Source: Halioglobus sp. (lineage in GTDB: Bacteria; Pseudomonadota; Gammaproteobacteria; Pseudomonadales; Halieaceae). Taken from it: DNA of 64,000 nucleotides. Location: NCBI GenBank assembly GCA_029287595.1, contig JARFQU010000224.1, positions 1 through 64,000 on the forward strand, read 5' to 3'. Each line of letters starts with the position of its first letter. The first letter of the stretch is position 1. The notes beneath the pieces are model-generated. The model saw only the letters and a program-made list of their open reading frames with translations. It was not told where the DNA came from and searched no databases. Made by a program: the position numbers and the translations under genes. This document shows positions 1 to 64,000 of this stretch, in pieces.

Positions 1-2050
1 TACCGCGCACTGCTGCATCACCGGGATTGAGGCGCGCGCGCTCCCTCCCCCGAATCTTGCGCTCACGGCTGGTGCGGGCGTGATCATATTGACTGTGCAG
101 TTGCGTGCGCGGCTGATTGGAAATCATATGCAGTGGATACTGCTGCGCGCGCTTGCCTCCCAGCCACTCGGTATGCTCATACCAGCATGGATGACCGCGA
201 CAATCGTCGTAACCAAAGCTGTCAATATCCTCAGAGAATATCTCGATTTTTCCCGAGGGTGTGCGCAATGGATACCGTGCAGGATCGCGCCGAAACAGCT
301 CCAGAGTGTATTCTGCTTCCGGCAGCTGCTGCGCAACGTCTATCTGCTCGCCCTGCCAGAAGGTCTCGAAATCGGGTAGCTCCACCCCCTTCCCCGCCGC
401 GTTGTCGCGGGTGACAGTGTAAATATGTTGCACCCACTGCATTTCATTTAGGCCTTCCGTGAAGGCTTCTTCGATACCCAGCCTGGAAGCCAGCCCGGCA
501 AACACTTCAAAGTCGCTGCGGGATTCACCAAAGCCGGGGACTATCTGGCGCATCGGCGAAATATACGCATCATAACTACTACCGCCAATATCGTTGCGTT
601 CCAGCGTCGTCTTGCAGGGAAAAACGATATCCGCATGCCGTGCCGATGCGGTCCAGAACGCCTCATTCACGATAATGGTTTCGGGTTTTTCCCAGGCGCG
701 ACGCAGCTCGTTGAGGTCCTGGTGATGGTGGAAGGGATTCCCGCCGGCCCAGTAGATCAGCTTGATCTCCGGATAGGTGAGGTCCTGCCCGTTATACGGG
801 AAGCTGGCACCCGGGTTGTTAAGCATATCCGCGTGGCGCGCCACCGGAATGAACGCATTGGCCGGGGCAGCGCGCTCACCAATCTCCAGACCCAGTGCCC
901 CCATCTTATAGTTTGGCAGGCGGCGGCCGCCGAAGCCGAAATTGTGGATACAGCCATAACCATAGCCAATGCCCGCGCCAGGCACACCAATATGCCCCAG
1001 CATTGCCGCCAGGGTAGTGATCATCCAGTAAGGTTGTTCACCAAACTCTTGACGCTGCAGCGACCAGCTAATCCCCAGCACACTGCGCTCCCTTCCCAGG
1101 CGCAGAGCCAGATCCCGAATATCTTCTGCGGCTATTTCACTAATGGACGACGCCCAGGCGGCATCTTTTGGCTGACCATCCTCCGCTCCCATTAAATACG
1201 GCAGAAACTTGTCAAAACCTACCGTGTATTTATCCAGGAAGTCCTGATCGTGCAGACCTTCGCTCATCAGGGTGTGGGCCAGGCCCAGCATAATCGCGAC
1301 ATCAGATCCCGGTCGACATGGCCACCACTGGGCGTCCAGGTCTTCCAGCACATCGTCTCGCACCGGGCTGACATTAGTGATCCGAACGCCGGCATCCCGG
1401 AGCAGCCGTAATTGCTCCCTGGCAGAGTGACTACCGATACCCCCGGCGTTAACCTGGGTATTCTTGATCGCAGCACCACCAAACAACACCATGGTTTTGG
1501 AATGCGCTGCCACCTCAGCCGGTGTCGGTGCCTCGCGTACTAACTTGAGAAAGGGGATGCCGGTGACCCGCCCCATGATGACTTCGGCAGCTGCGCTGGA
1601 ATAGGTATTGACCGAATCCACATACCCGCCGGCAAGTTTTAGAAAGCGATGCACCTGGCTCTGGGCGTGATGAAAGCGGCCGGCACTGGACCAGCCGTAG
1701 GAGCTACCGTACACGGCATCAGGGCCGTAATTTTCGTGCGTATGTTTGAGGGCATCCGCTGCCAGGCCCAGGGCGACATCCCAGGACACGGGTACAAAGG
1801 CTTCACGCCCGCGACCTGCCCCATCGCTGCTTCTGCCCTTTTCCAGATATCCGGCACGCACCATCGGCTGTGGAATGCGGGCACCCTCATCCAGGGCGTC
1901 AAGCAGTGACTGCCCGATGGGCGTGGGCTCCTTGTCGACCGCGTAGTTCTGCACAGACAACAATTTCTCGCCGTCGGTCTCTACAAGATAATTACCCCAG
2001 TGGGTGCAAGTTGGGACGAGGTACGACCCCCGATTGTTACTGTCTTTCAT
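1..2050 (-). CDS. Molybdopterin-dependent oxidoreductase, DMSO reductase family (partial)
   Basis: About 683 residues are visible; the C-terminus runs off the left edge. The protein reads through as a bis-MGD enzyme of the BisC/TorA/DMSO reductase branch. An N-terminal THWGNY segment (residues 16-21) replaces the cysteine motif that would bind a 4Fe-4S cluster, and NTYSSAAAE near residue 151 puts a serine where DMSO reductase has its Mo ligand. Later segments (GGNPFHHHQDLN, TPSGKIEIFS) are typical. It begins MKDSNNRGSY without a Tat twin-arginine signal, so I infer a cytoplasmic enzyme reducing S- or N-oxides or a related substrate. It follows the MFS gene on the same strand after 164 bp, so the transporter may supply the substrate. 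The exact substrate cannot be read from the sequence. Confidence 0.88.
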   Translation of the reverse strand, partial: MKDSNNRGSYLVPTCTHWGNYLVETDGEKLLSVQNYAVDKEPTPIGQSLLDALDEGARIPQPMVRAGYLEKGRSSDGAGRGREAFVPVSWDVALGLAADALKHTHENYGPDAVYGSSYGWSSAGRFHHAQSQVHRFLKLAGGYVDSVNTYSSAAAEVIMGRVTGIPFLKLVREAPTPAEVAAHSKTMVLFGGAAIKNTQVNAGGIGSHSAREQLRLLRDAGVRITNVSPVRDDVLEDLDAQWWPCRPGSDVAIMLGLAHTLMSEGLHDQDFLDKYTVGFDKFLPYLMGAEDGQPKDAAWASSISEIAAEDIRDLALRLGRERSVLGISWSLQRQEFGEQPYWMITTLAAMLGHIGVPGAGIGYGYGCIHNFGFGGRRLPNYKMGALGLEIGERAAPANAFIPVARHADMLNNPGASFPYNGQDLTYPEIKLIYWAGGNPFHHHQDLNELRRAWEKPETIIVNEAFWTASARHADIVFPCKTTLERNDIGGSSYDAYISPMRQIVPGFGESRSDFEVFAGLASRLGIEEAFTEGLNEMQWVQHIYTVTRDNAAGKGVELPDFETFWQGEQIDVAQQLPEAEYTLELFRRDPARYPLRTPSGKIEIFSEDIDSFGYDDCRGHPCWYEHTEWLGGKRAQQYPLHMISNQPRTQLHSQYDHARTSRERKIRGRERARLNPGDAAVRG

Positions 2051-2214
2051 TGCGGTTGCCCCATCGCTTGTTCCACTCTAGAGGTTGCATCAATCTACGC
2101 AGTCTGTAAAAGGCAATCAGGGCAGTTATACCGTCAGATATGCTGCTAACACGCCGACATAAAGAGAGTGCATTTCTGAACCAGGTTCGACCTGACATTT
2201 TTACAGCCAAACGG

Positions 2215-3474
2215 CTAATCAATAACCTTACGCCCTGTACCAAACAACAGCCAGACGACAATACCTATAAGGTTAAGCACCGCAGCAGAGATGAATCCCC
2301 AGCTGTAGCTGCCGGTGGTATCAACCAGCCAACCGATCATGGGAATCGCTATGATGCCAGGCAGATTGCTTATGGTACCGACCAGGCCGGTAATGAAGCC
2401 GCGGTAGCGCGGCGCTATCTCCATAATGGCGGGGTCGGCCCCGGAGTAACAGCAGGCCAGGGCCGCCATGGCGCAACACGTGGCCAGCAGCGCCATCAAC
2501 GCAGAATCCGCCAGGGGAATCAGAAGAAGAAACACCATGGAGCCCGCCAGGCCTGCCACTTGCATCGACTTGCGCACAAAATCCAGCGCCCTGCCCCTGG
2601 CCAGCAAACCATCGGAAAAACCACTGGCGACATAGAGCATCAACGACATGGCGATCCAGGGCAGCGCGGCAAACAAGCCAGATCCAGCCAGTGAAATACC
2701 CTGCACCGTACTGAAATAGCTTGGCAACCAGGCCAGGAACACATAAACCATCCACAGGGCGCAGAACTTGTTGACGATAATGGCCCAGACTGCCGGGTGG
2801 GTGAGAATACGCCTGACCGGCACCACCAATGGACCGTCCGACTCAGACGCCGGGTCACGCAACAATTCCTTTTCCTCATCGCTGATACGTGGGTGAGATT
2901 CAGGCGTTTCATGGGACGTCATAAGCCAATACACGGCCCAGACCAGCCCCAGCAGCCCAAATACGTAGAATGCGGATTGCCAACCAAAGTTCTCCACCAA
3001 CACCCCACTGAGCATCAAGCCACCTGGTGCGCCGATGGTTGCGCCACTGACCACGATGGCCAGCAGCCGCGAGCGCTCCGCGGGAGGTGACCAGCGGCCC
3101 AGAAATGCATAGGTTGCAGGCACCGCAAAACCCTCGGCAACTCCCAGGCCAACGCGGGCGGCGATCAAAGCGCTGAAGGAAGCCCCTGCTGCGGTGGGCG
3201 TCAACAGGGTGAATACGGAGAAAGCCATTACCGACCACCCCATAACGCGCACCGCACCAAAACGATCCACTAACCAGCCCCCCAGCAGTTGGGAACCGAT
3301 ATACCCCAAAAACACCGACCCCATGACCAGGCCCTTGGTCGTCTCGTCCCAGCCAAACTCGACCTGCATGGGGATAGACGCCACTGACATATTGACGCGG
3401 TCCGCATAGCTGAGGAACCAGGCCATGGCCAGGGTGATCATTATTGGAAGCCTTAGAGACGTACTTTTCGACAA
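2215..3474 (-). CDS. MFS transporter, ACS (anion:cation symporter)-like
   Basis: 419 residues with about twelve hydrophobic segments. LSYADRVNMSVA after TM1 and the loop DRFGAVRVMGW after TM2 match the anion:cation symporter branch of the major facilitator superfamily (hexuronate, galactonate and phthalate carriers). It should sit in the inner membrane and import an organic anion by cation symport. The frame opens with TTG at 3474; the first ATG (3441) would start right at TM1, so the TTG start, which leaves a short basic N-terminus, seems better but is uncertain. It lies upstream of the molybdoenzyme on the same strand and diverges from the DsbA-like gene, with about 200 bp between them. Confidence 0.85.
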   Translation of the reverse strand: MSKSTSLRLPIMITLAMAWFLSYADRVNMSVASIPMQVEFGWDETTKGLVMGSVFLGYIGSQLLGGWLVDRFGAVRVMGWSVMAFSVFTLLTPTAAGASFSALIAARVGLGVAEGFAVPATYAFLGRWSPPAERSRLLAIVVSGATIGAPGGLMLSGVLVENFGWQSAFYVFGLLGLVWAVYWLMTSHETPESHPRISDEEKELLRDPASESDGPLVVPVRRILTHPAVWAIIVNKFCALWMVYVFLAWLPSYFSTVQGISLAGSGLFAALPWIAMSLMLYVASGFSDGLLARGRALDFVRKSMQVAGLAGSMVFLLLIPLADSALMALLATCCAMAALACCYSGADPAIMEIAPRYRGFITGLVGTISNLPGIIAIPMIGWLVDTTGSYSWGFISAAVLNLIGIVVWLLFGTGRKVID

Positions 3475-3520
3475 GGACTGAACTCAGTTTGCACTACTGC
3501 AACAATAATGCGCGCGCAGA

Positions 3521-3531
3521 ACCGGTCCGGT
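3521..3531. promoter_or_regulatory. Short dyad in the MFS/DsbA divergent region
   Basis: A perfect inverted repeat, ACCGG-t-CCGGT, lies 47 bp upstream of the MFS start and well upstream of the DsbA-like start. It could be a repressor site, but the arms are only five bases long. Confidence 0.2.
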
Positions 3532-3675
3532 AATGGCAATTCGGGCACTTGAGGGTGCATCCACCAGGGCACCCACAGCCATGACAACGAAGAACCAAGG
3601 CAGCCACCCTACAGATCCTTGCTGTGGGCGGAACAGTATTCGCCTATACTCCGCATCTCCTATCGGGAATGTTTT

Positions 3676-4311
3676 ATGTCCGCAAACCCAGCCGCAATTC
3701 TGTACCACGTCCACGACCCCATGTGCAGTTGGTGCTGGGGTTTCCGTAGGGTATGGGATCAGTTGCGCGAGTCGTTACCGGAATCGGTAAAAGTGGCAAA
3801 TGTAGTGGGCGGGCTGGCAGCAGACAACGACGACCCCATGCCACTGGAACAGCAGAAAACTATATCCGGCTACTGGTCCGATGTCGCCGAGCAGACAGGC
3901 GCTCAATTCAATTTTGATTTCTGGAAGGTCTGCCAGCCACGTCGCTCCACCTACCCCGCTTGCCGCGCGGTGCTGGCGGCCGCCATCCAGCAGGCGGAAC
4001 AGGCCATGATAGACGCCATCCAGCAGGCTTATTATTTGCGCGCCATGAACACCTCGGATAACAGTACGTTGATCACATTGGCAAAAGAAATCGGGTTGGA
4101 CGCAGAACGCTTCGCCGCGGATCTGATCAGCCCGGCAATACAGGCAGAGCTGGAAAAGAATTTTGCTTTGCGCCAAAAAATAGGCGTCTACAGTTTTCCT
4201 TCACTGGTGCTGGCCCAGGGCGAAGTCTTTTTACCCATTGCGGTGGACTATCAGGATTACCACACCAGCCAGGATGTCATTAACCAGGCTATGGAATGTA
4301 ATCCTGAATAA
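3676..4311 (+). CDS. DsbA-family thioredoxin-fold protein (FrnE-like)
   Basis: 211 residues. The N-terminal active site HDPMCSWCWGF has the CxxC pair at C17 and C20, followed by a helical insertion and a C-terminal YSFPSLVL segment that supplies the cis-proline of thioredoxin folds. No signal peptide is present, so it should work in the cytoplasm as a dithiol-disulfide oxidoreductase or a glutathione-S-transferase-kappa/FrnE-type isomerase. The frame is open upstream to a TTG at 3619, but the ATG at 3676 has a GGGA box eight bases before it and starts just ahead of the first beta strand, so I use it. It is a single-gene unit on the plus strand. Confidence 0.8.
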   Translation: MSANPAAILYHVHDPMCSWCWGFRRVWDQLRESLPESVKVANVVGGLAADNDDPMPLEQQKTISGYWSDVAEQTGAQFNFDFWKVCQPRRSTYPACRAVLAAAIQQAEQAMIDAIQQAYYLRAMNTSDNSTLITLAKEIGLDAERFAADLISPAIQAELEKNFALRQKIGVYSFPSLVLAQGEVFLPIAVDYQDYHTSQDVINQAMECNPE

Positions 4312-4379
4312 TGCCCTTGTAGGTCATACCAGGAAAGCTTACCGCTGCCGGTGAAAGTTTGCCGTCGAGGTCATTGCGT

Positions 4380-4490
4380 GTCCTATCACTCAGGCAAAAG
4401 GCAATTGAACAACCTTGTATGATTAATGGCGGGACGAAGTTTCAGTAAAAACTGCAGCAAGACGTTTATCACGTGTCCAGAGGCTGGCCT
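4380..4490. repeat. 111-bp direct repeat, copy 1 (vapC tail)
   Basis: Matches 9233-9343 at 110 of 111 positions in the same orientation. The single difference is G (here) versus A in 'cacRtgtc'. Similarity stops abruptly at both ends. The repeat carries the last 22 codons and stop of a vapC-type gene plus 43 bp downstream of it. Confidence 0.95.
4423..4490 (-). pseudogene. vapC 3'-end remnant
   Basis: Within repeat copy 1 the minus strand still encodes the C-terminus of a PIN-domain toxin and its TAA stop. The N-terminal five sixths of the gene are absent; the preceding sequence is unrelated and no start exists. Here the motif reads LWTRDKRL, the usual PIN form with arginine, whereas the intact vapC at 9276-9635 has cysteine at that position. 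The remnant is therefore not simply an identical copy of the present toxin. It ends 14 bp from the stop of the phosphatase gene. Confidence 0.75.
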
Positions 4491-4503
4491 TTGCAGAGTC
4501 GGC

Positions 4504-5577
4504 TCATGGAACGGTGTATTCGAACTGTGTATGACCACTCACATCGACAGCTTTAAGCACAATTTCCGGAGTTTCTGCCCAGCTAATTTCCACCAGGCCA
4601 AAGTTAATATCAACAAAAGGGCCAGCGACACGGTATCGGTTCGGCGCCTGTGGGTACACCTTGTTAACGTGGGTGAGGCCACTGGAACTGAAATCGATTA
4701 TGCCAACGGAATCTACTGTGGTTGCGGACACTTCTGAAAAATGGACATTCCCCGACAGCAGGACAGATTTGCCATCCGCCACCGCCACAAATTGCAGCAA
4801 GCGCTCGCGCTCCAGCGGATAGTTGCCCCACTCGTCCATGCCCTTTTCATCGGCCACTATTTGCCCGCTGGAAGCGATCAGGCGGACCTGGGCAGGGCGC
4901 TGTAGCTCACGCTCCAACCACTGCCATTGGGACGAACCCAGCAGCGTTACTTCTGGGTCAACATTGGGTGCGAACTTCCCAAGACTGCCCCCGGAACCTT
5001 CCGGTCGCTGGGCGAGAACAGGCGGACTCTTGAATGTCCGTGTGTCCAGCAGAATGATCTGCACTTTTTTTCCTTCGGGACCAAATATGCCGGAACTGTA
5101 CACGCCCGCACGGCGGCGTCTCTCGGACCCGTCGGGCTCACCAAAAAAATCAAGGAAAATTTGCGCGGAAGCTTCCTTCAAAGGAAACTCTTCCCCGGCC
5201 CCGTAATGCCCGTAATCATGGTTATCCCAGGTGGCCATAATCGGCACGCGCGAGGACAGGTATTTCCAATCGGGATTATCGGCTAACACTTTCCACTCAC
5301 GTTGTAGCGACTCAGCCGTTACCGGGTAGGACTTCTCACCGTCGTAGTCACCATAAATTGCATCACCCAGGGACAAGTAGACATCTGGCCGTGACGCCAC
5401 GACTGCGCGCAAGACAGGTTGTTTCTCCCATTGGAATGCGCAAGAACCGAAAGCGATACGGGTGAAAGCCCGACCACCGGACTGGGGTTGCGTCACGGCT
5501 GCGCCGGCAGTGCTGGCAGTGCTGGCAGTGCTGGCAAACAATGAATACGCGAGGATTATCGCTCTGGTCAGTTTCAT
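4504..5577 (-). CDS. PhoD-like alkaline phosphatase / metallophosphoesterase
   Basis: 357 residues with an N-terminal signal peptide (hydrophobic stretch to about residue 27), so probably periplasmic or secreted. Features of the PhoD family are FGSCAFQW near the mature N-terminus, SLGDAIYGDYDG (first metal-binding Asp cluster), ATWDNHDYGHYG (second cluster with Asn-His-Asp), LLDTRTFK, and a late SGNVHFSE with a metal-ligand His. These enzymes hydrolyse phosphate mono- or diesters with Ca/Fe cofactors. The ATG at 5577 is preferred over ATG 5583 because GGGATA then has better spacing. The signal peptide contains an in-frame 9-bp tandem repeat. It follows the OprB-type porin gene by 27 bp on the same strand, probably as one unit. 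Confidence 0.85.
   Translation of the reverse strand: MKLTRAIILAYSLFASTASTASTAGAAVTQPQSGGRAFTRIAFGSCAFQWEKQPVLRAVVASRPDVYLSLGDAIYGDYDGEKSYPVTAESLQREWKVLADNPDWKYLSSRVPIMATWDNHDYGHYGAGEEFPLKEASAQIFLDFFGEPDGSERRRRAGVYSSGIFGPEGKKVQIILLDTRTFKSPPVLAQRPEGSGGSLGKFAPNVDPEVTLLGSSQWQWLERELQRPAQVRLIASSGQIVADEKGMDEWGNYPLERERLLQFVAVADGKSVLLSGNVHFSEVSATTVDSVGIIDFSSSGLTHVNKVYPQAPNRYRVAGPFVDINFGLVEISWAETPEIVLKAVDVSGHTQFEYTVP
5506..5532. repeat. 9-bp tandem repeat in the signal peptide
   Basis: Three perfect copies of ggcagtgct followed by a partial fourth. On the coding strand they give an alternating Ala-Ser-Thr run in the PhoD signal peptide. Gain or loss of a unit keeps the frame. Confidence 0.9.
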
Positions 5578-5604
5578 TATCATTATCCCACTAGAAAAAT
5601 CAGT

Positions 5605-6888
5605 TCACAGCGCGAAGCGACCGCGTACCGTCCACACATGAATATTATCCTCGACAGGGTTCAGCGCAGGATCCTTCAGGTACTGGTAATCGCCGGTCAG
5701 GGCAAAACGCGGGCTCACCTGCCAGCGATAAAACATCTCGAGCGTGTATTGATCATCAAGACCCGGGCCGAACGACAGGTCGTTTACCTCGCCCCAGTTA
5801 ACGGCTGCGCCAAACAAATCGCCCGGCACAGCGGTACTCGGGTCCGGCCTGAAACCGAAACCAGCGCTAATGGACCTGGACAAAAGAGAACCCGAATCAT
5901 CCGTGTAACCGGCGCGTAAAAACGGCATGAACTGGTTGCTATAGTAGCGGGACCAGGAAAAGTTGGCGCCCCAGCCACTGGGGGTTCCCGCTTCATCTCG
6001 CGAATCCACATGCCACACGGTCAGGTGAACGTTATCCAGCGCAATGCGCGAGTGCGAGGACGTATGGCCCACCTCGATGCTGCTGAAATATTCTTTGTCA
6101 TCAAAAAAAGTATCAAAGCCATCGCCAATATCAGTGGGATCGGAGTTTTTATCGACCAGGCTGGCAATCACATAGGTATTGTTGCTGAAGAGGTGTCCAG
6201 CGGCGGCACCCAATGCAGCATCGTTAGGCAGGTCGATAGCCGCAGAACCGGTTGAAAACGCCAGATTCATAAAATGCATCCAGGGGCTGGCCATGCCATA
6301 AACATCGATAAAATCGGTGGCATCGAGAAAACCGCCCAGCAGCACGGTCTTGCCGCTGTTTAAACTCTGGCGCCAGTACAAGTTTGTAAAACGGTTGCCC
6401 TGGTCGCTGAAAGGCGGCTCGCTCAGCCCCGCGTAACCGACACTACCGATAAAGAAATCGCCTGGAGCGGGGTCGCCGTAGTCATGGCGATTCTCCACCT
6501 TGTAGACAATTCCGCCGGAAGAGGTCTCGCCATCACCCGTCAGGTTCCAGCGACCGTATATACGCACCATACCGCCGCTGGCTGAGTGATCCGCCCCGGG
6601 TAAAACATCGCTGGCATGCATGCTGACGGCTGAGTAGTCCGCGCCTATGCCAAAGCCGTGCTTTTCATCCAGGTTATCCTGCCATCCTTCCAACGGCCCA
6701 AACAAACGGGTCTGGAAGGAACTGCCCTTTTCTTCCCTGTCAGTCTCCAGCTGACGTTCCACTGTGTCGGGACCACCGAATGCTGGACTATCTTCGGCAA
6801 CTGCGTGGAGGCTGAGAGCTCCCGGAAAGACCAGGATGCTACAGCCAATCACCAAGGACCGAAGCTTACTGATTATTACTTTTGTCAT
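5605..6888 (-). CDS. OprB-family carbohydrate-selective porin
   Basis: 427 residues: a signal peptide ending near LHAVA (about residue 31), then the OprB-style opening FQTRLFGPLEGWQDNL and many alternating aromatic/polar beta strands (for example GGMVRIYGRWNL, YTLEMFYRWQVSPRFALTGDYQYL). It ends RGRFAL, close to the terminal-aromatic rule for outer-membrane barrels. It should be an outer-membrane barrel admitting small neutral solutes. The phosphatase gene lies directly downstream, and an amidohydrolase with a signal peptide is upstream, which suggests an envelope-located scavenging set. The solute is unknown. Confidence 0.8.
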   Translation of the reverse strand: MTKVIISKLRSLVIGCSILVFPGALSLHAVAEDSPAFGGPDTVERQLETDREEKGSSFQTRLFGPLEGWQDNLDEKHGFGIGADYSAVSMHASDVLPGADHSASGGMVRIYGRWNLTGDGETSSGGIVYKVENRHDYGDPAPGDFFIGSVGYAGLSEPPFSDQGNRFTNLYWRQSLNSGKTVLLGGFLDATDFIDVYGMASPWMHFMNLAFSTGSAAIDLPNDAALGAAAGHLFSNNTYVIASLVDKNSDPTDIGDGFDTFFDDKEYFSSIEVGHTSSHSRIALDNVHLTVWHVDSRDEAGTPSGWGANFSWSRYYSNQFMPFLRAGYTDDSGSLLSRSISAGFGFRPDPSTAVPGDLFGAAVNWGEVNDLSFGPGLDDQYTLEMFYRWQVSPRFALTGDYQYLKDPALNPVEDNIHVWTVRGRFAL

Positions 6889-7081
6889 ATCGTGCGAAAA
6901 TTCTCATCATCGCCCTCGATCCCCCCAGGTACGGGGAAAAGATCCACCCCAGGCATTCAGCACACCTGCGCCATCGCTGTTATATCGGGCGGTTGATTGA
7001 TCAGTACCTGAATAATTGGATTTCTATGAACCTGGGCCTGCTCCCCTGAAAGTAGACAGGCACTGGTTCAGCCTGCATCTG

Positions 7082-8464
7082 TTACTTCAGTGTATTCTTA
7101 TAAACCACACCATCTTTCATGATTAGAACAATGCCTGCCGGGCTATCCGGTGGGGTCGGCGCGTCGAACCATTTCGGATGGGCTCCAAGGGTAGAGAGGT
7201 CTTTTAGTGGGTTCCCGTCAACAAGCAAAATGTCGGCATAGGCGCCCTCTTCGATAACACCGAGCTTGCCATCAGGGTATGGGTTCATAAATTCCCCGGT
7301 CATTGCGGCAATTTCACCACCAACCGAGGTCATGGCTACCAGCGCGGTGTGGTTGTCAAAGAAATCGCCGTTCAGGAACTGCTCGTGGTGAATCTGTTTG
7401 TTGCATTCTTCAACTGATCCCACGCAATCGGTATGGAATCCACGCTTGGCCGGGCATTGGCGCATATTGTCCATGTAATCCTCGAAAGCAATTTGCGCTG
7501 ATTGAGCTTTACGCAGGCTAGCCGGCACGTTCTTTACCGCTGGAATATCCATAAGACCCGGTATAAATGCGGTTAGATTGGTTGTGATATAGGCCCCCTT
7601 TTTCTCCATCAGCTTGCCGATTTCGCAGTCGTACATAAAGCCATGTTCAAGGGATTTCACGCCCGCCTCAAGTGCACCGATCATCGACTCACGCTTGTAA
7701 GAGTGCGCCATCACGTAGGAGCCATACTGCTCCGCAATTTCTACAGCAGCATTGATTTCATCGGCCGTGCGACCATCCATCTGCCAGGGGTCGAATGCTG
7801 AAACTACGCCCCCTGATTGCATCACCTTAAGTTGGGAGGCCCCCATCCTGAAGTTATTCCTGGCAGCCTTTAGCACCTCGTTACGGCCGTCGGCCTCGAC
7901 CGCCATGTTCAACCGGGACATGTTGGAACTCTCCCCAATCGGTGCGGTGTAGTTGGCAAAGTCGGCGTGACCACCGCGGCCACCAATAAAGGCAGCAGAC
8001 GGATAGTAGCGGGGACCAGGAATCATCCCGCTGTTGATCGCTCGTTGGAGCCCGCCGTTACCACCACCGGCATCACGGAGCGTGGTGAAACCCTGGTTCA
8101 AATACATTTCCGCCATCTTGGTGCCATGAATAGCGAAGTCTTCCCAGGTTGACGTGCCCTCCATCGCTGGCAGCGAGGGGCCCATAAGCATCAGGTGGGC
8201 GTGATTCTCTATCATGCCGGGCATCAATGTGCGGCCCTTGCCATCGACTACCGTCGCCCCTTCATCGACTGACAGTCCCTTGCCAATTTTGCCAATGAGA
8301 TTGCCCTCCACTAGCACATCCATGCCCTTCGCCAGTTTGTCGCTGGTGCCATCGAATATATTGACGTTCTTGAACAACACCTTATCTGCTGCCATCACTG
8401 GCAACGCAAAAATCGCCACCAGTAATACCACAATATTTGACAAGCCCCCCGAAAGCTTCCGCAT
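7082..8464 (-). CDS. Secreted metal-dependent amidohydrolase (imidazolonepropionase/prolidase-like)
   Basis: 460 residues with a clear signal peptide ending LPVMA-ADK (about residue 25). The amidohydrolase barrel shows MIENHAHLM with metal ligands H88 and H90, then VMAHSYKRE and KSLEHGFMYD with further His ligands, and HTDCVGS, the usual region of the catalytic Asp. The C-terminus returns to the composite beta domain (GVIEEGAYADILLVDGNPLKD). Relatives hydrolyse cyclic amides or Xaa-Pro dipeptides; the substrate here is unknown. ATG 8464 has GGAGAG five bases upstream; a GTG twelve bases earlier lies in that ribosome-binding site and is rejected as the start. A 17-bp dyad sits about 46 bp upstream. 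Confidence 0.85.
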   Translation of the reverse strand: MRKLSGGLSNIVVLLVAIFALPVMAADKVLFKNVNIFDGTSDKLAKGMDVLVEGNLIGKIGKGLSVDEGATVVDGKGRTLMPGMIENHAHLMLMGPSLPAMEGTSTWEDFAIHGTKMAEMYLNQGFTTLRDAGGGNGGLQRAINSGMIPGPRYYPSAAFIGGRGGHADFANYTAPIGESSNMSRLNMAVEADGRNEVLKAARNNFRMGASQLKVMQSGGVVSAFDPWQMDGRTADEINAAVEIAEQYGSYVMAHSYKRESMIGALEAGVKSLEHGFMYDCEIGKLMEKKGAYITTNLTAFIPGLMDIPAVKNVPASLRKAQSAQIAFEDYMDNMRQCPAKRGFHTDCVGSVEECNKQIHHEQFLNGDFFDNHTALVAMTSVGGEIAAMTGEFMNPYPDGKLGVIEEGAYADILLVDGNPLKDLSTLGAHPKWFDAPTPPDSPAGIVLIMKDGVVYKNTLK

Positions 8465-8509
8465 AGTTCTCTCCACTTCAATTAGTTATAATTTGTTGCT
8501 CCAAAAAGG

Positions 8510-8526
8510 GAGCATTAGTAATGCTC
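8510..8526. promoter_or_regulatory. 17-bp perfect dyad upstream of the amidohydrolase
   Basis: GAGCATTA-G-TAATGCTC is an uninterrupted inverted repeat with eight-base arms, centred 54 bp before the amidohydrolase ATG. Size and place suit a dimeric repressor or activator. A second small hairpin (GCTCC/GGAGC, 8498-8513) overlaps its left arm. Confidence 0.5.
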
Positions 8527-8656
8527 ATCTTAACTTAGTAGTATTTAAGTCGTTATAGTAACTTCATAAAACTGAACGACCTCGTTGCCTTTATAGCTAC
8601 ATGCTTTTATCTAGTGGCTTTGCAGTTTCCGCCAAGGTAGGCCTGGATTAAATGCA

Positions 8657-9076
8657 TTAGTGCGGCAGTGAACCGGCCGGCAACGCAGGCAGCCACAGCA
8701 TAAAGTGAACATCAGCTACCTTGTCACGCAGCTTTTTCGCTTCCTTGAATTTCGGCGAGTTTAAGAAGGCCATCAATCCCTCGTGTGAATCATAACGCTC
8801 AATAAAATACAGTCCTTCGGTTGGCGGTATACCTTCTATCATCCTGGGTTCCGCGAAAGCCAGGGGCACGTAGCCGCCGAATCTACCCGCCAGAGGGCCA
8901 GCTACCGCCTGATATTCAGGCAAACGCTCTGGATCAGTAATGGTTACTGCACCAACCAGGTAGACAGATGAATCGGGCGGGGAAGTTTTCGCCAGGTTGC
9001 CGGTGACCAATGCGGTCACCAGAACACTGGCTGCAATGATGGTCCAATAAACTATATGTAGCCTGGTTGATTTCAT
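8657..9076 (-). CDS. Membrane-anchored DUF1330-like protein
   Basis: 139 residues. One N-terminal transmembrane segment (about residues 8-27, IVYWTIIAASVLVTALVTG) precedes a ferredoxin-like alpha/beta domain of the DUF1330/NIPSNAP type: VYLVGAVTITDPERLPEY, then EGIPPTEGLYFIERYDSHEGLMAFLNSPKF. The family has no settled biochemical role. The domain probably faces the periplasm. It is on the same strand as the amidohydrolase, 192 bp upstream of it, and lies inside the segment bounded by the 111-bp repeats. Confidence 0.65.
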   Translation of the reverse strand: MKSTRLHIVYWTIIAASVLVTALVTGNLAKTSPPDSSVYLVGAVTITDPERLPEYQAVAGPLAGRFGGYVPLAFAEPRMIEGIPPTEGLYFIERYDSHEGLMAFLNSPKFKEAKKLRDKVADVHFMLWLPALPAGSLPH

Positions 9077-9232
9077 CTAAACACCCATTAATCGGTGAAG
9101 AGCTGCAATTCGAATAACTTTCGCCAAGTGACCCGCACTAAACCGCCATCGATTGTCATACTGGACTATGCACTGCACTTGGGAAGAGTGGCTTAGCAAT
9201 ACGGGCAAATGAACAGACTGGCGAACGCCCTC

Positions 9233-9343
9233 GTCCTATCACTCAGGCAAAAGGCAATTGAACAACCTTGTATGATTAATGGCGGGACGAAGTTTCAGTA
9301 AAAACTGCAGCAAGACGTTTATCACATGTCCAGAGGCTGGCCT
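9233..9343. repeat. 111-bp direct repeat, copy 2 (intact vapC tail)
   Basis: Partner of 4380-4490, with one mismatch. This copy overlaps the 3' end of the intact vapC gene and 43 bp beyond its stop codon. The two copies bracket 4742 bp of unique sequence. Confidence 0.95.
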
Positions 9344-9635
9344 GACCATGCAATTGTACTGAGGCGAGCAAATGCATATCCAGGTAACCGATGCCGCGGG
9401 CCATCAGATCGCGTTGCGCAATAAAGTGCAGCACCTCGGAATCAGTGGCGATCGGGACCTCGGGTAATTCATGCAGCAGCGCTAGAATCTCGTCCCGATT
9501 ACGAAGATGACCACAGGCCAACTCGCCAACAATAAAGGGGTGCATTAGCACCAGGTTGTTCTCAAGTAGACCCGCGAGCTTATTGCCTCCCTGTCGAAAG
9601 TGGTCAATCCACACTGAGGTATCAACCAGGACCAT
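9276..9635 (-). CDS. vapC: VapC-type PIN-domain ribonuclease toxin
   Basis: 119 residues, normal for VapC. The PIN acidic residues are in place: D5 in MVLVDTSVW, E38 in VGELACG, D86 in GIGYLDMHLL and D105 in LWTCDKRL. VapC toxins are Mg-dependent RNases that cut tRNA or rRNA and stop translation when freed from VapB. In most relatives the last motif reads T-R-D; here it is T-C-D (C104), while the downstream remnant at 4423-4490 keeps arginine. The start is five bases after the vapB stop, so the two are co-translated, and autoregulation through the operator upstream of vapB is likely. Confidence 0.88.
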   Translation of the reverse strand: MVLVDTSVWIDHFRQGGNKLAGLLENNLVLMHPFIVGELACGHLRNRDEILALLHELPEVPIATDSEVLHFIAQRDLMARGIGYLDMHLLASVQLHGQASLWTCDKRLAAVFTETSSRH

Positions 9636-9640
9636 GGTGG

Positions 9641-9829
9641 TCAGTGGCGCCGCCGGGGAACCGGCTTTAATTGAGGCTCCGATCCGCCCAACTTCGCCAA
9701 GCGGCGCGCACTCTCCCGTTCAATCAAGGCGCGCAGCCCTTCTCGAACGAGTGTCGTTTTTTCCGCTATGCCGGTAAGGCGCTGCGCGTCCTCCAGTAAC
9801 TGATCATCTATATTCAAGGTTGTTCTCAT
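9641..9829 (-). CDS. vapB: VapB-type ribbon-helix-helix antitoxin
   Basis: 62 residues from ATG 9829, which has GAGAG eight bases upstream; an ATG at 9844 has no such box. The first half (RTTLNIDDQLLEDAQRLTG) is a ribbon-helix-helix DNA-binding unit, and the second (EKTTLVREGLRALIERES) the dimer helix. The basic tail (KPVPRRRH) should wrap the toxin. It is expected to bind VapC and, as a complex, repress its own promoter through the dyad at 9851-9888. Confidence 0.85.
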   Translation of the reverse strand: MRTTLNIDDQLLEDAQRLTGIAEKTTLVREGLRALIERESARRLAKLGGSEPQLKPVPRRRH

Positions 9830-9850
9830 GGGTATATCTCTCATACATAT

Positions 9851-9888
9851 ATTATGGCATCAATATATGCATCATATGATGCCATAAT
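9851..9888. promoter_or_regulatory. Putative VapBC operator
   Basis: Perfect inverted repeat with 12-base arms, attatggcatca (9851-9862) and its complement tgatgccataat (9877-9888), separated by a 14-base AT-rich spacer. It begins 22 bp upstream of the vapB ATG, where the promoter should be. Palindromes of this kind are the usual target of VapBC autorepression. Confidence 0.65.
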
Positions 9889-9906
9889 CTATCATGTCCG
9901 AGCAAT

Positions 9907-10169
9907 CTACTCCGGCATAAGCCCATTGACCTTTTCCAGCGCCTCCGGGTATTCGTTGATCAAGCGGAACACCACGCCGCGACAGGACTCCACCTCGTTG
10001 ATCTGGCCAATCACCTGGCCGCAGATATTCATGGCCACCTTCTGGGTATCACCGGCACCCGCATAGGTCTCTGTGCGGCGCATGGCGTCGGCCGTTACCA
10101 GGCCGTGCAGTGGGAAAAGGCAAACAGGGGAACCTCTATGCCCAGGTCTTCACAGATCTTTGTATACAC
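9907..10169 (-). pseudogene. Nitronate monooxygenase-like gene, internally deleted
   Basis: Two fragments of an FMN-dependent nitronate monooxygenase (2-nitropropane dioxygenase) family gene remain. A GTG with an AGGAG box starts VYTKICEDLGIEVPLFAFSHC, the usual first strand of the barrel, and then a stop follows. In another frame the C-terminal tail follows (AGAGDTQKVAMNICGQ, then VIGQINEVESC and a helix) ending at TAG 9907. A full gene would be about 320-350 codons; only about 85 are left, so the FMN barrel is gone and a frameshift joins the pieces. It follows the start side of the acyl-CoA synthetase operon's last gene by 27 bp, in the same orientation, and was probably once part of that cluster. 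Confidence 0.6.
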
Positions 10170-10196
10170 AATTAACTCCTCTCGGAAAACGCTGCG

Positions 10197-11795
10197 CTAA
10201 TGCCGCTGCACTGACGCATCAATGGCCAATCTTTTGAGCCCGGTTTTATCCAACTTGCCATTAGGCAGCAGTGGCATCGCGTCTATGGAATTGAACACTT
10301 TGGGTACTTTGTAGTTGGAAAGCCGTTGCGCGCACCACGCCTTGAGCTGCTGCCCGTCGCTGAGATCAGCGGGCGCATGCTGAACGAAGGCTACGCCGGA
10401 TTCACCGTATAATGGATCGGGTACCCCAACGACAGCGGCTGCGGTCACCCCCGGGTGTTCCTCCAGTGCAATTTCTATCTCCCGGGGGTAGACGTTGTAG
10501 CCCCCGGACTTGAACATGTCGGACACCCGGGCCGAAAAACGGAAATCCCCACTGGGAAGAACCTCCACAAGATCACCAGTCTTGAGCCAGCCATCCTCGG
10601 TAAAGGCCGCAGCGGTGGACTCGGGCCGGTTAAAATAACCGACCATGCAATAGTCGGGCAGCACCTGAAATTCGCCGATCTCTCCGACCTGGCAGGGCTC
10701 GCCCTGCTCATTGACGACACGCACGTCATTGCGGATTGGCTTACCAACTGAGACGGCGAGGGTATCCAGGTCCAATCCGGGACTGCTGAAAATGACACCG
10801 ATGCAGGTTTCCGTGGAGCCGAAGGTAGTGCAAACATTTCCCGCACCCAGCGCAGCGAGTTTCCCCAGTAGCTCGCGGGAAATGACCCCACCGGAAAAAT
10901 TGATACACTCCAGGCTCTCCCAGTCCGCATCCCGAAATGATGGCTGATCAAAGATCAACTGATACATAGTGGGGAACAGCACCATAAAATTGACTCTGCC
11001 CTCAGACACGATTTCGCCCACCGCAGCGGGATCAAACTTCTCACGAAAATTGACCGTGCCACCGGCGAACAGCGTGGCGCCGGCGACCATCTGCATACCC
11101 CCTACATGGTTCAAGGGTAGCGGACAGTAAACCCTCGGGTAGTCGCGCACCCTGAAATGCTGCCATTGGGTAAAGGCGCGATAGGCCATCGCCTTGTTGG
11201 GCAACATACAGCCCTTGGGTTCGCCGGTTGAACCTGAGGTGTAAACAATCATGGCCACGTCTTCAGGATATCGGGGCGCACTCTCTGGGAGACTCTCGCC
11301 CGGCTCCAGTACACGTTCCACCATCTCATCCAGTGATGCGAACCCTGTTATCTCAACATCCAGGCACCAGGAGTTGCTCAGTGAAGGGCAATCCGCCATC
11401 AGCTGCCTGGCATCCTGGAGATAATTGCGCCCCTGAAATTCCGAGAGAAAAACCAGTGCGACAGGCGTGGCATCGTCCACCACGTATTTCATTTCCCGGT
11501 ACTGGTAGACCGGATTGATTCCCAGCCATATCGCACCGATTGCATTCAGGGCCAGGAAAACACTGTACCCATCGGCTCGCGGTGTGGTCAGCACGGCGAC
11601 CCGATCACCCCGCCGCACGCCGCTGCGCTGCAGGGCAAGCGCGAGGCGGCCCACACGCTCCCCGAGTTCAGCGTAGCTTACCTCGCCGTACTCGCTGCGC
11701 ATGGCGACCCGTTCCGGGTGCTCCCGGGCATAGTTGAAAATGTAATCCGAGATGCCTGGAAGCAGCGCACTCGCATCGATGTCATTACTATCCAT
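10197..11795 (-). CDS. AMP-dependent acyl-CoA synthetase
   Basis: 532 residues of the adenylate-forming family. It has the phosphate loop YTSGSTGEPKG near residue 175, a FGSTET core motif, GWLKTGDL in the hinge region and the C-terminal NGKLDKTGLKR with the catalytic lysine. It activates a carboxylic acid to the acyl-adenylate and then the CoA thioester; the substrate cannot be read from the sequence. I prefer ATG 11795 because the N-terminus then starts like relatives; an in-frame GTG at 11831 is also possible. This is the distal synthetase of the minus-strand catabolic cluster, separated from the enzyme genes by the TetR and AraC regulators. Confidence 0.87.
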   Translation of the reverse strand: MDSNDIDASALLPGISDYIFNYAREHPERVAMRSEYGEVSYAELGERVGRLALALQRSGVRRGDRVAVLTTPRADGYSVFLALNAIGAIWLGINPVYQYREMKYVVDDATPVALVFLSEFQGRNYLQDARQLMADCPSLSNSWCLDVEITGFASLDEMVERVLEPGESLPESAPRYPEDVAMIVYTSGSTGEPKGCMLPNKAMAYRAFTQWQHFRVRDYPRVYCPLPLNHVGGMQMVAGATLFAGGTVNFREKFDPAAVGEIVSEGRVNFMVLFPTMYQLIFDQPSFRDADWESLECINFSGGVISRELLGKLAALGAGNVCTTFGSTETCIGVIFSSPGLDLDTLAVSVGKPIRNDVRVVNEQGEPCQVGEIGEFQVLPDYCMVGYFNRPESTAAAFTEDGWLKTGDLVEVLPSGDFRFSARVSDMFKSGGYNVYPREIEIALEEHPGVTAAAVVGVPDPLYGESGVAFVQHAPADLSDGQQLKAWCAQRLSNYKVPKVFNSIDAMPLLPNGKLDKTGLKRLAIDASVQRH

Positions 11796-11983
11796 TGACA
11801 ATTCCAGTTCCGCTAGTCGGCGCAACATCACCGAAAAAGTTCAGAGGGCCAATGTAGAGGAATTGCTTAACGGATGGCTTATGAATTCAGGCAAAGCGGG
11901 GGCCGCTCAGCGTATCGAGGACACTCAACGGATTAGCGGAAAACGGTACCTATCCTACAGGTCAGCCAGAGTGCTTTCTCCGC

Positions 11984-12604
11984 TTAAGATTTACGCAGCC
12001 CCCCGGCTATCAATGCCTTGGCGCTCTGTACCAGGCGATTGCCGTCCAGACGCCGGCTGCGGCGTATCCACTCCAGCAGCATGCCGTCAGTGAAGGCCAC
12101 TAACACCGCCGCCTCTTCTCGGGCGGCGAGGGACGCATCGAACTCCCCATTCTGCTGACCCAGGCGGACCACGCGTTCCATTTCGTCGTGGTAATGGTCG
12201 AAAAAGCTGTTTATCACAGGCTCCACCGCCGGGTCCTTGTCCTGAAATTCCAGGGACATAAGAATGGGCAACAAGAGCAGCTCATTATTTTTCACCCCGA
12301 CGCGCGCCGCCCACTCCACGAACATCTCCAGTTGCTCCCCCGCGGGAGATGCGGATTCGCGCATACGGGAGAAAATAGCCTCGTAAAGCGCACGGGACTG
12401 GGCAAGTAGTTCGAGCAACAGGGCCGACTTTCCCTTGAAATAAAAGTAAACAGCACCCTTGGTAAGACCTGCATCGCGGGCGATATCATCGATACTGGTG
12501 GCACCGTAGCCACGAGTCACGAATTGCTTGAGAGCCGAAGCAAGGACCTGTTCAGTACTCTGCTCGCGGCGCTCCTGGTTACTTCGCCTGTGCGGTCTGG
12601 GCAT
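11984..12604 (-). CDS. TetR/AcrR-family transcriptional regulator
   Basis: 206 residues. A standard TetR DNA-binding N-terminus (VTRGYGATSIDDIARDAG, then LTKGAVYFYFKGKSAL) at about residues 29-66 is followed by an all-helical ligand domain resembling the AcrR/BetI C-terminal type. It lies five bases downstream of the AraC regulator on the same strand, so the two are probably co-transcribed. TetR repressors in acyl-CoA catabolic clusters often respond to CoA thioesters. The inverted repeat before the oxygenase operon at 19111-19132 is a possible target. Confidence 0.88.
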   Translation of the reverse strand: MPRPHRRSNQERREQSTEQVLASALKQFVTRGYGATSIDDIARDAGLTKGAVYFYFKGKSALLLELLAQSRALYEAIFSRMRESASPAGEQLEMFVEWAARVGVKNNELLLLPILMSLEFQDKDPAVEPVINSFFDHYHDEMERVVRLGQQNGEFDASLAAREEAAVLVAFTDGMLLEWIRRSRRLDGNRLVQSAKALIAGGLRKS

Positions 12605-12609
12605 AGAGA

Positions 12610-13650
12610 CTATTTGACCTTGCGCAGGTCTTCACGAAAATCGCTGGGAGATTTTCCTGTCCAGCGACGGAAACTGCGGGCGAAATTACTGCAGTCGGAA
12701 AAACCGAGCATATAGGCGATTTCATTCACCGATAGATCCGCACGCAAAATATACTCTTCCGCCAGTTCGCGACGAGTGTCGCCCAACAGCTGCTGGTAGC
12801 TGGTTCCACTGGCCTTCAATTGGTTTCCAAGATCCTCCGCCGACAGTTCCAGCGAGTGTGCGAGCGTATCCAGTGCGAAGTCACCCCGGGGCAGCAACTC
12901 AAACAGGGACATCCGCGCTGCATTGGTTAACTCCACCTCGACGAAGGTTTTCACATAGTTGAAAACCAGCTGCTCGCTGTGGCGCGCCAGTTCCGCATTC
13001 CCACCAGGGAGCACATCGTCCAGATCCTCCTCGGGAAAATACAGGATTGTGGCGTCCGCCTCGTACTCAATGTGGCAGCGGAAATATTTATCGAACTTCT
13101 CGGTGAAACCTGTGGGAGGCACACACGCCAGGGCCAGGCGCTGAGGCGCGAACTCCGGACTGGACACCATGCGAACCATCTTCAGCATCGTGGCCGCCCA
13201 GGCAGACTCCTGCAGCAGTATCTCGAAGGACTCACCCATAAACTCAGCAGGTACCGCCTGCCGATAGCGCAGTTCGCCGGCCCCGTCGAACTCGATCCTG
13301 TCCCCCGTGTTGATGAAGGCGGAATAACGCTGCAGCCGCTGGCAAAATGCGCGCAGGGTCGTGGATGATGTCAGCATGACACCAAAGGCGTGGTAGTTGA
13401 TCGGGTTGATAAATTTTGCGAAGCGCAGGCCAAACTCGGCGTCGATATCGCCAGGCAGGTGGCGCAGGAGCGCCTCATGCATCAGGTCTCCCGGCACCCG
13501 GGCATCGAAATGGGGCGCGGAGTTTACATCCACCCCCACCTCGGACAGCGTCGCGGCACCGTCAAGTCCATAGGTGTCCAGAGTCTTGGCAATGCCCAGG
13601 GCACTGCCGATGTAACTGGTCACCGCCGGCGTTTCTGCCGTCTCATTCAT
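12610..13650 (-). CDS. AraC-family regulator (arabinose-binding-like N-terminal domain)
   Basis: 346 residues. The N-terminal two thirds match the Arabinose_bd-type domain of the OruR/ArgR-like AraC regulators (HYHAFGVMLTSSTTLRAF-like segment near residue 90). The last hundred residues hold the double helix-turn-helix, ending in LSVNEIAYMLGFSDCSNFAR, then the FRRWTGKSPSDFR signature. It likely activates the surrounding acyl-CoA genes. The start has GAGGGAGC immediately upstream. A second AraC gene of the same architecture is at 20872-21927, so the cluster carries two paralogous regulators. Confidence 0.9.
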   Translation of the reverse strand: MNETAETPAVTSYIGSALGIAKTLDTYGLDGAATLSEVGVDVNSAPHFDARVPGDLMHEALLRHLPGDIDAEFGLRFAKFINPINYHAFGVMLTSSTTLRAFCQRLQRYSAFINTGDRIEFDGAGELRYRQAVPAEFMGESFEILLQESAWAATMLKMVRMVSSPEFAPQRLALACVPPTGFTEKFDKYFRCHIEYEADATILYFPEEDLDDVLPGGNAELARHSEQLVFNYVKTFVEVELTNAARMSLFELLPRGDFALDTLAHSLELSAEDLGNQLKASGTSYQQLLGDTRRELAEEYILRADLSVNEIAYMLGFSDCSNFARSFRRWTGKSPSDFREDLRKVK

Positions 13651-13740
13651 GCTCCCTCATTTCCTTGTTTTTATAATGGTCTTGCGCACTATTATGCGCG
13701 TTGCCGAGGAAATGGCAAAGGTATGTGCTAGCTCATTCTA

Positions 13741-14148
13741 TTAACCCTTCACCTCCAGAACAGCCTTCGCGGTCACGGTCTTGCCCCGCTGGCTTTCCAC
13801 CCACATATCCAGGGTGACAGTTCCAGTCGTCTCATCCACGGATTCCACCACGCCCTTGAAGTGCACGGTATCGCCCACGGCATTGAATATCATCATGCGC
13901 AGTGGCCCGATTTTGCGAATCCGCGCCTTGGGGCCCGCCCAATCGCGCATCAGCCGCTCAAACATACCCATCAGGAAGAAGGTGTTGGCGAAGGCGTCCG
14001 GGGCGCCGGTGGCCTGAGCCACCTTGGTATCATGGTGCATCAGCGACAGGTCACGGTTAGCGCCGGCTTCCATTACCAGACGCTGCAGGGTGATGGGGAT
14101 GGAGATTGGCGGCAGTTCAGCGCCGGCGACGATGTCGGACAAGTGCAT
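13741..14148 (-). CDS. MaoC-like hot-dog dehydratase, small subunit
   Basis: 135 residues of single hot-dog fold: SIPITLQRLVMEAGANRDLSLMHHD near the start has the Asp-x4-His arrangement used by R-specific hydratases, followed by FANTFFLMGMFERLMRDW. Its ATG overlaps the stop of the next gene upstream as TGATG, with GGAGGT six bases before it, so the two are translationally coupled and probably form a heterodimeric enoyl-CoA hydratase, as ChsH1/ChsH2-type MaoC proteins do in steroid catabolism. It is the last enzyme gene of the oxygenase operon before the AraC gene. Confidence 0.78.
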   Translation of the reverse strand: MHLSDIVAGAELPPISIPITLQRLVMEAGANRDLSLMHHDTKVAQATGAPDAFANTFFLMGMFERLMRDWAGPKARIRKIGPLRMMIFNAVGDTVHFKGVVESVDETTGTVTLDMWVESQRGKTVTAKAVLEVKG

Positions 14149-14705
14149 CACGATACCTCCTTTTGCACCGCGACAAAGCGAAAGATATCCAGATAGGCGA
14201 TCGCAACCAGTTCCCCGGTCTGCTTGGTATAGGTATCCTCCTGCCGCAGAAAAGCACCCTTCCCGACCTTGAGTTCCTTGTGCCTGATATCCACCAGCTT
14301 GCTGGTACAGGTCACCTCATCGCCGGGGTACAGGGGTTCGAAGAATTCCACTTCGACACTGGTGGCGAAGCTCTTGTCACAGGGCGCAGGCACATCGAAG
14401 ATCACCGGTATCTGAATCTGGGTGGGCTCGTCATCGATTTGTGCGGAGTTGTCACCCGGTTGCCAGTAGGGGGCAATGCCATAGGTGAATACCATGGAAG
14501 CCGGCGCCACCAGGTCGTCGTAGCCGGCGGCCTTGGCTGCTGCTGCATCTGTGTGGATGTCGCAAGCGAATTCCTTGGGTTCCAGCCAGCGGCGGATAGA
14601 GCCTTGTTCCACCGGATCCGGGCCGACGGACTGTCCCACGATTTTGCCCAGGTGTTGCTCGGTTTCTTCCCAGGTGCCCCAGAGGCCCCAGCTTGGTTCG
14701 GACAT
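14148..14705 (-). CDS. MaoC-like N-terminal hydratase (FAS1-like hot-dog)
   Basis: 185 residues. Hot-dog fold of the MaoC_dehydrat_N type: VGPDPVEQGSIRRWLE near residue 27, then AAKAAGYDDLVAPASMVFTY and FFEPLYPGDEVTCTSKLVDI. The ATG at 14705 has GGAGG five bases upstream; a longer open frame to 14786 lacks that support. It lies between the DUF35 protein and the small hot-dog gene and probably pairs with the latter to hydrate an enoyl-CoA intermediate produced by the pathway. Confidence 0.8.
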   Translation of the reverse strand: MSEPSWGLWGTWEETEQHLGKIVGQSVGPDPVEQGSIRRWLEPKEFACDIHTDAAAAKAAGYDDLVAPASMVFTYGIAPYWQPGDNSAQIDDEPTQIQIPVIFDVPAPCDKSFATSVEVEFFEPLYPGDEVTCTSKLVDIRHKELKVGKGAFLRQEDTYTKQTGELVAIAYLDIFRFVAVQKEVS

Positions 14706-14807
14706 GTTGCCTCCGTTGTTGGGATCAGGTTCGTGGCGTGCGGTGCGCGCCCTACGGATTAACGCGATCCAACCTAAGGTGCACAACGCGCACCATCGTT
14801 ATTCGTT

Positions 14808-15221
14808 TTACGCCTTTACCGGGCGAAAATACGGCAAGGTGATCTCGTCGGTAACGTCCCTGAAAACCACTTCCACTTCCATGCCGATGTGCACGTCCTC
14901 GGGCTCGCACTCCACCAGGTTGGTATGCATGCGGATGCCCTCGGGCAGGTCGATCCAGGCGAGGATGATGGGCAGGTCTTCGACAAACTTCTGTTCCACT
15001 CCCTCCAGGGTTACCGAGTATGTGTATACCTGGGCTTTGCCGGAGGCCTCTATCCAGCCCATGTCCTGGCTCCAGCACTTGGGGCAGTCCCTTCTGGGAT
15101 AAAAAATATTGCTGTCACAGCTATTGCAATGCTGGATCAGTAATTTGTGTTGTTTAGTGCCGTCCCAGAAAGCCTGGCTGTAGGGCTGGATTTCAGGCAG
15201 GGGTTTCTTGTAATCGCTCAT
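14808..15221 (-). CDS. Zinc-ribbon/OB-fold (DUF35) partner of the thiolase-like enzyme
   Basis: 137 residues. An N-terminal helix (YSQAFWDGTKQHKLLIQ) leads to a zinc ribbon with C32, C35, C46 and C49, and then an OB fold (VYTYSVTLEGVEQKF to EVVFRDVTDEITLPYF). DUF35 proteins bind acyl-CoA and dock to SCP-x/Ltp2-type thiolases; ChsH2 in steroid side-chain cleavage and IpfE in ibuprofen catabolism are characterised examples. The ATG overlaps the TGA of the thiolase gene, which supports a complex. Confidence 0.88.
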   Translation of the reverse strand: MSDYKKPLPEIQPYSQAFWDGTKQHKLLIQHCNSCDSNIFYPRRDCPKCWSQDMGWIEASGKAQVYTYSVTLEGVEQKFVEDLPIILAWIDLPEGIRMHTNLVECEPEDVHIGMEVEVVFRDVTDEITLPYFRPVKA

Positions 15222-16399
15222 TTAATGGCCCTCCCGAATACAGTCGTACAGGTATTCATCACCGAACCGCCCGAGGTCGTCAGGATGGCATGTTCGCAGT
15301 TTTGCACCTGGCGCTCACCCGCCTGCCCGCGCAACTGGCGAACCGTATCGAGGTAGAAAGCCATGCTCACACCGGAACCGGTGTGGCCGCGGCCGGTGGC
15401 GTCACCCATCGTGGTGCACGGTATATCCCCGCCGGGACCGCAGCGGCCCTCCGCCCACAATTTGGCACCCTGCCCCTCCTCGCAGACGCCGTAGCCCTCC
15501 AGGGCGCTGCACTGGGTGTAAGGGTAAGCGCCGTAGATCTGACGCAGGTCCATGTCGTGTATGGACAGCCCCGCCTGGGACAGCGCATCCTGGCTGGATT
15601 CCCGGTAGGACTGCCTATGAAATACATCCTCACGCAGCATCGGCGTCGCGCTCATGAAGCGTGTACCGTGTCCCAGCTTATAGACCGCCTTGTCGCCCAT
15701 TTCTTTCGCGATATCCCGGGAGGTCACCACCATGGCACCACCGCCATCCGCCAGCAGATTGCACTCCTTGGCTTTCAGTGGCGTGCTTATCATGCGGGAG
15801 TTCATTACGTCGTCGAGGGTAATGGGCTTGCCATAAAATATCGACAGGGGATCAAGCGCACCCCAGGCCCGCAGTGCCACGGTAACGGCCGCCAGTTCTT
15901 CCTCGGTAGCGCCGGTCTCATACATGTAACGCTGGGTAATCAGGCCCATTGACCCGTTGAAGGTCACGCCATAGGGGTACTCGAACTGCTTGTCCAGTGG
16001 CGCTGTGGCGAAGAAGTTAATCAGGTCCTGGGGCGGAATATCTGACTGCACTGTGGTGTGGGGAATCAGTACGAAGTCCACCTGGCCACTGTCGATATGC
16101 TGTTCCGCCAGGCGCAGGCAGTTGGTGGTGGACGCACCGCCGGCATTGCAGATGGCGATATCTCGGCAACCCTCAAGCCCCATCACTTCGGGGATCTTGC
16201 CCAGGGACATGTCGTTTTGCATACCGGGCTGGGCCATGGGGTTATTGGATATCACTGCACCGATACGGTTCTTGTCGATACCGGCGTCGCGCACCGCTTC
16301 CATGCAGACATCCAGCAGAATATCCCAGCGGGTGCGTTCCGGGTTGCGCAGTGTTGGCACCTCGCCGATGCCAACAATGGCGAGTCCTCTTTTACTCAT
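15218..16399 (-). CDS. Thiolase-like lyase, SCP-x/Ltp2 type, lacking the catalytic cysteine
   Basis: 393 residues of thiolase fold (GIGEVPTLRNPERT at the N-terminus, LLADGGGAMVVTS in the middle, GGSVMNTCTTVF at the end). Where a true thiolase has NACASG it reads NAGGAST, so the nucleophilic cysteine is glycine. The NTHGG histidine motif is likewise absent, with CTTMGDATGRGHTG in its place. This is the pattern of Ltp2/IpfD-type enzymes, which use a partner DUF35 protein to cleave C-C bonds by retro-aldol or deacylation chemistry. It has an AGGA ribosome-binding site and is translationally coupled to the DUF35 gene. I predict a chain-shortening lyase on a CoA thioester. Confidence 0.85.
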   Translation of the reverse strand: MSKRGLAIVGIGEVPTLRNPERTRWDILLDVCMEAVRDAGIDKNRIGAVISNNPMAQPGMQNDMSLGKIPEVMGLEGCRDIAICNAGGASTTNCLRLAEQHIDSGQVDFVLIPHTTVQSDIPPQDLINFFATAPLDKQFEYPYGVTFNGSMGLITQRYMYETGATEEELAAVTVALRAWGALDPLSIFYGKPITLDDVMNSRMISTPLKAKECNLLADGGGAMVVTSRDIAKEMGDKAVYKLGHGTRFMSATPMLREDVFHRQSYRESSQDALSQAGLSIHDMDLRQIYGAYPYTQCSALEGYGVCEEGQGAKLWAEGRCGPGGDIPCTTMGDATGRGHTGSGVSMAFYLDTVRQLRGQAGERQVQNCEHAILTTSGGSVMNTCTTVFGRAIK

Positions 16400-16453
16400 G
16401 GTTATATTCCTGTGTTTGAGAGGCAGACCAGTGGGCTGCCGGGGCTATGTCAC

Positions 16454-17314
16454 TCAATCGTCTTCGGAGTATTCCGCCCGGTGGAACAGGTCAAGGTTGT
16501 CGTCGATGCTGACCGCCAGCGGCCGGCGCAGGGCGACCGTATCGGGGTCCGTGGGAATCATGAACTCCCACAGGGTTTCCGGGAGAGCACTGTCGCTGGG
16601 CCGGCGGCGGGCCCCATCCCAGCCCCCTTCCAGCCCCTGCTCCATGATGGCGGTCAGTTCCTCATCGCTTAGACCCAAGGCGGCGGTGAGCTTGCCCAGG
16701 GAATCCTCGATGAAGCCCAGGCGGGCATCCCATACCGAGCTGGAGCGCACGCCTTCCTGCAATAACACGTCGGTACCCGATCGATTCTTGCTATCAAACC
16801 AGGCCAGCACCTGTGGAGCGCGGCGCACTACGGCCTCACGCATATTGGCTCGATCTTCCTCGTCGGCCGACTTCAGCCAGCCCTCGATGCCGATGCGATG
16901 GAAATACAGTTCCTTGCCGAAGTGCCTGACCATGCCCTTGATATCATCGACGGTGCTGTCTTTGAACGTGTTCAACATGCGCCATACGGCAATCTCTGCC
17001 AGGAAGGTAGAAATCAGGAAATCGCCCCAACTTTCCGGCGGGGAAGAGAGCATCTGCATATCGTGCAGTTGCTCCCGCTCGCGAGCGAACTCCAACTGGT
17101 GCTCGGGCAGTTCCAGCTCCTCTTCCAGGTAGCGGAACATGGCGCGGGTATGGCCCAGGGTGTCCTGCGCCATACCGGCGAAGGCAGTGCAATCGGTCAG
17201 GCTGCGACCGTTGAGCATGACCTTGATGTACCAGTGGCCCAGTACCCAGTCGCTGTCGGCAATGCACAGCATCTCCGCGACAAATTCTCTCTTTGCGTGT
17301 TCACTAATTCTCAT
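16454..17314 (-). CDS. PaaC-like structural subunit of a multicomponent oxygenase
   Basis: 286 residues, ferritin-like helical bundle of the phenylacetic-acid-catabolism family: FVAEMLCIADSDWVLGHWY, AQDTLGHTRAMFRYLEEE and FLAEIAVWRMLNTFKDS. In the characterised epoxidase PaaC is the inactive partner that holds PaaA. This copy is about forty residues longer than Escherichia coli PaaC, with the extension at the C-terminus. It is the last oxygenase gene before the thiolase-like gene, 54 bp away, and 20 bp after the zinc-ribbon gene. Confidence 0.85.
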   Translation of the reverse strand: MRISEHAKREFVAEMLCIADSDWVLGHWYIKVMLNGRSLTDCTAFAGMAQDTLGHTRAMFRYLEEELELPEHQLEFAREREQLHDMQMLSSPPESWGDFLISTFLAEIAVWRMLNTFKDSTVDDIKGMVRHFGKELYFHRIGIEGWLKSADEEDRANMREAVVRRAPQVLAWFDSKNRSGTDVLLQEGVRSSSVWDARLGFIEDSLGKLTAALGLSDEELTAIMEQGLEGGWDGARRRPSDSALPETLWEFMIPTDPDTVALRRPLAVSIDDNLDLFHRAEYSEDD

Positions 17315-17334
17315 CGTATCAACCTCACTGTCTA

Positions 17335-17550
17335 TTATTCACCGGGGAGTTTGCCCTGCCACTTCATCCACCCGAAAGTGCTTTTGCAATCGTCGCACTT
17401 CATGGACATCTCCGAGACGGTACCGCCAAAGGGGCTCACCACCTGGGTATTGGTGGACTCACACCAGGGACAGGCAACCTGCTCGTCGTACAAATCACCG
17501 AACAGGTCCTGGGGACCCTGGCTCGGCTTTTTCGGCACGTCCCCATTCAT
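17335..17550 (-). CDS. Stand-alone PaaD C-terminal zinc-ribbon protein
   Basis: 71 residues. Two CxxC pairs (CPWCES and CDDCKS) frame the segment TNTQVVSPFGGTVSEM, matching the C-terminal zinc ribbon that normally ends PaaD (usual form C-P-x-C-G-S ... C-x2-C-x3-F). Here it is an independent gene separated from the PaaD N-terminal half by the paaB-like gene, and it has its own ATG. It probably binds Zn or assists Fe-centre maturation of the PaaA-like subunit. Three bases separate it from paaB. Confidence 0.75.
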   Translation of the reverse strand: MNGDVPKKPSQGPQDLFGDLYDEQVACPWCESTNTQVVSPFGGTVSEMSMKCDDCKSTFGWMKWQGKLPGE

Positions 17551-17553
17551 GGC

Positions 17554-17799
17554 TCAGGCGGCCCCGAGTATCTTGTTAGGCGAGATGATGGGGATCACAT
17601 CATCACGACGCACCATGCACATCTCCACCCAGATCTTTTCCGAGTACATCAGCCTGGCCTGGGCCAGTGCCGTTTCCGGATTGGCGGCACTCAGGCAGCC
17701 TATATGCGCCAGCGGCCCGTCCATTTCCTCCCGTGCGAAGACCTCGTAATAGTCATAATCGCTGACCGGGAGGGGTATTTTGTCTTTCACTGTGCCCAT
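17554..17799 (-). CDS. PaaB-like small subunit
   Basis: 81 residues. The PaaB fold is recognisable from YYEVFAREEMDGPLAHIG, SAANPETALAQARLMYSEK and WVEMCMVRRDDVI. In the phenylacetyl-CoA epoxidase PaaB bridges PaaAC heterodimers. It lies between the two halves of PaaD in an unusual gene order A-D(N)-B-D(C)-C. Confidence 0.85.
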   Translation of the reverse strand: MGTVKDKIPLPVSDYDYYEVFAREEMDGPLAHIGCLSAANPETALAQARLMYSEKIWVEMCMVRRDDVIPIISPNKILGAA

Positions 17800-17811
17800 A
17801 GCGGGTAACTC

Positions 17812-18126
17812 CTAAATGCAGTATCCGTGTTCTCTGGCGATGATCCGTGCATCGGGTGCAATGTCATTGCGGTTCCACTCGTGCTTCCACTCAATCTTAA
17901 CCTTGACCCGACTCACTCCTTCGACCGCCCCAACGGTTTGTTTCAGTTCCGCCTGGATCAGGTCCCAGGCGGGGCAGCCCACACAGGGAAACACCAGGCC
18001 AACATCCACCACGCCAGCGGTATCGATATCCACACGGCGCACCATGCCCATATCCGGGAGGCTCACGTTCATGTGGGGGTCCATCACCTGCTCCAGGGCG
18101 GCACGCACCGCGGTTTCGCTTACCAC
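17812..18126 (-). CDS. PaaD N-terminal (MIP18/DUF59) domain protein
   Basis: 104 residues: VRAALEQVMDPHMNVSLPDMGMVRRVDI, then LVFPCVGCPAWDLIQAELKQ with the conserved cysteine-bearing loop. The protein corresponds to the DUF59 half of PaaD, a likely Fe-S or di-iron maturation factor, and stops before the zinc ribbon. GTG 18126 overlaps the PaaA-like stop by seven bases, so the two are coupled. The missing ribbon is encoded 262 bp further on (17335-17550). Confidence 0.85.
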   Translation of the reverse strand: MVSETAVRAALEQVMDPHMNVSLPDMGMVRRVDIDTAGVVDVGLVFPCVGCPAWDLIQAELKQTVGAVEGVSRVKVKIEWKHEWNRNDIAPDARIIAREHGYCI

Positions 18127-19079
18127 AACTTGCTACCCCACTCTTCCCGCTGCAGCCGTTCATAGCAGGCGGGACGCATGGGCCCGCCCTTCTTGAAATT
18201 ATCAATGGCACGGTCCCAGGTGGTTTGTTCCCATTCCCAGTCCATCTTGTCTGAATCGAAAGTCATGGGATAAGGCATGCCGTCGATCACATACTCCTGT
18301 TTTTCTGCATCGAATTTCGCGGGCACATCCAGCCCGGTGCGCTCGGCAAAGTCGGTGGCAGACTTAAGCCACTTGGCGCGCATGGTGTCGTTGGTCCACT
18401 CCCGGACTTTGTAGGTTAACTGGTCGGGGTGCCCCTTGAGGTGGTCGGGCCGGCCGTACCAGTGATAGCCCCAGGGGAAAATCCAGTTCACCGCATCCTG
18501 CACCAGTTTCTTGGTCTCATCGTTCTGCTCGAAGTAATACTTGGTCCACAGGGCTCCGTGGCGGAAGTGGAAGGCCTCCTCGAAATTCACTTTTTTCAGG
18601 GTGCGGCGGTAGGGTGCAAAGCTACAGTGCAGCTCCAGGTCCCAGGTGGTAAAACGACCGGCGCGGTCCAGGAAGGCCTGGGACACTACGAACTCCGCAT
18701 AGTTGCGAACCGGGAACTCCATGATGGGCAGGGACCAGTAGGTGTTGGGGTCGGCCTCGAATGCAAGTTTTTGCATATTGACGCCAAAGCGCTCATAGAG
18801 CATGCCCTGCTGGTGCGCATGGCCTACCTCGTCCTGGATCGTCCCGCAGATAGCCACTTTGGCACCGATATCCGGGGCGACGTCAAAAGCCGTGTACGCC
18901 CAGGTCAATACGGTCACCTCGCTCTGGGCGGCGATTTCAAGCGTTCGCTCCAGGATCGCCTTGTAACGCGGGGTCAACTCATCCATATCCTCGATCAGTT
19001 CACCCGCCTGTATTCGGGCCAGAAGGGCCTCTTCTGCGGCCTGCTCCGGGCTGGTTTGTACTGCTTCCATTGTGCTCAT
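18120..19079 (-). CDS. PaaA-like catalytic di-iron subunit
   Basis: 319 residues. The di-iron helices are intact: AAQSEVTVLTWAYTAFD, IQDEVGHAHQQGMLYE (ExxH) and VNFEEAFHFRHGALW (E...HxxH), as in PaaA. The enzyme should activate O2 and epoxidise or hydroxylate a CoA-bound substrate. It is diverged from true PaaA and accompanied by neither PaaE (the reductase) nor PaaG/PaaZ, so phenylacetyl-CoA is not the obvious substrate. ATG 19079 is used, with AAGG eight bases upstream. It is the first gene of the operon; an inverted repeat 32 bp upstream overlaps a TATAGT box. Confidence 0.87.
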   Translation of the reverse strand: MSTMEAVQTSPEQAAEEALLARIQAGELIEDMDELTPRYKAILERTLEIAAQSEVTVLTWAYTAFDVAPDIGAKVAICGTIQDEVGHAHQQGMLYERFGVNMQKLAFEADPNTYWSLPIMEFPVRNYAEFVVSQAFLDRAGRFTTWDLELHCSFAPYRRTLKKVNFEEAFHFRHGALWTKYYFEQNDETKKLVQDAVNWIFPWGYHWYGRPDHLKGHPDQLTYKVREWTNDTMRAKWLKSATDFAERTGLDVPAKFDAEKQEYVIDGMPYPMTFDSDKMDWEWEQTTWDRAIDNFKKGGPMRPACYERLQREEWGSKLW

Positions 19080-19110
19080 AGTAAGTACCTTTTGGTGTAA
19101 TGCCGTTAAC

Positions 19111-19132
19111 ACATACCTACTATACAGTATGT
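19111..19132. promoter_or_regulatory. Putative operator/promoter of the oxygenase operon
   Basis: Inverted repeat ACATAC (19111-19116) and GTATGT (19127-19132) with a ten-base spacer. On the minus strand the spacer contains TATAGT, a plausible -10 element for the PaaA-like gene. A TetR-type dimer bound here would block the promoter. Confidence 0.45.
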
Positions 19133-19196
19133 TTTTTCATGGAACCAAGCGTTTGCTGTTGTGAAAACCGGTCATTTACTGGTCATCAGGCGATGC

Positions 19197-20765
19197 CTAA
19201 TTGACCATTCTGTCACTGCCGTCCCAGTACCGGGCGCGCAACGCTTTCTTGTCTATCTTGCCCAGGGACGTTTGCGGCAGTGCCTGCACGAAGTCAATCT
19301 GCTTGGGGGCCTGGATCGCGCCCCTCCTGTCTTTCACCAGGGCGATCAGCGCTTCTGCGTCCGCGCCCCCTTCGGTTTTGGGTACCACCACGGCAACAAC
19401 TTTCTCGCCCCACTTTTCGTCCGGCACGCCAATCACGGCTGCCAGGGCGACCCCCGGGTGGGCGGTAAGTACATCTTCCACCTCTCTCGGGTACACATTG
19501 AAACCACCACTGATGATCATATCCTTGGCCCGGTCCACCAGGTAGTAGAACCCCTCTTCGTCCTGGTAACCCAGATCACCGGTGTGCAACCAGCCTCCGG
19601 CCAGCGTTTCCGCGGTCTGCTGCGGGCGTTTCCAGTAGCCGCGCATGACCGCCTCGCTGCGAATACAGACCTCGCCGATTTCTCCCGGTGACACCTGGAC
19701 GCCCTCCTCGTCCAACAGCGCCATGCGCACCCCAGCCGGGGGCTTACCACAGGAGGCCAGCCGCGCAGGCTTGTCCAGGCGGTGCTCTTCCTTGCGCATC
19801 ATGGTCAGGTGGATACATTCAGTCTGCCCGTAGCATTGCAACATAACTGGCCCGAACAGCTCCAGGGCCTCTTTAAGGCGTGTCGGCGACATTGGGGCAG
19901 ATGCGTAGATAATGGATTCGATACTGGATAAATCCGCCTTTCGCGTGCGCGGGTGGTCCATCAGCACATAGATCATGGTAGGCACGAGAAACAGAGTGTT
20001 GACCCGCTCCCGCTCCACCAGGTCCAGGATCTGGTCGGGATCGAAGCCGGCAGTCAGGTAGACCTTGCCGCCGTTGAGGAAGGTCGGGATCAGCAGAAAA
20101 CCCGCGGCGTGGCTGATGGGCGATGAGGCCAGGTAACGTATTTCCTGTGGCCATTGCCACTCGGCCATAGAGATCAGGCTCTTGGCCGCCATACTGCCCT
20201 GGGTCATGATCACCCCCTTGGGTCTGCCGGTGGTACCGCCGGTGTAGCTCACCCAGGCGATGTCCTCATAATTCGGCAGATCATCCAGGACCTCGGGCTG
20301 CGCCTGTTCCGCCAGCACCGGCAGGTCCATGCCGAATTCGGAGGGACCCAGGGAATAGATTTTCAAATCGTTCGCAGCGCCCGCCTTGAGTTCCTCACCA
20401 CGTGCGGCAAAATAAGGCACATCGACTACCATGGCGCTGATTTCAGCGTCCTGGAGAATAAACAACTGGTCTTCCAATGATCCCATGGGATGCAAGGGGG
20501 TGTAGCGCATGCCATTGGCAAGCACCGCCGCCATGGTGGCAAAAGTATCCACCCGGTTGGCGGCCAGTTGGGCAACGCCGTCCCCGCGCTTGAGTCCAGC
20601 GTCGCGCAGTACCCGGGCTATCTGCCAGATACGGCGCTCGAGCTGGGCATAAGACAGTCCCAGGCCGGTGGCGTCGACAATGGCCTCGCGTTCCGGCCAG
20701 CGGCGTAAGCCCTGCAGAATCAGGTCAAAATAAGTGCTGCCCTGGTACAAACGGTGGTCTGCCAT
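19197..20765 (-). CDS. AMP-dependent acyl-CoA synthetase
   Basis: 522 residues with a SYTGGTTGRPKG phosphate loop near residue 172, the core YGQTE motif, GWLHTGDLGYQDEEGF, KDMIISGGFNVYPREVED and the terminal TSLGKIDKKALR with the catalytic lysine. It is a medium/long-chain or aryl acyl-CoA ligase, paralogous to the gene at 10197. It lies upstream of the oxygenase operon on the same strand (118 bp before paaA) and probably makes the CoA thioester the oxygenase works on. A short dyad, GCACT-tt-AGTGC (20796-20807), sits just before it. Confidence 0.87.
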   Translation of the reverse strand: MADHRLYQGSTYFDLILQGLRRWPEREAIVDATGLGLSYAQLERRIWQIARVLRDAGLKRGDGVAQLAANRVDTFATMAAVLANGMRYTPLHPMGSLEDQLFILQDAEISAMVVDVPYFAARGEELKAGAANDLKIYSLGPSEFGMDLPVLAEQAQPEVLDDLPNYEDIAWVSYTGGTTGRPKGVIMTQGSMAAKSLISMAEWQWPQEIRYLASSPISHAAGFLLIPTFLNGGKVYLTAGFDPDQILDLVERERVNTLFLVPTMIYVLMDHPRTRKADLSSIESIIYASAPMSPTRLKEALELFGPVMLQCYGQTECIHLTMMRKEEHRLDKPARLASCGKPPAGVRMALLDEEGVQVSPGEIGEVCIRSEAVMRGYWKRPQQTAETLAGGWLHTGDLGYQDEEGFYYLVDRAKDMIISGGFNVYPREVEDVLTAHPGVALAAVIGVPDEKWGEKVVAVVVPKTEGGADAEALIALVKDRRGAIQAPKQIDFVQALPQTSLGKIDKKALRARYWDGSDRMVN

Positions 20766-20871
20766 GCTGCTCTTTCTTGCTAAGAATGACGCTAGGCACT
20801 TTAGTGCAGCGCAGCAACAGCCCCAATGTTAAATCGGGCAAGGCCTTAGTCAGGCGCAGGCCCGGTGAGTT

Positions 20872-21927
20872 TTAACCGGATCCCAGAGACTCCCGGAACT
20901 CCATGGGCGACTTCCCGGTCCACTTCTTGAAGGCGCGGGAGAAGTTGGCGGTGTCTGAAAAACCGATCAGGTAGGCGATTTCATAGATGGGAAGATCCTG
21001 GCGAATGTAGTCCTCGGCCAAGGTGCGGCGGGTGTCGTCGAGCACTTCGCGGTAGGTGGTACCCGCACCTTCGAGCTTGTTGTACAAGGTGCGGGTACTC
21101 ATATTCAACGCCTGGGCCACCTGTTCCTTACCAGACACCCCGGTGGGGAGCAGCTTGATCAGTTCCCTGTGCACCCGGCCGGGGAAATCCGCCCGATCGA
21201 TTTTCTCCAGGTGGTCGATGGTGAGCTTCTCATACAAACGAACCATTTCCGGATTGGCACTGGGCAGTTTCTCCGCCAGCTCCGCTTCGTTAAAGGCAAT
21301 GGTAGTTACCGCTGCGTCAAATTCGACGGGGCAGCCAAAAAATGACTCATAGGCGCTCTCCAGGCCCTCGGGGCGCGGCCTGGCCAGGGCCACCGAGTGC
21401 GGATGAAATTCCTTTTGCATTGCCACTCTCGCAGTTCTCACGGTTAGCGCGGCGAAACCGTCCACCCGAATCGGTATCATGCGCATCTCGGGTTGCGGGG
21501 TAGCCCTGATCGTGTACAGCCCGTCCTCCAGGCTGGCGCTGAGGAAGTCGTTGGTAGTAATCAGGCGATAGTATTTAACAAAGCAATCCAGGTAGTCGCC
21601 CAGGGTCTCACTGGAATACATGGCAATGCCCAGCGAATAAAACGTGGAAGGATGCACATACCCCACCAAGTGCAAACCAAACATCGGGTCATTACAGCGC
21701 TCCTGGGCCAGCAGGAGTAGCTCCTGTAACTGGGCGGAGGGTATGCGTACGTTGGGATCGCGCAGGGAATCGAGATCCAGGCCGACCTCGGCGAACATCG
21801 CCGCAGGGTCCTGCCCGGCTCCCGCTATAGTCTGGGCTATCACAGTCCCCATTGGACCAATAGTGGAGTGTTCAACCGCTGGCATCGTTATCTTTCTTGT
21901 GGCAGGCGAGGTCGAAGATTTGAACAT
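20872..21927 (-). CDS. AraC-family regulator (arabinose-binding-like N-terminal domain)
   Basis: 351 residues from ATG 21927; ATG 21885 is a possible shorter start. The sensor half has HLVGYVHPSTFYSLGIAMYSS. The C-terminus carries the AraC helix-turn-helix pair (DLPIYEIAYLIGFSDTANF, then SRAFKKWTGKSPMEFRE). It resembles the regulator at 12610, and together they flank the oxygenase and ligase genes. It is expected to activate the cluster in response to a substrate or an acyl-CoA. Confidence 0.9.
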   Translation of the reverse strand: MFKSSTSPATRKITMPAVEHSTIGPMGTVIAQTIAGAGQDPAAMFAEVGLDLDSLRDPNVRIPSAQLQELLLLAQERCNDPMFGLHLVGYVHPSTFYSLGIAMYSSETLGDYLDCFVKYYRLITTNDFLSASLEDGLYTIRATPQPEMRMIPIRVDGFAALTVRTARVAMQKEFHPHSVALARPRPEGLESAYESFFGCPVEFDAAVTTIAFNEAELAEKLPSANPEMVRLYEKLTIDHLEKIDRADFPGRVHRELIKLLPTGVSGKEQVAQALNMSTRTLYNKLEGAGTTYREVLDDTRRTLAEDYIRQDLPIYEIAYLIGFSDTANFSRAFKKWTGKSPMEFRESLGSG

Positions 21928-21960
21928 AATCCGGCGGGGTGTGACAAGCGGGTGTGCCTC

Positions 21961-23049
21961 TTAGTCCTGGCGGAAGATCAACCATATACCACGGGTGAGC
22001 AAGGGCACCGCAAACACCAGGATAAAGCTCGCCGCCAGGATGCTGTAGCCGGCGATGATCAGCGCAATAATGCCCATACTGCCCAGGGTCATGCTGGCGC
22101 ACACCATGCCCACGGCCACCAGGCCGTGTCCCAGGTGATTAAGCGGCCGCTCGAAGCGCTGCAGGTGCCAGCTGTCTATCCGCTCCAGGAAACCCTGTAA
22201 CATGCCCACCCCGGTCTGGGCGATAAGGACGAACAGCACCACAATATAGATATTCAGGAACAGCGGACTGCCCACTGTGCTCATCAGCTGATACGCGGGC
22301 AACTGTTCCTCAGTAATGGCCGGGTAAGCACTCATAAACGCGTAGTGAAATACCAGGCCCGGCAACACCGCCACCGACGCTGCGCAGACCGCTGCCATAC
22401 CGGCCTGCCCCCGCGTCTGCACTCCCCTGGCACAATACAGCAACAGGGGGATGAAACCGCCGTTCACCAGCGCGTACTGGGCGCCCCCCTGCCAGGCATC
22501 CCAGACCACCGGTTCGCTGGCAAAAGCATGGCTGATCTGCCTGGCCGGCTCACCCGCCAACTGGAACAGCAATGCCACAAGAATAGCGGCCAGGGCGAGT
22601 ACCGCCATGATCATGGTCTTTTCCACCAGGGCCCTGCCCTGGTAGGTCAGGACGAAAACAATTAGCAGCAAGGCCCCGCTGCCTACCCAGGTGGGCAGGC
22701 TGAAGCGGGATTCGGCGATAGCTCCTGAGGCCGTGGTACACACCGCCAGGGTAATCACCATACCGATCAATATCACCACTTCGTAGAGGAACCAGAACCG
22801 CCCCAACAGTCGCTGGAAGAAGCCCCGGTACTCGAACTGCTGGAACTTTCGCCCCAGCTCGAAAGTGGCGAATAACAGCACAGAATAGGTAATGACGACC
22901 GCGGCTATGGCGATCAAACCGCCAACAGGACCGTGGCGGCTGATAAATTCCATCACTTCACGGCCGGTGCCATAGGAACCGCCGAACACCACCGAGAGGA
23001 ATACGGCGGAGGGAATAATAAATACGCGGAACAGGTAGGAATCCAGCAT
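21961..23049 (-). CDS. YkvI-like polytopic membrane protein
   Basis: 362 residues, ten or eleven hydrophobic segments in the APC/LeuT-like fold typical of YkvI-family proteins (FIIPSAVFLSVVFGGSYGTG, the unwound-helix signature, near residue 9). Probably an inner-membrane transporter or sensor; the ligand is unknown. ATG 23049 fits the fold better than the upstream open frame to 23133. It precedes the AraC gene by 33 bp on the same strand, so transporter and regulator are likely co-transcribed and may serve the same catabolic substrate. Confidence 0.72.
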   Translation of the reverse strand: MLDSYLFRVFIIPSAVFLSVVFGGSYGTGREVMEFISRHGPVGGLIAIAAVVITYSVLLFATFELGRKFQQFEYRGFFQRLLGRFWFLYEVVILIGMVITLAVCTTASGAIAESRFSLPTWVGSGALLLIVFVLTYQGRALVEKTMIMAVLALAAILVALLFQLAGEPARQISHAFASEPVVWDAWQGGAQYALVNGGFIPLLLYCARGVQTRGQAGMAAVCAASVAVLPGLVFHYAFMSAYPAITEEQLPAYQLMSTVGSPLFLNIYIVVLFVLIAQTGVGMLQGFLERIDSWHLQRFERPLNHLGHGLVAVGMVCASMTLGSMGIIALIIAGYSILAASFILVFAVPLLTRGIWLIFRQD

Positions 23050-23153
23050 TACCGATTTTCCAGGGTGACAATCACACAAGCTTAGCAGTTCCAGGCGGCA
23101 GGGCTTTGTCAATGCGGGAACATGCGTAGTCAAAGGAATCCCCGGTGATTACG

Positions 23154-23192
23154 GCCTTCTTACCCAGTTCAAGTCGACAGCCTTCTTACTCA
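23154..23192. repeat. Tandem 13-bp direct repeats in a divergent promoter
   Basis: GCCTTCTTACCCA (23154-23166) and GCCTTCTTACTCA (23180-23192) recur with a 26-bp period between the divergent YkvI-like and FMN-oxidase genes. The spacing suits an activator that binds direct repeats, but nothing else supports this. Confidence 0.35.
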
Positions 23193-23262
23193 ATTTAACA
23201 AGGCACGCTGCGAGATGATTGGCAATACTGCACGGAGCTAATCGAACTGACAGAGACCCACC

Positions 23263-24432
23263 ATGAGCGACCTCGCGACGGCTGCTTTCCCACGCAAATT
23301 GCGCCGATGCCACAATATTGCCGATCTGCGCCTGGCGGCGAAAAAGGCCCTGCCCTTTCCATTGTTTGACCACGTGGACGGCGGTTCAGACGATGAGACC
23401 ACGCTGAGCGCCAATACGGCAGCGTTTTCCCGCTACTGCCTGAAACCGCGCTATTGCAGCGGCGTGGAGAGCGTGGATGCCTCTACCACGGTACTGGGCC
23501 AACGTATTGAATGGCCTTATTTCAGCGGACCCGCGGGTGGCCTCAAGTATCTGCACCGTCACGGTGAGATTGGCGTGGCACGCGCGTCCCACAAATACGG
23601 TACCGCCTTTACGATGTCGGGATGGACCAATACTCGTCCGGAGGATATCACTGCAGCCAGCGACGGCCCGCGCTTTTTTCAGCTACAACCCTGCCGCTCC
23701 CGGGAGGTGATGGCGGACATGATCCAGCTGGCAAAGGATACGGGCTACCACGCCCTGATCGTCACCGTGGACAACCCGGTGCACGGCAACCGGGAAAGGG
23801 ATGCCCGCAGCGGTTTTGGCGTTCCCCCCGCATTCACCACACGGGCATGGGCATCTATCATCAGCAAGCCGCGCTGGGCTTTCGGCACCATTCCCATGCC
23901 GGGGTTCGGTCTCTACGACAAGTACATGAACTCGCCCGAGCGCGACATGAACTGGCTGGCCAACCAGCTGATCACCAACATCACCTGGGACGACTTGGCC
24001 TGGATGCGCGAGCAGTGGGATGGCCCCTTCGCCGTAAAGGGCCTGGTCGCCATCGAAGATATGCGCGCGGCGGTGCATGCGGGTGTCTCCGCGGTCATTC
24101 TATCCAACCAGGGTGCTCGGCATTTTGATACAGCCCCCGCCACGCTGGATATGTTACCGGCTGTGGTCGATGCTGTGGGCGACCAGGTGGAGGTCATCTT
24201 CGATTCCGGTATTCGCCGCGGCACCGATATCCTGAAAGCCATTGCCCTGGGCGCGACCGCCTGCACGGGCTCGCGCCTGTACTGCTACGGCCTCGCGGCG
24301 GCAGGACAAAAAGGCGTAGAACGTGCGCTGCAATTGCTGCGGGCAGAAGTCGAGCGGGATATGATCTTTATGGGCGCCGCCAGCCTGGAGCAGGTCACCC
24401 GCGACAGCATCCTGAACAACCAACAAGTCTGA
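23263..24432 (+). CDS. FMN-dependent alpha-hydroxyacid oxidase/dehydrogenase homologue
   Basis: 389 residues with the (beta/alpha)8 fold of L-lactate dehydrogenase/glycolate oxidase: LPFPLFDHVDGGSDDETTL, VTVDNPVHGNRERD, FAVKGLVAIEDM (flavin-contact Lys) and FDSGIRRGTDILKAIALGA. The signature normally written SNHGGRQ-L-D reads SNQGARHFD, so the catalytic histidine is glutamine (Q283), although the substrate-binding arginine remains. Function may therefore differ from the usual oxidase. It starts an apparent three-gene unit with RidA and a hot-dog protein. Confidence 0.85.
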   Translation: MSDLATAAFPRKLRRCHNIADLRLAAKKALPFPLFDHVDGGSDDETTLSANTAAFSRYCLKPRYCSGVESVDASTTVLGQRIEWPYFSGPAGGLKYLHRHGEIGVARASHKYGTAFTMSGWTNTRPEDITAASDGPRFFQLQPCRSREVMADMIQLAKDTGYHALIVTVDNPVHGNRERDARSGFGVPPAFTTRAWASIISKPRWAFGTIPMPGFGLYDKYMNSPERDMNWLANQLITNITWDDLAWMREQWDGPFAVKGLVAIEDMRAAVHAGVSAVILSNQGARHFDTAPATLDMLPAVVDAVGDQVEVIFDSGIRRGTDILKAIALGATACTGSRLYCYGLAAAGQKGVERALQLLRAEVERDMIFMGAASLEQVTRDSILNNQQV

Positions 24433-24443
24433 GGAAAAAATCC

Positions 24444-24935
24444 ATGAGCACCGATTCCGTCGTTGAGAAACTCGAGAGCCTGGGCATGTCATTACCGGCG
24501 CCACTGCAGCTGCCACCACATATCGTCCCCAAGTTTCCCTTCGTGCGCGTTATCGGCAATCGCGCCCTGGTCTCTGGTCACGGCCCAATCCACGCCGATG
24601 GCAGCCTCGCTAGCGAGCTGTTCGGCAAGGTAGGCCAGGATCTTGACCTGGAACAGGCCACTGAGGCCGCCAGGCTTACCGGGCTGGCGATACTCAGTAG
24701 CCTGAAAGATGAACTGGGCTCGCTAGCACGGGTCACCGCCTGGGGTCGGATCATGGGTATGGTCAACTGCACCCCGGATTTTGTCCAACAAACACCGGTC
24801 ATTGACGCCTTCTCCGAGCTTATCAATCAGGTCTTCCCCCCTGAAGTGGCAGCCCATTCTCGAGCGGCAGTGGGCATGGTTTCGCTGCCAATGGGCATGT
24901 CGGTGGAAATCGAGGCCGAGGTATACTTCGAGTAA
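24444..24935 (+). CDS. RidA (YjgF/YER057c/UK114)-family protein
   Basis: 163 residues of the RidA fold: FVRVIGNRALVSGHGPIHADG, LGSLARVTAWGRIMGMVN, PEVAAHSRAAVGMVSLPMG. The usual arginine of RidA (as in the S-R-x-x-V/A-x-V segment) is present as SRAAVG, so it may deaminate enamines or bind related intermediates. It lies 12 bp after the FMN oxidase and overlaps the next start by one base, indicating one operon. Confidence 0.85.
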   Translation: MSTDSVVEKLESLGMSLPAPLQLPPHIVPKFPFVRVIGNRALVSGHGPIHADGSLASELFGKVGQDLDLEQATEAARLTGLAILSSLKDELGSLARVTAWGRIMGMVNCTPDFVQQTPVIDAFSELINQVFPPEVAAHSRAAVGMVSLPMGMSVEIEAEVYFE

Positions 24936-25399
24936 TGGCCGATAAACTTGTAATCAGCAGCCTGCAGGACTTCCAGGCAAGGGAGGGGCAACTGCTGTTC
25001 GCCTCCCCGCCCCTGACAGCGTCGAAGGAAATGATCCAGCAGTTCTGCCGCTCGGTAAACCAGCTGGACTGGTTTCACTTCGACGAGGAGCGTTGCGCGG
25101 CCTCACCTTTCGGTGCGATCGTGGCACCGGGCATGTTCACCCTTTCGTTGATCCATTCGGTGTATTTCGACAACGTGGAGTTGCAGGGCTTGCGTGCACT
25201 GTTCCTGGGCTCGGATCGCTTTAGAATTCTGCGACCGGTAAAAGCAGGGGACGAGTTAAGCCTCAGGTTCACGGTGGCACGGGTAGAGGTTCGCGAGGAA
25301 GGCTTCGCGGTGCATTACGATTTTACCTGGCATGTAAATAACGAGGAGCAAGCCGTTACTCTTGGCAACTTCATAGTACGCTACTGGCCCGAGCAGTGA
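24935..25399 (+). CDS. MaoC-like hot-dog protein
   Basis: 154 residues of the R-hydratase type: ASKEMIQQFCRSVNQLDWFHFDEERC (Asp-x-x-His context), then GAIVAPGMFTLSLIHSVYFD, the conserved proline-glycine turn and helix, and FRILRPVKAGDELSL. Probably an (R)-enoyl-CoA hydratase or dehydratase. Its ATG overlaps the RidA stop by one base. It is not in the larger catabolic cluster but may share its substrates. Confidence 0.8.
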   Translation: MADKLVISSLQDFQAREGQLLFASPPLTASKEMIQQFCRSVNQLDWFHFDEERCAASPFGAIVAPGMFTLSLIHSVYFDNVELQGLRALFLGSDRFRILRPVKAGDELSLRFTVARVEVREEGFAVHYDFTWHVNNEEQAVTLGNFIVRYWPEQ

Positions 25400-25506
25400 C
25401 GGGGTGATGAGTCAAAAAGACTCTCTCCATCCTGCCCGTAATCTTGACAGCACAAGCGTATAAGCCACCGACAAATTTTTACCAAAGACTTTCCAGGAAT
25501 ACCCTA

Positions 25507-26301
25507 ATGATGAACTATCAAGACTACGATTTTATACAATTTCATCGCAGCGAAGGTGTGTTGACCGTGACCCTGAACAGACCGGAAGCGCGCAATGCCA
25601 CTGATCAGTACCTGCACAAAGAACTCTCACGGGTATTCGCTGACATCGCACAAGACAAAGAAACGCGCGCTGTCATTTTAACGGGAGCCGGATCTGCATT
25701 TTGTGCGGGGGGAGATCTGAAGCATGGGCTGAGTATGAACCGCAAGCAAATCGATGCCATGACCGAAGAAGGACACAAGATCATCATGGACATTCTAGAG
25801 GTCCCACAACCAATCATTGCTGCTGTAAACGGCTATGCGATGGGTCTCGGTTCCACATTGGCCTTGTTTTGTGATTTTGTCATTGCTTCAGAGAATGCCG
25901 TTTTCGCCGATACGCATGTAATTGCTGGTTATGTTGCCGGTGATGGTGGCGCAGCCATCTGGCCGTTACTTTTGGGTATCAATAACGCCAAGGAGTTTTT
26001 ACTTACCGGCGATCGATTAACCGCCGCGCAAGCAAAAGATATTGGTCTTATTCGCCATGTGGTAAGTGCTGAAATGCTCATGACACGAGCCCAAGAAGTC
26101 GCTACTCGAATGGCCAACGGGCCACGCATGGCAATTGAAGGAACAAAATTGACGATCAACCGCTTGCTGCGTCAAGCAGTGGAAGCAACTTTGGATTATG
26201 GCATCCAAAAGGAAAAGGAATGCATGCTCGTCAGCAGCGATACTGTTGAAGCCTTGTCAGCCTTTGTCGAAAAAAGAAAACCGGCCTTTACTGGCACATA
26301 A
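25507..26301 (+). CDS. Enoyl-CoA hydratase/isomerase (crotonase family)
   Basis: 264 residues from ATG 25507. Crotonase hallmarks are VTLNRPEARNATDQYL, GAGSAFCAGGDLKHG (oxyanion-hole loop) and AAVNGYAMGLGSTLALFCDF. The second acidic position is DGG rather than the usual Glu (VAGDGGAAIWP), so isomerase or hydrolase activity is possible. The open frame extends to 25444, but AGGAA before 25507 supports the later start. Its base composition looks more AT-rich than its neighbours, a possible sign of separate origin. A terminator follows. Confidence 0.85.
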   Translation: MMNYQDYDFIQFHRSEGVLTVTLNRPEARNATDQYLHKELSRVFADIAQDKETRAVILTGAGSAFCAGGDLKHGLSMNRKQIDAMTEEGHKIIMDILEVPQPIIAAVNGYAMGLGSTLALFCDFVIASENAVFADTHVIAGYVAGDGGAAIWPLLLGINNAKEFLLTGDRLTAAQAKDIGLIRHVVSAEMLMTRAQEVATRMANGPRMAIEGTKLTINRLLRQAVEATLDYGIQKEKECMLVSSDTVEALSAFVEKRKPAFTGT

Positions 26302-26327
26302 GAGACTATAAATAGTTCTGTGTCACT

Positions 26328-26353
26328 GCCAGGGTACTGTTCCCCTGGCTTTT
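26328..26353 (+). terminator. Rho-independent terminator after the crotonase gene
   Basis: Stem GCCAGGG (26328-26334) with CCCTGGC (26343-26349), an eight-base loop and a following run of four T. It lies 27 bp after the crotonase stop. Confidence 0.7.
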
Positions 26354-26426
26354 GGCCTGCGGCCTGTTTCTCATTTTTCAACGGACTCTGACCAGAAATC
26401 CAGACAGCAGAGCCTCGATTCTTACA

Positions 26427-27152
26427 TCAGTTTACCGCGGCATATACCATTTCCATGGGTATACCGTGTGAATCCAGCTCGGGTGCTGCTGGCACTGTCA
26501 CCCACTGCTGCGACATGGTAGCTACTACTGCGCAGACCAGCGCGTCCAGGATATCGTCTTTCGCCACCTCTTTTCTCAGGTAGGAAGATAGCGCCGATTC
26601 AACCAGGCTGTCGGCAGCGGGGAAAAGCGGTCTCAATACATCCAGCCTTTCATTAAATCCCACCAATGTGCTCTTTTTGTGGGTCATTGCCTGCCCGCCG
26701 GCGAGCCCGCAAAAGCACAATTCAGGGTGCGCCTCTCTCATCACCGACCGCGCCCTGCTATTTGTCCTCATGAGCGAATCGACCTCATGAATCTTGGGCA
26801 TTATGAAGAATGTCTGTTTGCTGGGAGACTTACCCGTCAGCGCCCTGCTTTGCGCTCTGGCATCATCAAAGCTACTGGCCTGCAAGATGGCCCTGATGGG
26901 CGCCGGAAATACGCTGGATCGACGGGACGGTCCCAGTAATTTTCTTGCTGCCGTATCGCACTGCCTGGCTGTGCCGTCCCGGTCGCGCAAACCTATCGGG
27001 ATATCAATGAATACCTGTTCTGCCTTTAGCGATGGACGCAGCAGAGACTCTACCGTGGGTACGACACCGAACGTGTAATGTGCTCCCACTATTCGCACAT
27101 AGAACCAACCTGCTTTACACCCGTCTACTCCAATGTGCGCAGGGGTGCTCAA
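26427..27152 (-). CDS. DUF429 domain protein (RNase H-like fold)
   Basis: 241 residues. DUF429 features are visible: IGVDGCKAGWFYVRI at the N-terminus, VFIDIPIGLRDR near residue 50 and VAKDDILDALVCAVVA near the C-terminus, with repeated acidic residues typical of a ribonuclease-H-like fold. It is presumably a cytoplasmic nuclease-like protein; no function has been settled for the family. It is the third gene of a short minus-strand run (lipoprotein, Rap1a/Tai-like, DUF429), 12 bp after the second. Confidence 0.8.
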   Translation of the reverse strand: MSTPAHIGVDGCKAGWFYVRIVGAHYTFGVVPTVESLLRPSLKAEQVFIDIPIGLRDRDGTARQCDTAARKLLGPSRRSSVFPAPIRAILQASSFDDARAQSRALTGKSPSKQTFFIMPKIHEVDSLMRTNSRARSVMREAHPELCFCGLAGGQAMTHKKSTLVGFNERLDVLRPLFPAADSLVESALSSYLRKEVAKDDILDALVCAVVATMSQQWVTVPAAPELDSHGIPMEMVYAAVN

Positions 27153-27164
27153 TTCCAGAGGTCT

Positions 27165-27572
27165 TTAATCAGTGCACGGCCACTTGTCGACCAGGGCGCG
27201 GAATATCGCATCCACCGGCGATTCTGAGCCGTATTGCGGGTTGGCATTGATATACTGAATAAAGACACTCAGAGCCTGTCCACGGGTTACCTCGGGGGGC
27301 TCACACAATATGCCCCTGTGCCATTTAGGCCCAACCAGTGAATCGTCATAGTTAGCGGCACCTTCGAAAAACCCGTAGCAAAACGCGATGGCAACCTCAT
27401 AATCATTATGTCCCGCCTCGATCGTACAGACGTCGACAAGATCGCTCGCCGTGTCTAGCCCCAAATCTTCGATCGAGTAACCGTCGCCCGGGGCAGCCCG
27501 CAGGCTCGCCGACGAGAGCAAACCTAGAGTCAGGACCAATCCCAGAATTCCAACCCAGCCTTTACCCTGCAT
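27165..27572 (-). CDS. Rap1a/Tai-like secreted protein
   Basis: 135 residues from ATG 27572, which has AGGAG eight bases upstream. An ATG at 27599 overlapping the previous gene's stop is an alternative. A signal peptide (ILGLVLTLGLLSSASLRA-AP) is followed by a small domain with the spacing of the Rap1a/Tai family: VDVCTIEAGHN, AIAFCYGFFEGA, CEPPEVTRGQALSVFIQYIN and a final VDKWPCTD, giving four cysteines. In type VI secretion such proteins neutralise peptidoglycan amidases, but no T6SS gene is nearby, so only the fold is claimed. Confidence 0.6.
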   Translation of the reverse strand: MQGKGWVGILGLVLTLGLLSSASLRAAPGDGYSIEDLGLDTASDLVDVCTIEAGHNDYEVAIAFCYGFFEGAANYDDSLVGPKWHRGILCEPPEVTRGQALSVFIQYINANPQYGSESPVDAIFRALVDKWPCTD

Positions 27573-27595
27573 AGTTCTCACTCCTCTGGCCGCCA

Positions 27596-27946
27596 TCATT
27601 GTTGTGCCTGCTCGCGCAAACGCTGGTTTTCCGCCTCAAGCCTGAGGCGTTCATTCTCCGCCCTCAGCTGGGCATTTTCGTCGTCCGCGTCGCTTCGCTT
27701 CTCATGCTGGTCATAAATATAGCCACCCGCCGCACCAACTGCGGCGCCAATGGCTGCGCTCTCTCTGCTGGTACCCAGGACGGCCCCCGCCAGCGCACCT
27801 ATTGCCGCGCCGCTTCCTGTGCGCTTCTCAGTTTCATTCATGGCACAACCGCCAGCGACTAGTGCCAGGGCGAGGATCAGGCCTCTGATGGGTAAAACTG
27901 AAATAAATCGGGGCTTAAAAATGCGCAACTTCGCTCTGGTTTGCAT
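27596..27946 (-). CDS. Glycine-zipper lipoprotein with C-terminal coiled coil
   Basis: 116 residues. Lipobox ALVAGG-C places the acylated cysteine at residue 34. A glycine-zipper region follows (GSGAAIGALAGAVLGTS, then AIGAAVGAAGGYIYD), and the final third is a charged heptad coiled coil (ENAQLRAENERLRLEAENQR). Probably an outer-membrane lipoprotein of the YMGG/OmpA-linker kind. Its stop overlaps the possible ATG of the Rap1a/Tai-like gene, so the two may be coupled. Confidence 0.82.
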   Translation of the reverse strand: MQTRAKLRIFKPRFISVLPIRGLILALALVAGGCAMNETEKRTGSGAAIGALAGAVLGTSRESAAIGAAVGAAGGYIYDQHEKRSDADDENAQLRAENERLRLEAENQRLREQAQQ

Positions 27947-28200
27947 GGCGGGTAATCCCTCTATAAATTAACAATGCTAGATCCTGGCGCAGAAACACCG
28001 TGGATAGCTGAATGGGGTGCCGCGTATTAAAAACTGCGGCAGTGGGTTGAGGTACTACAAATTTAACTTATGAAAAGACATTAATCCACCTCATCAACTC
28101 AAATGTCCCATTGTGGTGCCTGGCCTGTGTAGTGCTATTCTAAGCAAACAAGTGCCGAGGCCATAAGATTAACACCAACCTGGCAAGGGGGATTGGAGCA

Positions 28201-30234
28201 GTGAGCGGGAATCAGCGAGGTGGCGTTTTGAGTTTTTTACTGCGAGCCCTTTTCGCGTTGTTGGCGCTTTTGATTCTGGCCCTTCTGATGGTGACCCTGT
28301 TGCGTATCCCCCTGGACCTGTCCCGCTATAAACCAGTGGCAGAGGAAACCCTCAGCGAGGCCCTTGGCCGCCGCGTGAACATAGACGGCAAGGTCGTAGT
28401 GACCACCTCCCTGTGGCCCTACTTCGAACTCGAGGGCCTGCATATAGCCAACCCATCGGAATTTCCCGAGGGGGATTTCGCCCTGATGGAGAAGGCGAGG
28501 GTCAGCGTCGGTTTGCTGCCGCTGTTACAGCGCCGGCTTGAGATTCGGGAATTCCGCGTCAGCGGTTTGAACCTGGACCTGGTGCGCAGCGCAGACGGCG
28601 CCGCGAACTGGGTGTTTGAGCAGGCCGCGCCCGGAGCCGAGGTCACCTCGGATCCCAATGCTGAAAAACCGCGTGATCAACCCATACCTACCGACATCCT
28701 CTCGGTTAATACATTAGAGCTCGAGAACATCCAAATCAGTTTTCATGACCAGGGCAAGGAGCCCCTGGTCTTTGCCATGGAGAGTGCCCGGGGTGGCGCC
28801 CCTCTGGGTGAGCCCATGAAGTTGTCCATGCTGGGCATTCTGCTGGAGGAGCCGTTCACGCTGAAAATCAAGGCAGACTCACTGGGCGATTTCCTGGCGA
28901 TGACGCGCTCGCGATTGGGTATGCGCCTGGATATCGCTAAAACCCGGTTCGAGTTCGTCGGCCTCAGCGAAGCGTTGCGTGGTGGCCGCGGTACCGAATT
29001 GAAGTTGTCTGTGGCCGGGTCAGACTTGAGCAGCCTCAACGATCTGCTGCGCCTGGATTTACCCCCCCTGCAGGATTATTACCTGAAGGCCGATTTGCGG
29101 TCCGAGCCGGGCCGCCTGGAATTGAGGTCCCTGGATACCGGTGTTGGGGACAGCAGCCTGCAAGGTACCATGCTCATCGACAGGAGCGCCGCTGTGCCGT
29201 TCGCCACTCTCGATCTGAGCTCAGAGCGAATCCAGCTGACCGATTTTGATACCGGGGACTGGACCGCACAGGATGAAACCGCTGCCGCCAGTGCGGCCGG
29301 GGAGCCCGCCAAGTCGCCGTCAGAAACAGGCGCCGACTCCCCCGCTGCACGACAAAAACTGCTCAGCCAGGAGGCTCTCGCCAGGGCCAATGCCAGCCTC
29401 GGCATTACAGTTGGCGAAGTGCTCTCCGGCGAAGACCGCCTGGGCAATGCGGAATTGAAGATATCCTTGCAGGACGGGCGTATTCAAATCGACCCGTTGC
29501 GCTTGCAACTGCCCAAGTCCTCGCTGCAGCTGCAGGCTTCGCTCAAACCGGGACGGCGGGCCTCGGACGCGACACTGCGACTGCTGATCGACAACTTTGA
29601 TTTCGGCGTGCTCACCCGGATTTCGAATCCCGAAAGCGATGCCGGAGGCACAGTGAATGTGGATATCGACGTGTCTGCTTCGGCCAGCAACATGCACAGC
29701 ATACTCAGCGGCGCCAATGGCTACCTGGACGTGGCCGCCAGGTTGGAGAACGTGAGTTCCAGCCTGGTGGACCTGTGGGCGGTTAACCTGCTGTCCTCCG
29801 TGGTCTCGTCCGCTATAAAGGATGACAAGCAACCTCAGATAAACTGCGCTATAAGCCGCTTTCGCCTGGAAAGCGGCCTGATGACGGCGGAGCAACTGGC
29901 CGTAGACACGTCGCGGATTCGTATCTGTGGCGAGGGCGAGATCAGTTTTGTGGATGAATCCTTCGACCTGGTGGTGAAACCGCACGCCAAGCGTCCGGAG
30001 TTTTTCAGCCTGGCGACGCCCCTGGCGGTACGGGGAAAATTCGACGACTTCCGGATCGGCATGAAGACAGGTGTCCTGTCCCTGGGCACCACCGCGACCA
30101 AGTTTGCGATCAGTCCGATTACCACACCCTTCAAGCGCCTGTTCAAGGACGACCTGCCTGAGAATGGTGCAGATATCTGCAGTCTGCCCATCGGGCCGCG
30201 CGAGCAGGTGCTGGAGCCTCTGCCAGGTTGCTGA
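28201..30234 (+). CDS. AsmA-family protein
   Basis: 677 residues with a GTG start preceded by GGAG. One N-terminal transmembrane helix (about residues 10-35) anchors a long periplasmic chain with the AsmA signature VDIDGKVVVTTSLWPYFELEGLHIANPSEF. A repeating beta-sheet body follows, and a C-terminal LAVDTSRIRICGEGEISF to DLVVKPHAKRPEFFSLATPL segment typical of AsmA/TamB-like lipid-transfer proteins. It presumably helps move phospholipid across the envelope. It stands alone on the plus strand. Confidence 0.9.
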   Translation: MSGNQRGGVLSFLLRALFALLALLILALLMVTLLRIPLDLSRYKPVAEETLSEALGRRVNIDGKVVVTTSLWPYFELEGLHIANPSEFPEGDFALMEKARVSVGLLPLLQRRLEIREFRVSGLNLDLVRSADGAANWVFEQAAPGAEVTSDPNAEKPRDQPIPTDILSVNTLELENIQISFHDQGKEPLVFAMESARGGAPLGEPMKLSMLGILLEEPFTLKIKADSLGDFLAMTRSRLGMRLDIAKTRFEFVGLSEALRGGRGTELKLSVAGSDLSSLNDLLRLDLPPLQDYYLKADLRSEPGRLELRSLDTGVGDSSLQGTMLIDRSAAVPFATLDLSSERIQLTDFDTGDWTAQDETAAASAAGEPAKSPSETGADSPAARQKLLSQEALARANASLGITVGEVLSGEDRLGNAELKISLQDGRIQIDPLRLQLPKSSLQLQASLKPGRRASDATLRLLIDNFDFGVLTRISNPESDAGGTVNVDIDVSASASNMHSILSGANGYLDVAARLENVSSSLVDLWAVNLLSSVVSSAIKDDKQPQINCAISRFRLESGLMTAEQLAVDTSRIRICGEGEISFVDESFDLVVKPHAKRPEFFSLATPLAVRGKFDDFRIGMKTGVLSLGTTATKFAISPITTPFKRLFKDDLPENGADICSLPIGPREQVLEPLPGC

Positions 30235-30356
30235 TCCTCGTTGAGCGCTGTGCACGCATAGCCGATGGCCGAGAACTTACCTATGCTGTTTGCTGCCAGC
30301 AGGATAGGAATAATATCCACATCATTGTGGGGTGGTGATTTACTGGAACGCCAGCC

Positions 30357-31228
30357 TTGGGAGTGTATAAAGTGAGTGTATTCATCGAGCTGCCGGTATC
30401 TTTTTTCGACGCGGAATTTACCCTCAATCCCTACTCGTTTCTCGAAGACCTGTATCAGCGCGACGATATCCTGGGTTTTTCTTCCGAGGGCATGAATTTC
30501 CTGTTTCGTCATGACGACTGCCGCGCGGTACTGAATTTGAAAATCTTGGGGATGAAACACTCATTGCAGACGCTGATGCCGCAGTAGTGTTCCTGCGTGA
30601 CTTCATAGAGCGTCACTACAGCCAATTGCGCCCGAATACCCTGATTTACGAGCATATACAAAACTGCAAAGACATCGGCCTGAAAGATGACAAGATCAAG
30701 GCCAACTTGATCGGTCCCATATTGATCTCTGCCAGCAATACCATGGGCATCTCATCCGCGTTCTTCCTGCGCAACCTGATCCGCTACCCGGACGTACGAC
30801 GCCGCCTGCAGGACAACCCTGCCCTGCTCGACAACGACACTGTGCTGCTGGAATTCCTGCGGCGCGACAATCATGTCAAGGCGCTCTCGCGGCACGCCCA
30901 TGGCACGGTAAAAATCGGTGCGTTTGAGCTTGGCGAAGGCAGTTCGGTATGCCTGTTTTTCCCGGGCGCCAACCTGGACCCCACGCAATGGGTAAATCCA
31001 CTGGCGATCGATTTCGACCGGGACCTCAACCAGCAGAACCACATAATCTTCGGTGGTGCCAGGCATGTGTGTATCGGTAAAACACTGGCCGTCGCCTTTT
31101 TACGACGGCTGGGCCAGGGCTTTATCCGCTATCTGCCGGATTCAGTGCACGTCAACGACGCCGAAATTGAAATGGACGGCAGTTGGGTAGCTGAAAGAAT
31201 CATCACCAGGATGCCCATCAGTATCTGA
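30357..31228 (+). pseudogene. Cytochrome P450, internally deleted and frameshifted
   Basis: The first frame (to 30587) encodes a P450 N-terminus: NPYSFLEDLYQRDDILGF, then FLFRHDDCRAVL. The C-terminal part is in a different frame from about 30540 on: ETLIADADAAVVFLRDFIERHY, an I-helix-like SASNTMG, an E-F-L-R motif, and the haem loop IIFGGARHVCIGKTLA with its cysteine. Only about 290 residues remain of the usual 400 or so. Helices B to F, with the C-helix haem contacts, are missing and the frame shifts at the junction. It is unlikely to be functional unless the sequence is wrong. Confidence 0.8.
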
Positions 31229-31410
31229 TCCAATGTTTTAACTCGCTGCTGGAGTAAATTCCACAACAGCATTATAGATCACCCCCCAATAACGACGACG
31301 TATAATGCATCCCGTACAAAATATAAAGCAAGGTCGCTGAAAGTGACACTGTTGCCGTGCAGACAGAGTCCCCCGCAATAGTCGAACCACCCGTCGATCA
31401 CGCTCACTGG

Positions 31411-32208
31411 CTATTCCGGTAAGTCAAAAGACCAGGGTACCCCGTTGATATGGCCACCGCCATCTGCGTGGATGGTATTGCCCGTGATATAGCCCGCGGC
31501 ATCGGATGCAAGGAATACCGCCAGCGGAGCTATATCGCGCTCGCTGTCACCCAATCTTCCCATGGGATTCATATCGAGAATTTTCTGCGCCGCATCAGGA
31601 GCCATCTGGACATAGTTCTCCCAGGGTTCAGTGACCGCCGCAGGGCAGATAATGTTAGCGGTAATTCCGCATCGTCCCCATTCCGCTGCGGCCGTTCGGG
31701 TCAGGGTGCGCAGGGCCTCTTTGGAACTGTTATAACCCACGGTGTAGCGGTGCGCATTAATGCCGTTAAGGGAACACATACTGATAATGCGACCCCAGGC
31801 GTTGGCTTTCATGGAGGGAAACAGCTTCTGCATTGCCCACAGGGGAGCATGGTAATTGACCGTGGCAAGTTGTTCGATGCGCGCACTTTCCGTGTACTCT
31901 AGCCGAAGAAGCTGGCCATCACCCGAAGGGGTGGCGTTGTTCACCAGGATACCGATATTGCCGAAATCCCTGGTGGCTTCATCAAGCCTGGCTTCGAGTT
32001 GCTCACGCTCGGCTACATTGGTTTGGAGAAATACTGCCCGCCCCTGGGGGCAATCACGATTGATCTCTTCGGCGGTCTCAGTCCCCGCATCGATACTTCG
32101 GCTGGCGATAATAACGGTGGCGCCCTCTGCCGCATACGCTCGTGCCACGCCCTTGCCGATACCGCGGCTTGCACCAGTGATAAAGGCGATTTTCCCCTGT
32201 AATTGCAT
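31411..32208 (-). CDS. SDR-family oxidoreductase
   Basis: 265 residues. The Rossmann motif TGASRGIG (residues 11-18), LVNNATPSG, the active-site Tyr-x3-Lys (YNSSK, near residue 160) with an upstream SMCSLNG serine, and the C-terminal IHADGGGHINGV segment identify a classical short-chain dehydrogenase/reductase using NAD(P)H. It is probably a 3-oxoacyl or hydroxy-acid reductase. ATG 32208 is convincing. It stands between the P450 remnant and the XRE regulator and could be the surviving part of a P450/SDR pathway. Confidence 0.88.
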   Translation of the reverse strand: MQLQGKIAFITGASRGIGKGVARAYAAEGATVIIASRSIDAGTETAEEINRDCPQGRAVFLQTNVAEREQLEARLDEATRDFGNIGILVNNATPSGDGQLLRLEYTESARIEQLATVNYHAPLWAMQKLFPSMKANAWGRIISMCSLNGINAHRYTVGYNSSKEALRTLTRTAAAEWGRCGITANIICPAAVTEPWENYVQMAPDAAQKILDMNPMGRLGDSERDIAPLAVFLASDAAGYITGNTIHADGGGHINGVPWSFDLPE

Positions 32209-32303
32209 TCAACTGACTTCCCCGTTAATTGTGCAACGAAGTAAAGCAGAACAATCGGGAATGAGCGAATTCCTGTGCATAATTCCTGAGCGCAATAGAG
32301 TTT

Positions 32304-32444
32304 ATGATTGCGCCGCACACTCGATTCGAGGTCCAGCCGGGGGAGCAAATCAGCGATGACCTGGATAAAAGCCTGAATGGACAGAACATTGCGCCGATGC
32401 AGCTAGCGCAACCGTTTTCACTGCACCAGCGGACGTTTTACTGA
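32304..32444 (+). other. Possible short ORF, unrecognised
   Basis: A 46-codon frame between the SDR and the XRE regulator, opposite to both. It encodes MIAPHTRFEVQPGEQISDDL and a short remainder, ending FSLHQRTFY. I do not recognise it and there is no good ribosome-binding site, so it may be a gene fragment. The rest of 32209-32478 shows nothing else I can name. Confidence 0.2.
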
Positions 32445-32478
32445 TAGTTAAAAAAGGATGTCGCGGTTTCGGTGCACA

Positions 32479-33234
32479 TCAGTTGAATACCTTCCTATCC
32501 GGATTGCGACGCAATTTGCGGAAGTAACTGAACTCCCAGGGGCGCAAGGCCACAATGATGCTGGTGCCAAAGCGCTCCTCCAGAGGCAGACCGGTATCGT
32601 CTTCATGCAGCTCATTAAATTCCGCCATCAAGCGTTCCATTTTTTTCATGATAGTGGCATTGGAGCCACGGGAGAGCATGCCATTGCGAAACAGCAGCTT
32701 TTCGCCGGCGCCGGTAAAAGACGAATGCATAAAGTCCTGTTGCACTTCCCGACCGAAGAAATCCTGTATTGGGCCATTTACAATCCAGCGGAAGTCGTTT
32801 GCCACAATGACCCTGAAGCGGTTGAGTGGCAGTAGCTCGATGATCTTAAGCCGATCCAGTTTTGCCAGCAGTTGTACACATTCATATTCGTCCAGTTCAT
32901 AAGCTTCGAGAATCTCGTCGTATGTCCAATGATTGAGGACACAGATCGCTACCAGCAGCAGCCTCGCGTTTTCCGCTACCTCGCGCTCCTGTTCAACAGT
33001 AAGCTGGTCGATCTTCTTTCTGCTCTCTGCCATCTTCTGCACCAGGTCCGAGATCTCCAGTCCTACGAGCTGGCACAATTGTTCTAGCCTTGCCAGGGAG
33101 AGATTGGAACTCGAAAACAGCCGCTTGATGCTGCTTTCGGAGAGACCCAGGTGGCATGCCACCTGGGCGTAGGTGATGCCCTGTGCCTTGAGTTCGCGCT
33201 TCAGCGTGTTAAGCAGCGTGGGGGCCTGGCTCAC
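32479..33234 (-). CDS. XRE-type helix-turn-helix regulator
   Basis: 251 residues with GTG start 33234 and an excellent AAGGAGG box before it. A Cro/C1-type helix-turn-helix is seen at residues 10-60 (GITYAQVACHLGLSESSIKRLF), followed by a region that mixes helix and strand (EQEREVAENARLLLVAICVL, then RFRVIVANDFRWIVNGPIQ) and probably senses a ligand. It diverges from the VIT/vWA gene, with direct repeats GTACCCGG twice (33332 and 33352) in the shared region, so it may control that operon. Confidence 0.85.
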   Translation of the reverse strand: MSQAPTLLNTLKRELKAQGITYAQVACHLGLSESSIKRLFSSSNLSLARLEQLCQLVGLEISDLVQKMAESRKKIDQLTVEQEREVAENARLLLVAICVLNHWTYDEILEAYELDEYECVQLLAKLDRLKIIELLPLNRFRVIVANDFRWIVNGPIQDFFGREVQQDFMHSSFTGAGEKLLFRNGMLSRGSNATIMKKMERLMAEFNELHEDDTGLPLEERFGTSIIVALRPWEFSYFRKLRRNPDRKVFN

Positions 33235-33399
33235 ATAAACCTCCTTAAAGTATCGAAATATAATACCTGAGGATTCCTATTGTAAGACTTTTTGTTATTT
33301 AGGTGCATTAAATAATTCTTTGCTGATACTGGTACCCGGTAATCCCGGAGAGTACCCGGGGTGCAATTAACTGCCACCAGTCAATGCGAGGAGCCTACT

Positions 33400-35466
33400 A
33401 TGGCCAGTTTATGGAACAGCTTCAGATCCGGTGTTGCGGCACTGACGGCCGCACTTTCCCTTAGCCAGGGTGCCAGCGCTGCGGGCTTGATGACGCCGGC
33501 AGGCGCTGATCTTCCGGCGCTGCAGATCCGACAACATCACGTCAATGTCATTATTGAGGATGGCTATGCCGTCACCACGATCGAGCAGCAGTTTTTTAAT
33601 CCACACAACCAGGTCCTGGAAGCAATTTACTCCTTTCCGGTGCCAGAACATGCCGCAGTCGGAGAGTTCACCTATTGGATCGATAACAGGGCGGTAACTG
33701 GCGAGGTCGTAGAAAAAGATCGGGGAGAGGAAATTTACCAACAGGAGAAGGCACAGGGCCGGGAAGCGGCGCTTGTCACACAGGAGGCGTACCGCTCCTT
33801 CGACAGCCGTGTTTATCCGGTCCGGGCGCAGGATAATGTTCGCATCCGCCTGGTGTATATGCAGCCGGTGCACGCGGACCTGGGTATCGGCCGCTATGTC
33901 TATCCGCTGGAAGATGGCGGAGTGGATGAAGAACGGCTGGCCTTCTGGAATTACCAGGAGATGGTGCAGGAAGCGTTCAGTTTCAAGCTGCGCATGCGTT
34001 CTTCTTATCCCGTCGAGGAATTCCGCCTGCCTCAGCACCCGCAGGCGGCTGTAGTAAGAGAGAATGAGCAGACCTGGGAGGTTTCATTCAGCGCTGGCCA
34101 GCAGGCGGATGACCCTGCAGAGGGTTCGCTGGAGCCGCTCGCGAGTGCCTACCGGCTGAACAAGGATATCGTGGTGTACTGGCGGCACCAGCAGGGCTTG
34201 CCCGGTGCTGTCGATATGATTGCGCACAGGGCTCCCGGTAGCGGCCGCGGCACCTTCATGATGACCGTGACCCCCGGTGATGACCTGTCAGACATCCAGG
34301 GTGGGCGCGACTGGGTGTTCGTACTGGATTTCTCCGGCTCCATGCAGGGCAAGTACCAGAGCCTGGTAGAGGGCGTCCGGCAGGGCCTCGCCAAACTGCA
34401 TACCGACGACCGGTTCCGCATCGTCCTGTTCAACAACCGCGCGCAGGAGCTCACCAGGGGCTATACGCCGGTCAGTAAAAACAATATCGACCACTACACC
34501 CGGAGATTGGACGGCATCAACCCGGAGGGCGGCACGAATCTCTATGCGGGCCTGGAGCGGGGATTCATGGGCCTGGATGCCGATCGGCCCAGTGCTGTCA
34601 TCCTGGTCACAGACGGTGTCGCCAATGTCGGTATGACAGAGAAAAAGGATTTTCTTTCCCTGCTTGAGAAACGCGATGTGCGCCTATTCAGCTTCGTCAT
34701 GGGCAACAGCGCCAACCGGCCCCTGCTGGAGGAGATGACCAGGGTGTCCAATGGCTTTGCCATGAATATCTCCAACAGCGATGATATCGCGGGTCGCCTG
34801 ATGCAAACCGCTGACAAGCTGAGCCACGAGGCCTATCGCGATATCGATATCAAGGTGGCGGGTGTCAAGGTGAGAGACCTGACACCAGCAAAGTTCGGCT
34901 CTGTGTATCGCGGGCAGCAGTTGATTGTCTTCGGTCACTACTGGGGAGAGGGCCCCGCCGACGTGCGGATCAGCGGTAAAGTCTCTGGCGAAACCCGCGA
35001 ATACGGAACACGTGTTGAATTCCCCACGCAAAGTACGCTGCACCCCGAATTGGAGCGGTTATGGGCATTTGCCAGCATCGAGGATCTGCAGAACCGCATC
35101 GACTATCTCGGCCCGGACAGTGACAGCGAGCAGGCCATTGTCGACCTGGCAGTGGAGTACGGCCTGGTCACCCCTTATACCTCCATGCTCGTTGTGCGCG
35201 AGGAATTGTTCGAACAGTACGGTATGGAACGCAACAATGCGCGGCGCGTGAGCAACGAGCAGGCGGCTCGCGAGCAGCGGGCATCCAATCCGGTAACTAG
35301 TCACCGCCAGGATGTGGCTCAGCCGGCCTTTAATGGCAACCGCGCCTATCCCAAAAGCGGTGGCGGAGCGGTGGGGCCATGGATGGTGCTGATACTGCTG
35401 CCACTTGTGCTGCTCGAACTGCGATCCAGCCGACCCAAAGCCGGCTTACCCAGGTCGTACCGATGA
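33400..35466 (+). CDS. VIT and vWA domain protein with GlyGly-CTERM signal
   Basis: 688 residues from ATG 33400, with GAGGAG eight bases upstream. The order is signal peptide (to about residue 27), VIT domain (YAVTTIEQQFFNPHNQVLEA, DRGEEIYQQEKAQGREAAL), then vWA domain with MIDAS motif DFSGS near residue 310 and TDGVANVG. The end is diagnostic: a glycine-rich SGGGAVG, a hydrophobic helix (PWMVLILLPLVLLE) and a basic tail (RSSRPKAGLPRSYR). This is a GlyGly-CTERM sorting signal cut by rhombosortase. Its stop overlaps the rhombosortase start. Likely a surface or secreted adhesive protein. Confidence 0.88.
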   Translation: MASLWNSFRSGVAALTAALSLSQGASAAGLMTPAGADLPALQIRQHHVNVIIEDGYAVTTIEQQFFNPHNQVLEAIYSFPVPEHAAVGEFTYWIDNRAVTGEVVEKDRGEEIYQQEKAQGREAALVTQEAYRSFDSRVYPVRAQDNVRIRLVYMQPVHADLGIGRYVYPLEDGGVDEERLAFWNYQEMVQEAFSFKLRMRSSYPVEEFRLPQHPQAAVVRENEQTWEVSFSAGQQADDPAEGSLEPLASAYRLNKDIVVYWRHQQGLPGAVDMIAHRAPGSGRGTFMMTVTPGDDLSDIQGGRDWVFVLDFSGSMQGKYQSLVEGVRQGLAKLHTDDRFRIVLFNNRAQELTRGYTPVSKNNIDHYTRRLDGINPEGGTNLYAGLERGFMGLDADRPSAVILVTDGVANVGMTEKKDFLSLLEKRDVRLFSFVMGNSANRPLLEEMTRVSNGFAMNISNSDDIAGRLMQTADKLSHEAYRDIDIKVAGVKVRDLTPAKFGSVYRGQQLIVFGHYWGEGPADVRISGKVSGETREYGTRVEFPTQSTLHPELERLWAFASIEDLQNRIDYLGPDSDSEQAIVDLAVEYGLVTPYTSMLVVREELFEQYGMERNNARRVSNEQAAREQRASNPVTSHRQDVAQPAFNGNRAYPKSGGGAVGPWMVLILLPLVLLELRSSRPKAGLPRSYR

Positions 35467-36080
35467 CGCGTATTCCGCTCCTGTCCCTGCTGCTGGGCGC
35501 AGTTACCTTGCTGCTGATGGCGTCACCGCCTGCAATGCATGAACTGCTTTATTTCGACACCCGGCAGCTACAGCAGGGCATGCCCCTGGGTATTATTACA
35601 GCGCACTGGATACACGCAGACGGCGAACACCTGGCGTGGAATCTCGGCGCGCTGTTACTGATTGCACCGTTAATTGAAATGCATTCCCGCACCCTGTTGT
35701 GGTCGAGTCTGCTTGCCGGTACGGTATGCGTTGATCTGCTGCTGATATCACCCTGGAGTGACCTGCAGCGTTATTGTGGGTTATCCGGAGTACTGAATAC
35801 GCTGTTCGGGACGCTGCTCTACCTGTACTGGCGGCGAACGCGCTCACCAGTAGTTATAATTGTCAGCTTTCTCGCGGTGGTAAAGATCGCGCTGGAAGTG
35901 ATATCAGGGCAGGCTTTATTCACCGATTTCGGTTGGCCGCCGTTTGCCATAGCTCATCTTGCAGGCATACTGGCTACGCCACTGGCGATCTGGTGTGCCT
36001 GCCATCTAAAAAGCAGGCAATGCCACATGGCCACAACTGCTGCGAGGAGTGTTCATGGGGATCTGGTCACGGGCGAGTGA
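35463..36080 (+). CDS. rrtA: Rhombosortase (rhomboid-like GlyGly-CTERM protease)
   Basis: 205 residues, about six transmembrane helices. The rhomboid catalytic dyad is clear: GLSG with S108, and H165 in FAIAHLAG. The loop before TM2 carries AHWIHADGEHLAWN. Rhombosortases cleave GlyGly-CTERM signals in the inner membrane. The start ATG overlaps the TGA of the VIT/vWA gene, whose C-terminus has just such a signal, so this appears to be a matched protease-substrate pair. Confidence 0.87.
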   Translation: MTRIPLLSLLLGAVTLLLMASPPAMHELLYFDTRQLQQGMPLGIITAHWIHADGEHLAWNLGALLLIAPLIEMHSRTLLWSSLLAGTVCVDLLLISPWSDLQRYCGLSGVLNTLFGTLLYLYWRRTRSPVVIIVSFLAVVKIALEVISGQALFTDFGWPPFAIAHLAGILATPLAIWCACHLKSRQCHMATTAARSVHGDLVTGE

Positions 36081-37371
36081 GATCGCCGCGGCAACACCAC
36101 TGGAGAGGAACCGCTACGTAGACTTCCTGCGTGCGGTGTCCATCGTCTTTGTCATTACCGGTCACTGGCTGATTACCACCGCCGTATGGGATGCCGGAAA
36201 TGATACCCTACGCCCCGTACTGGCGCTGGAAAGCGTACGCTGGACGGCGTGGCTGACCTGGCTGTTCCAGGTGATGCCCATTTTTTTTATCGTCGGTGGT
36301 TATGCCAACGCGGTATCACTGGAAGGCGCCCGGAAAAAACACCTGAGTTACGCCCAGTGGTTGACCGGGCGGCTGCACAGACTGCTGACTCCATTACTGT
36401 TGCTGGTGCTGGTCTGGGCTGTGGTGTCTATACTGATGCAACTTGCAGGCGCAGCGGAGGAAACCATCCGATTCGTTTCGCGCACCGCGCTGGTTCCCAC
36501 CTGGTTCCTCGCCATCTACACCATGATCGTGTTGCTGGCGCCAGCCAGTTACGCCCTGTGGCTGCGCTGGGGTTTTGTCTCTCTGGCGGCTTTCATTCTT
36601 TTGGCAATCTTCGTGGACTTCGCTTTCTTTCAGCTGGACATGAAGGTTTTCGGCTGGAGCAACTACTTTTGGGTCTGGCTAGCGATGCACCACCTCGGAT
36701 TCGCCTGGCGGGATGGGCGCATCGGCAGCCCAATTCTGCTACTGATCCTGGGGGTGGTCTGTTTCGGGGTGTTTGCGTCGCTCATCAGCATTGGTCCCTA
36801 CCCTGTCGCCATGGCCGGTTCCCCCGGCGATGAGGTGAGCAATACCCTGCCGCCCAAGGTCACCTTGATAGCGCTAGGCTTAGCCCAGTTTGGTTTTTTG
36901 CTAGCGATCGAAAGGCCCATGCAGCGAATATTAGCGGGGCTCAGGGTGTGGACCTGTACCGTCATCATCAACACCATGATTATGACAATTTACCTTTGGC
37001 ATATGACCGTCCTGCTGTTGGTGCTCGCCGGTGCCTGGGTGGCAAATGGTTTCGGTATGGGTATGGCGCCGGGTTCTGCCCAATGGTGGTGGACACGGCC
37101 GATCTGGCTGGGCTTGTTGACGGTGCTGCTCATACCCTGCGCACTGATGTTATCCCCGCTGGAAAGAGCGGGGGCTCCGCAACATTCACCAGTGCCGTCG
37201 GCGCCGCGACTGGTAATGGGCGCGACCATGGCAGGCCTGGGGATCAGCCTGGCGACATTGCTGGGTTTTGACGGCGAGCTATTTTCTCTCACCAGCTCAG
37301 GTACCCTGGCGCTGGTACTGGCCGGTGCCTGGGTCTGTGGAATATCGTTGAGGAAAAAAAGCCCTGCTTGA
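36055..37371 (+). CDS. Acyltransferase-3 family membrane protein
   Basis: 438 residues, about ten transmembrane segments. The family signature RYVDFLRAVSIVFVITGHW carries the active-site histidine, and FFIVGGYANAVSL and LVPTWFLAIYTMIV follow the pattern. These enzymes O-acylate sugars or envelope glycans across the inner membrane. ATG 36055 (GAGGAG upstream) starts inside the rhombosortase gene, so the two overlap by 26 bp. Possibly it modifies the anchor of the VIT/vWA protein or an unrelated glycan; this is only inference. Confidence 0.85.
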   Translation: MGIWSRASEIAAATPLERNRYVDFLRAVSIVFVITGHWLITTAVWDAGNDTLRPVLALESVRWTAWLTWLFQVMPIFFIVGGYANAVSLEGARKKHLSYAQWLTGRLHRLLTPLLLLVLVWAVVSILMQLAGAAEETIRFVSRTALVPTWFLAIYTMIVLLAPASYALWLRWGFVSLAAFILLAIFVDFAFFQLDMKVFGWSNYFWVWLAMHHLGFAWRDGRIGSPILLLILGVVCFGVFASLISIGPYPVAMAGSPGDEVSNTLPPKVTLIALGLAQFGFLLAIERPMQRILAGLRVWTCTVIINTMIMTIYLWHMTVLLLVLAGAWVANGFGMGMAPGSAQWWWTRPIWLGLLTVLLIPCALMLSPLERAGAPQHSPVPSAPRLVMGATMAGLGISLATLLGFDGELFSLTSSGTLALVLAGAWVCGISLRKKSPA

Positions 37372-37646
37372 CGCTGTGGCATGCTGATTACGGCACTCAA
37401 ATCTCCGTGCACTTGGTGGCTGATTACATTAGTACCCAGGCTATTGATTTTATTAGGCTTAAAAAATTCCGCCACCCAATAAGCCATACACTCATCGGCC
37501 TGCGGGGGCAATTTCACACCGACCAGCGCGCCAGCCTGACAGCCTGGCAGAGTTTATAATCTATAGCGAGCCGCAAAGCTCGCCGCCTTTTCTCATCTGA
37601 ATTATCGGACAGCCCGTATGTTTCTTTGGTTTTATCAAATTTTAGG

Positions 37647-37672
37647 CTATAACTATAAACACTATAACTATA
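37647..37672. promoter_or_regulatory. Direct-repeat site upstream of coxM
   Basis: CTATAACTATA occurs twice, at 37647-37657 and 37662-37672, with AACA between them and a 15-bp period. It overlaps the proposed -10 element. A regulator reading tandem sites, for example one sensing CO, could bind here. Confidence 0.45.
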
Positions 37673-37673
37673 C

Positions 37674-37700
37674 GGGCGGTCGGCACCCGGTTTACCGCCC
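37674..37700 (+). promoter_or_regulatory. Leader stem-loop before coxM
   Basis: GGGCGGT (37674-37680) pairs with ACCGCCC (37694-37700) around a 13-base loop. The coxM ribosome-binding site GAGGT lies seven bases beyond the stem and ATG 37716 follows, so the structure could influence translation. Confidence 0.4.
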
Positions 37701-37715
37701 TCATGCGAGGTCACT

Positions 37716-38579
37716 ATGATTCCATCGGAATTTGAATACCACAAAGCCACCAGTATTCAGGACGCCATAGCCCAGCTAGGCGCACATGAAGACTCCAAGC
37801 TACTGGCAGGCGGGCACAGCCTCCTGCCAATGATGAAATTACGTTTCGCCGAGCCGCCTCACTTGATTGATATCAATGGCATTGAGGAACTCCGGGGCAT
37901 CCGGCTGGAGGGCGACACGATCTGTATCGGCGCCATGACCACCGAAAACGAGCTGATCGAATCCGAGATTCTGCAGCAGCACTGCCCGCTTCTGGTGGAA
38001 GCGGCCCGATTAGTGGCCGATCCACAGGTAAGAAACCGCGGCACCATTGGTGGCGATGTGGCACACGGCGACCCGGGCAACGATCACCCTGCCGTGATGC
38101 TGGCCCTGGATGCCACTTTGGTTCTGCATGGCCCTGACGGTGAGCGTCAGCAATCAGCCAATGGTTTCTTCCTGGGAACCTACTGGAACGACCTGCAGGA
38201 GCAGGAAATCCTGGTTGAGTTGCGTGTCCCCGTGATCAAAAAGGGCGTGGGCCACGGCTACAGCAAATTGAAACGCAAAACAGGCGATTATGCCGTCGCT
38301 GGCTCGCCGGTGGTTATTGAACTGGACGGGGACGTCTGTCGCGATATCAGAATCGCCCTAACCAACGTGGCGCCCATGGCGATTAGAGCGGAAGCAGCGG
38401 AAAATATACTGCGCGGTAAGGTCATCGACGACGCACTGATCGAACAGGCCGCCGCGGAAGTCCTCGCGGTCTGTGACCCCGCAGAAGACTTGCGGGGAGA
38501 CGTTCTCTACAAATCCCATATGGGGGCCGAGATGGCCCGCCGCTCCATTCGCGCTGCACTGCAACAGGCAAGAGGATAA
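37716..38579 (+). CDS. coxM: CO dehydrogenase medium (FAD) subunit CoxM
   Basis: 287 residues: the FAD-binding domain of the xanthine dehydrogenase/CO dehydrogenase family with [15 protein letters not shown] (residues 28-42), the flavin-contact motif [19 protein letters not shown] near residue 106, and the C-terminal CO_deh_flav_C region ([16 protein letters not shown]). It accepts electrons from CoxS clusters and passes them to the respiratory chain. It starts the operon; four bases separate it from coxS. The order M-S-L is that of form I clusters. Confidence 0.93.
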
Positions 38580-38583
38580 CACC

Positions 38584-39060
38584 ATGGCAAAGCAACATGT
38601 TTCATTCAACCTCAACGGTAAGCAAGTTGACGCTTTGGTGGAACCAAGAGAGTTATTGGTGCACACCATCCGGGAGACACTCAGCCTGACCGGCACCCAC
38701 ATAGGCTGTGAAAGTTCGCACTGTGGTGCCTGCACAGTCGATCTGGACGGCAAATCGGTTAAATCCTGTACCGTACTTTCGATGCAGGCAGACGGCTCTG
38801 AGCTGAAAACCGTTGAAGGCCTGGCGGATGCCGAGGGCCTGCATGCTGTACAGCAGGCTTTCATTCAGGAACATGGTTTGCAGTGCGGCTTTTGCACACC
38901 GGGAATGTTGATCAGGGCCTACCGCTTCTTACAGGAGAATCCGAACCCCACCGAAGAGGAAATCCGCTGGGGGATGTCTGGCAACCTGTGCCGCTGTACC
39001 GGCTACCAGAATATCGTCAAGGCGGTGCAGACAGCCGCACAAACGCTACAACAAGCCTGA
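38584..39060 (+). CDS. coxS: CO dehydrogenase small (2x[2Fe-2S]) subunit CoxS
   Basis: 158 residues, ATG 38584. The plant-type ferredoxin cluster is ligated by C42, C47, C50 and C62 ([16 protein letters not shown]), the second cluster by C101, C104, C136 and C138 (CGFCTPGM, then CRCTGYQNI). All eight ligands are present. It shuttles electrons from the Mo-Cu centre to the FAD of CoxM. Eleven bases separate it from coxL. Confidence 0.95.
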
Positions 39061-39070
39061 GGTGACCGGA

Positions 39071-41476
39071 ATGGAACAAACAGCTGAAGTACAGGACCGC
39101 GAAGATTCCCTCAAAGGTGTGGGATGTTCACGCAAACGTAAAGAGGACGCCCGTTTTGTGCAGGGTACCGGCAGATATACCGATGACTTCAAATTCCCGG
39201 GTATGTTGTTCGCGGACATGGTGCGCAGCCCTTACGCCCACGCCCGGATAAAAAGTATTAACAAAGAAAAGGCACTGGCCCTGCCCGGCGTGCACGCGGT
39301 GCTCACCGCGGACGATCTGAAGCCGCTGAATCTGCACTGGATGCCGACTCTGGCCGGTGATGTCCAGGCAGTGCTGGCAGATGAAAAAGTGCATTTCCAG
39401 TACCAGGAAGTAGCCGTGGTCATTGCTGACGATCGCTACATTGCGGCCGATGCCATTGAATTGGTAGAAGTCGAGTACGAAGAGCTGGAGGTGCTGGTCG
39501 ATGCACATCGGGCTATGGATAGCGATGCCCCAGTCCTGCGCGAGGACCTGGTCGGCAAGATGGACGGTGCGCACAGCAAGCGTGTCCATGACAATCACAT
39601 CTTCAACTGGCAGGCTGGCGATAAAGAGGCCACAGACCGGGTCTTCGAGCAGGCTGAAGTCACCGTCAAACAGGACATGTACTATCCGCGAGTACATCCC
39701 TGCCCCATGGAAACCTGCGGATGTGTTGCCTCTTTCGATAAGATCAATGAGCACCTTACCGTCCATATCACCTCCCAGGCGCCGCATGTCGTGCGCACGG
39801 TGGTATCGATGCTGTCCGGGATTCCCGAGAGCAAGATTCGTATTATCTCGCCCGATATTGGCGGCGGTTTCGGTAACAAGGTCGGCATTTACCCCGGCTA
39901 CGTGGTCTCCATCGTGGCTTCAATCGTGCTGGGCGTACCCGTGAAATGGGTAGAAGACCGGATGGAAAATATTTCCACTACCGCTTTCGCCCGTGATTAC
40001 CACATGACCGGGGAGATCGCTGCTGACAAGGAAGGACGCATCAAGGCGCTGCGCGTTAACGTGTTGGCAGATCACGGGGCTTTTGATGCCTGTGCCGACC
40101 CCTCCAAGTTTCCCGCGGGACTTATGCATATTTGCACCGGCTCATACGATGTGCCCGTAGCACACCTGAATGTCGATGGCGTATACACGAACAAGGCACC
40201 CGGCGGCGTGGCGTATCGCTGCTCTTTCCGGGTAACAGAAGCTGTCTACGTGATAGAGCGGACCATGGACGTATTGGCGCAGAAGCTTGGCATCGATAAA
40301 GCGGAGCTAAGGCGACGCAATTTCGTCAAGGTTGAGCAGTTTCCCTACAAGACCTGCCTGGGCTGGGAGCTGGACAGCGGCGATTACCACACCGCTCTGG
40401 AAAAAGTGCTGAACGCTGTGGACTACGATGCGCTGCGCAAGGAACAACAGGAAAAGCGGGCGCAGGGTGAGCTGATGGGCATCGGCCTGTGCACTTTCAC
40501 TGAAATCGTGGGCGCCGGGCCGTCGCGCAATTGTGACATTCTGGGCGTCGGCATGTTCGACAGCGCCGAGATTCGCGTGCACCCTACCGGTAGCGTTATG
40601 GCCAGAATGGGCACCATTACCCAGGGTCAGGGGCATCAGACGACCTATGCACAGATTATCGCCAGCGAGCTGGGTATCTCTTCCGATGAGATCTCCATTG
40701 AAGAAGGCGATACCGATACGGCTCCCTACGGCCTGGGGACTTACGGCTCCCGGTCAACCCCGGTCGGTGGAGCGGCAACCGCAGTGGCTGCTCGCAAAAT
40801 TCGCGCGAAAGCGCAGAAAATCGCTGCACACCTGCTCGAGGTCAGTGAGAATGATCTGGAATGGGAAGTAGACCGGTTTAAAGTAAAAGGCGTTCCCGGC
40901 CAGGAAAAAACCATGAAGGAAGTCGCCTGGGCGGCGTATAACAACGTGCCGGAGGGCATGGAGCCGGGCCTCGAGGCGGTCGACTACTACGATCCGCCCA
41001 ACTTTACTTACCCTTTCGGCATTTACCTGTGTGTACTGGATATCGACAAACGCACGGGCGAGACGACGGTGCGCAGATTTTACGCACTTGACGATTGCGG
41101 CACGCGCATTAACCCCATGATTATTGAGGGGCAAATACACGGCGGGTTAACCGAGGGCTTTGCGGTTGCCATGGGGCAGGAGATGCCCTTTGATGAGCAG
41201 GGTAACCTGTTGGGCAATACGCTGATGGATTACTTCGTGCCAACCTTCGTAGAGACACCCCACTGGGAGACCGACTACACCGTCACGCCGTCACCGCATC
41301 ACCCGTTAGGTGCCAAGGGCGTCGCGGAATCACCCCACGTGGGGAGCATACCCTGCTTCACCTCTGCCATCGTTGATGCCTTTGCGCACCTGGACGTTAC
41401 CCATATGGATATGCCACACAGCGCCTGGCGCGTTTGGCAGAAGGTGCACGAGCTGGGCCTGGACACACCCGCATAG
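39071..41476 (+). CDS. coxL: Form I aerobic CO dehydrogenase large subunit CoxL
   Basis: 801 residues from ATG 39071; a GTG nine bases before is less likely. It has the two molybdenum-hydroxylase domains. The decisive loop at residues 381-387 reads AYRCSFR, with C384 as the copper ligand, so this is form I (true CO-oxidising) rather than form II, which has AYRGAGR. Other anchors are GGGFGNKVGIYPGY and the C-terminal LGAKGVAESP with the catalytic glutamate. With CoxM and CoxS it should oxidise CO to CO2 at a CuSMoO2 site holding MCD. Confidence 0.95.
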   Translation: MEQTAEVQDREDSLKGVGCSRKRKEDARFVQGTGRYTDDFKFPGMLFADMVRSPYAHARIKSINKEKALALPGVHAVLTADDLKPLNLHWMPTLAGDVQAVLADEKVHFQYQEVAVVIADDRYIAADAIELVEVEYEELEVLVDAHRAMDSDAPVLREDLVGKMDGAHSKRVHDNHIFNWQAGDKEATDRVFEQAEVTVKQDMYYPRVHPCPMETCGCVASFDKINEHLTVHITSQAPHVVRTVVSMLSGIPESKIRIISPDIGGGFGNKVGIYPGYVVSIVASIVLGVPVKWVEDRMENISTTAFARDYHMTGEIAADKEGRIKALRVNVLADHGAFDACADPSKFPAGLMHICTGSYDVPVAHLNVDGVYTNKAPGGVAYRCSFRVTEAVYVIERTMDVLAQKLGIDKAELRRRNFVKVEQFPYKTCLGWELDSGDYHTALEKVLNAVDYDALRKEQQEKRAQGELMGIGLCTFTEIVGAGPSRNCDILGVGMFDSAEIRVHPTGSVMARMGTITQGQGHQTTYAQIIASELGISSDEISIEEGDTDTAPYGLGTYGSRSTPVGGAATAVAARKIRAKAQKIAAHLLEVSENDLEWEVDRFKVKGVPGQEKTMKEVAWAAYNNVPEGMEPGLEAVDYYDPPNFTYPFGIYLCVLDIDKRTGETTVRRFYALDDCGTRINPMIIEGQIHGGLTEGFAVAMGQEMPFDEQGNLLGNTLMDYFVPTFVETPHWETDYTVTPSPHHPLGAKGVAESPHVGSIPCFTSAIVDAFAHLDVTHMDMPHSAWRVWQKVHELGLDTPA

Positions 41477-41478
41477 AA

Positions 41479-41497
41479 CGCCGCCCGCGGTGCGGCG
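41479..41497. other. GC stem in the coxL-coxG gap
   Basis: CGCCGC (41479-41484) and GCGGCG (41492-41497) form a six-base stem with a seven-base loop, just after the coxL stop. There is no T run after it, so it looks like an mRNA stability or attenuation element rather than a full terminator. Confidence 0.35.
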
Positions 41498-41542
41498 GTT
41501 GGTAGCTTTGGACGCGACCCTTTTCTCGTTGGAGAGATATAG

Positions 41543-42124
41543 ATGCAAGTAGATTTGGAAAAAGAATTTGAATTGCCAGGGTCGGCTGCCCAGGGATGGG
41601 AGTTTCTGCAGAATATCCCCGGCGTCGCCAGCTGCATGCCCGGCGCTGAAATCACCGATACGATCGATGAGAACAACTACAAGGGCAAGGTTAAGATGAA
41701 AATCGGGCCGGCTGCCATGGCCTTTGCTGGCGACATCGTAATTAGCAATATTGATGCACAAAAGCGCGAGCTTAACCTGTTGGGCAAGGGCCAGGATAGC
41801 AAGGGCAGTTCATCTGCTTCAATGGATCTTACCGCCTGGATCGTCGATACCGATGGGGGCAAGAGTGCCTTGAAAGGCAATGCGTCAGTAACGGTGACCG
41901 GCAAGGCAGCCAGTCTGGGCGGACGCATGATGATGCAGGTCGCAGACCAGATCCTGAACCAGTTCGGGGCAAATTTCGCGGATCATATCGCAGCCATGGG
42001 TGGAGGTGCTGAAGCCGAGGAAGCGCGGGAACACATTGCGCATCAGCCCAAGGAAATTAATGGCCTGAGATTCGCCTGGTCCGTATTCATAGGCTGGCTG
42101 CGCAGTCTTTTTAGTGGCAAGTAA
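41543..42124 (+). CDS. coxG: CoxG-like SRPBCC membrane-recruitment protein
   Basis: 193 residues. The N-terminal half is the CoxG SRPBCC fold (PGSAAQGWEFLQNIPGVASC, MPGAEITDTIDENNYKGKVK), and the C-terminus is a hydrophobic/basic anchor (GLRFAWSVFIGWLRSLFSGK). CoxG proteins tether the CO dehydrogenase to the membrane, possibly carrying quinone, and are needed for growth on CO in the organisms where they have been studied. It follows coxL by 66 bp and precedes coxD. Confidence 0.9.
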   Translation: MQVDLEKEFELPGSAAQGWEFLQNIPGVASCMPGAEITDTIDENNYKGKVKMKIGPAAMAFAGDIVISNIDAQKRELNLLGKGQDSKGSSSASMDLTAWIVDTDGGKSALKGNASVTVTGKAASLGGRMMMQVADQILNQFGANFADHIAAMGGGAEAEEAREHIAHQPKEINGLRFAWSVFIGWLRSLFSGK

Positions 42125-42166
42125 GCCTGATTCTGGCCGGGCATTCAGTTGATGGGCTCTTAAGTA

Positions 42167-43054
42167 ATGGCGGGAGAAGACCGGGTTACCTCGCTGCAGG
42201 CCAGGCTCGCTGAGGCGGGTTATATTGCTGAACGCAGTTTGAGTGCCAGTCTGCTGTTGTTTACAGAGATGCAGCGGCCGCTGCTGTTGGAGGGAGACGC
42301 TGGCGTCGGTAAGACCGAGATCGCTCACGTAGTAGCCCGTGTTTTTGACTGCCCCCTGATCAGGCTGCAATGTTACGAAGGGCTGGACGTCAACTCTGCG
42401 GTGTACGAGTGGAACTATCAGCACCAGTTACTCTCCATCAAATTATTGGAACAGGACAGAGTCTCCGCAGACGATGCCGAACAGGCCATCTTCAGCAAGC
42501 GCTTCCTGTTGGAAAGACCACTACTGGCGGCCATTACCCAACCACAGTCCCCCGTTCTATTGATTGATGAGATTGATCGCGCCGACGAAGAGTTCGAAGC
42601 CTATCTACTGGAATTACTCTCCGATTTCCAGGTCAGTATCCCCGAGCTTGGAACGATCACCGCGACCAGTAAGCCCTATGTCGTCATAACCTCCAATGGC
42701 ACCCGCGAGCTCAGCGATGCACTGCGCAGGCGCTGCTTTTACCACTATGTCGACTACCCCGAATTCGACAAGGAACTGCGCATCGTCAACGCCCGTTTAC
42801 CCGAGGTCGGACCGCAACTGTCCCGCCAGGTAGTGGCCTTTGTGCAGGACCTGCGGAAACTCGATTTAAGAAAAAAGCCCGGGGTAGCCGAAACCCTCGA
42901 TTGGGCTGCTGCCTTGTTAAAGCTTGGAATCAACAGCCTGGATGCGGAGCCCCAACTGCTGCTCGACACCCTGGTCTGCTTGCTGAAAACACGTGAAGAC
43001 AGTATCAGGTTGGAGTCTTTTGAAGTTGAGCGACTGGTGGCGCGGGCCTTGTGA
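42167..43054 (+). CDS. coxD: CoxD AAA+ ATPase (MoxR type)
   Basis: 295 residues. Walker A GDAGVGKT (residues 43-50) and Walker B LLIDEID (131-137) belong to the MoxR-like AAA+ group. CoxD catalyses sulfuration of the Mo centre during maturation of CO dehydrogenase in Oligotropha carboxidovorans. It overlaps the GTG of coxE by four bases, and the D-E pair is a normal maturation unit. Confidence 0.93.
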   Translation: MAGEDRVTSLQARLAEAGYIAERSLSASLLLFTEMQRPLLLEGDAGVGKTEIAHVVARVFDCPLIRLQCYEGLDVNSAVYEWNYQHQLLSIKLLEQDRVSADDAEQAIFSKRFLLERPLLAAITQPQSPVLLIDEIDRADEEFEAYLLELLSDFQVSIPELGTITATSKPYVVITSNGTRELSDALRRRCFYHYVDYPEFDKELRIVNARLPEVGPQLSRQVVAFVQDLRKLDLRKKPGVAETLDWAAALLKLGINSLDAEPQLLLDTLVCLLKTREDSIRLESFEVERLVARAL

Positions 43055-44247
43055 GCGAAGCAGCCCTGACATCCCTGGAAGAGCGACAGCTCGCACACTT
43101 TCTGCAAACCCGCCTGGTGGAATTTGTCCGTCTCGCCCGTAGCAACAACTTTCAGGTAGGCGTGGCCGAGGAACTCGATGCCCAGAACGTCGCCCTCAAG
43201 TGCGGACTGGGTAGCAGTATGCGTCTCAGGTGGGGCTTGCGAGCCCTGTTGTGCTCAGACCAGGATGACTGGGAGCGCTTCGACGAACTCTATGACGCAT
43301 TTTGGCATCCCGCCAACGTCCAAAGCCGCTATAGCACTGGCGCCGCTGGCCTGACCAGGAAGCGACCGGACGCCAGAAGCACGGCTGAGGAGTCCCGGCA
43401 GGAGGATATACGCAGTAGTGACGCCGACAGCCAGTCCGCCGATGCTTCAGATGAAACAGACGATGGCGGCGGTACCCGGGAGGGTGCCAGTTTCGCGGCC
43501 TCTCTGGCGAAAACGGATTTCCAGGCACTCACCGATCCCGATGAAATGCGGGCGGTTGAAGCACTGGTCGACCGACTGGCCAGACAGATGCGCAAGCGGG
43601 CTATCCGCAGGCAACGCCCCAGCAAAACGGGAAAAAAAATACACCTGCGTAAAACCTTCCGCAACAGCCTGCGCTTTGGCGGCGCTCCCATGGTGCTCAA
43701 CTACAGGGAGCGGATCAAACGCCAACCGCGCCTGGTTCTTATCGTGGACGTCAGTCGCTCGATGTCAATGTACAGCTTTTTCTTTCTGCGTTTCGCCCGG
43801 GCACTGGTATCCGTTTTTCGAGACGTAGCGGTTTTCGCCTACCATACCCAACTGCTACCCATCACCGAAGCATTGCGACAAACCGACTTAATCCGTGTAC
43901 GCAACAGTCTGGCAATGATGTCACAAGGCTGGTCAGGAGGTACGCGAATCGGCGATAGCCTGGCAACCTTTAATGACAAATACGGTCAAATATTGAACAG
44001 TCGCAGTATTACGGTTATTGTCAGCGATGGTCTGGATACCGGTGAACCCGACTACCTGGCGGCGCAGCTCGCAAGAATCAAACCACGTTGTCGCAAGCTG
44101 GTATGGCTGAACCCGTTACTTGGACGCAATGGCTATGAACCCATCAGCCAGGGAATGCAGGCGGCGCTGCCTTATCTGGACATGTTCGCCCCGGCACACA
44201 ACTTGAACAGTCTGCAGGCACTTGAACCCGACCTGACCAGACTGTGA
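43051..44247 (+). CDS. coxE: CoxE vWA-domain maturation protein
   Basis: 398 residues from GTG 43051. The C-terminal part is a vWA domain with the MIDAS-like motif DVSRS (LVLIVDVSRSMSMYSFFF), preceded by a basic linker with RQMRKRAIRRQRP and an acidic low-complexity stretch (SSDADSQSADASDETDDG). In Oligotropha CoxE with CoxF inserts copper after CoxD sulfuration. The overlap with coxD supports co-translation. Confidence 0.92.
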   Translation: MSEAALTSLEERQLAHFLQTRLVEFVRLARSNNFQVGVAEELDAQNVALKCGLGSSMRLRWGLRALLCSDQDDWERFDELYDAFWHPANVQSRYSTGAAGLTRKRPDARSTAEESRQEDIRSSDADSQSADASDETDDGGGTREGASFAASLAKTDFQALTDPDEMRAVEALVDRLARQMRKRAIRRQRPSKTGKKIHLRKTFRNSLRFGGAPMVLNYRERIKRQPRLVLIVDVSRSMSMYSFFFLRFARALVSVFRDVAVFAYHTQLLPITEALRQTDLIRVRNSLAMMSQGWSGGTRIGDSLATFNDKYGQILNSRSITVIVSDGLDTGEPDYLAAQLARIKPRCRKLVWLNPLLGRNGYEPISQGMQAALPYLDMFAPAHNLNSLQALEPDLTRL

Positions 44248-44266
44248 TGTATTGAGGTTACTGACC

Positions 44267-45187
44267 ATGCTTAATGACAAAACGCTCACCGCAAAGGCCA
44301 GGCAGCTTGAAGCAGAACATACCCCTTATGCGCTGGTGACAGTCGTGCGTTGTAAATCACCCACCGCCGCGAAGCCAGGCTACAAGGCCCTGGTTACCGC
44401 TGCGGGCGATATTCACGGCTGGATCGGTGGAGGCTGTGTCCAGCCGGCGGTGATAAAAACCGCCAGGCAGGCATTGCGCGATGGCGTGCCACAGCTGATT
44501 CGCGTCAGTCCGGTCGAGGACGCACATCCGGAAGATGATGTAATGGATTTCAAATCGGCCTGTCATAGCGGGGGCACCCTGGACATATTTATCGAGCCCA
44601 TGTTATCGCGACCCGCTGTATTACTGCTGGGCTCTTCGGAAGTGGCCAAATCTCTTGCTACGCTCGCGCACTTCGCCGGATTCACAGTGACTGTCGCCTC
44701 ACCGGCAGCGGATGCCGCGAACTTCCCCCAAGCCGATCAAATCATCACAGAGTTTGATGCCGGCAACGCCACCTTTTCAAGTGCACCGCTGGTAGTAGTG
44801 GCGACCCAGGGCAAGGGAGATCAGGCTGCGCTGCAGGCTGCACTCCGGATTGATACATTTCATCGTGCCTTTATTGCCAGTAAACGCAAAGCGGACAAAC
44901 TGAAACAGCTTTTGAAAGAGAAAGGTCACGACCCCCAGGCCGTCGATGGCATTATCGCGCCTGCCGGCGTGGAAATCGGCGCAAATTCACCGGAAGAAAT
45001 AGCGGTTTCCGTGCTCGCCGGGTTGATCGCCGCGCGAAATCAGCAAATGGCAACGCCGGAAGAATTGTCCGTCAACAACACCGCCACAACGGCCGTTGCA
45101 GCGGCGCCGACAGAGCAGGCGGTGCCCGCTGAGTCCAGTTCAAGCCTGGTGGAATCCGGCTGTTGCGGGAGCAATACCGCCACATGA
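44267..45187 (+). CDS. coxF: XdhC/CoxF-family maturation protein with CC tail
   Basis: 306 residues from ATG 44267 (GAGG box). XdhC/CoxI family: LVTVVRCKSPTAAKPGYKAL and WIGGGCVQPAVIKTARQAL in the N-terminal domain, a Rossmann-like C-terminal domain (VLLLGSSEVAKSLATLAHFAG), and PAGVEIGANSPEEIAVSVLAG. These proteins carry and insert sulfurated Mo cofactor or assist copper insertion. The last 30 residues form a low-complexity linker ending ESGCCGSNTAT, an uncommon vicinal cysteine pair. Its stop overlaps the mocA-like ATG. Confidence 0.87.
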   Translation: MLNDKTLTAKARQLEAEHTPYALVTVVRCKSPTAAKPGYKALVTAAGDIHGWIGGGCVQPAVIKTARQALRDGVPQLIRVSPVEDAHPEDDVMDFKSACHSGGTLDIFIEPMLSRPAVLLLGSSEVAKSLATLAHFAGFTVTVASPAADAANFPQADQIITEFDAGNATFSSAPLVVVATQGKGDQAALQAALRIDTFHRAFIASKRKADKLKQLLKEKGHDPQAVDGIIAPAGVEIGANSPEEIAVSVLAGLIAARNQQMATPEELSVNNTATTAVAAAPTEQAVPAESSSSLVESGCCGSNTAT

Positions 45188-45834
45188 GCCAGTCCGACAT
45201 CAACAGCTTATCCGCGGTGCTGCTGGCAGCCGGTGAGTCGCGCCGCATGGGCAGCATCAACAAACTCACCTTACCCATCAATGGCAAACCACTGTTGCGG
45301 CGCACCGCCGAGACCCTTGCCCGCGCCGACCTGGTTGAACTGGTGGTGGTCGTAGGGCACGAACAGGAAGTCGCGCGTGAATTGCTGCAGGGCATACCAG
45401 CCCGCATTGTCTACAACGCAGATTTTCGCGAGGGACAGATGACCTCGGTGTTTCATGGCCTCGCCGCCCTGCAGCAGCCCTGTGCCGGTGTGATGATTTG
45501 CCTGTCGGATCAGGCCTTGCTCGGCGTCGAGGATATCAGGACCATCGTCCATGGCTTTGCAAGCTGCCCCACCTCGATAATGGTACCGGTCTATAAAGGA
45601 CAGCGGGGCAATCCTGTCGTGCTGGATTACGCGCACCGGGAGACTATTCTGGCCGATCGCAAGAATCTTGGCTGCAAGCGCCTGATAGAAAAGAATCCGG
45701 AACTGGTCACAGTGCTGGAGATGCCGAATGATCATGTACTGATGGACCTCGATACGCCGGAGGCCTACGCCCTCCTAACGCAGCGCCTGTGCGCGAACAG
45801 CACTGCCCCTGAAAACATGAATATGACTGGATAA
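45184..45834 (+). CDS. MocA-like molybdenum cofactor cytidylyltransferase
   Basis: 216 residues of the nucleotidyltransferase (MobA/MocA) fold: LAAGESRRMGSINKL (NTP-binding loop), LSDQALLGVEDI and LGCKRLIEKNPELVTVL. CO dehydrogenases use molybdopterin cytosine dinucleotide, so a CTP-specific enzyme in the cox operon fits. The start overlaps the coxF stop (ATGA) and the next gene follows after 8 bp. Confidence 0.85.
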   Translation: MSQSDINSLSAVLLAAGESRRMGSINKLTLPINGKPLLRRTAETLARADLVELVVVVGHEQEVARELLQGIPARIVYNADFREGQMTSVFHGLAALQQPCAGVMICLSDQALLGVEDIRTIVHGFASCPTSIMVPVYKGQRGNPVVLDYAHRETILADRKNLGCKRLIEKNPELVTVLEMPNDHVLMDLDTPEAYALLTQRLCANSTAPENMNMTG

Positions 45835-45842
45835 ATAAGCCC

Positions 45843-46673
45843 ATGGCAAAAGATATCTTTGATGTAATCCAGGCGCTGAAAACTGCTGGGGAAACCTTCG
45901 CTATCGCTACCGTGGTGGAGACCAGAGGTTCGGTCTCGGCGAAGACTTCCTCAAAGGCGGTAATCGATAGCGAAGGGCGGGTCGTGGCCGGATGGGTCGG
46001 CGGTGGCTGCGCGGAATCCAGTACCTGCGAGCAGGCGCTGACCTGCATAAGCCAAAATGAAACGGCTATTCTCGACATCGACCTGGACGATGAAATTCTG
46101 GGCGCGGGCATGCCCTGCGGCGGCAGCATGCGTGTCTATGTGGAGCCGGTACTGCCTAGACCCGCTCTGTGGATCATGGGCCATGGCCGTGTGGCCGAGA
46201 GCCTGTGCATCATGGGCGACCTGGTGGGACTGCAGGTCATTGTCAACGATCCGGCGGTGGACTGGGAAAAATACCCCCAGGCCAGTCGCCTGATTACCGA
46301 CGATCTGGATTACGCCTTGTTGCAACCCAGGCCAGATGACTATGTCGTCATTGCTACCCAACACAAAGGGGATCATGAATCGATTGGTCGCGCCCTCGCT
46401 TCCGAAGCCAGATATATCGCCTTGATCGCGAGTCGAAAGCGATCTCGCCTGGTGCTTGACTACATTAAACGGCAGGGTTTTTCTGAACAGGACATCCAGC
46501 GCGTGGTCACCCCTTCCGGGATCGACCTGTCTCCGCGATCGCCAGAGGAGATCGCACTTTGCATCATTAGCGAAATCGTCATGTTGCGCCGCGGCGGCAG
46601 CGGCAGGCTGATGCGTGATCTGCTGGAGGAAGGTGGCGCCGAAGCTCAAGTGAAGTCGATCAAGCGGAGCTGA
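45843..46673 (+). CDS. Second XdhC/CoxF-family protein
   Basis: 276 residues. FAIATVVETRGSVSAKTSSKAV, WVGGGCAESSTCEQAL and ILGAGMPCGGSMRVYVEP form the XdhC N-terminal domain, then a Rossmann domain (LWIMGHGRVAESLCIMGDLVG) and PSGIDLSPRSPEEIALCI. It is paralogous to coxF and may be the CoxI equivalent of other operons. Extra cysteines (GGGCAESSTCEQALTC) could bind metal or persulfide. It is joined to the desulfurase gene by three bases. Confidence 0.87.
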   Translation: MAKDIFDVIQALKTAGETFAIATVVETRGSVSAKTSSKAVIDSEGRVVAGWVGGGCAESSTCEQALTCISQNETAILDIDLDDEILGAGMPCGGSMRVYVEPVLPRPALWIMGHGRVAESLCIMGDLVGLQVIVNDPAVDWEKYPQASRLITDDLDYALLQPRPDDYVVIATQHKGDHESIGRALASEARYIALIASRKRSRLVLDYIKRQGFSEQDIQRVVTPSGIDLSPRSPEEIALCIISEIVMLRRGGSGRLMRDLLEEGGAEAQVKSIKRS

Positions 46674-46676
46674 GCA

Positions 46677-47942
46677 ATGTCACTGGCAGTGCAACCTATC
46701 GATGACTCTGAAACCATTAACCCGGAGGCGGTAAGACGAGATTTCCCGATATTTTCAGGGTCGACCCAGCCGCGGCGATTTCACTATCTCGATCACGCCG
46801 CAACAACACCTAAGCCCAGCGCGGTTATAAACTCCATTTCGGACTGCTATGCACAGTGCTATGCACCCATCCATCGCGGCCTTTATCCCATGGCGGAGCA
46901 GGCCACGAGCAATTACGAGCACGCTCGCAGGACGCTGCAACACTTCATCGGCGCTGCCTCCCCCGACGAGCTGGTGTTTACCCGATCTGCCACCGAGGCC
47001 ATTAACATGGTCGCAAGCGGGTGGTTGAAACCGCGTCTGGAGCGCGGCGATGTGGTCTGGGTCAGCCGCATGGAGCATCACTCGAACTATTTACCCTGGC
47101 AGCTCGTTTGCCAGGAACAGCAGGCGCAGCTCCGGTTCATTGAACTGACAGAAGACGGCCAGCTGGATCTGGACGGCACGCCCGAGCTGTTTGCCGAGCG
47201 CACCAAATTCATTGCCATCACCCACGTTTCTAATGTTCTGGGCACAGAAAACCCGGTTGCTACACTGTGTACCACGGCGAGGGAATATGGAATTCCTGTT
47301 TTGGTGGATGCCGCCCAGTCGGTGTCACACATTGAACTTGACGTTGCCGAGATGTGCTGCGACTTCCTCGCATTTTCCGCCCACAAGATGTTCGGGCCGA
47401 CGGGTATCGGCTTACTCTACGGCAGGCAGGAGCGCCTGGCGGAAATGGCGCCATTGCAGGTCGGCGGGGGCATGGTCGACAGCGTGGGAGACGGCATGGA
47501 GGAAAGTCGCTGGGCTGCGATTCCCGCTCGTTTTGAGGCGGGCTCGCCCGATATGCCAGGAGCAGTAGGCTTTGCCGCGGCTGCGGACTATCTTTCCAGC
47601 CTGGGCCATGAGCGTGTGCACCGACACATTGTTTCACTGACACGCCTGGCCGCCCAGCGATTAATGCGCATAGACGGCATACGTCTGCTTCCCCATGCCG
47701 GACTGCCTGCATCTGGCATCGTGTCATTTACCCACCACAACATGCATCCACATGATATGGCCCAGATCGCAGGGGAAGCAGGTGTTGCCATTCGTGCGGG
47801 TCATCATTGTGCACAACCGCTGCTGCGCCGTCTGGGGCTTACTGCCACCGCACGCGCGAGTTTTTCGGTGTATAACGACGAGTCAGATATCGACGCTCTT
47901 ATAGACGCCATTATCAGTGCGCAAAGAGTATTCTGTGAATGA
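46677..47942 (+). CDS. SufS/Csd-type cysteine desulfurase in the cox operon
   Basis: 421 residues of the class V aminotransferase fold, group II: YLDHAATTPKPSAVI, DAAQSVSHI (PLP Asp), FSAHKMFGPTGIG (PLP lysine) and RAGHHCAQP with the persulfide-forming cysteine on a short loop. It should transfer cysteine sulfur to a carrier. Its neighbours are the SufU-like scaffold and the CoxD/E/F maturation proteins, so the sulfur may go to CO dehydrogenase (Fe-S clusters or the bridging sulfide) rather than to general Fe-S synthesis. The stop overlaps the next ATG. Confidence 0.9.
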   Translation: MSLAVQPIDDSETINPEAVRRDFPIFSGSTQPRRFHYLDHAATTPKPSAVINSISDCYAQCYAPIHRGLYPMAEQATSNYEHARRTLQHFIGAASPDELVFTRSATEAINMVASGWLKPRLERGDVVWVSRMEHHSNYLPWQLVCQEQQAQLRFIELTEDGQLDLDGTPELFAERTKFIAITHVSNVLGTENPVATLCTTAREYGIPVLVDAAQSVSHIELDVAEMCCDFLAFSAHKMFGPTGIGLLYGRQERLAEMAPLQVGGGMVDSVGDGMEESRWAAIPARFEAGSPDMPGAVGFAAAADYLSSLGHERVHRHIVSLTRLAAQRLMRIDGIRLLPHAGLPASGIVSFTHHNMHPHDMAQIAGEAGVAIRAGHHCAQPLLRRLGLTATARASFSVYNDESDIDALIDAIISAQRVFCE

Positions 47943-48379
47943 TCGCCCAGGATTTGTACAAGGAGACATTGCTGGAGCATTACCGGCACCCCAAGAATCG
48001 CTGTGATGGGCCGATTCAAGATGCTGATGCAGTCGAGCGTGGCGCCAACCCCCGGTGTGGTGATGAGATCGAGATCGGCATCTTCCTGCAAGACGAGAAT
48101 ATCCGGCATGTACAATTTCGTGGCCGTGGTTGTGCAATCTGTATTGCCTCGGCATCGATGCTGACCGAAGCAGTGGCTGGCCTGAGCGTGGCCGGCACCC
48201 GCATACTGTGTGAACAGATGCATGACTGGTTTGGCGATATTGAGCCGGCAGCCGGCGCCCTACTGCCGAACGGTCTGCAGGCCCTTGCGGCAGTGCGCCA
48301 ACACCCCGCTAGGCAAAAGTGTGTGCTGTTGTCGTGGGAAGCGCTCGCCGATGCCATCGATAAAGCAGGCCGCGAATGA
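47939..48379 (+). CDS. SufU-like sulfur carrier/scaffold
   Basis: 146 residues of the IscU/SufU fold. It has LYKETLLEHYRHPKNR, ANPRCGDEIEIG, RGRGCAICIASASMLTEAVAGLS, and RQKCVLLSWEALADA at the C-terminus, giving the three conserved cysteines plus an aspartate in the usual positions. SufU proteins take persulfide from SufS, often through zinc. The ATG overlaps the desulfurase stop, and the gene in turn overlaps the small metal-binding gene by four bases. Confidence 0.88.
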   Translation: MIAQDLYKETLLEHYRHPKNRCDGPIQDADAVERGANPRCGDEIEIGIFLQDENIRHVQFRGRGCAICIASASMLTEAVAGLSVAGTRILCEQMHDWFGDIEPAAGALLPNGLQALAAVRQHPARQKCVLLSWEALADAIDKAGRE

Positions 48380-48558
48380 ACAATTCCGACCACCAATGCT
48401 GTTGCCATTGCGGCCAACCCCACAAACAAGGCTCTGCCTATTGCGTCATTATTGGCGATAAGGAACAGGCAATGTGTTGCCCCGGATGCCAGGCAGTAGC
48501 AAGCCTGATCGTCCACGGCAACGAAGTAAACAAGGACGAGAAACGCGGTCGCAAATAA
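48376..48558 (+). CDS. Stand-alone ATPase-cat_bd-type (CcoI/CopA N-terminal) metal-binding protein
   Basis: 60 residues: CCCHCGQPHKQGSAYCVI followed by AMCCPGCQAVASLIVHG, the cysteine pattern of the domain that begins CcoI/FixI-type copper P-type ATPases. No ATPase follows: the chain ends KDEKRGRK and the next gene is on the other strand. The ATG overlaps the SufU-like stop (ATGA), so it is translated with the operon rather than being a random remnant. It probably binds copper, and because form I CO dehydrogenase needs Cu in its active site, it could be a copper donor; this is inference. Confidence 0.72.
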   Translation: MNNSDHQCCCHCGQPHKQGSAYCVIIGDKEQAMCCPGCQAVASLIVHGNEVNKDEKRGRK

Positions 48559-48603
48559 CTGCCAAACCAGATGCGGATACTGGTGCACCGCCCATTCAGG
48601 TTC

Positions 48604-50061
48604 CTAATTTCGAATTTCTATACCTGATTCAACGAGGGTTTGCTCTACCCAGTCACCCAAAAACTCACGCACCTTGGTGCGATCAAGTTCAGGTAGAATG
48701 CGCTGAGCTTCATCCATCGCGACTTGTGCCTCCTCCTTGCTTCCTTGCAGGGCAAGCACGAGAGCCATAGCGATATAGCCTGGATAATATCTGGGGTCGT
48801 CCTTGCATGCCTGCCGAGCCATCTCAAGCGCCGCGGCGAGATCACCAAGGACCGCCTGGCCGATGCTCAGGACGGCCTTCCAGACTGCACTACCAGCATT
48901 TACCGGCGAGAGCTTGATCGCATGCTCCAGATCTTTAACGCCATTCTCCAGATCAAGGGTTACGATCTTGGCTGCACCCAGCGCGGCAAAGGCCTGGGCA
49001 TTGGTGGCATCGATCTCAATAGCTTTTTCGATTATGGGTATGCCTTTTTGATGGAGGCCAAGATCTGAATAAGCACATCCAACGCAGCCCAGCACCTCGG
49101 AGGATTGCGGCGCAAGATCGAGTGCGCGTTCAGCCGCCGCAAGCGCCTCCTCATGTGCTGCCTGCCGGTCCGATGCATAATATGCCAGCCCCCCAATGGC
49201 GAGAAGCATTGCAAGGTATGCATGTGCCGCAGCCAGGTCGGGGTCTAGCTCAATGGCCTGTCGAAGCAGGTTTGTCGCTTCCGAAAAAGATTTTTTACTC
49301 CAGCCTTTAAAAAGCAATAACGCCTTCGCTTGCTGGTGGCAGGACAGGGCATCTTGATTTGCCGCAGGGACTTGTTTCGCAAGAGCAGCCTCTGCGCGGA
49401 TGATCTCCGAGCACAACTGCATTGCCATGGTTTGCGCAAGTTCATCCTGGATTGCAGCGAAAGCAGCCATTGGCCGATCATAATTCTCCGCCCACAAATG
49501 AGTGCCCGTCTGTGTTTCAATCAATTGCGACGTGATACGAAGGTTTTCACCAATCGTGCGTGCACTGCCTTCCAGGGCGTAACGTACACCCAATTCCTGC
49601 CCAACGTCTTTTACATTGGGCGCTTTCCCTTTGTACGAGTACGCGGTATTTCGGGCGATCACGAATAAATCGGGAACGCGGCCCAACAGCGTTGTGAGAT
49701 CTTCCGTCAGGCCATCGGCAAGTATTTCTAACTCCCGATCGCCCGAAAAGCATGTGAAAGGCAAAATGACCAGCGATGGTCGGTTGCGTCCTTCGTGTGC
49801 CATTGTAGTTGACGGCGATGCACTTTCGGTTGTGGCCTTTTTCGCGGTGGATGCATTACTATCCTGAGCCCAGGCAAGAAGAAGGGCCACGGGGAAACCG
49901 AGACCAAGCAGCACCAGCGTGACCTGATCAACCCAGGTGGGCAATGACAGCGTATCCTCCAGGGCTATAGCCACTTGCAGAAGTACCCAGGCCAACGCCA
50001 GATAAACGCCAGCAAACAGCCAGACTTTGCGGCGGCGCAGTTCTTTGAGGAACTCAATCAT
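48604..50061 (-). CDS. TolB-like and TPR signalling protein
   Basis: 485 residues: one or two N-terminal transmembrane segments (VWLFAGVYLALAWVLLQVAI, then VTLVLLGLGFPVALLLAW) typical of class III adenylate-cyclase-related regulators. A TolB-like domain follows (SLVILPFTCFSGDRELEILADG, LTEDLTTLLGRVPDLFVIAR, GVRYALEGSARTIGENLRIT), then at least six TPR motifs. The cyclase catalytic domain itself is absent. It probably acts as a membrane signal or scaffold protein. It converges with the cox operon, and only about 45 bp separate the ends. Confidence 0.8.
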   Translation of the reverse strand: MIEFLKELRRRKVWLFAGVYLALAWVLLQVAIALEDTLSLPTWVDQVTLVLLGLGFPVALLLAWAQDSNASTAKKATTESASPSTTMAHEGRNRPSLVILPFTCFSGDRELEILADGLTEDLTTLLGRVPDLFVIARNTAYSYKGKAPNVKDVGQELGVRYALEGSARTIGENLRITSQLIETQTGTHLWAENYDRPMAAFAAIQDELAQTMAMQLCSEIIRAEAALAKQVPAANQDALSCHQQAKALLLFKGWSKKSFSEATNLLRQAIELDPDLAAAHAYLAMLLAIGGLAYYASDRQAAHEEALAAAERALDLAPQSSEVLGCVGCAYSDLGLHQKGIPIIEKAIEIDATNAQAFAALGAAKIVTLDLENGVKDLEHAIKLSPVNAGSAVWKAVLSIGQAVLGDLAAALEMARQACKDDPRYYPGYIAMALVLALQGSKEEAQVAMDEAQRILPELDRTKVREFLGDWVEQTLVESGIEIRN

Positions 50062-50255
50062 CTACAACACCTGTGTCGGGATATTCTCCTGAGAGCCGCC
50101 TCTTCGGATTCCAGAGGTATATGGATCTATATGCATTGTAAGGGTATAACCAAGTTAAATCCTATAGATCGCAGTTATCTCGAGATCTTAAACAAACACA
50201 TAGTCGACAACTCCCGGCTGAGACCTTACCCGGCGGACGTGACAACTAAACCAGA

Positions 50256-51407
50256 TTACCGATATGGCGCAATCAGTTCAGGATTGAAGAACTCCAGAAT
50301 ATTCTCCTTCTGGGCCATGGCATCTCGATAGCCAAGATCAATCAGCTCCTTGCAAAATGCTTTTTCAAAGAGAAAGTAACTGGCCAGACTGCTACCGCCG
50401 CCGCGTTCTGTGGCTCCAATAATCTTCATCGCAATTCGCATTGCCAAAGGCAGGTCTTTGACGTGTTTTCTCGCAATCTCATCAAATTCCATGCTGGGGT
50501 AAATCACCAGTAAATCGATATTGCGCATATCGGCAGGAGGTCGGTGTGGACTTTCGTTGTCGGCATAAGCTACCAGGCTATTCACCTTCACCAGCGTTTC
50601 TATATCGTGCTCAAGGCTATCGATAAAAGCACTGGCGAAGATGTGGCCTATCATTTGCGCCATGGATGGGGAATGCATTACCTGCTCCCGCTGCGGCACA
50701 CGCTTCGCATTGCCACTTACGCCAACCACCAGCACCCGATCTGCACCCAGGCGAATCACCGGGCTTATCGGAGCGAGCTGACGCAGGGCGCCATCACCAA
50801 AGTATTCCCGGCTGATTTTTTCGGCAGGCAACACAGCGGGAATCGCAGAGGACCCGAGGATATGGCTGACATTCAGGATGGCAGGCACACCCACGCTGCG
50901 ACCGTCACGCCATTTCAATATTCCCGCCCTACCCTGGAAAAAAGTCACATTCTCCCCCGAGCTGTAACCCGTGGCTGATACCCCCACTGCATCAAGGTAT
51001 CCGCTATCTATGCGCTTCTGAATATTTTTAAACGCAATAGACTGGTTCAGTAAATCCCGCAGTGGGTCATTGTTCAGTAACGAAAGGGGACGACGACGGC
51101 CTATACCGCGGTTAAACAGTGAGGCTAAAAGACGGCCCGGGCCCTTGATCAGATCCCAGGCTCCGGCACGGTACACTTGACCGACGTGCAGGGAACTCCA
51201 GATCTTTTCGACTTTTTTCACCGCCAGGCGGAAATTATTAGCCGATGCGGCAAGCGCAACCGCATTCACAGCACCGGCGGAGGTGCCACTGATAATTGAA
51301 AAAGGGTTATGCGCATTTTTGGCATGCAAATCGGCAACGGCTTTGAGCACACCTACCTGGTAGGCTCCTCTGGCGCCGCCACCTGAAAGAACGAGTGCAG
51401 GTTTCAT
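50256..51407 (-). CDS. Patatin-like phospholipase
   Basis: 383 residues. The oxyanion hole GGGARG (residues 9-14), nucleophile G-T-S-A-G with S43, and the Asp of DGALR (D205) make the complete Ser-Asp dyad. The C-terminal region (ILEFFNPELIAPYR) is unassigned. It is expected to hydrolyse acyl lipids or lysophospholipids in the cytoplasm or at the inner membrane. It stands alone on the minus strand, with 194 bp before the TolB/TPR gene. Confidence 0.88.
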   Translation of the reverse strand: MKPALVLSGGGARGAYQVGVLKAVADLHAKNAHNPFSIISGTSAGAVNAVALAASANNFRLAVKKVEKIWSSLHVGQVYRAGAWDLIKGPGRLLASLFNRGIGRRRPLSLLNNDPLRDLLNQSIAFKNIQKRIDSGYLDAVGVSATGYSSGENVTFFQGRAGILKWRDGRSVGVPAILNVSHILGSSAIPAVLPAEKISREYFGDGALRQLAPISPVIRLGADRVLVVGVSGNAKRVPQREQVMHSPSMAQMIGHIFASAFIDSLEHDIETLVKVNSLVAYADNESPHRPPADMRNIDLLVIYPSMEFDEIARKHVKDLPLAMRIAMKIIGATERGGGSSLASYFLFEKAFCKELIDLGYRDAMAQKENILEFFNPELIAPYR

Positions 51408-51650
51408 TAGATATTTTTATAATTGCCCGTTTTTTCGAGTATATGCGACTAGGGTCGGATATTCACCGAATGAAACCAGTAATATTGCAGAACATCCGCA
51501 TGCCCATTAACATGCCACCTGATCATCATTTAGCGAATAAGGACATATGCAACAGTCTCTAGCCCCCTTTCACCTGGCGGTGGAGTGCCGGAAATAATCG
51601 CTTTGGCCCCATTGTGCGTACAGTACGTATCGTTTCCTGATGGTACTGTG

Positions 51651-52244
51651 ATGAAAACCAATCCAAATCCCCAAGGCAAGGGTCTGGTGCCCGTGCTCGA
51701 TGCCTGGCAGTCACTGCAGCCCGTTGCGGTAGCGCCAAAATCAGCGCCCCGTCTGCTGGGCGACTACATGGTCTCCTTACTGGTATTGTCCGCCGAGTTC
51801 AGTTTCAAGCCAGTACCCGGCAAACCCTATTATCTGTATTGGCGGGAGGGGAACTGGCAGTTATCGCTGATTAGCCCTGCAGAGTGGGGGCCGCAACATC
51901 CAGGTGAGTGCTTAGGCGAGTGCCAACTGGGCTTTGATATGACCTGGCACCTGATTCCACAGCGTGAAACGGCTTTCAGCGCCAATTTGTTGCACGCGAT
52001 CGAACAATTCACAGCACTTTTCAGTGAGCAGCTCGCCAGCGCTGAAACGCTGGAAGATACACTGCCGTTCTACGTTCGCCAGTTGCCTTTTTACAGGCGC
52101 TTATCGGCCAGTGGATTGGCAGCGTCACTGCAGCACTCGATACGGGCTTCCGATCAGCTGGGACACAGCGGCCGTGTATGGCTGCAGCGAATATCCGGTG
52201 AACTGCCCCAACTTCTCGCCAAACCCGCTGTGGCCGTATCGTAA
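51651..52244 (+). CDS. Conserved hypothetical protein (possible DUF2452)
   Basis: 197 residues from ATG 51651; the frame is open from GTG 51585, which lacks a better box. Motifs NPQGKGLVPVLDAWQSL, SLLVLSAEFSFKPVPGK, YYLYWREGNWQLSLISPAEW and FDMTWHLIP resemble a proteobacterial family of unknown function that I would call DUF2452, but I am not certain. The C-terminal half is helical. It precedes the threonine aldolase by 11 bp, so the two may be co-transcribed. Confidence 0.6.
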   Translation: MKTNPNPQGKGLVPVLDAWQSLQPVAVAPKSAPRLLGDYMVSLLVLSAEFSFKPVPGKPYYLYWREGNWQLSLISPAEWGPQHPGECLGECQLGFDMTWHLIPQRETAFSANLLHAIEQFTALFSEQLASAETLEDTLPFYVRQLPFYRRLSASGLAASLQHSIRASDQLGHSGRVWLQRISGELPQLLAKPAVAVS

Positions 52245-52255
52245 AAGGAGACAGC

Positions 52256-53278
52256 ATGACGGCGATAATCGCAGATTTTCGCAGTGACACGGTGACCCGG
52301 CCTTCTGCCGGCATGCGCCAGGCAATGCTAAGCGCCGAGTTGGGCGACGACGTGTATGGCGACGACCCCACGGTAAATCACCTGGAGTCCTATATAGCGG
52401 ATCTGACCGGCAAAGAGGCTGCCCTGCTGTGTACCTCCGGCACCCAGAGCAATCTGGTGGCCTTACTGGCGCATTGCCAGCGCGGCGACGAATACATCGT
52501 AGGCCAGGAAGCACATACCTATAAGTACGAGGGCGGCGGCGCTGCGGTACTGGGCAGCATTCAACCACAACCTATCGATTTTGAAGCGGACTGCACACTG
52601 GATCTGGACAAGGTGAAGGCCAAACTCAAGGCGGACAACCCGCACTTTGCCCGCAGCCGGCTGCTGTGTCTGGAAAATACCTGTGGCGGCAGAGTTCTAC
52701 CCCTGGGCTATCACTCGCGCGCCGCGGAATTCTGCGCGACCCAGGGTCTGGCCCTGCACCTTGACGGCGCCAGACTCTTCAATGCCACACAGCAGCAGGG
52801 CGTGACGGCGCAGGATATCACCCGGCATTACGACTCCGTGTCACTGTGTATGTCCAAGGGACTGGGCGCACCGGTGGGATCACTACTGGTAGGCGATCGG
52901 GCGTTTATCGCGGAGGCACACAAGTGGCGCAAAATGCTGGGCGGGGGTATGCGACAGGCCGGTATCATAGCCGCAGCATGCCTGTATGCACTTGAGCATA
53001 ATATCGACGGCTTGTCGGTAGATCATGAACACGCGCGCCTATTGGCCCAGGGCCTGGCTGACATTCCCGGTATATCCTGTGATCCCCTCACGGTACAGAC
53101 CAATATGGTATTCATATCTATTGATGATGCCGCCCTGGCAGCGCCCCTGAAAACGTTTCTGAGGGAACGCGGCATCATAATTCGTGGCGAGCGGGAAATA
53201 CGCCTGGTTACCCACCTGGATATCGACCGTCAGGGCGTAGAGAGCATGCTACAGGCTTGCGGCGAATTCTTTGGGTGA
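52256..53278 (+). CDS. ltaE: Low-specificity L-threonine aldolase
   Basis: 340 residues, ATG 52256 with AAAGGAGA upstream. It is a PLP-dependent fold type I enzyme with DFRSDTVTRPSAGM at the N-terminus, ELGDDVYGDDPTVNHLES, the PLP-contact HLDGARLFNA and the Schiff-base lysine K201 in SKGLGAPVGS. It cleaves L-threonine or L-allo-threonine to glycine and acetaldehyde. The neighbour upstream is the hypothetical above. Confidence 0.92.
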   Translation: MTAIIADFRSDTVTRPSAGMRQAMLSAELGDDVYGDDPTVNHLESYIADLTGKEAALLCTSGTQSNLVALLAHCQRGDEYIVGQEAHTYKYEGGGAAVLGSIQPQPIDFEADCTLDLDKVKAKLKADNPHFARSRLLCLENTCGGRVLPLGYHSRAAEFCATQGLALHLDGARLFNATQQQGVTAQDITRHYDSVSLCMSKGLGAPVGSLLVGDRAFIAEAHKWRKMLGGGMRQAGIIAAACLYALEHNIDGLSVDHEHARLLAQGLADIPGISCDPLTVQTNMVFISIDDAALAAPLKTFLRERGIIIRGEREIRLVTHLDIDRQGVESMLQACGEFFG

Positions 53279-53443
53279 AGCGACCTGCAAGCGTTGCCAT
53301 AAATATTCCATAATTGCACGTCTTGTCCTGCCATTGATGAAGACGACCCAAGAGAACGTTTAGCGGAAAAATGCACATTACTTGTGCATAGCTGTCTATA
53401 CTGTGCGTCTTGCGCGAACCCACTTTGTCATTAGAGGTAGATC

Positions 53444-53614
53444 ATGAAGGAAAATATATTTGTCCTAACTTTAGCCGTGTTACTCACTACACTGCCGGGT
53501 TCACTGGTTCTTGCTGCAGATTATGATGCTGTTAAGGCTAAATTGGAGTCCGCGATGACTGCGGACATACGAATGAGTGCGGAAATAGACCGCGATCGTA
53601 ATCGCAAGCCCTAG
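53444..53614 (+). CDS. Short secreted ORF, possible truncated methyltransferase N-terminus
   Basis: 56 residues with AGAGGT box and ATG 53444. A signal peptide (MKENIFVLTLAVLL to VLAAD) is followed by a short helix with DIRMSAEIDRDRNRKP. That mature start resembles the N-terminal helix of secreted SAM-dependent methyltransferases, where the D-R-x-R-K-P motif leads into the Rossmann fold. Here a TAG stop follows at once and the following 150 bp have no recognisable fold, so it may be a truncated gene. It could equally be a real short peptide. Confidence 0.4.
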   Translation: MKENIFVLTLAVLLTTLPGSLVLAADYDAVKAKLESAMTADIRMSAEIDRDRNRKP

Positions 53615-53761
53615 CGGCGCATGCCGGATATGCCAGGTTCGGGTTTCGAACTGACTGGAATTCTGGGGACCTTATCCGACAACTGCCCTGCTCCACCTTG
53701 AAGAAACAATTATCCGATTACGAATATTCCGCTCAATATACTGAAAGATGAGGAGTGAACC

Positions 53762-54190
53762 ATGCCCGTATCCACAGAAATCCTGGCCCCTGTTACCGCC
53801 CTGTTACTCTTAAGCTGCGTGATGTGGGCATGGATGTATATCACCCGAATTCCTGCCGTCAAAGCAGCGGGAATGAACCTGGACCCGAACCTTCCTAAAG
53901 GACAACAAATGTCGGAGCTTCCCGCGAAGGTGCGTTGGAAGGCAGACAACTACAACCACCTGCTGGAGCAACCGACAATGTTTTATGCCGTCGCTTTGAC
54001 GCTGGCCTTGCTAGGCGCAGGTGAAGGGCTCAATGTCACCCTGGCATGGTGCTATGTTGGGCTGCGAGTCGCTCACAGCTTGCAACAGACTCTATGGAAC
54101 AAAATCGAAGTGAGGTTTGTGCTATTTTTTCTCTCCTCACTCGTACTGATTGCCCTGGTTCTGCGTGCAGCGATGCTGGTGTGGCTGTAG
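53762..54190 (+). CDS. MAPEG-family membrane protein
   Basis: 142 residues with four transmembrane helices. The family motif is seen in KADNYNHLLEQPTMFYAVAL (residues 61-80), and GLRVAHSLQQTLWNKIEVRF corresponds to the second conserved loop. MAPEG proteins include glutathione-linked and eicosanoid-metabolising enzymes; bacterial members are mostly uncharacterised. GAGGAG lies eight bases before ATG 53762. It stands alone, and the HAD gene converges downstream. Confidence 0.85.
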   Translation: MPVSTEILAPVTALLLLSCVMWAWMYITRIPAVKAAGMNLDPNLPKGQQMSELPAKVRWKADNYNHLLEQPTMFYAVALTLALLGAGEGLNVTLAWCYVGLRVAHSLQQTLWNKIEVRFVLFFLSSLVLIALVLRAAMLVWL

Positions 54191-54306
54191 TGCCGGGGAA
54201 TCGGAGCAGCTAAGCATGCGGGTGCCCCTCTGCGCCCCATCGCCATCTGAGCAACAGTTGTTGCATACTCTGAAAGTGACTCACATCGATAGAGTCAGAA
54301 AAGTAA

Positions 54307-54951
54307 CTACAATAAGCTCAATACAGCTTCCAGGTCGGCAACCGTTTTTGCACCATCACCATCAACTAGAATCGAGCGAATATTCAATGCCTGGGCAGCG
54401 ATGACATTACCTTCATAGTCGTCCAAAAACAGTACCTGCCCGGGAGTAAAACCGCCTGTCTCCAGTGCCAATTCGAAAATCGCCGGGTTGGGTTTGCGCA
54501 TGCCGACTTCACTGCTGTCGATGACAAAGTCAAACAGTTCATCAACCGGCAACATGCCGCGCCAGTGATCCCTGAACTCAACGACGTTGTTGGTAATGAT
54601 ACCGGTTGCCAGGCCTGACGCGCGAATCCTGGGAACATAATCTACCAATTCCGTACGCAGACCGCCGCCATTCTCGGCCATCGCCATAAACACTTCCCAA
54701 ATGTCGACATCCAGGCCCTGCTCGCGGCCCAGTGCCATGATGCGTTCGCGGGCATTTTCCAGGGTAATTTCGCCCCGCTCCACCTGGTGCCATGGGTGAT
54801 CGCTATCGACGACATAGCCGCCAAAGACAATCTCGGTAACCTGCTCCCGGGTTGCTCCAATCTTTGTTGCGTAGGCACTGAAGGCATGAAAAGGCGAGTC
54901 GGTAAATACGCCGCCAAAATCAAATAATACGGCTTTCAGGTCTGTTGTCAT
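54307..54951 (-). CDS. HAD-superfamily hydrolase
   Basis: 214 residues. HAD motif I LFDFGGV near residue 10, motif II near GIITNN (residue 117), motif III at K152 in GMRKPNPAIFE and motif IV FLDDYEGNV at about residue 175. The fold resembles the N-terminal phosphatase of epoxide-hydrolase fusions. It is the last gene of a three-gene minus-strand unit with the dikinase-like gene and the SDR and starts 11 bp after the dikinase stop. It could remove a phosphate installed by the dikinase. Confidence 0.85.
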   Translation of the reverse strand: MTTDLKAVLFDFGGVFTDSPFHAFSAYATKIGATREQVTEIVFGGYVVDSDHPWHQVERGEITLENARERIMALGREQGLDVDIWEVFMAMAENGGGLRTELVDYVPRIRASGLATGIITNNVVEFRDHWRGMLPVDELFDFVIDSSEVGMRKPNPAIFELALETGGFTPGQVLFLDDYEGNVIAAQALNIRSILVDGDGAKTVADLEAVLSLL

Positions 54952-54962
54952 TGCGTTGCCCC

Positions 54963-57347
54963 TTAAGTGAGAAGAGTCACCGTGCCAGTGTCGCCATCCA
55001 GCCGCACCCGGCTGCCGGTGTGCAGAAAACGCGTCGCCTGCCGGGTATTGACTACGCAGGGTAATCCATACTCTCTTGCGATGACCGCCCCGTGGGAAAC
55101 CGAACTTCCCAAATCGGTTACCAGCCCCCCGATCAGGCTGAAATAAGGCGTCCAGCCAATATCGGTAATCGGCGTCACCAGGATTTCCCCCGGCTCCAGC
55201 GCGGCGGCTTCCTGGAGAGTGTGAGCTACACGGACAATACCTTCAACCGCGCCACGCGATGCGGGGCGCCCCTGCAGCACACCGTCCGCAATATCGACTG
55301 TCTGCGGTTCCAGTGGCTGCGGCAGACCCACGGAGATTTCCGGGAACTCAAACTGCTGCTGATAATCCAGGGCATTGCGGCGGGCCAGGGCATGCTCCAC
55401 CGCCGATATGCTGGGCTGCGTGATAAACCCCGGCAATTCGCTGGTACTGAAGAAAAAAACCAGATCTGCGTCGGGCAATATACCCTCGGCAGCCATGCGC
55501 TGGCCCAGGTGACGAAACGCCCGTTTAAAACGGTGCGCCAATTGCACCAGCTGAGACTTGGTGTGCTCGCGACGTCGTATTGCGTTGTGTGCCTTTGGCA
55601 GAATCCAGCGCAGGCCTCGGCTCAAAGAAGACCAGTCTATATCTTCACTATGCAGTTCCCTGTGCCCACCCGTGAGCAGTCGAGCATGCACCGCTGCCTG
55701 CATGCTCTGGATCAAGGGGGTCAAATCGTCACTCCAGGATGGATCGCGCATACACAGCTCGCGATAGCCCCGGTGACCATGAGCATTCAGGAAACTGTCG
55801 AATTCCTCTGCCAGGTTCGGCGAGGCACGCAACCAGAGCGCGGCTTCCTCGACAGTGACACGCTGAAACCCATGCTCTGCATCCGGGTGCTGCGCCACCC
55901 GGTCCAGCAACTCATCCAGTTGCTCCAGCATCACGGCACTTTCCACGTCACTGGCGCCAGCCAACAGGCGAACCGCCTCCCCCTGCTCCGCCAGAGTACT
56001 GTCATTGGATTTACCTGACACCATATTTTCTACAATGGCGCAGAGAAAGCCCGATAAGGCGGAAGACTGGATGTGCACAGCCATACAGTGATCAAAGAAC
56101 CAGGATTTACCCGAAATCTCCTCCCACATGGCGGCGCTTTCCGGTTTTTCATCAATCACAAATTGCTCCAGGTCGTGACCAAAGCGCTGCACCACGCCGG
56201 GGGCAGCCAGGCAGTAACGCAGCAACTTGCCTGTATTGAGCACCCTGCGCCACAAGGGTAGCGGAGGCAGCTCTTTCAGTTCGGGCACAATCCGACCGCA
56301 CAGCGTTTGCGCTGCCTGTTCAGCACTGGAACCCAGTACGCCGGCGGACATCACCAGGTTACCCGTCATATTGAGGAATAAATGGCCGTAGGCCGAGGCG
56401 GTGACCTGCCAATCTTTATCGATATGCTCACGTGCACCGACTGTCACCTGCATATGCTGCAAACCGTAATCGATACCCCAACCGGTAAATGACATGGTTA
56501 GTGGGCATACCGCGCCGGGCATCATTTCACTGACGTTGCTGATGGTCAGCACGTCGTCGGGGCGCGGGAGTGTCGAATCAAATTCATTCAGGTCGGCCGG
56601 TAGCGTAGTGATGGGCCTCGCCTGCAGCCAGAAGAGATTGCCCGCCTGGTCTATGGCCCACTCCAAATCAAGCGGATGCCCTTCATGGGCGATCGCAGCC
56701 CTGGCCTGCTGTGCAATCTCGCTTATCTGTGAGTCGCTTAAGAGCGCGGTATCGCCCACCAGTTGCCGGCGTACGATATCTCCCGCGCCGTTGACACCGT
56801 AGTGATCCGGCGTTGCCTCGCCACTCACCAGGGCTTCGCCCAGGCCGGCTACTGCATCGATAATCAATAAATCGCGCCTTGCACTCACCGGGTCGGCGGT
56901 GAATACAACGCCTGCCACGCGAGCATCGACCATGCGCTGCACCACCACATTCATGGTAGCCGCACCGGCATTGAGCTTGTCTTCCTGGTAACTCCTGGCG
57001 CGGTCGGTGGCAGCCGAGGCCACGCAGTGGTCTATAGCACGCCGCAACTGGCTGGCATCGGCTACATTGAGCACCGTATCATACTGCCCGGCAAACGAAG
57101 CGTCGGCACCATCCTCGCCCTGGGCCGAGGAGCGCACCGCGACTTTATCGCAGCCCAGGGCACGATAGTGCTGATCAAGATCGTCGGGATAGCTCCCGGA
57201 CTGCGCGCCTCGTATAACAAAGGCCGGCGGCACCGCCAGGCCCATGGCAAGAAGGCGCGACAAGCCATATGCCTTACCACCCAGCGTGTTATCGCTGACC
57301 TGCTCAAGGCTGACAATGGCCCCGATCAAGCGGGCACACCTGCACAC
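54963..57347 (-). CDS. PEP/pyruvate-dikinase-like phosphotransferase (rifampin-phosphotransferase architecture)
   Basis: 794 residues. The first third is the ATP-grasp PPDK_N domain (LGGKAYGLSRLLAMGLAVPPAFVI, AVRSSAQGEDG, VVFTADPVSARRDLL). A roughly 400-residue middle domain is unlike PEP synthase. The end is the swivelling domain GSSVSHGAVIAREYGLPCVV with H752 as the phosphohistidine. No PEP-binding TIM barrel is present. The order matches rifampin phosphotransferase and phenylphosphate-synthase-like enzymes. The GTG start at 57347 is only tentative. Neighbours suggest a role on a small hydroxylated substrate. Confidence 0.83.
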   Translation of the reverse strand: MCRCARLIGAIVSLEQVSDNTLGGKAYGLSRLLAMGLAVPPAFVIRGAQSGSYPDDLDQHYRALGCDKVAVRSSAQGEDGADASFAGQYDTVLNVADASQLRRAIDHCVASAATDRARSYQEDKLNAGAATMNVVVQRMVDARVAGVVFTADPVSARRDLLIIDAVAGLGEALVSGEATPDHYGVNGAGDIVRRQLVGDTALLSDSQISEIAQQARAAIAHEGHPLDLEWAIDQAGNLFWLQARPITTLPADLNEFDSTLPRPDDVLTISNVSEMMPGAVCPLTMSFTGWGIDYGLQHMQVTVGAREHIDKDWQVTASAYGHLFLNMTGNLVMSAGVLGSSAEQAAQTLCGRIVPELKELPPLPLWRRVLNTGKLLRYCLAAPGVVQRFGHDLEQFVIDEKPESAAMWEEISGKSWFFDHCMAVHIQSSALSGFLCAIVENMVSGKSNDSTLAEQGEAVRLLAGASDVESAVMLEQLDELLDRVAQHPDAEHGFQRVTVEEAALWLRASPNLAEEFDSFLNAHGHRGYRELCMRDPSWSDDLTPLIQSMQAAVHARLLTGGHRELHSEDIDWSSLSRGLRWILPKAHNAIRRREHTKSQLVQLAHRFKRAFRHLGQRMAAEGILPDADLVFFFSTSELPGFITQPSISAVEHALARRNALDYQQQFEFPEISVGLPQPLEPQTVDIADGVLQGRPASRGAVEGIVRVAHTLQEAAALEPGEILVTPITDIGWTPYFSLIGGLVTDLGSSVSHGAVIAREYGLPCVVNTRQATRFLHTGSRVRLDGDTGTVTLLT

Positions 57348-57406
57348 AACGGCTCAATCCGGTTCATAATCATGCGGTTCGCCTTCATCGTGTAAACGCC
57401 GCTAAG

Positions 57407-58255
57407 CTAGATGGCCGGCGGAGCAAAACTTGGATTACGCACCAGGCGTAAGTCTTCCAGCCTGGTGTTTGCCGTATCGCGCCAGGGGTTATCGTCGGGC
57501 GGCAAGATATAAAAAACCCCGTCTTTAATCGCCTGCAATACGCGATCCGCCAGCACCCTTGGCGGCAGCGATCCTGCGGTGGCATCGGTGATCGCAGTCA
57601 TTGACATTTGCTGCATCTCAGTAATATTTTCTTCTGCCAGATCAGCGGGACGATTTCGCGCAGAGGCTGCAATACCGGTATTCACCAACTCCGGGCAAAG
57701 ACAGGAAACACTTATCTGCGGCGCGGTCATAGCCAACTCATGAAACAGGCATTCGCTCAACGCCAAAGCGGCATGCTTGGTCATATGGTAGACACCGGCA
57801 AACGGCAGCGTGCACATGGAAGCCATGGACGATGTATTCACGATATGGCATGCGTCACCTTGTGAAATCATCTGTGGCACAAAGTGGCGCAAGCCGTGAA
57901 TAATGCCCCATTGATTCACTCTTATCAGCCACTCGTAGTCGTCTTCGGTCTGCTCCCAAAGAAGGCCGCCTGTGTATACGCCGGCGTTATTACACAGCAC
58001 CTGAACGCTGCCAAAACGATCCACACTCGCCTGGCGCAATGCCGCGACCGATTCGCCAGAACCCACATCCGTAAGCACGCCCAGTGCTTCTGCACCCAGC
58101 GACGTCACTGCATCGACGGCCTCACTCAGTTTGGGCTGCTCAATATCAGCCAGCACAACGTTCATACCCTGCTCGGCAAATACCCTGGCCAGTTCCAGGC
58201 CGATCCCGCTGGCCGCACCGGTGACCACCGCCGTCTTGTTTTGCAATTCATTCAT
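57407..58255 (-). CDS. SDR-family oxidoreductase
   Basis: 282 residues. TGAASGIG (residues 12-19), LCNNAGVYTGG, and active-site S-x-n-Y-x3-K as NTSSMASMC and YHMTK identify a classical SDR of the cis-retinol/3-oxoacyl type, with a C-terminal extension (PPDDNPWRDTANTRLEDL). It starts a minus-strand unit followed by the dikinase-like and HAD genes, and diverges from a TetR gene across a palindromic operator. It probably converts an alcohol or ketone. Confidence 0.88.
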   Translation of the reverse strand: MNELQNKTAVVTGAASGIGLELARVFAEQGMNVVLADIEQPKLSEAVDAVTSLGAEALGVLTDVGSGESVAALRQASVDRFGSVQVLCNNAGVYTGGLLWEQTEDDYEWLIRVNQWGIIHGLRHFVPQMISQGDACHIVNTSSMASMCTLPFAGVYHMTKHAALALSECLFHELAMTAPQISVSCLCPELVNTGIAASARNRPADLAEENITEMQQMSMTAITDATAGSLPPRVLADRVLQAIKDGVFYILPPDDNPWRDTANTRLEDLRLVRNPSFAPPAI

Positions 58256-58302
58256 CGTTTCTTTTGTCCTGTAGGGATTCCACAGATAGAGGGCTAGAGT
58301 TA

Positions 58303-58324
58303 TAGGTTAGTAACCTGTAACCTA
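58303..58324. promoter_or_regulatory. Putative TetR operator between SDR and tetR
   Basis: TAGGTTA (58303-58309) and TAACCTA (58318-58324) form an eight-base-spaced dyad. The inner AGGTTA-g-TAACCT is itself nearly symmetric. It lies in the 141-bp divergent region, which suits repression of both genes by the adjacent TetR protein. Confidence 0.55.
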
Positions 58325-58396
58325 ATAGACTACTGCCGCAAGGTCAACCATCACTGGCTTGAAAAATTGATACTTCACCAAAATCAGGACAGCGCC

Positions 58397-58972
58397 ATGA
58401 TTACTCCCGCTAAAACCCGCATCCTGGACGCCGCCGAGGACCTGTTCGCGAACAAGGGTTATGCGGCGACCTCAATCGTCGACATTGCCGACACGGTAGG
58501 GATACGCGGCCCGGCGATTTACAAACACTACAGTAGTAAGGCCGACGTCTACAGCGCCGTGATAGATCGCCTGTTTTCCCCGATGAAGTCCCATATGGAA
58601 CTGGCCGCCACGCTGGCTGAAGGTGAGTCTTTTGAACTGCTGGAAACACTGGTCAAACACCATATCGACCACCCCAATATACCCCGGATTATTCAGCAGG
58701 CGACACTCAGCTCGGGAGAACACCTGGAGCAACTGGTTGATGATTGGTACCGCCCATTTTTCTCGAAGATAGTACGGCAGACCTCCGCCATGACGCCGGT
58801 TATCATGGCCTTTCATAGCATGCTACTGGGCTACATTACGCTGGCGCCATTACACCAAAAGATTTTTGCACTGGATCCACTGGATCAAAGCAACATTACA
58901 GAGCAACTCAAGTTGCAGGGGCAGATGGCCGACCTGCTTCTGGGAGCCGGAGCCGATCAGCGGGTCAGGTGA
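58397..58972 (+). CDS. TetR-family transcriptional regulator
   Basis: 191 residues from ATG 58397. The HTH region (LDAAEDLFANKGYAATSI, VDIADTVGIRGPAIYKHYSS) and a C-terminal TetR_C helix bundle are present. It diverges from the SDR-dikinase-HAD unit and very likely represses it through the operator at 58303-58324. Confidence 0.88.
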   Translation: MITPAKTRILDAAEDLFANKGYAATSIVDIADTVGIRGPAIYKHYSSKADVYSAVIDRLFSPMKSHMELAATLAEGESFELLETLVKHHIDHPNIPRIIQQATLSSGEHLEQLVDDWYRPFFSKIVRQTSAMTPVIMAFHSMLLGYITLAPLHQKIFALDPLDQSNITEQLKLQGQMADLLLGAGADQRVR

Positions 58973-59058
58973 ATCGCCGGAAACTACACAATCGCTAAGC
59001 CACAATATAGACTACCCCACGACCGGGCATGATAAATGACAAAACTGGAGATAACCGC

Positions 59059-59409
59059 GTGGCATATGATTTAACCGGCAAGATTAAACTGATTCAGGAT
59101 CCAAAGACATTCGACAGTGGATTTACCAAGCGGGAAATGGTCGTCATTGTTGAGGACGGGAAATACCCACAAGAGATCAACATCGAATTTGTCCAGGATA
59201 AGGTAGCCTTGCTGGATAACCTTGAGCCCGGACAGGAAGTAACAGTCTCATTTGATATCCGTGGCCGGGAATACAACGGACGCTATTTCAATAATCTACA
59301 GGGCTGGAAAGTCGTTGCTGCGGGGAATGAGCCCGCCTTTAATCAAGAGGAGCAGTCGCCACCTTACCCTACGCCCTCTGATTTCGGAGATGACGACATT
59401 CCGTTCTGA
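59059..59409 (+). CDS. DUF3127 OB-fold protein
   Basis: 116 residues from GTG 59059, which has GGAG eight bases upstream and yields the family's usual opening AYDLTGKIKLIQD. An ATG at 59029 would add ten residues. Core KREMVVIVEDGKYPQEINIEF, VSFDIRGREYNGRYFNNLQG, then a proline-rich acidic tail ending DFGDDDIPF. That tail resembles the C-terminal tip of single-stranded DNA-binding proteins. No function is established for the family. Confidence 0.75.
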   Translation: MAYDLTGKIKLIQDPKTFDSGFTKREMVVIVEDGKYPQEINIEFVQDKVALLDNLEPGQEVTVSFDIRGREYNGRYFNNLQGWKVVAAGNEPAFNQEEQSPPYPTPSDFGDDDIPF

Positions 59410-59478
59410 GCGCCTTCAGCGCCGTCTCAACCGGGGCCATTTTTTATACCAACCAGGGACTGACGATATCGCTTTTCG

Positions 59479-60897
59479 TCAGGTATCTACCTCACACCAC
59501 CCAAATATCATGGCGGATAGGTCTGCACGACTTTCCTTCACCTTCTTTCCAGATTGAATCCTGGCGAATAGCTTAGCCAGTGTCCTACGCTCTTTTTCAC
59601 TTAGAAATGCGAGTATCGGCTTATCCAGATCAAGCTCCTGCTGGCTGGCGTGGGTTCGCATGCAGACCAACTTGAGATGACGAATACCTCTACCCAGAAT
59701 GACAAAGGGAAAATTGATATTGGTTGTTGGACCATAGGTAAAGCGCTTACCCCCGCTGGGGATACCCTTGACGCTCATTTTCCCGATCCGGTCGGCGAAA
59801 ACCCAGGAACTGGCTGCCCCGGTAACAGCCCCTCCCGCGCCGGATATAGTAGTGCCCAGCGGCCCCAGACTACCGAGATGGAGAGCATCTATCGCCAGAC
59901 CTGTGCCGCCACCCGCGATCAATCCCACCGTTGCGCTAGCTGAAATCATCTGCCATTTTTTCAACCCCCATAAGTACCAATTCTCCACATTAAATAAATC
60001 CGAGGATTCTAATGCCAACTGTTCATCGGATCCTTTGAGGTTAGAAAAATAGAAAAGTTGCTCGATCTGTTTTCGGCAGTTCTTTTCTCTCCCCTCCAGG
60101 TGTCTCTTGTATTGCTCTAGAAGTGCAGTCTTCACCAGCTCCTCACCTACACCCTCAGGAACACTTTGCTCTACGCTATAGGTAAGTGCATCAACAACCA
60201 GGTCCGTTATCAGGGAACTCGCTGTTCGAAGCTGTTCTGATCGGCTTGCCTTTAATACTTCGATAGCACGAGACAGCGATTGCTGCCATCTGGGATCCAG
60301 GTGCCCAAAAAGCTCAAGCAGCTCAAACTGCTTTTCAGGCTCAGCAGTGTGGGCATCAAATACTCTGACTGTCTGGAAGTACTGCCCCAGCCCGGCCTTC
60401 CACTCGTCTACATAATCTGTGTTTTCGATCGGATTGATAACGGCAAGACTCGGTTGACCCGTCCAACGCAGAATTTCCATTTCAGCTTCGTAATCTTTGC
60501 CAAAAGGACAGGAGCCATCGACTACATAGATTATGCCGGCGCCTTCGATGATAGGCGTCAACATCTGGCACTCATCCCTGAAGCGCACATCCCGCTTGTG
60601 CTCCTCAACGAATCTTGCCACCGCAGCAGGTCTCTCTGAGGCATCAACAGACTGGCTCTCCAGCCAGTCTACAACTGCACGCGCGCGCTGTATGCCAGGG
60701 GTGTCCACCAGCTCATAGAGCGTCTCTCCGTTGATTCGCATCGGAAATCGTCGCACATCCCGGGTCGAACCGGCCCTGCTGTCAATATGGACTGACTTAT
60801 CGCGAGCCAATGTTGCCACAATTGAGGATTTCCCCTTATTCGGCCTGCCTACCACTGCGAATATGGGTGGAGGCATATCTGTTGTTTTCCCGTTCAC
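59479..60897 (-). CDS. DUF3482 GTPase-like membrane protein
   Basis: 472 residues. An N-terminal Ras-like GTPase with P-loop GRPNKGKSS (residues 17-25), switch TRD and the DTPG Walker B, followed by the DUF3482 domain with a two-helix hydrophobic hairpin (SATVGLIAGGGTGLAIDALHLG, then AGGAVTGAASSWVF). The usual N-K-x-D guanine-specificity motif is not evident. It is paired with the DUF2868 gene upstream, five bases away, the common arrangement for these two families. Confidence 0.82.
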   Translation of the reverse strand: MNGKTTDMPPPIFAVVGRPNKGKSSIVATLARDKSVHIDSRAGSTRDVRRFPMRINGETLYELVDTPGIQRARAVVDWLESQSVDASERPAAVARFVEEHKRDVRFRDECQMLTPIIEGAGIIYVVDGSCPFGKDYEAEMEILRWTGQPSLAVINPIENTDYVDEWKAGLGQYFQTVRVFDAHTAEPEKQFELLELFGHLDPRWQQSLSRAIEVLKASRSEQLRTASSLITDLVVDALTYSVEQSVPEGVGEELVKTALLEQYKRHLEGREKNCRKQIEQLFYFSNLKGSDEQLALESSDLFNVENWYLWGLKKWQMISASATVGLIAGGGTGLAIDALHLGSLGPLGTTISGAGGAVTGAASSWVFADRIGKMSVKGIPSGGKRFTYGPTTNINFPFVILGRGIRHLKLVCMRTHASQQELDLDKPILAFLSEKERRTLAKLFARIQSGKKVKESRADLSAMIFGWCEVDT

Positions 60898-60901
60898 TCA
60901 A

Positions 60902-62281
60902 TCAGTCTCGCCCAAGAGCAAATACATCGACAACATCCAGCGCTATCTCTCTTGAAAATCTTCTCCAATCCTCAAAAATTTCATTACTAATCGGCTTGTT
61001 TGCAAGTGGCATAAGATATATCGAGCAACGCGAGACGCCCTCTAAACTTGCTATAAAATCACGAAGATCCGCCATTGGCGGTTCCCACGCCTTGACGACC
61101 ACTACCAGTCTACGCGGCTTCATCCCTGTGATGCGGCGGCCTTGAATTGCATCATCGGATAAAGAACCTGAACCGGCTTCGATGATTCGCCCGGCGGGAA
61201 CCCCTTTAATTTCGATGAATTGATCCCCGCTTGCGGTTTCCAGGGCTCCGGACCAATCTACCAGGACAACTTCCGGCCCCAATTCGCCCACCTCGCACGT
61301 CTCTGACAATTCGTCGCTATCCGGGGTGCCGGCCTGCGTGGTCACAACAGGCGACGTCATCCGTGCCAGAACGCGTTCACTACCTGGATAGTCAACGAAG
61401 GAACTGCGCATAGTGCGACGGTAAAAATATTTTGACGCACCCCACAGCACCACTCGAGGAAATAACGCATACACGCTCATCGACATAATCAGAAAAGGCC
61501 ACCACTGCCTCGTTATCTCTATCTCGGCGGTACCTAACCAGGTCACTCCCCGCTGGTGCCGACTGATCTCAATAGCTTCGCCTGAAACCATCGCCGAGGG
61601 AACCATCGACGACCAGGGGTAGGACACGATATCGGTAAGCCCCATAACAACGCTATTACTAAGCGAAAATGTCGAGCCCCATACGAAGCCGAAGCCACTG
61701 GTGGAAAGAATCAGGAAGAAGCCGATTACTGCACCAATGGTAAACACGGCCCCCATCTCCTGCCCGTAGCGAAGCGCCAATAGGCGAATGACAGACTGGC
61801 ATTCCCGGTAGAACCGGCGATCAGGCAACATACGGGAGAACAGGTACTTCATCGGATTCACGGGCAAAATAACAGGGGGGGTCCCGATCATAGAGCGGAA
61901 CATTACCCAAATAGAGATGAAGCAGAAAAAGACCTGTAGCAGCACAAAAAATAAAAAGAATATGAATACATTGACCAAACCCTGGCCATTTGACAGGAAA
62001 CCTGACATCCCGAGAAAACCTGACGCGAGAGCGACAATGCGCAGCACGTTCGCAACAGCTCCCTCATCTACGAACCTCGCCTCGTCCTCCATCATTGATC
62101 CGGGCTGCTTTCGTATCCAAAACAGTAACTTACCCACATCATCTAACGACGCGCACTCCCTGCCAATGGCATGGTCACGACGGCGTAAATCCTCAACCGA
62201 AGCAGAAAGATCCAGGTCAATTTGCTCCCTCAAGTGGTACAGATCTGAGAGCGTTGGTGTCACATAGTTGCCTTTTCGCAT
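60902..62281 (-). CDS. DUF2868 membrane protein
   Basis: 459 residues with four or five transmembrane helices (VFIFFLFFVLLQVFFCFISI, MGAVFTIGAVIGFFLILST) and a large C-terminal soluble domain containing VVVVKAWEPPMADLRDFI. It is the usual partner of DUF3482 GTPases in a two-gene unit, function unknown. It may form a membrane complex with the downstream GTPase-like protein. Confidence 0.82.
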   Translation of the reverse strand: MRKGNYVTPTLSDLYHLREQIDLDLSASVEDLRRRDHAIGRECASLDDVGKLLFWIRKQPGSMMEDEARFVDEGAVANVLRIVALASGFLGMSGFLSNGQGLVNVFIFFLFFVLLQVFFCFISIWVMFRSMIGTPPVILPVNPMKYLFSRMLPDRRFYRECQSVIRLLALRYGQEMGAVFTIGAVIGFFLILSTSGFGFVWGSTFSLSNSVVMGLTDIVSYPWSSMVPSAMVSGEAIEISRHQRGVTWLGTAEIEITRQWWPFLIMSMSVYALFPRVVLWGASKYFYRRTMRSSFVDYPGSERVLARMTSPVVTTQAGTPDSDELSETCEVGELGPEVVLVDWSGALETASGDQFIEIKGVPAGRIIEAGSGSLSDDAIQGRRITGMKPRRLVVVVKAWEPPMADLRDFIASLEGVSRCSIYLMPLANKPISNEIFEDWRRFSREIALDVVDVFALGRD

Positions 62282-62355
62282 TGCTGTGTAGTGAACTTCC
62301 TTGTAGGTCGGCTAGCTTCTATTGCGCTTCTGTCTGGTGCTCCCCATTATCGCGC

Positions 62356-63861
62356 TTAGTCAGTTAGTTGAAAATGTAGTGTCTGGTCCTCTGGCGGCGT
62401 AACATTGATGCGGCGGCCAGTGGGCTCGGTGTCCAGCATGGCCTGAACGGTGGCCTGGTCATCACTGGCGGTGCAGCAAACAAAGCGTTCACCCACATCA
62501 GTTTCGGCCAGCACCATCGCCTGCACGGGCTGATCGCCCATATAGTTCACGCTATAGGTGACAATGTTACCGGCCCCGGGATCTTCGCAGATCGCTTTGC
62601 GTGGCAGGCTCTCATTACTGACGGTGGTATCGGCTATGGCCCAGTCGATGGTGCTGGGCTGACGTGAAAATACGCCGCTGGCATGCTTGGAGAGCATGCC
62701 GCCATTAGTGGTGACCAGCGCAAAGGCGCCTACCTGCAGGCGCACTTGCTGGATCACTTCAGCCAATGCATGCATGGAGTAGTTGTTACCGGCTCCACCG
62801 AAATAGGGTAAGCCGCCAGTCAGGGTGAGAGCTGTGCTGCCATCGGCGGGCAGCCCCAGGTGGTCACTGATGGCAGTCACCGCGCAGGGAAAGCAACTAT
62901 AGATGTCGATCAAGTCAATATCACCAATTGATTTTTCCGCCATCCCCAGAGCCTTGTCGACCACTTGCGCCGCCATCGGCGAGACACTGATGTCTGGTCG
63001 GTTGGTCATGTCCAGCTCAGCGCCTTCTGCCATACCGTGCAGGTATACCCACTTGTCTTCAGGGATGTCCAGTTCGCGGGCCTTGCCAACGCTACACAGT
63101 AATAATGACGCAGCCTGGTTAACGCCGTCCTGGGCAATCATACGGCGGGTGTAAAGATGGGTGAGCGGACCCGCGCTGAGGATGGCTTGCGCGCTCAGGA
63201 CACCGGTGAACTGGGAATAAGGATTGTTTGCCGCCACCTGACTGAAAGACTCCAGCAGCCCGGCCGTGTCACGCAGGTAATCCTCAACGCTCAACCCCAG
63301 GCGAGCCCGGCGCGCCTGTTCCATCAATGAGTAATAGAAGATGGGCGCAATACCGCCGTTCTTGATTTCCTGGAGGGTGGCCACCATTTCTCCGAAGCCG
63401 CGATCTTCCAGCGGTTCGTCGAAATGCTCATTCCAATCGGGTTCATGGTTGTTGCGCTGGGCGGTACGCTGGTTGCGAATCGCCTCGGCGCCGGTTAACA
63501 ACACCATGGATTTTTCGCCACGGGCGATGGCGCTGGCCATTTCGATTACCAGCGACTGTGGCTGGTTGCCGCCGGTAACACTATAAACACGGTGCCTCGG
63601 GTTGGCGCCGATTGCTGCTGCAACCGACTGTGGCGGGTTGTCACTGCCGCCAAACGGGCAGGCCCACATTCTGGCCGAGTCTGAGAAAATTTTCACAACG
63701 GCGATGGTATCTATCGCGGCAGCGACATCAATGCCGCCAGTGTCGGCAATCGCAGCGGCGCTGGCCTGCGCCGCCAGGTGCATTGGGGGGTTGAGCGTAG
63801 CTTCGCGCTCGACGTACTGCCCCGACCCCACCAGGATGGGGGTCTTGTCATCCACAGTCAT
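62356..63861 (-). CDS. Thiolase-family acetyl-CoA acetyltransferase-like protein
   Basis: 501 residues of a diverged thiolase: PILVGSGQYVEREA at the N-terminus, YSVTGGNQPQSLVIEMASA where a true thiolase has its reactive cysteine, DLIDIYSCFPCAVTAI and TNGGMLSKHASGVF near the C-terminus. Cysteine-less members of this subfamily occur widely and their chemistry is unsettled. It directly follows the luciferase-like gene: the upstream stop is immediately before its ATG (TAGATG). Confidence 0.82.
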   Translation of the reverse strand: MTVDDKTPILVGSGQYVEREATLNPPMHLAAQASAAAIADTGGIDVAAAIDTIAVVKIFSDSARMWACPFGGSDNPPQSVAAAIGANPRHRVYSVTGGNQPQSLVIEMASAIARGEKSMVLLTGAEAIRNQRTAQRNNHEPDWNEHFDEPLEDRGFGEMVATLQEIKNGGIAPIFYYSLMEQARRARLGLSVEDYLRDTAGLLESFSQVAANNPYSQFTGVLSAQAILSAGPLTHLYTRRMIAQDGVNQAASLLLCSVGKARELDIPEDKWVYLHGMAEGAELDMTNRPDISVSPMAAQVVDKALGMAEKSIGDIDLIDIYSCFPCAVTAISDHLGLPADGSTALTLTGGLPYFGGAGNNYSMHALAEVIQQVRLQVGAFALVTTNGGMLSKHASGVFSRQPSTIDWAIADTTVSNESLPRKAICEDPGAGNIVTYSVNYMGDQPVQAMVLAETDVGERFVCCTASDDQATVQAMLDTEPTGRRINVTPPEDQTLHFQLTD

Positions 63862-64000
63862 CTAGAAAATCTCGGCAATTGTACGCAACATGTCCTTATC
63901 AGTAGTCGCTACCAACAAGGTAGTGACCTTGGAGTCACGCCAGGCTTGCAGGCGATCCTTGATGCGATCTTTCGGTCCAACCAGTGACATGGCATCCACC
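63862..64000 (-). CDS. Luciferase-like monooxygenase, C-terminus only (partial)
   Basis: The last 46 codons before a TAG stop: DAMSLVGPKDRIKDRLQAW, then VTTLLVATTDKDM. They match the C-terminal end of LLM-class (F420- or FMN-dependent) oxidoreductases, where VDALALVGP-like segments are conserved. The rest lies off the right edge. It runs directly into the thiolase-like gene, so both belong to one operon. Confidence 0.65.
   Translation of the reverse strand, partial: VDAMSLVGPKDRIKDRLQAWRDSKVTTLLVATTDKDMLRTIAEIF

Follow-up and report, generated by a model that had tools for sequence, protein, structure and literature searches.

In the ipf cluster for ibuprofen breakdown the oxygenase, IpfAB, is a Rieske ring-hydroxylating enzyme, and to our knowledge the cluster contains no hydratase pair. 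In phenylacetate breakdown PaaABCE epoxidises the C1–C2 bond of phenylacetyl-CoA, with Phe108 of PaaA orienting the phenyl group and Lys68 and Glu49 making up the lysine bridge (PMC4498308), and a genome's PaaA and PaaC have been put forward as reliable markers of this pathway (PMC13186573). Related PaaABC systems with a split PaaD are found in haloarchaea, Thermus and other lineages. For steroids, the ChsH1-ChsH2-Ltp2 system of Mycobacterium tuberculosis and T. curvata combines an active MaoC subunit (ChsH1) with an inert one (ChsH2) (PMC11321319), a DUF35 domain and an aldolase with a base Tyr. For bile acids, the Shy-Sal system of Comamonas testosteroni also carries an Ltp2-family aldolase on DUF35; there the hydratase Shy is one fused protein that forms homodimers and has a Cys3His1 zinc site (PMC12329534).

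The locus described here, from a marine Halieaceae bacterium (Halioglobus sp.), lies in a 64,000-nucleotide stretch of DNA, hereafter the window. It is a minus-strand operon of ten genes, in which a CoA ligase is followed by a five-gene di-iron oxygenase and an unfused ChsH1/ChsH2/Ltp2-like set. A literature search found no paper joining PaaA with Ltp2/DUF35/ChsH2, and a paper on Halieaceae genomics gave no match for paa, steroid or aromatic terms. The pairing of oxygenase and aldolase probably marks an undescribed breakdown route for a bulky carboxylic acid. The features of the window, with neighbours, are as follows.

20872–21927, minus: AraC-type regulator (Arabinose_bd and HTH_18, from Pfam), adjoining the cluster across Halieaceae
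19197–20765, minus: AMP-forming acyl-CoA ligase (nearest NCBIfam model FadD8, 511 bits, under the cut-off of 875)
18120–19079, minus: PaaA-like catalytic subunit (Pfam 118 bits; TIGR02156 85 bits, cut-off 280)
17812–18126, minus: MIP18/DUF59 protein, the N-terminal half of PaaD (PF01883; paad_haloarch 62.6 bits)
17554–17799, minus: PaaB-like bridging subunit (PF06243 30.5 bits, over the cut-off)
17335–17550, minus: stand-alone PaaD-type zinc-ribbon protein, the C-terminal half of PaaD (PF23451 54.7 bits)
16454–17314, minus: PaaC-like structural subunit (PF05138 62.8 bits)
15218–16399, minus: Ltp2/Sal-like retro-aldolase of thiolase fold (Tyr289, in a YGAY motif, and His339 invariant)
14808–15221, minus: DUF35 scaffold like the C-terminal part of ChsH2 (zinc site C-x2-C-x10-C-x2-C)
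about 14148–14705, minus: HotA, MaoC partner like the N-terminal part of ChsH2 (catalytic Asp lost, His kept)
13741–14151, minus: HotB, ChsH1-like hydratase subunit (Asp34/His39 dyad)
12610–13650, minus: second AraC-type regulator, position kept in relatives
11984–12604, minus: TetR-type regulator, position kept in relatives
24935–25399, plus: additional MaoC-like protein; 9 of 12 lineage groups have a homologue close to the oxygenase
1–2050, minus: BisC-family molybdopterin S/N-oxide reductase, partial in the window; 6 of 12 lineage groups have one close to the oxygenase

All the parts that a sequence-only reading had named are present at these positions. The PaaA, PaaB, PaaC and PaaD homologues that it listed are there, except that PaaD is divided between two genes, with the PaaB-like gene sitting between the MIP18 and zinc-ribbon genes. 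The PaaA-like protein likely starts at the ATG at 19079, although its open reading frame extends to 19112. The 25 best listed matches to the ligase include no PaaK model. The AraC-type regulator at 20872–21927 is probably the regulator of the operon.

The oxygenase and its electron supply

The PaaA-like protein retains all six di-iron ligands (E65, E95, H98, D149, E179 and H182; these, like Met131, Thr91 and Ala72 below, are numbered on the 330-residue open reading frame), its AlphaFold model is closest to E. coli PaaA, and the PaaC-like sequence has QDTLGH at the position of QDEVGH in PaaA. The PaaA/PaaC family and fold, the conserved ligands, PaaB and both halves of PaaD are all shared with PaaABCDE. 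Of these likenesses the family, the fold and the ligands speak for a standard phenylacetyl-CoA epoxidase that happens to have unusual neighbours. Against such an assignment, the residues that characterise the canonical enzyme are lost, Phe108 being replaced by Met131, Lys68 by Thr91 and Glu49 by Ala72. Indeed, Phe108 occurs in 0 of 22 members of the window's clade, compared with 13 of 13 canonical PaaA proteins and 50 of 50 of the haloarchaeal/Thermus type. Lys68 and Glu49 are likewise each found in 0 of 22 members and in 13 of 13 canonical proteins, but are the weaker marker since the lysine bridge is also missing from the haloarchaeal/Thermus-type clade. The split-PaaD systems of that clade (paad_haloarch, paae_haloarch) resemble the window in their separate MIP18 and zinc-ribbon genes and in the single run of their oxygenase genes, yet they lie on another branch, and the Phe108 that they keep is never found in the window's clade.

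The window's PaaA-like protein falls in its own clade of the tree, apart from canonical PaaA, and its score lies far under the equivalog cut-off (85 bits against 280), as does that of the PaaC-like protein (37.7 against 133). In this regard, the absence of PaaE and PaaZ that the sequence-only reading remarked on extends to the whole of the window's genome, a MAG that is 94.7% complete, where the best matches reach 43 bits against a cut-off of 421 for PaaE and 122 against 563 for PaaZ; the same genome has no PaaA or PaaC beyond the two operon genes. Moreover, a separate canonical paa set coexists with the operon's type of oxygenase in G002, G014 and further relatives. The cultured strain HTCC2080, too, has canonical paa genes apart from its two modules. 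With the residues, the tree, the missing PaaE and PaaZ and the coexisting canonical paa against it, canonical phenylacetyl-CoA epoxidase was rejected as the leading reading and appears very improbable. A PaaA homologue acting on phenylacetyl-CoA in the standard way would have contradicted the sequence-only reading; judged from its residues and from the coexisting canonical paa set, the window's oxygenase is probably not a phenylacetyl-CoA epoxidase.

A stand-alone 2Fe-2S ferredoxin is encoded directly after PaaC in three relatives (L044, L046 and L047), the proteins of L046 and L047 each being 56% identical to that of L044. This provides a possible electron route without PaaE, and suggests that such a ferredoxin replaces PaaE as the electron donor.

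The hydratase–aldolase module

The only PDB matches of HotA are the ChsH1/ChsH2 entries 4w78_A and 4wnb_A, and the best matches of HotB are the ChsH1-ChsH2 entries 4wnb_B and 4w78_B; the DUF35 protein matches the DUF35 of CtShy/ChsH2, and the Ltp2-like protein matches TcLtp2 and chain 9myr, which fits CtSal. HotB retains D34 and H39, while in HotA the Asp is replaced by Phe and the His retained, a pattern in agreement with the active ChsH1 and inert ChsH2. What had been described as two hot-dog hydratases is therefore more precisely, from PDB matches and motifs, a ChsH1-like catalytic subunit with a degraded, ChsH2-like partner. The hot-dog pair, DUF35 and Ltp2 together reproduce the anatomy of ChsH1-ChsH2-Ltp2, such that the second half of the operon is a module of a known kind. 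It differs in that the counterpart of ChsH2 is split into the HotA and DUF35 genes, and in that the module is joined to a di-iron oxygenase.

It differs also at the active site of the aldolase. Tyr289 aligns with the base Tyr of TcLtp2 (Tyr294) and CtSal (Tyr302) (PMC12329534), but the motif is YGAY with His339, as against YDHF with Tyr344 in Ltp2 and YDCY with Cys304 in Sal. In the alignment Ala291 stands at the position of the YDHF His, as the counterpart of the Cys304 used by Sal, and His339 at that of Tyr344. The most that can be claimed, consequently, is that the protein acts in the manner of Ltp2, without being classed as Ltp2 proper; from the alignment, His339 is probably the catalytic acid. 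The structure model of this protein was poor (mean pLDDT 42) and was not used.

The protein had also been read as a cysteine-less thiolase with a DUF35 partner. The pair is present, but literal lack of the cysteine does not hold, since Cys84 occupies the position of the thiolase nucleophile in the window and in the other aligned Halieaceae copies. Together with the retained GH motif, this would favour a true thiolase that uses Cys84. However, L044, whose protein is 81% identical, has Ala at this position, and L047 has Leu. Tyr289 and His339 never vary, and the His and Asp of the HDxF motif are Tyr289 and Gly in all copies. Because Cys84 is not conserved, a true thiolase of the SCP2/BbsB type is rejected, and we regard it as exceedingly improbable. 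More distant plasmid-borne Ltp2 homologues (37% and 33%) lie in P450-containing clusters of Rhizobium and Rhodococcus, which are uninformative on substrate.

Co-occurrence of the modules and alternative readings

The oxygenase and Ltp2 modules are found together in Halieaceae, a Lysobacterales MAG, UBA7415 and an alphaproteobacterial MAG, bearing out the expectation that the gene set is conserved elsewhere. Every genome found with the window's Ltp2 subfamily also has the oxygenase (13 of 13). Of 140 genomes of the family, 9 have the Ltp2 subfamily and 11 the oxygenase, and all 9 of the former are among the latter (Fisher p = 1.3e-12, a value that ignores kinship among the genomes); a tenth Ltp2, in G843, is cut by the contig end. 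In Halieaceae and Hellea one module adjoins the other. In UBA7415 they lie on opposite strands with about 5 kb between them, and in the Lysobacterales MAG the distance along their shared contig is about 11 kb. In L031 the ligase is missing beside the oxygenase. Such recurrence across lineages in several arrangements means that these genes have not come together by chance.

That the two modules are independent neighbours, acting on different compounds within a shared catabolic island, nevertheless deserves consideration. The oxygenase is found without the window's Ltp2 subfamily in at least five genomes (G820, G881, G874, G876 and G878) and can therefore function without it, and the unequal conservation between the window and Luminiphilus, about 90% for the Ltp2 module and about 55% for PaaB/PaaC, means that the modules may have partly separate histories. 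Yet the Ltp2 subfamily was in no case found in a genome lacking the oxygenase, and among the several arrangements that of Halieaceae is operon-like, its genes overlapping or separated by short gaps, all of which makes independence unlikely. Distinctly less likely is that the Ltp2 module removes a steroid or bile-acid side chain with the oxygenase as an accessory hydroxylase. Its anatomy is that of ChsH1-ChsH2-Ltp2, and both the window's genome and HTCC2080 have KshA-type Rieske oxygenases, but the reading is weakened by G804 (98% complete, its operon complete except for the ligase) and G877, which have both modules and no KshA-family protein. The YGAY/His339 active site differs from those of both Ltp2 and Sal, and DUF35 has the C4 zinc site that goes with ChsH1-ChsH2-Ltp2 and not the Cys3His1 site of Shy.

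A route like that of ibuprofen, in which ipso attack by the oxygenase, on the ring carbon bearing the side chain, gives a β-hydroxy thioester that the Ltp2-like enzyme cleaves, removing the side chain of an aromatic compound, is also doubtful. The ipf oxygenase is of another type, that of the operon being a PaaA-type di-iron protein and not a Rieske enzyme, and the phenyl-orienting Phe108 is missing. Such a route would not need the ChsH1/ChsH2-type hydratase pair, whose role would be minor or different, yet the pair stands beside Ltp2 in every complete copy seen; no such pair is known from ipf, from which the operon is set apart here by gene content. On the other side, PaaABCE epoxidises the C1–C2 bond (PMC4498308), of which C1 is the β carbon, the ipf cluster likewise sets an oxygenase and a thiolase-like pair to work on a CoA ester, and the ipfDE pair has been assigned to propionyl-CoA release (PMC9195938). 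As the sequence-only reading held, the combination of oxygenase and Ltp2/DUF35/hydratase does not correspond to the gene set for ibuprofen or to that for steroids.

A proposed pathway and its meaning

The reading that we prefer, and which the evidence on balance somewhat favours, is that the whole operon serves a single CoA-dependent route for the catabolism of a carboxylic acid that is bulky, probably carries a ring and is not phenylacetate. The ligase would convert the acid into its CoA thioester, and the PaaA/PaaB/PaaC-like oxygenase, with split PaaD and ferredoxin, would add an oxygen atom to the acyl moiety. The 2-enoyl-CoA would be made by an acyl-CoA dehydrogenase whose gene lies elsewhere, and the β carbon of this ester could be hydrated by a HotA/HotB heterodimer, HotB providing the Asp/His dyad and HotA holding the bulky part. 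The Ltp2-like enzyme, seated on DUF35, would then make a retro-aldol cut in which Tyr289 serves as the base and His339 probably as the acid, leaving a ketone or aldehyde together with either acetyl-CoA or propionyl-CoA. Oxygenation could precede or follow the cut. A more specific version, which is speculative and rather unlikely as it stands, has the di-iron oxygenase oxidise the ring carbon beside the side chain of a marine compound so far unrecognised as a substrate, from which the Tyr/His aldolase strips acetyl-CoA or propionyl-CoA; if true, this would parallel the ibuprofen logic with a di-iron enzyme and a third layout of the aldolase active site.

Two features of the surroundings may be recorded here. 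Several relatives have acyl-CoA dehydrogenase genes inside the cluster. Among the neighbouring genes, those for amidohydrolases, RidA, D-amino-acid dehydrogenase, S58 peptidase, DUF2817 and a BisC-type reductase hint at a substrate with an amide group, but they differ too much between loci to name one substrate.

For the family, it follows that coastal marine bacteria, HTCC2080 among them, have a PaaA/PaaC clade that most likely serves a function other than phenylacetate breakdown, and that Phe108 is a simple residue by which the window's PaaA clade can be separated from the phenylacetate type. A steroid-type hydratase–aldolase with different catalytic residues is a new version of this module, and informs the change from thiolase fold to aldolase. 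The operon as a whole points to a marine carbon substrate to which no pathway has been assigned.

The probable operon and its genome

The window comes from a Halieaceae MAG of 3.69 Mb (228 contigs, 94.7% complete), the named close relatives of which are also Halieaceae. The sequence-only reading had placed a minus-strand cluster at 13741-20765, and these coordinates are correct. The relevant features are as follows:

21927 to 11984, minus strand: in order, AraC regulator, acyl-CoA ligase, PaaA-like, MIP18/DUF59, PaaB-like, PaaD-type zinc ribbon, PaaC-like, Ltp2-like, DUF35, HotA, HotB, AraC regulator and TetR regulator
17335-18126, minus strand: the two PaaD genes (MIP18/DUF59 and zinc ribbon), on either side of PaaB
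14148..14705, minus strand: HotA, a MaoC partner resembling the ChsH2 N-terminal part
13741..14151, minus strand: HotB, a ChsH1-like hydratase subunit

From PaaA-like to HotB, no gap between adjacent genes is wider than ~100 bases and some neighbours overlap by a few bases; this tight spacing makes a single operon likely. The PaaB-like and zinc-ribbon genes have Pfam matches above cut-off, though they fall below the size of the 90-aa ORF list. The operon's PaaA and PaaC proteins are the only ones in the genome, in which genome-wide profile scores found neither PaaE nor PaaZ. Two relatives, G002 and G014 (HTCC2080), carry a canonical paa set, including PaaA, PaaE and PaaZ, separately from this one, so neither oxygenase simply takes the place of the other. 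Outside the window, contigs C131, C197, C153 and C223 of the same genome hold five KshA-family (steroid 9-alpha-hydroxylase type) matches of at most 189 bits.

An oxygenase probably distinct from phenylacetyl-CoA epoxidase

Alignment to E. coli PaaA shows that the PaaA-like protein keeps all six di-iron ligands (Glu42, Glu72, His75, Asp126, Glu155 and His158 in the E. coli enzyme; PMC4498308), and its AlphaFold model (mean pLDDT 87) best matches PaaA structures (TM ~0.74-0.79 over the query, ~21% identity). In a tree of 98 PaaA proteins, for which the tool warned of long branches, the window's clade of 22 rows has support of 100/99, alongside a canonical group of 13 rows (among them E. coli PaaA and the Halieaceae copies of canonical type), a Bradyrhizobium/Agrobacterium set of 13, and 50 haloarchaeal, Thermus, Chloroflexi and Rubrobacter rows with weak support as a single group. 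Phe108, the residue that positions the substrate's phenyl group in E. coli PaaA (PMC4498308), is Phe in every canonical row and in all 50 of the haloarchaea/Thermus type, whereas the window's clade has Met in 19, Leu in two and Glu in one. This clade lacks the lysine bridge (Lys68, Glu49) too, but that is a weaker marker since the bridge is missing from the 50-row set as well. The PaaC-like protein reads QDTLGH, and Thr at the position of PaaA's ExxH Glu is what one would expect of a structural subunit.

Phe108 is likewise never Phe in the Bradyrhizobium set; this second PaaA-like clade (loci L052-L058 and L062; Bradyrhizobium, Agrobacterium, Pseudomonas) may have a non-phenylacetate substrate of its own.

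Canonical PaaD is one protein (TIGR02159) that combines a DUF59 part with a zinc ribbon. Here these are two genes, and near relatives share the order A, MIP18, B, zinc ribbon, C. The genes are likewise separate in haloarchaea, Thermus and others, where the zinc ribbon sometimes lies 3' of PaaC, and the haloarchaeal halves are already named in NCBIfam; a two-protein PaaD is possibly a general marker for non-canonical PaaABC systems. As to the electron donor, a stand-alone 2Fe-2S ferredoxin gene directly follows PaaC at three loci (L044 of UBA7415, L047 of Hellea, and L046), and plausibly stands in for the PaaE ferredoxin domain. A homologue search of the Halieaceae returned only unlinked, more distant ferredoxins.

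The probable hydratase-aldolase module

In PDB searches HotA matched ChsH1-ChsH2 structures only (4w78_A, 4wnb_A), and HotB best matched their partner chains (4wnb_B, 4w78_B); as the depositors' chain names conflict between the two entries, subunits were assigned by length and motif. The Asp/His dyad is intact in HotB but without its Asp in HotA, a pattern like that of active ChsH1 and inert ChsH2, the latter being the bulky-substrate side (PMC11321319). DUF35 matched 9myr_B and TcChsH2 DUF35, and the Ltp2-like protein matched 4u4e, 9myr, 7yvy and TcLtp2; 9myr would be CtSal/CtShy-DUF35, judging from the agreement of its motifs with PMC12329534. The Ltp2-like protein retains the base Tyr289, followed by Gly-Ala-Tyr, while its His339 aligns with Tyr344 of TcLtp2 and Gln352 of CtSal (PMC12329534). 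In the window's copy Cys84 occupies the thiolase nucleophile position, which the two most divergent sequences of the alignment fill with Ala or Leu. With the base kept, the Cys not conserved and the His layout different, the alignment makes a retro-aldolase of a third active-site layout the likeliest identity for the protein.

Linkage, neighbours and a proposed pathway

Of 140 family genomes, 11 carry the oxygenase and nine the Ltp2 subfamily, all nine being among the 11 (Fisher p 1.3e-12, kinship ignored); a tenth Ltp2, 78% identical, is interrupted by a contig end in G843. A 398-genome draw of the phylum yielded the subfamily in the window's own genome only. Outside the Halieaceae, both modules share a contig in UBA7415, Hellea and a Lysobacterales MAG (L042/L175). 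Overall, the oxygenase is present in 13 of the 13 genomes with this Ltp2 (10 Halieaceae, three others), but the converse fails: G820, G881, G874, G876 and G878 have the oxygenase without it, as do more distant Sulfobacillus, Mycobacterium and Burkholderiales (G882-G884), in which the search found only Ltp2-family proteins of 27-36% identity, or none.

Near the oxygenase, across 12 lineage groups, recur a MaoC protein (9), BisC-type molybdopterin reductase (6), acyl-CoA dehydrogenases (6), amidohydrolase (5), RidA (4), FMN dehydrogenase (4), NMO-like proteins (at least 3), CoA transferase III (3) and DUF2817 (3), which fit a catabolic island without naming its substrate. Relatives also have S58 peptidase, D-aminoacylase-like amidohydrolase, D-amino-acid dehydrogenase and DUF2817 genes nearby (L042 18673-19878, L041 4000-6897, L044 3126-4304); such neighbours might point to a substrate containing an amide or D-amino acid. 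Within the window, 1-2050 is a BisC-family S/N-oxide reductase gene; the genes at 37716-47942, judged by eye from ORF starts, resemble a molybdenum enzyme cluster of the CO-dehydrogenase/xanthine-dehydrogenase type, maturation genes included, and 9276-9635 encodes a short protein that, again by eye, looks like a PIN-domain (VapC-like) one.

Homology, ligands, dyads, motifs and linkage are observed. In the pathway proposed from them, the ligase would activate an acid, the oxygenase would oxidise the acyl part using ferredoxin electrons, and dehydrogenation, hydration at the beta-carbon and retro-aldol cleavage would follow, although oxygenation may instead come after the cut. By analogy, the ChsH2-like partner suggests a bulky substrate. 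A steroid is possible, yet this is weakened by G804 and G877, which have both modules and in which a genome search found no KshA-family protein. Our search, covering part of the literature, found no paper joining PaaA with Ltp2/DUF35/ChsH2. Each module separately is of a known kind; the novelty lies in their pairing, in an oxygenase that has lost the residues specific to phenylacetate and in the aldolase's Tyr/His layout.
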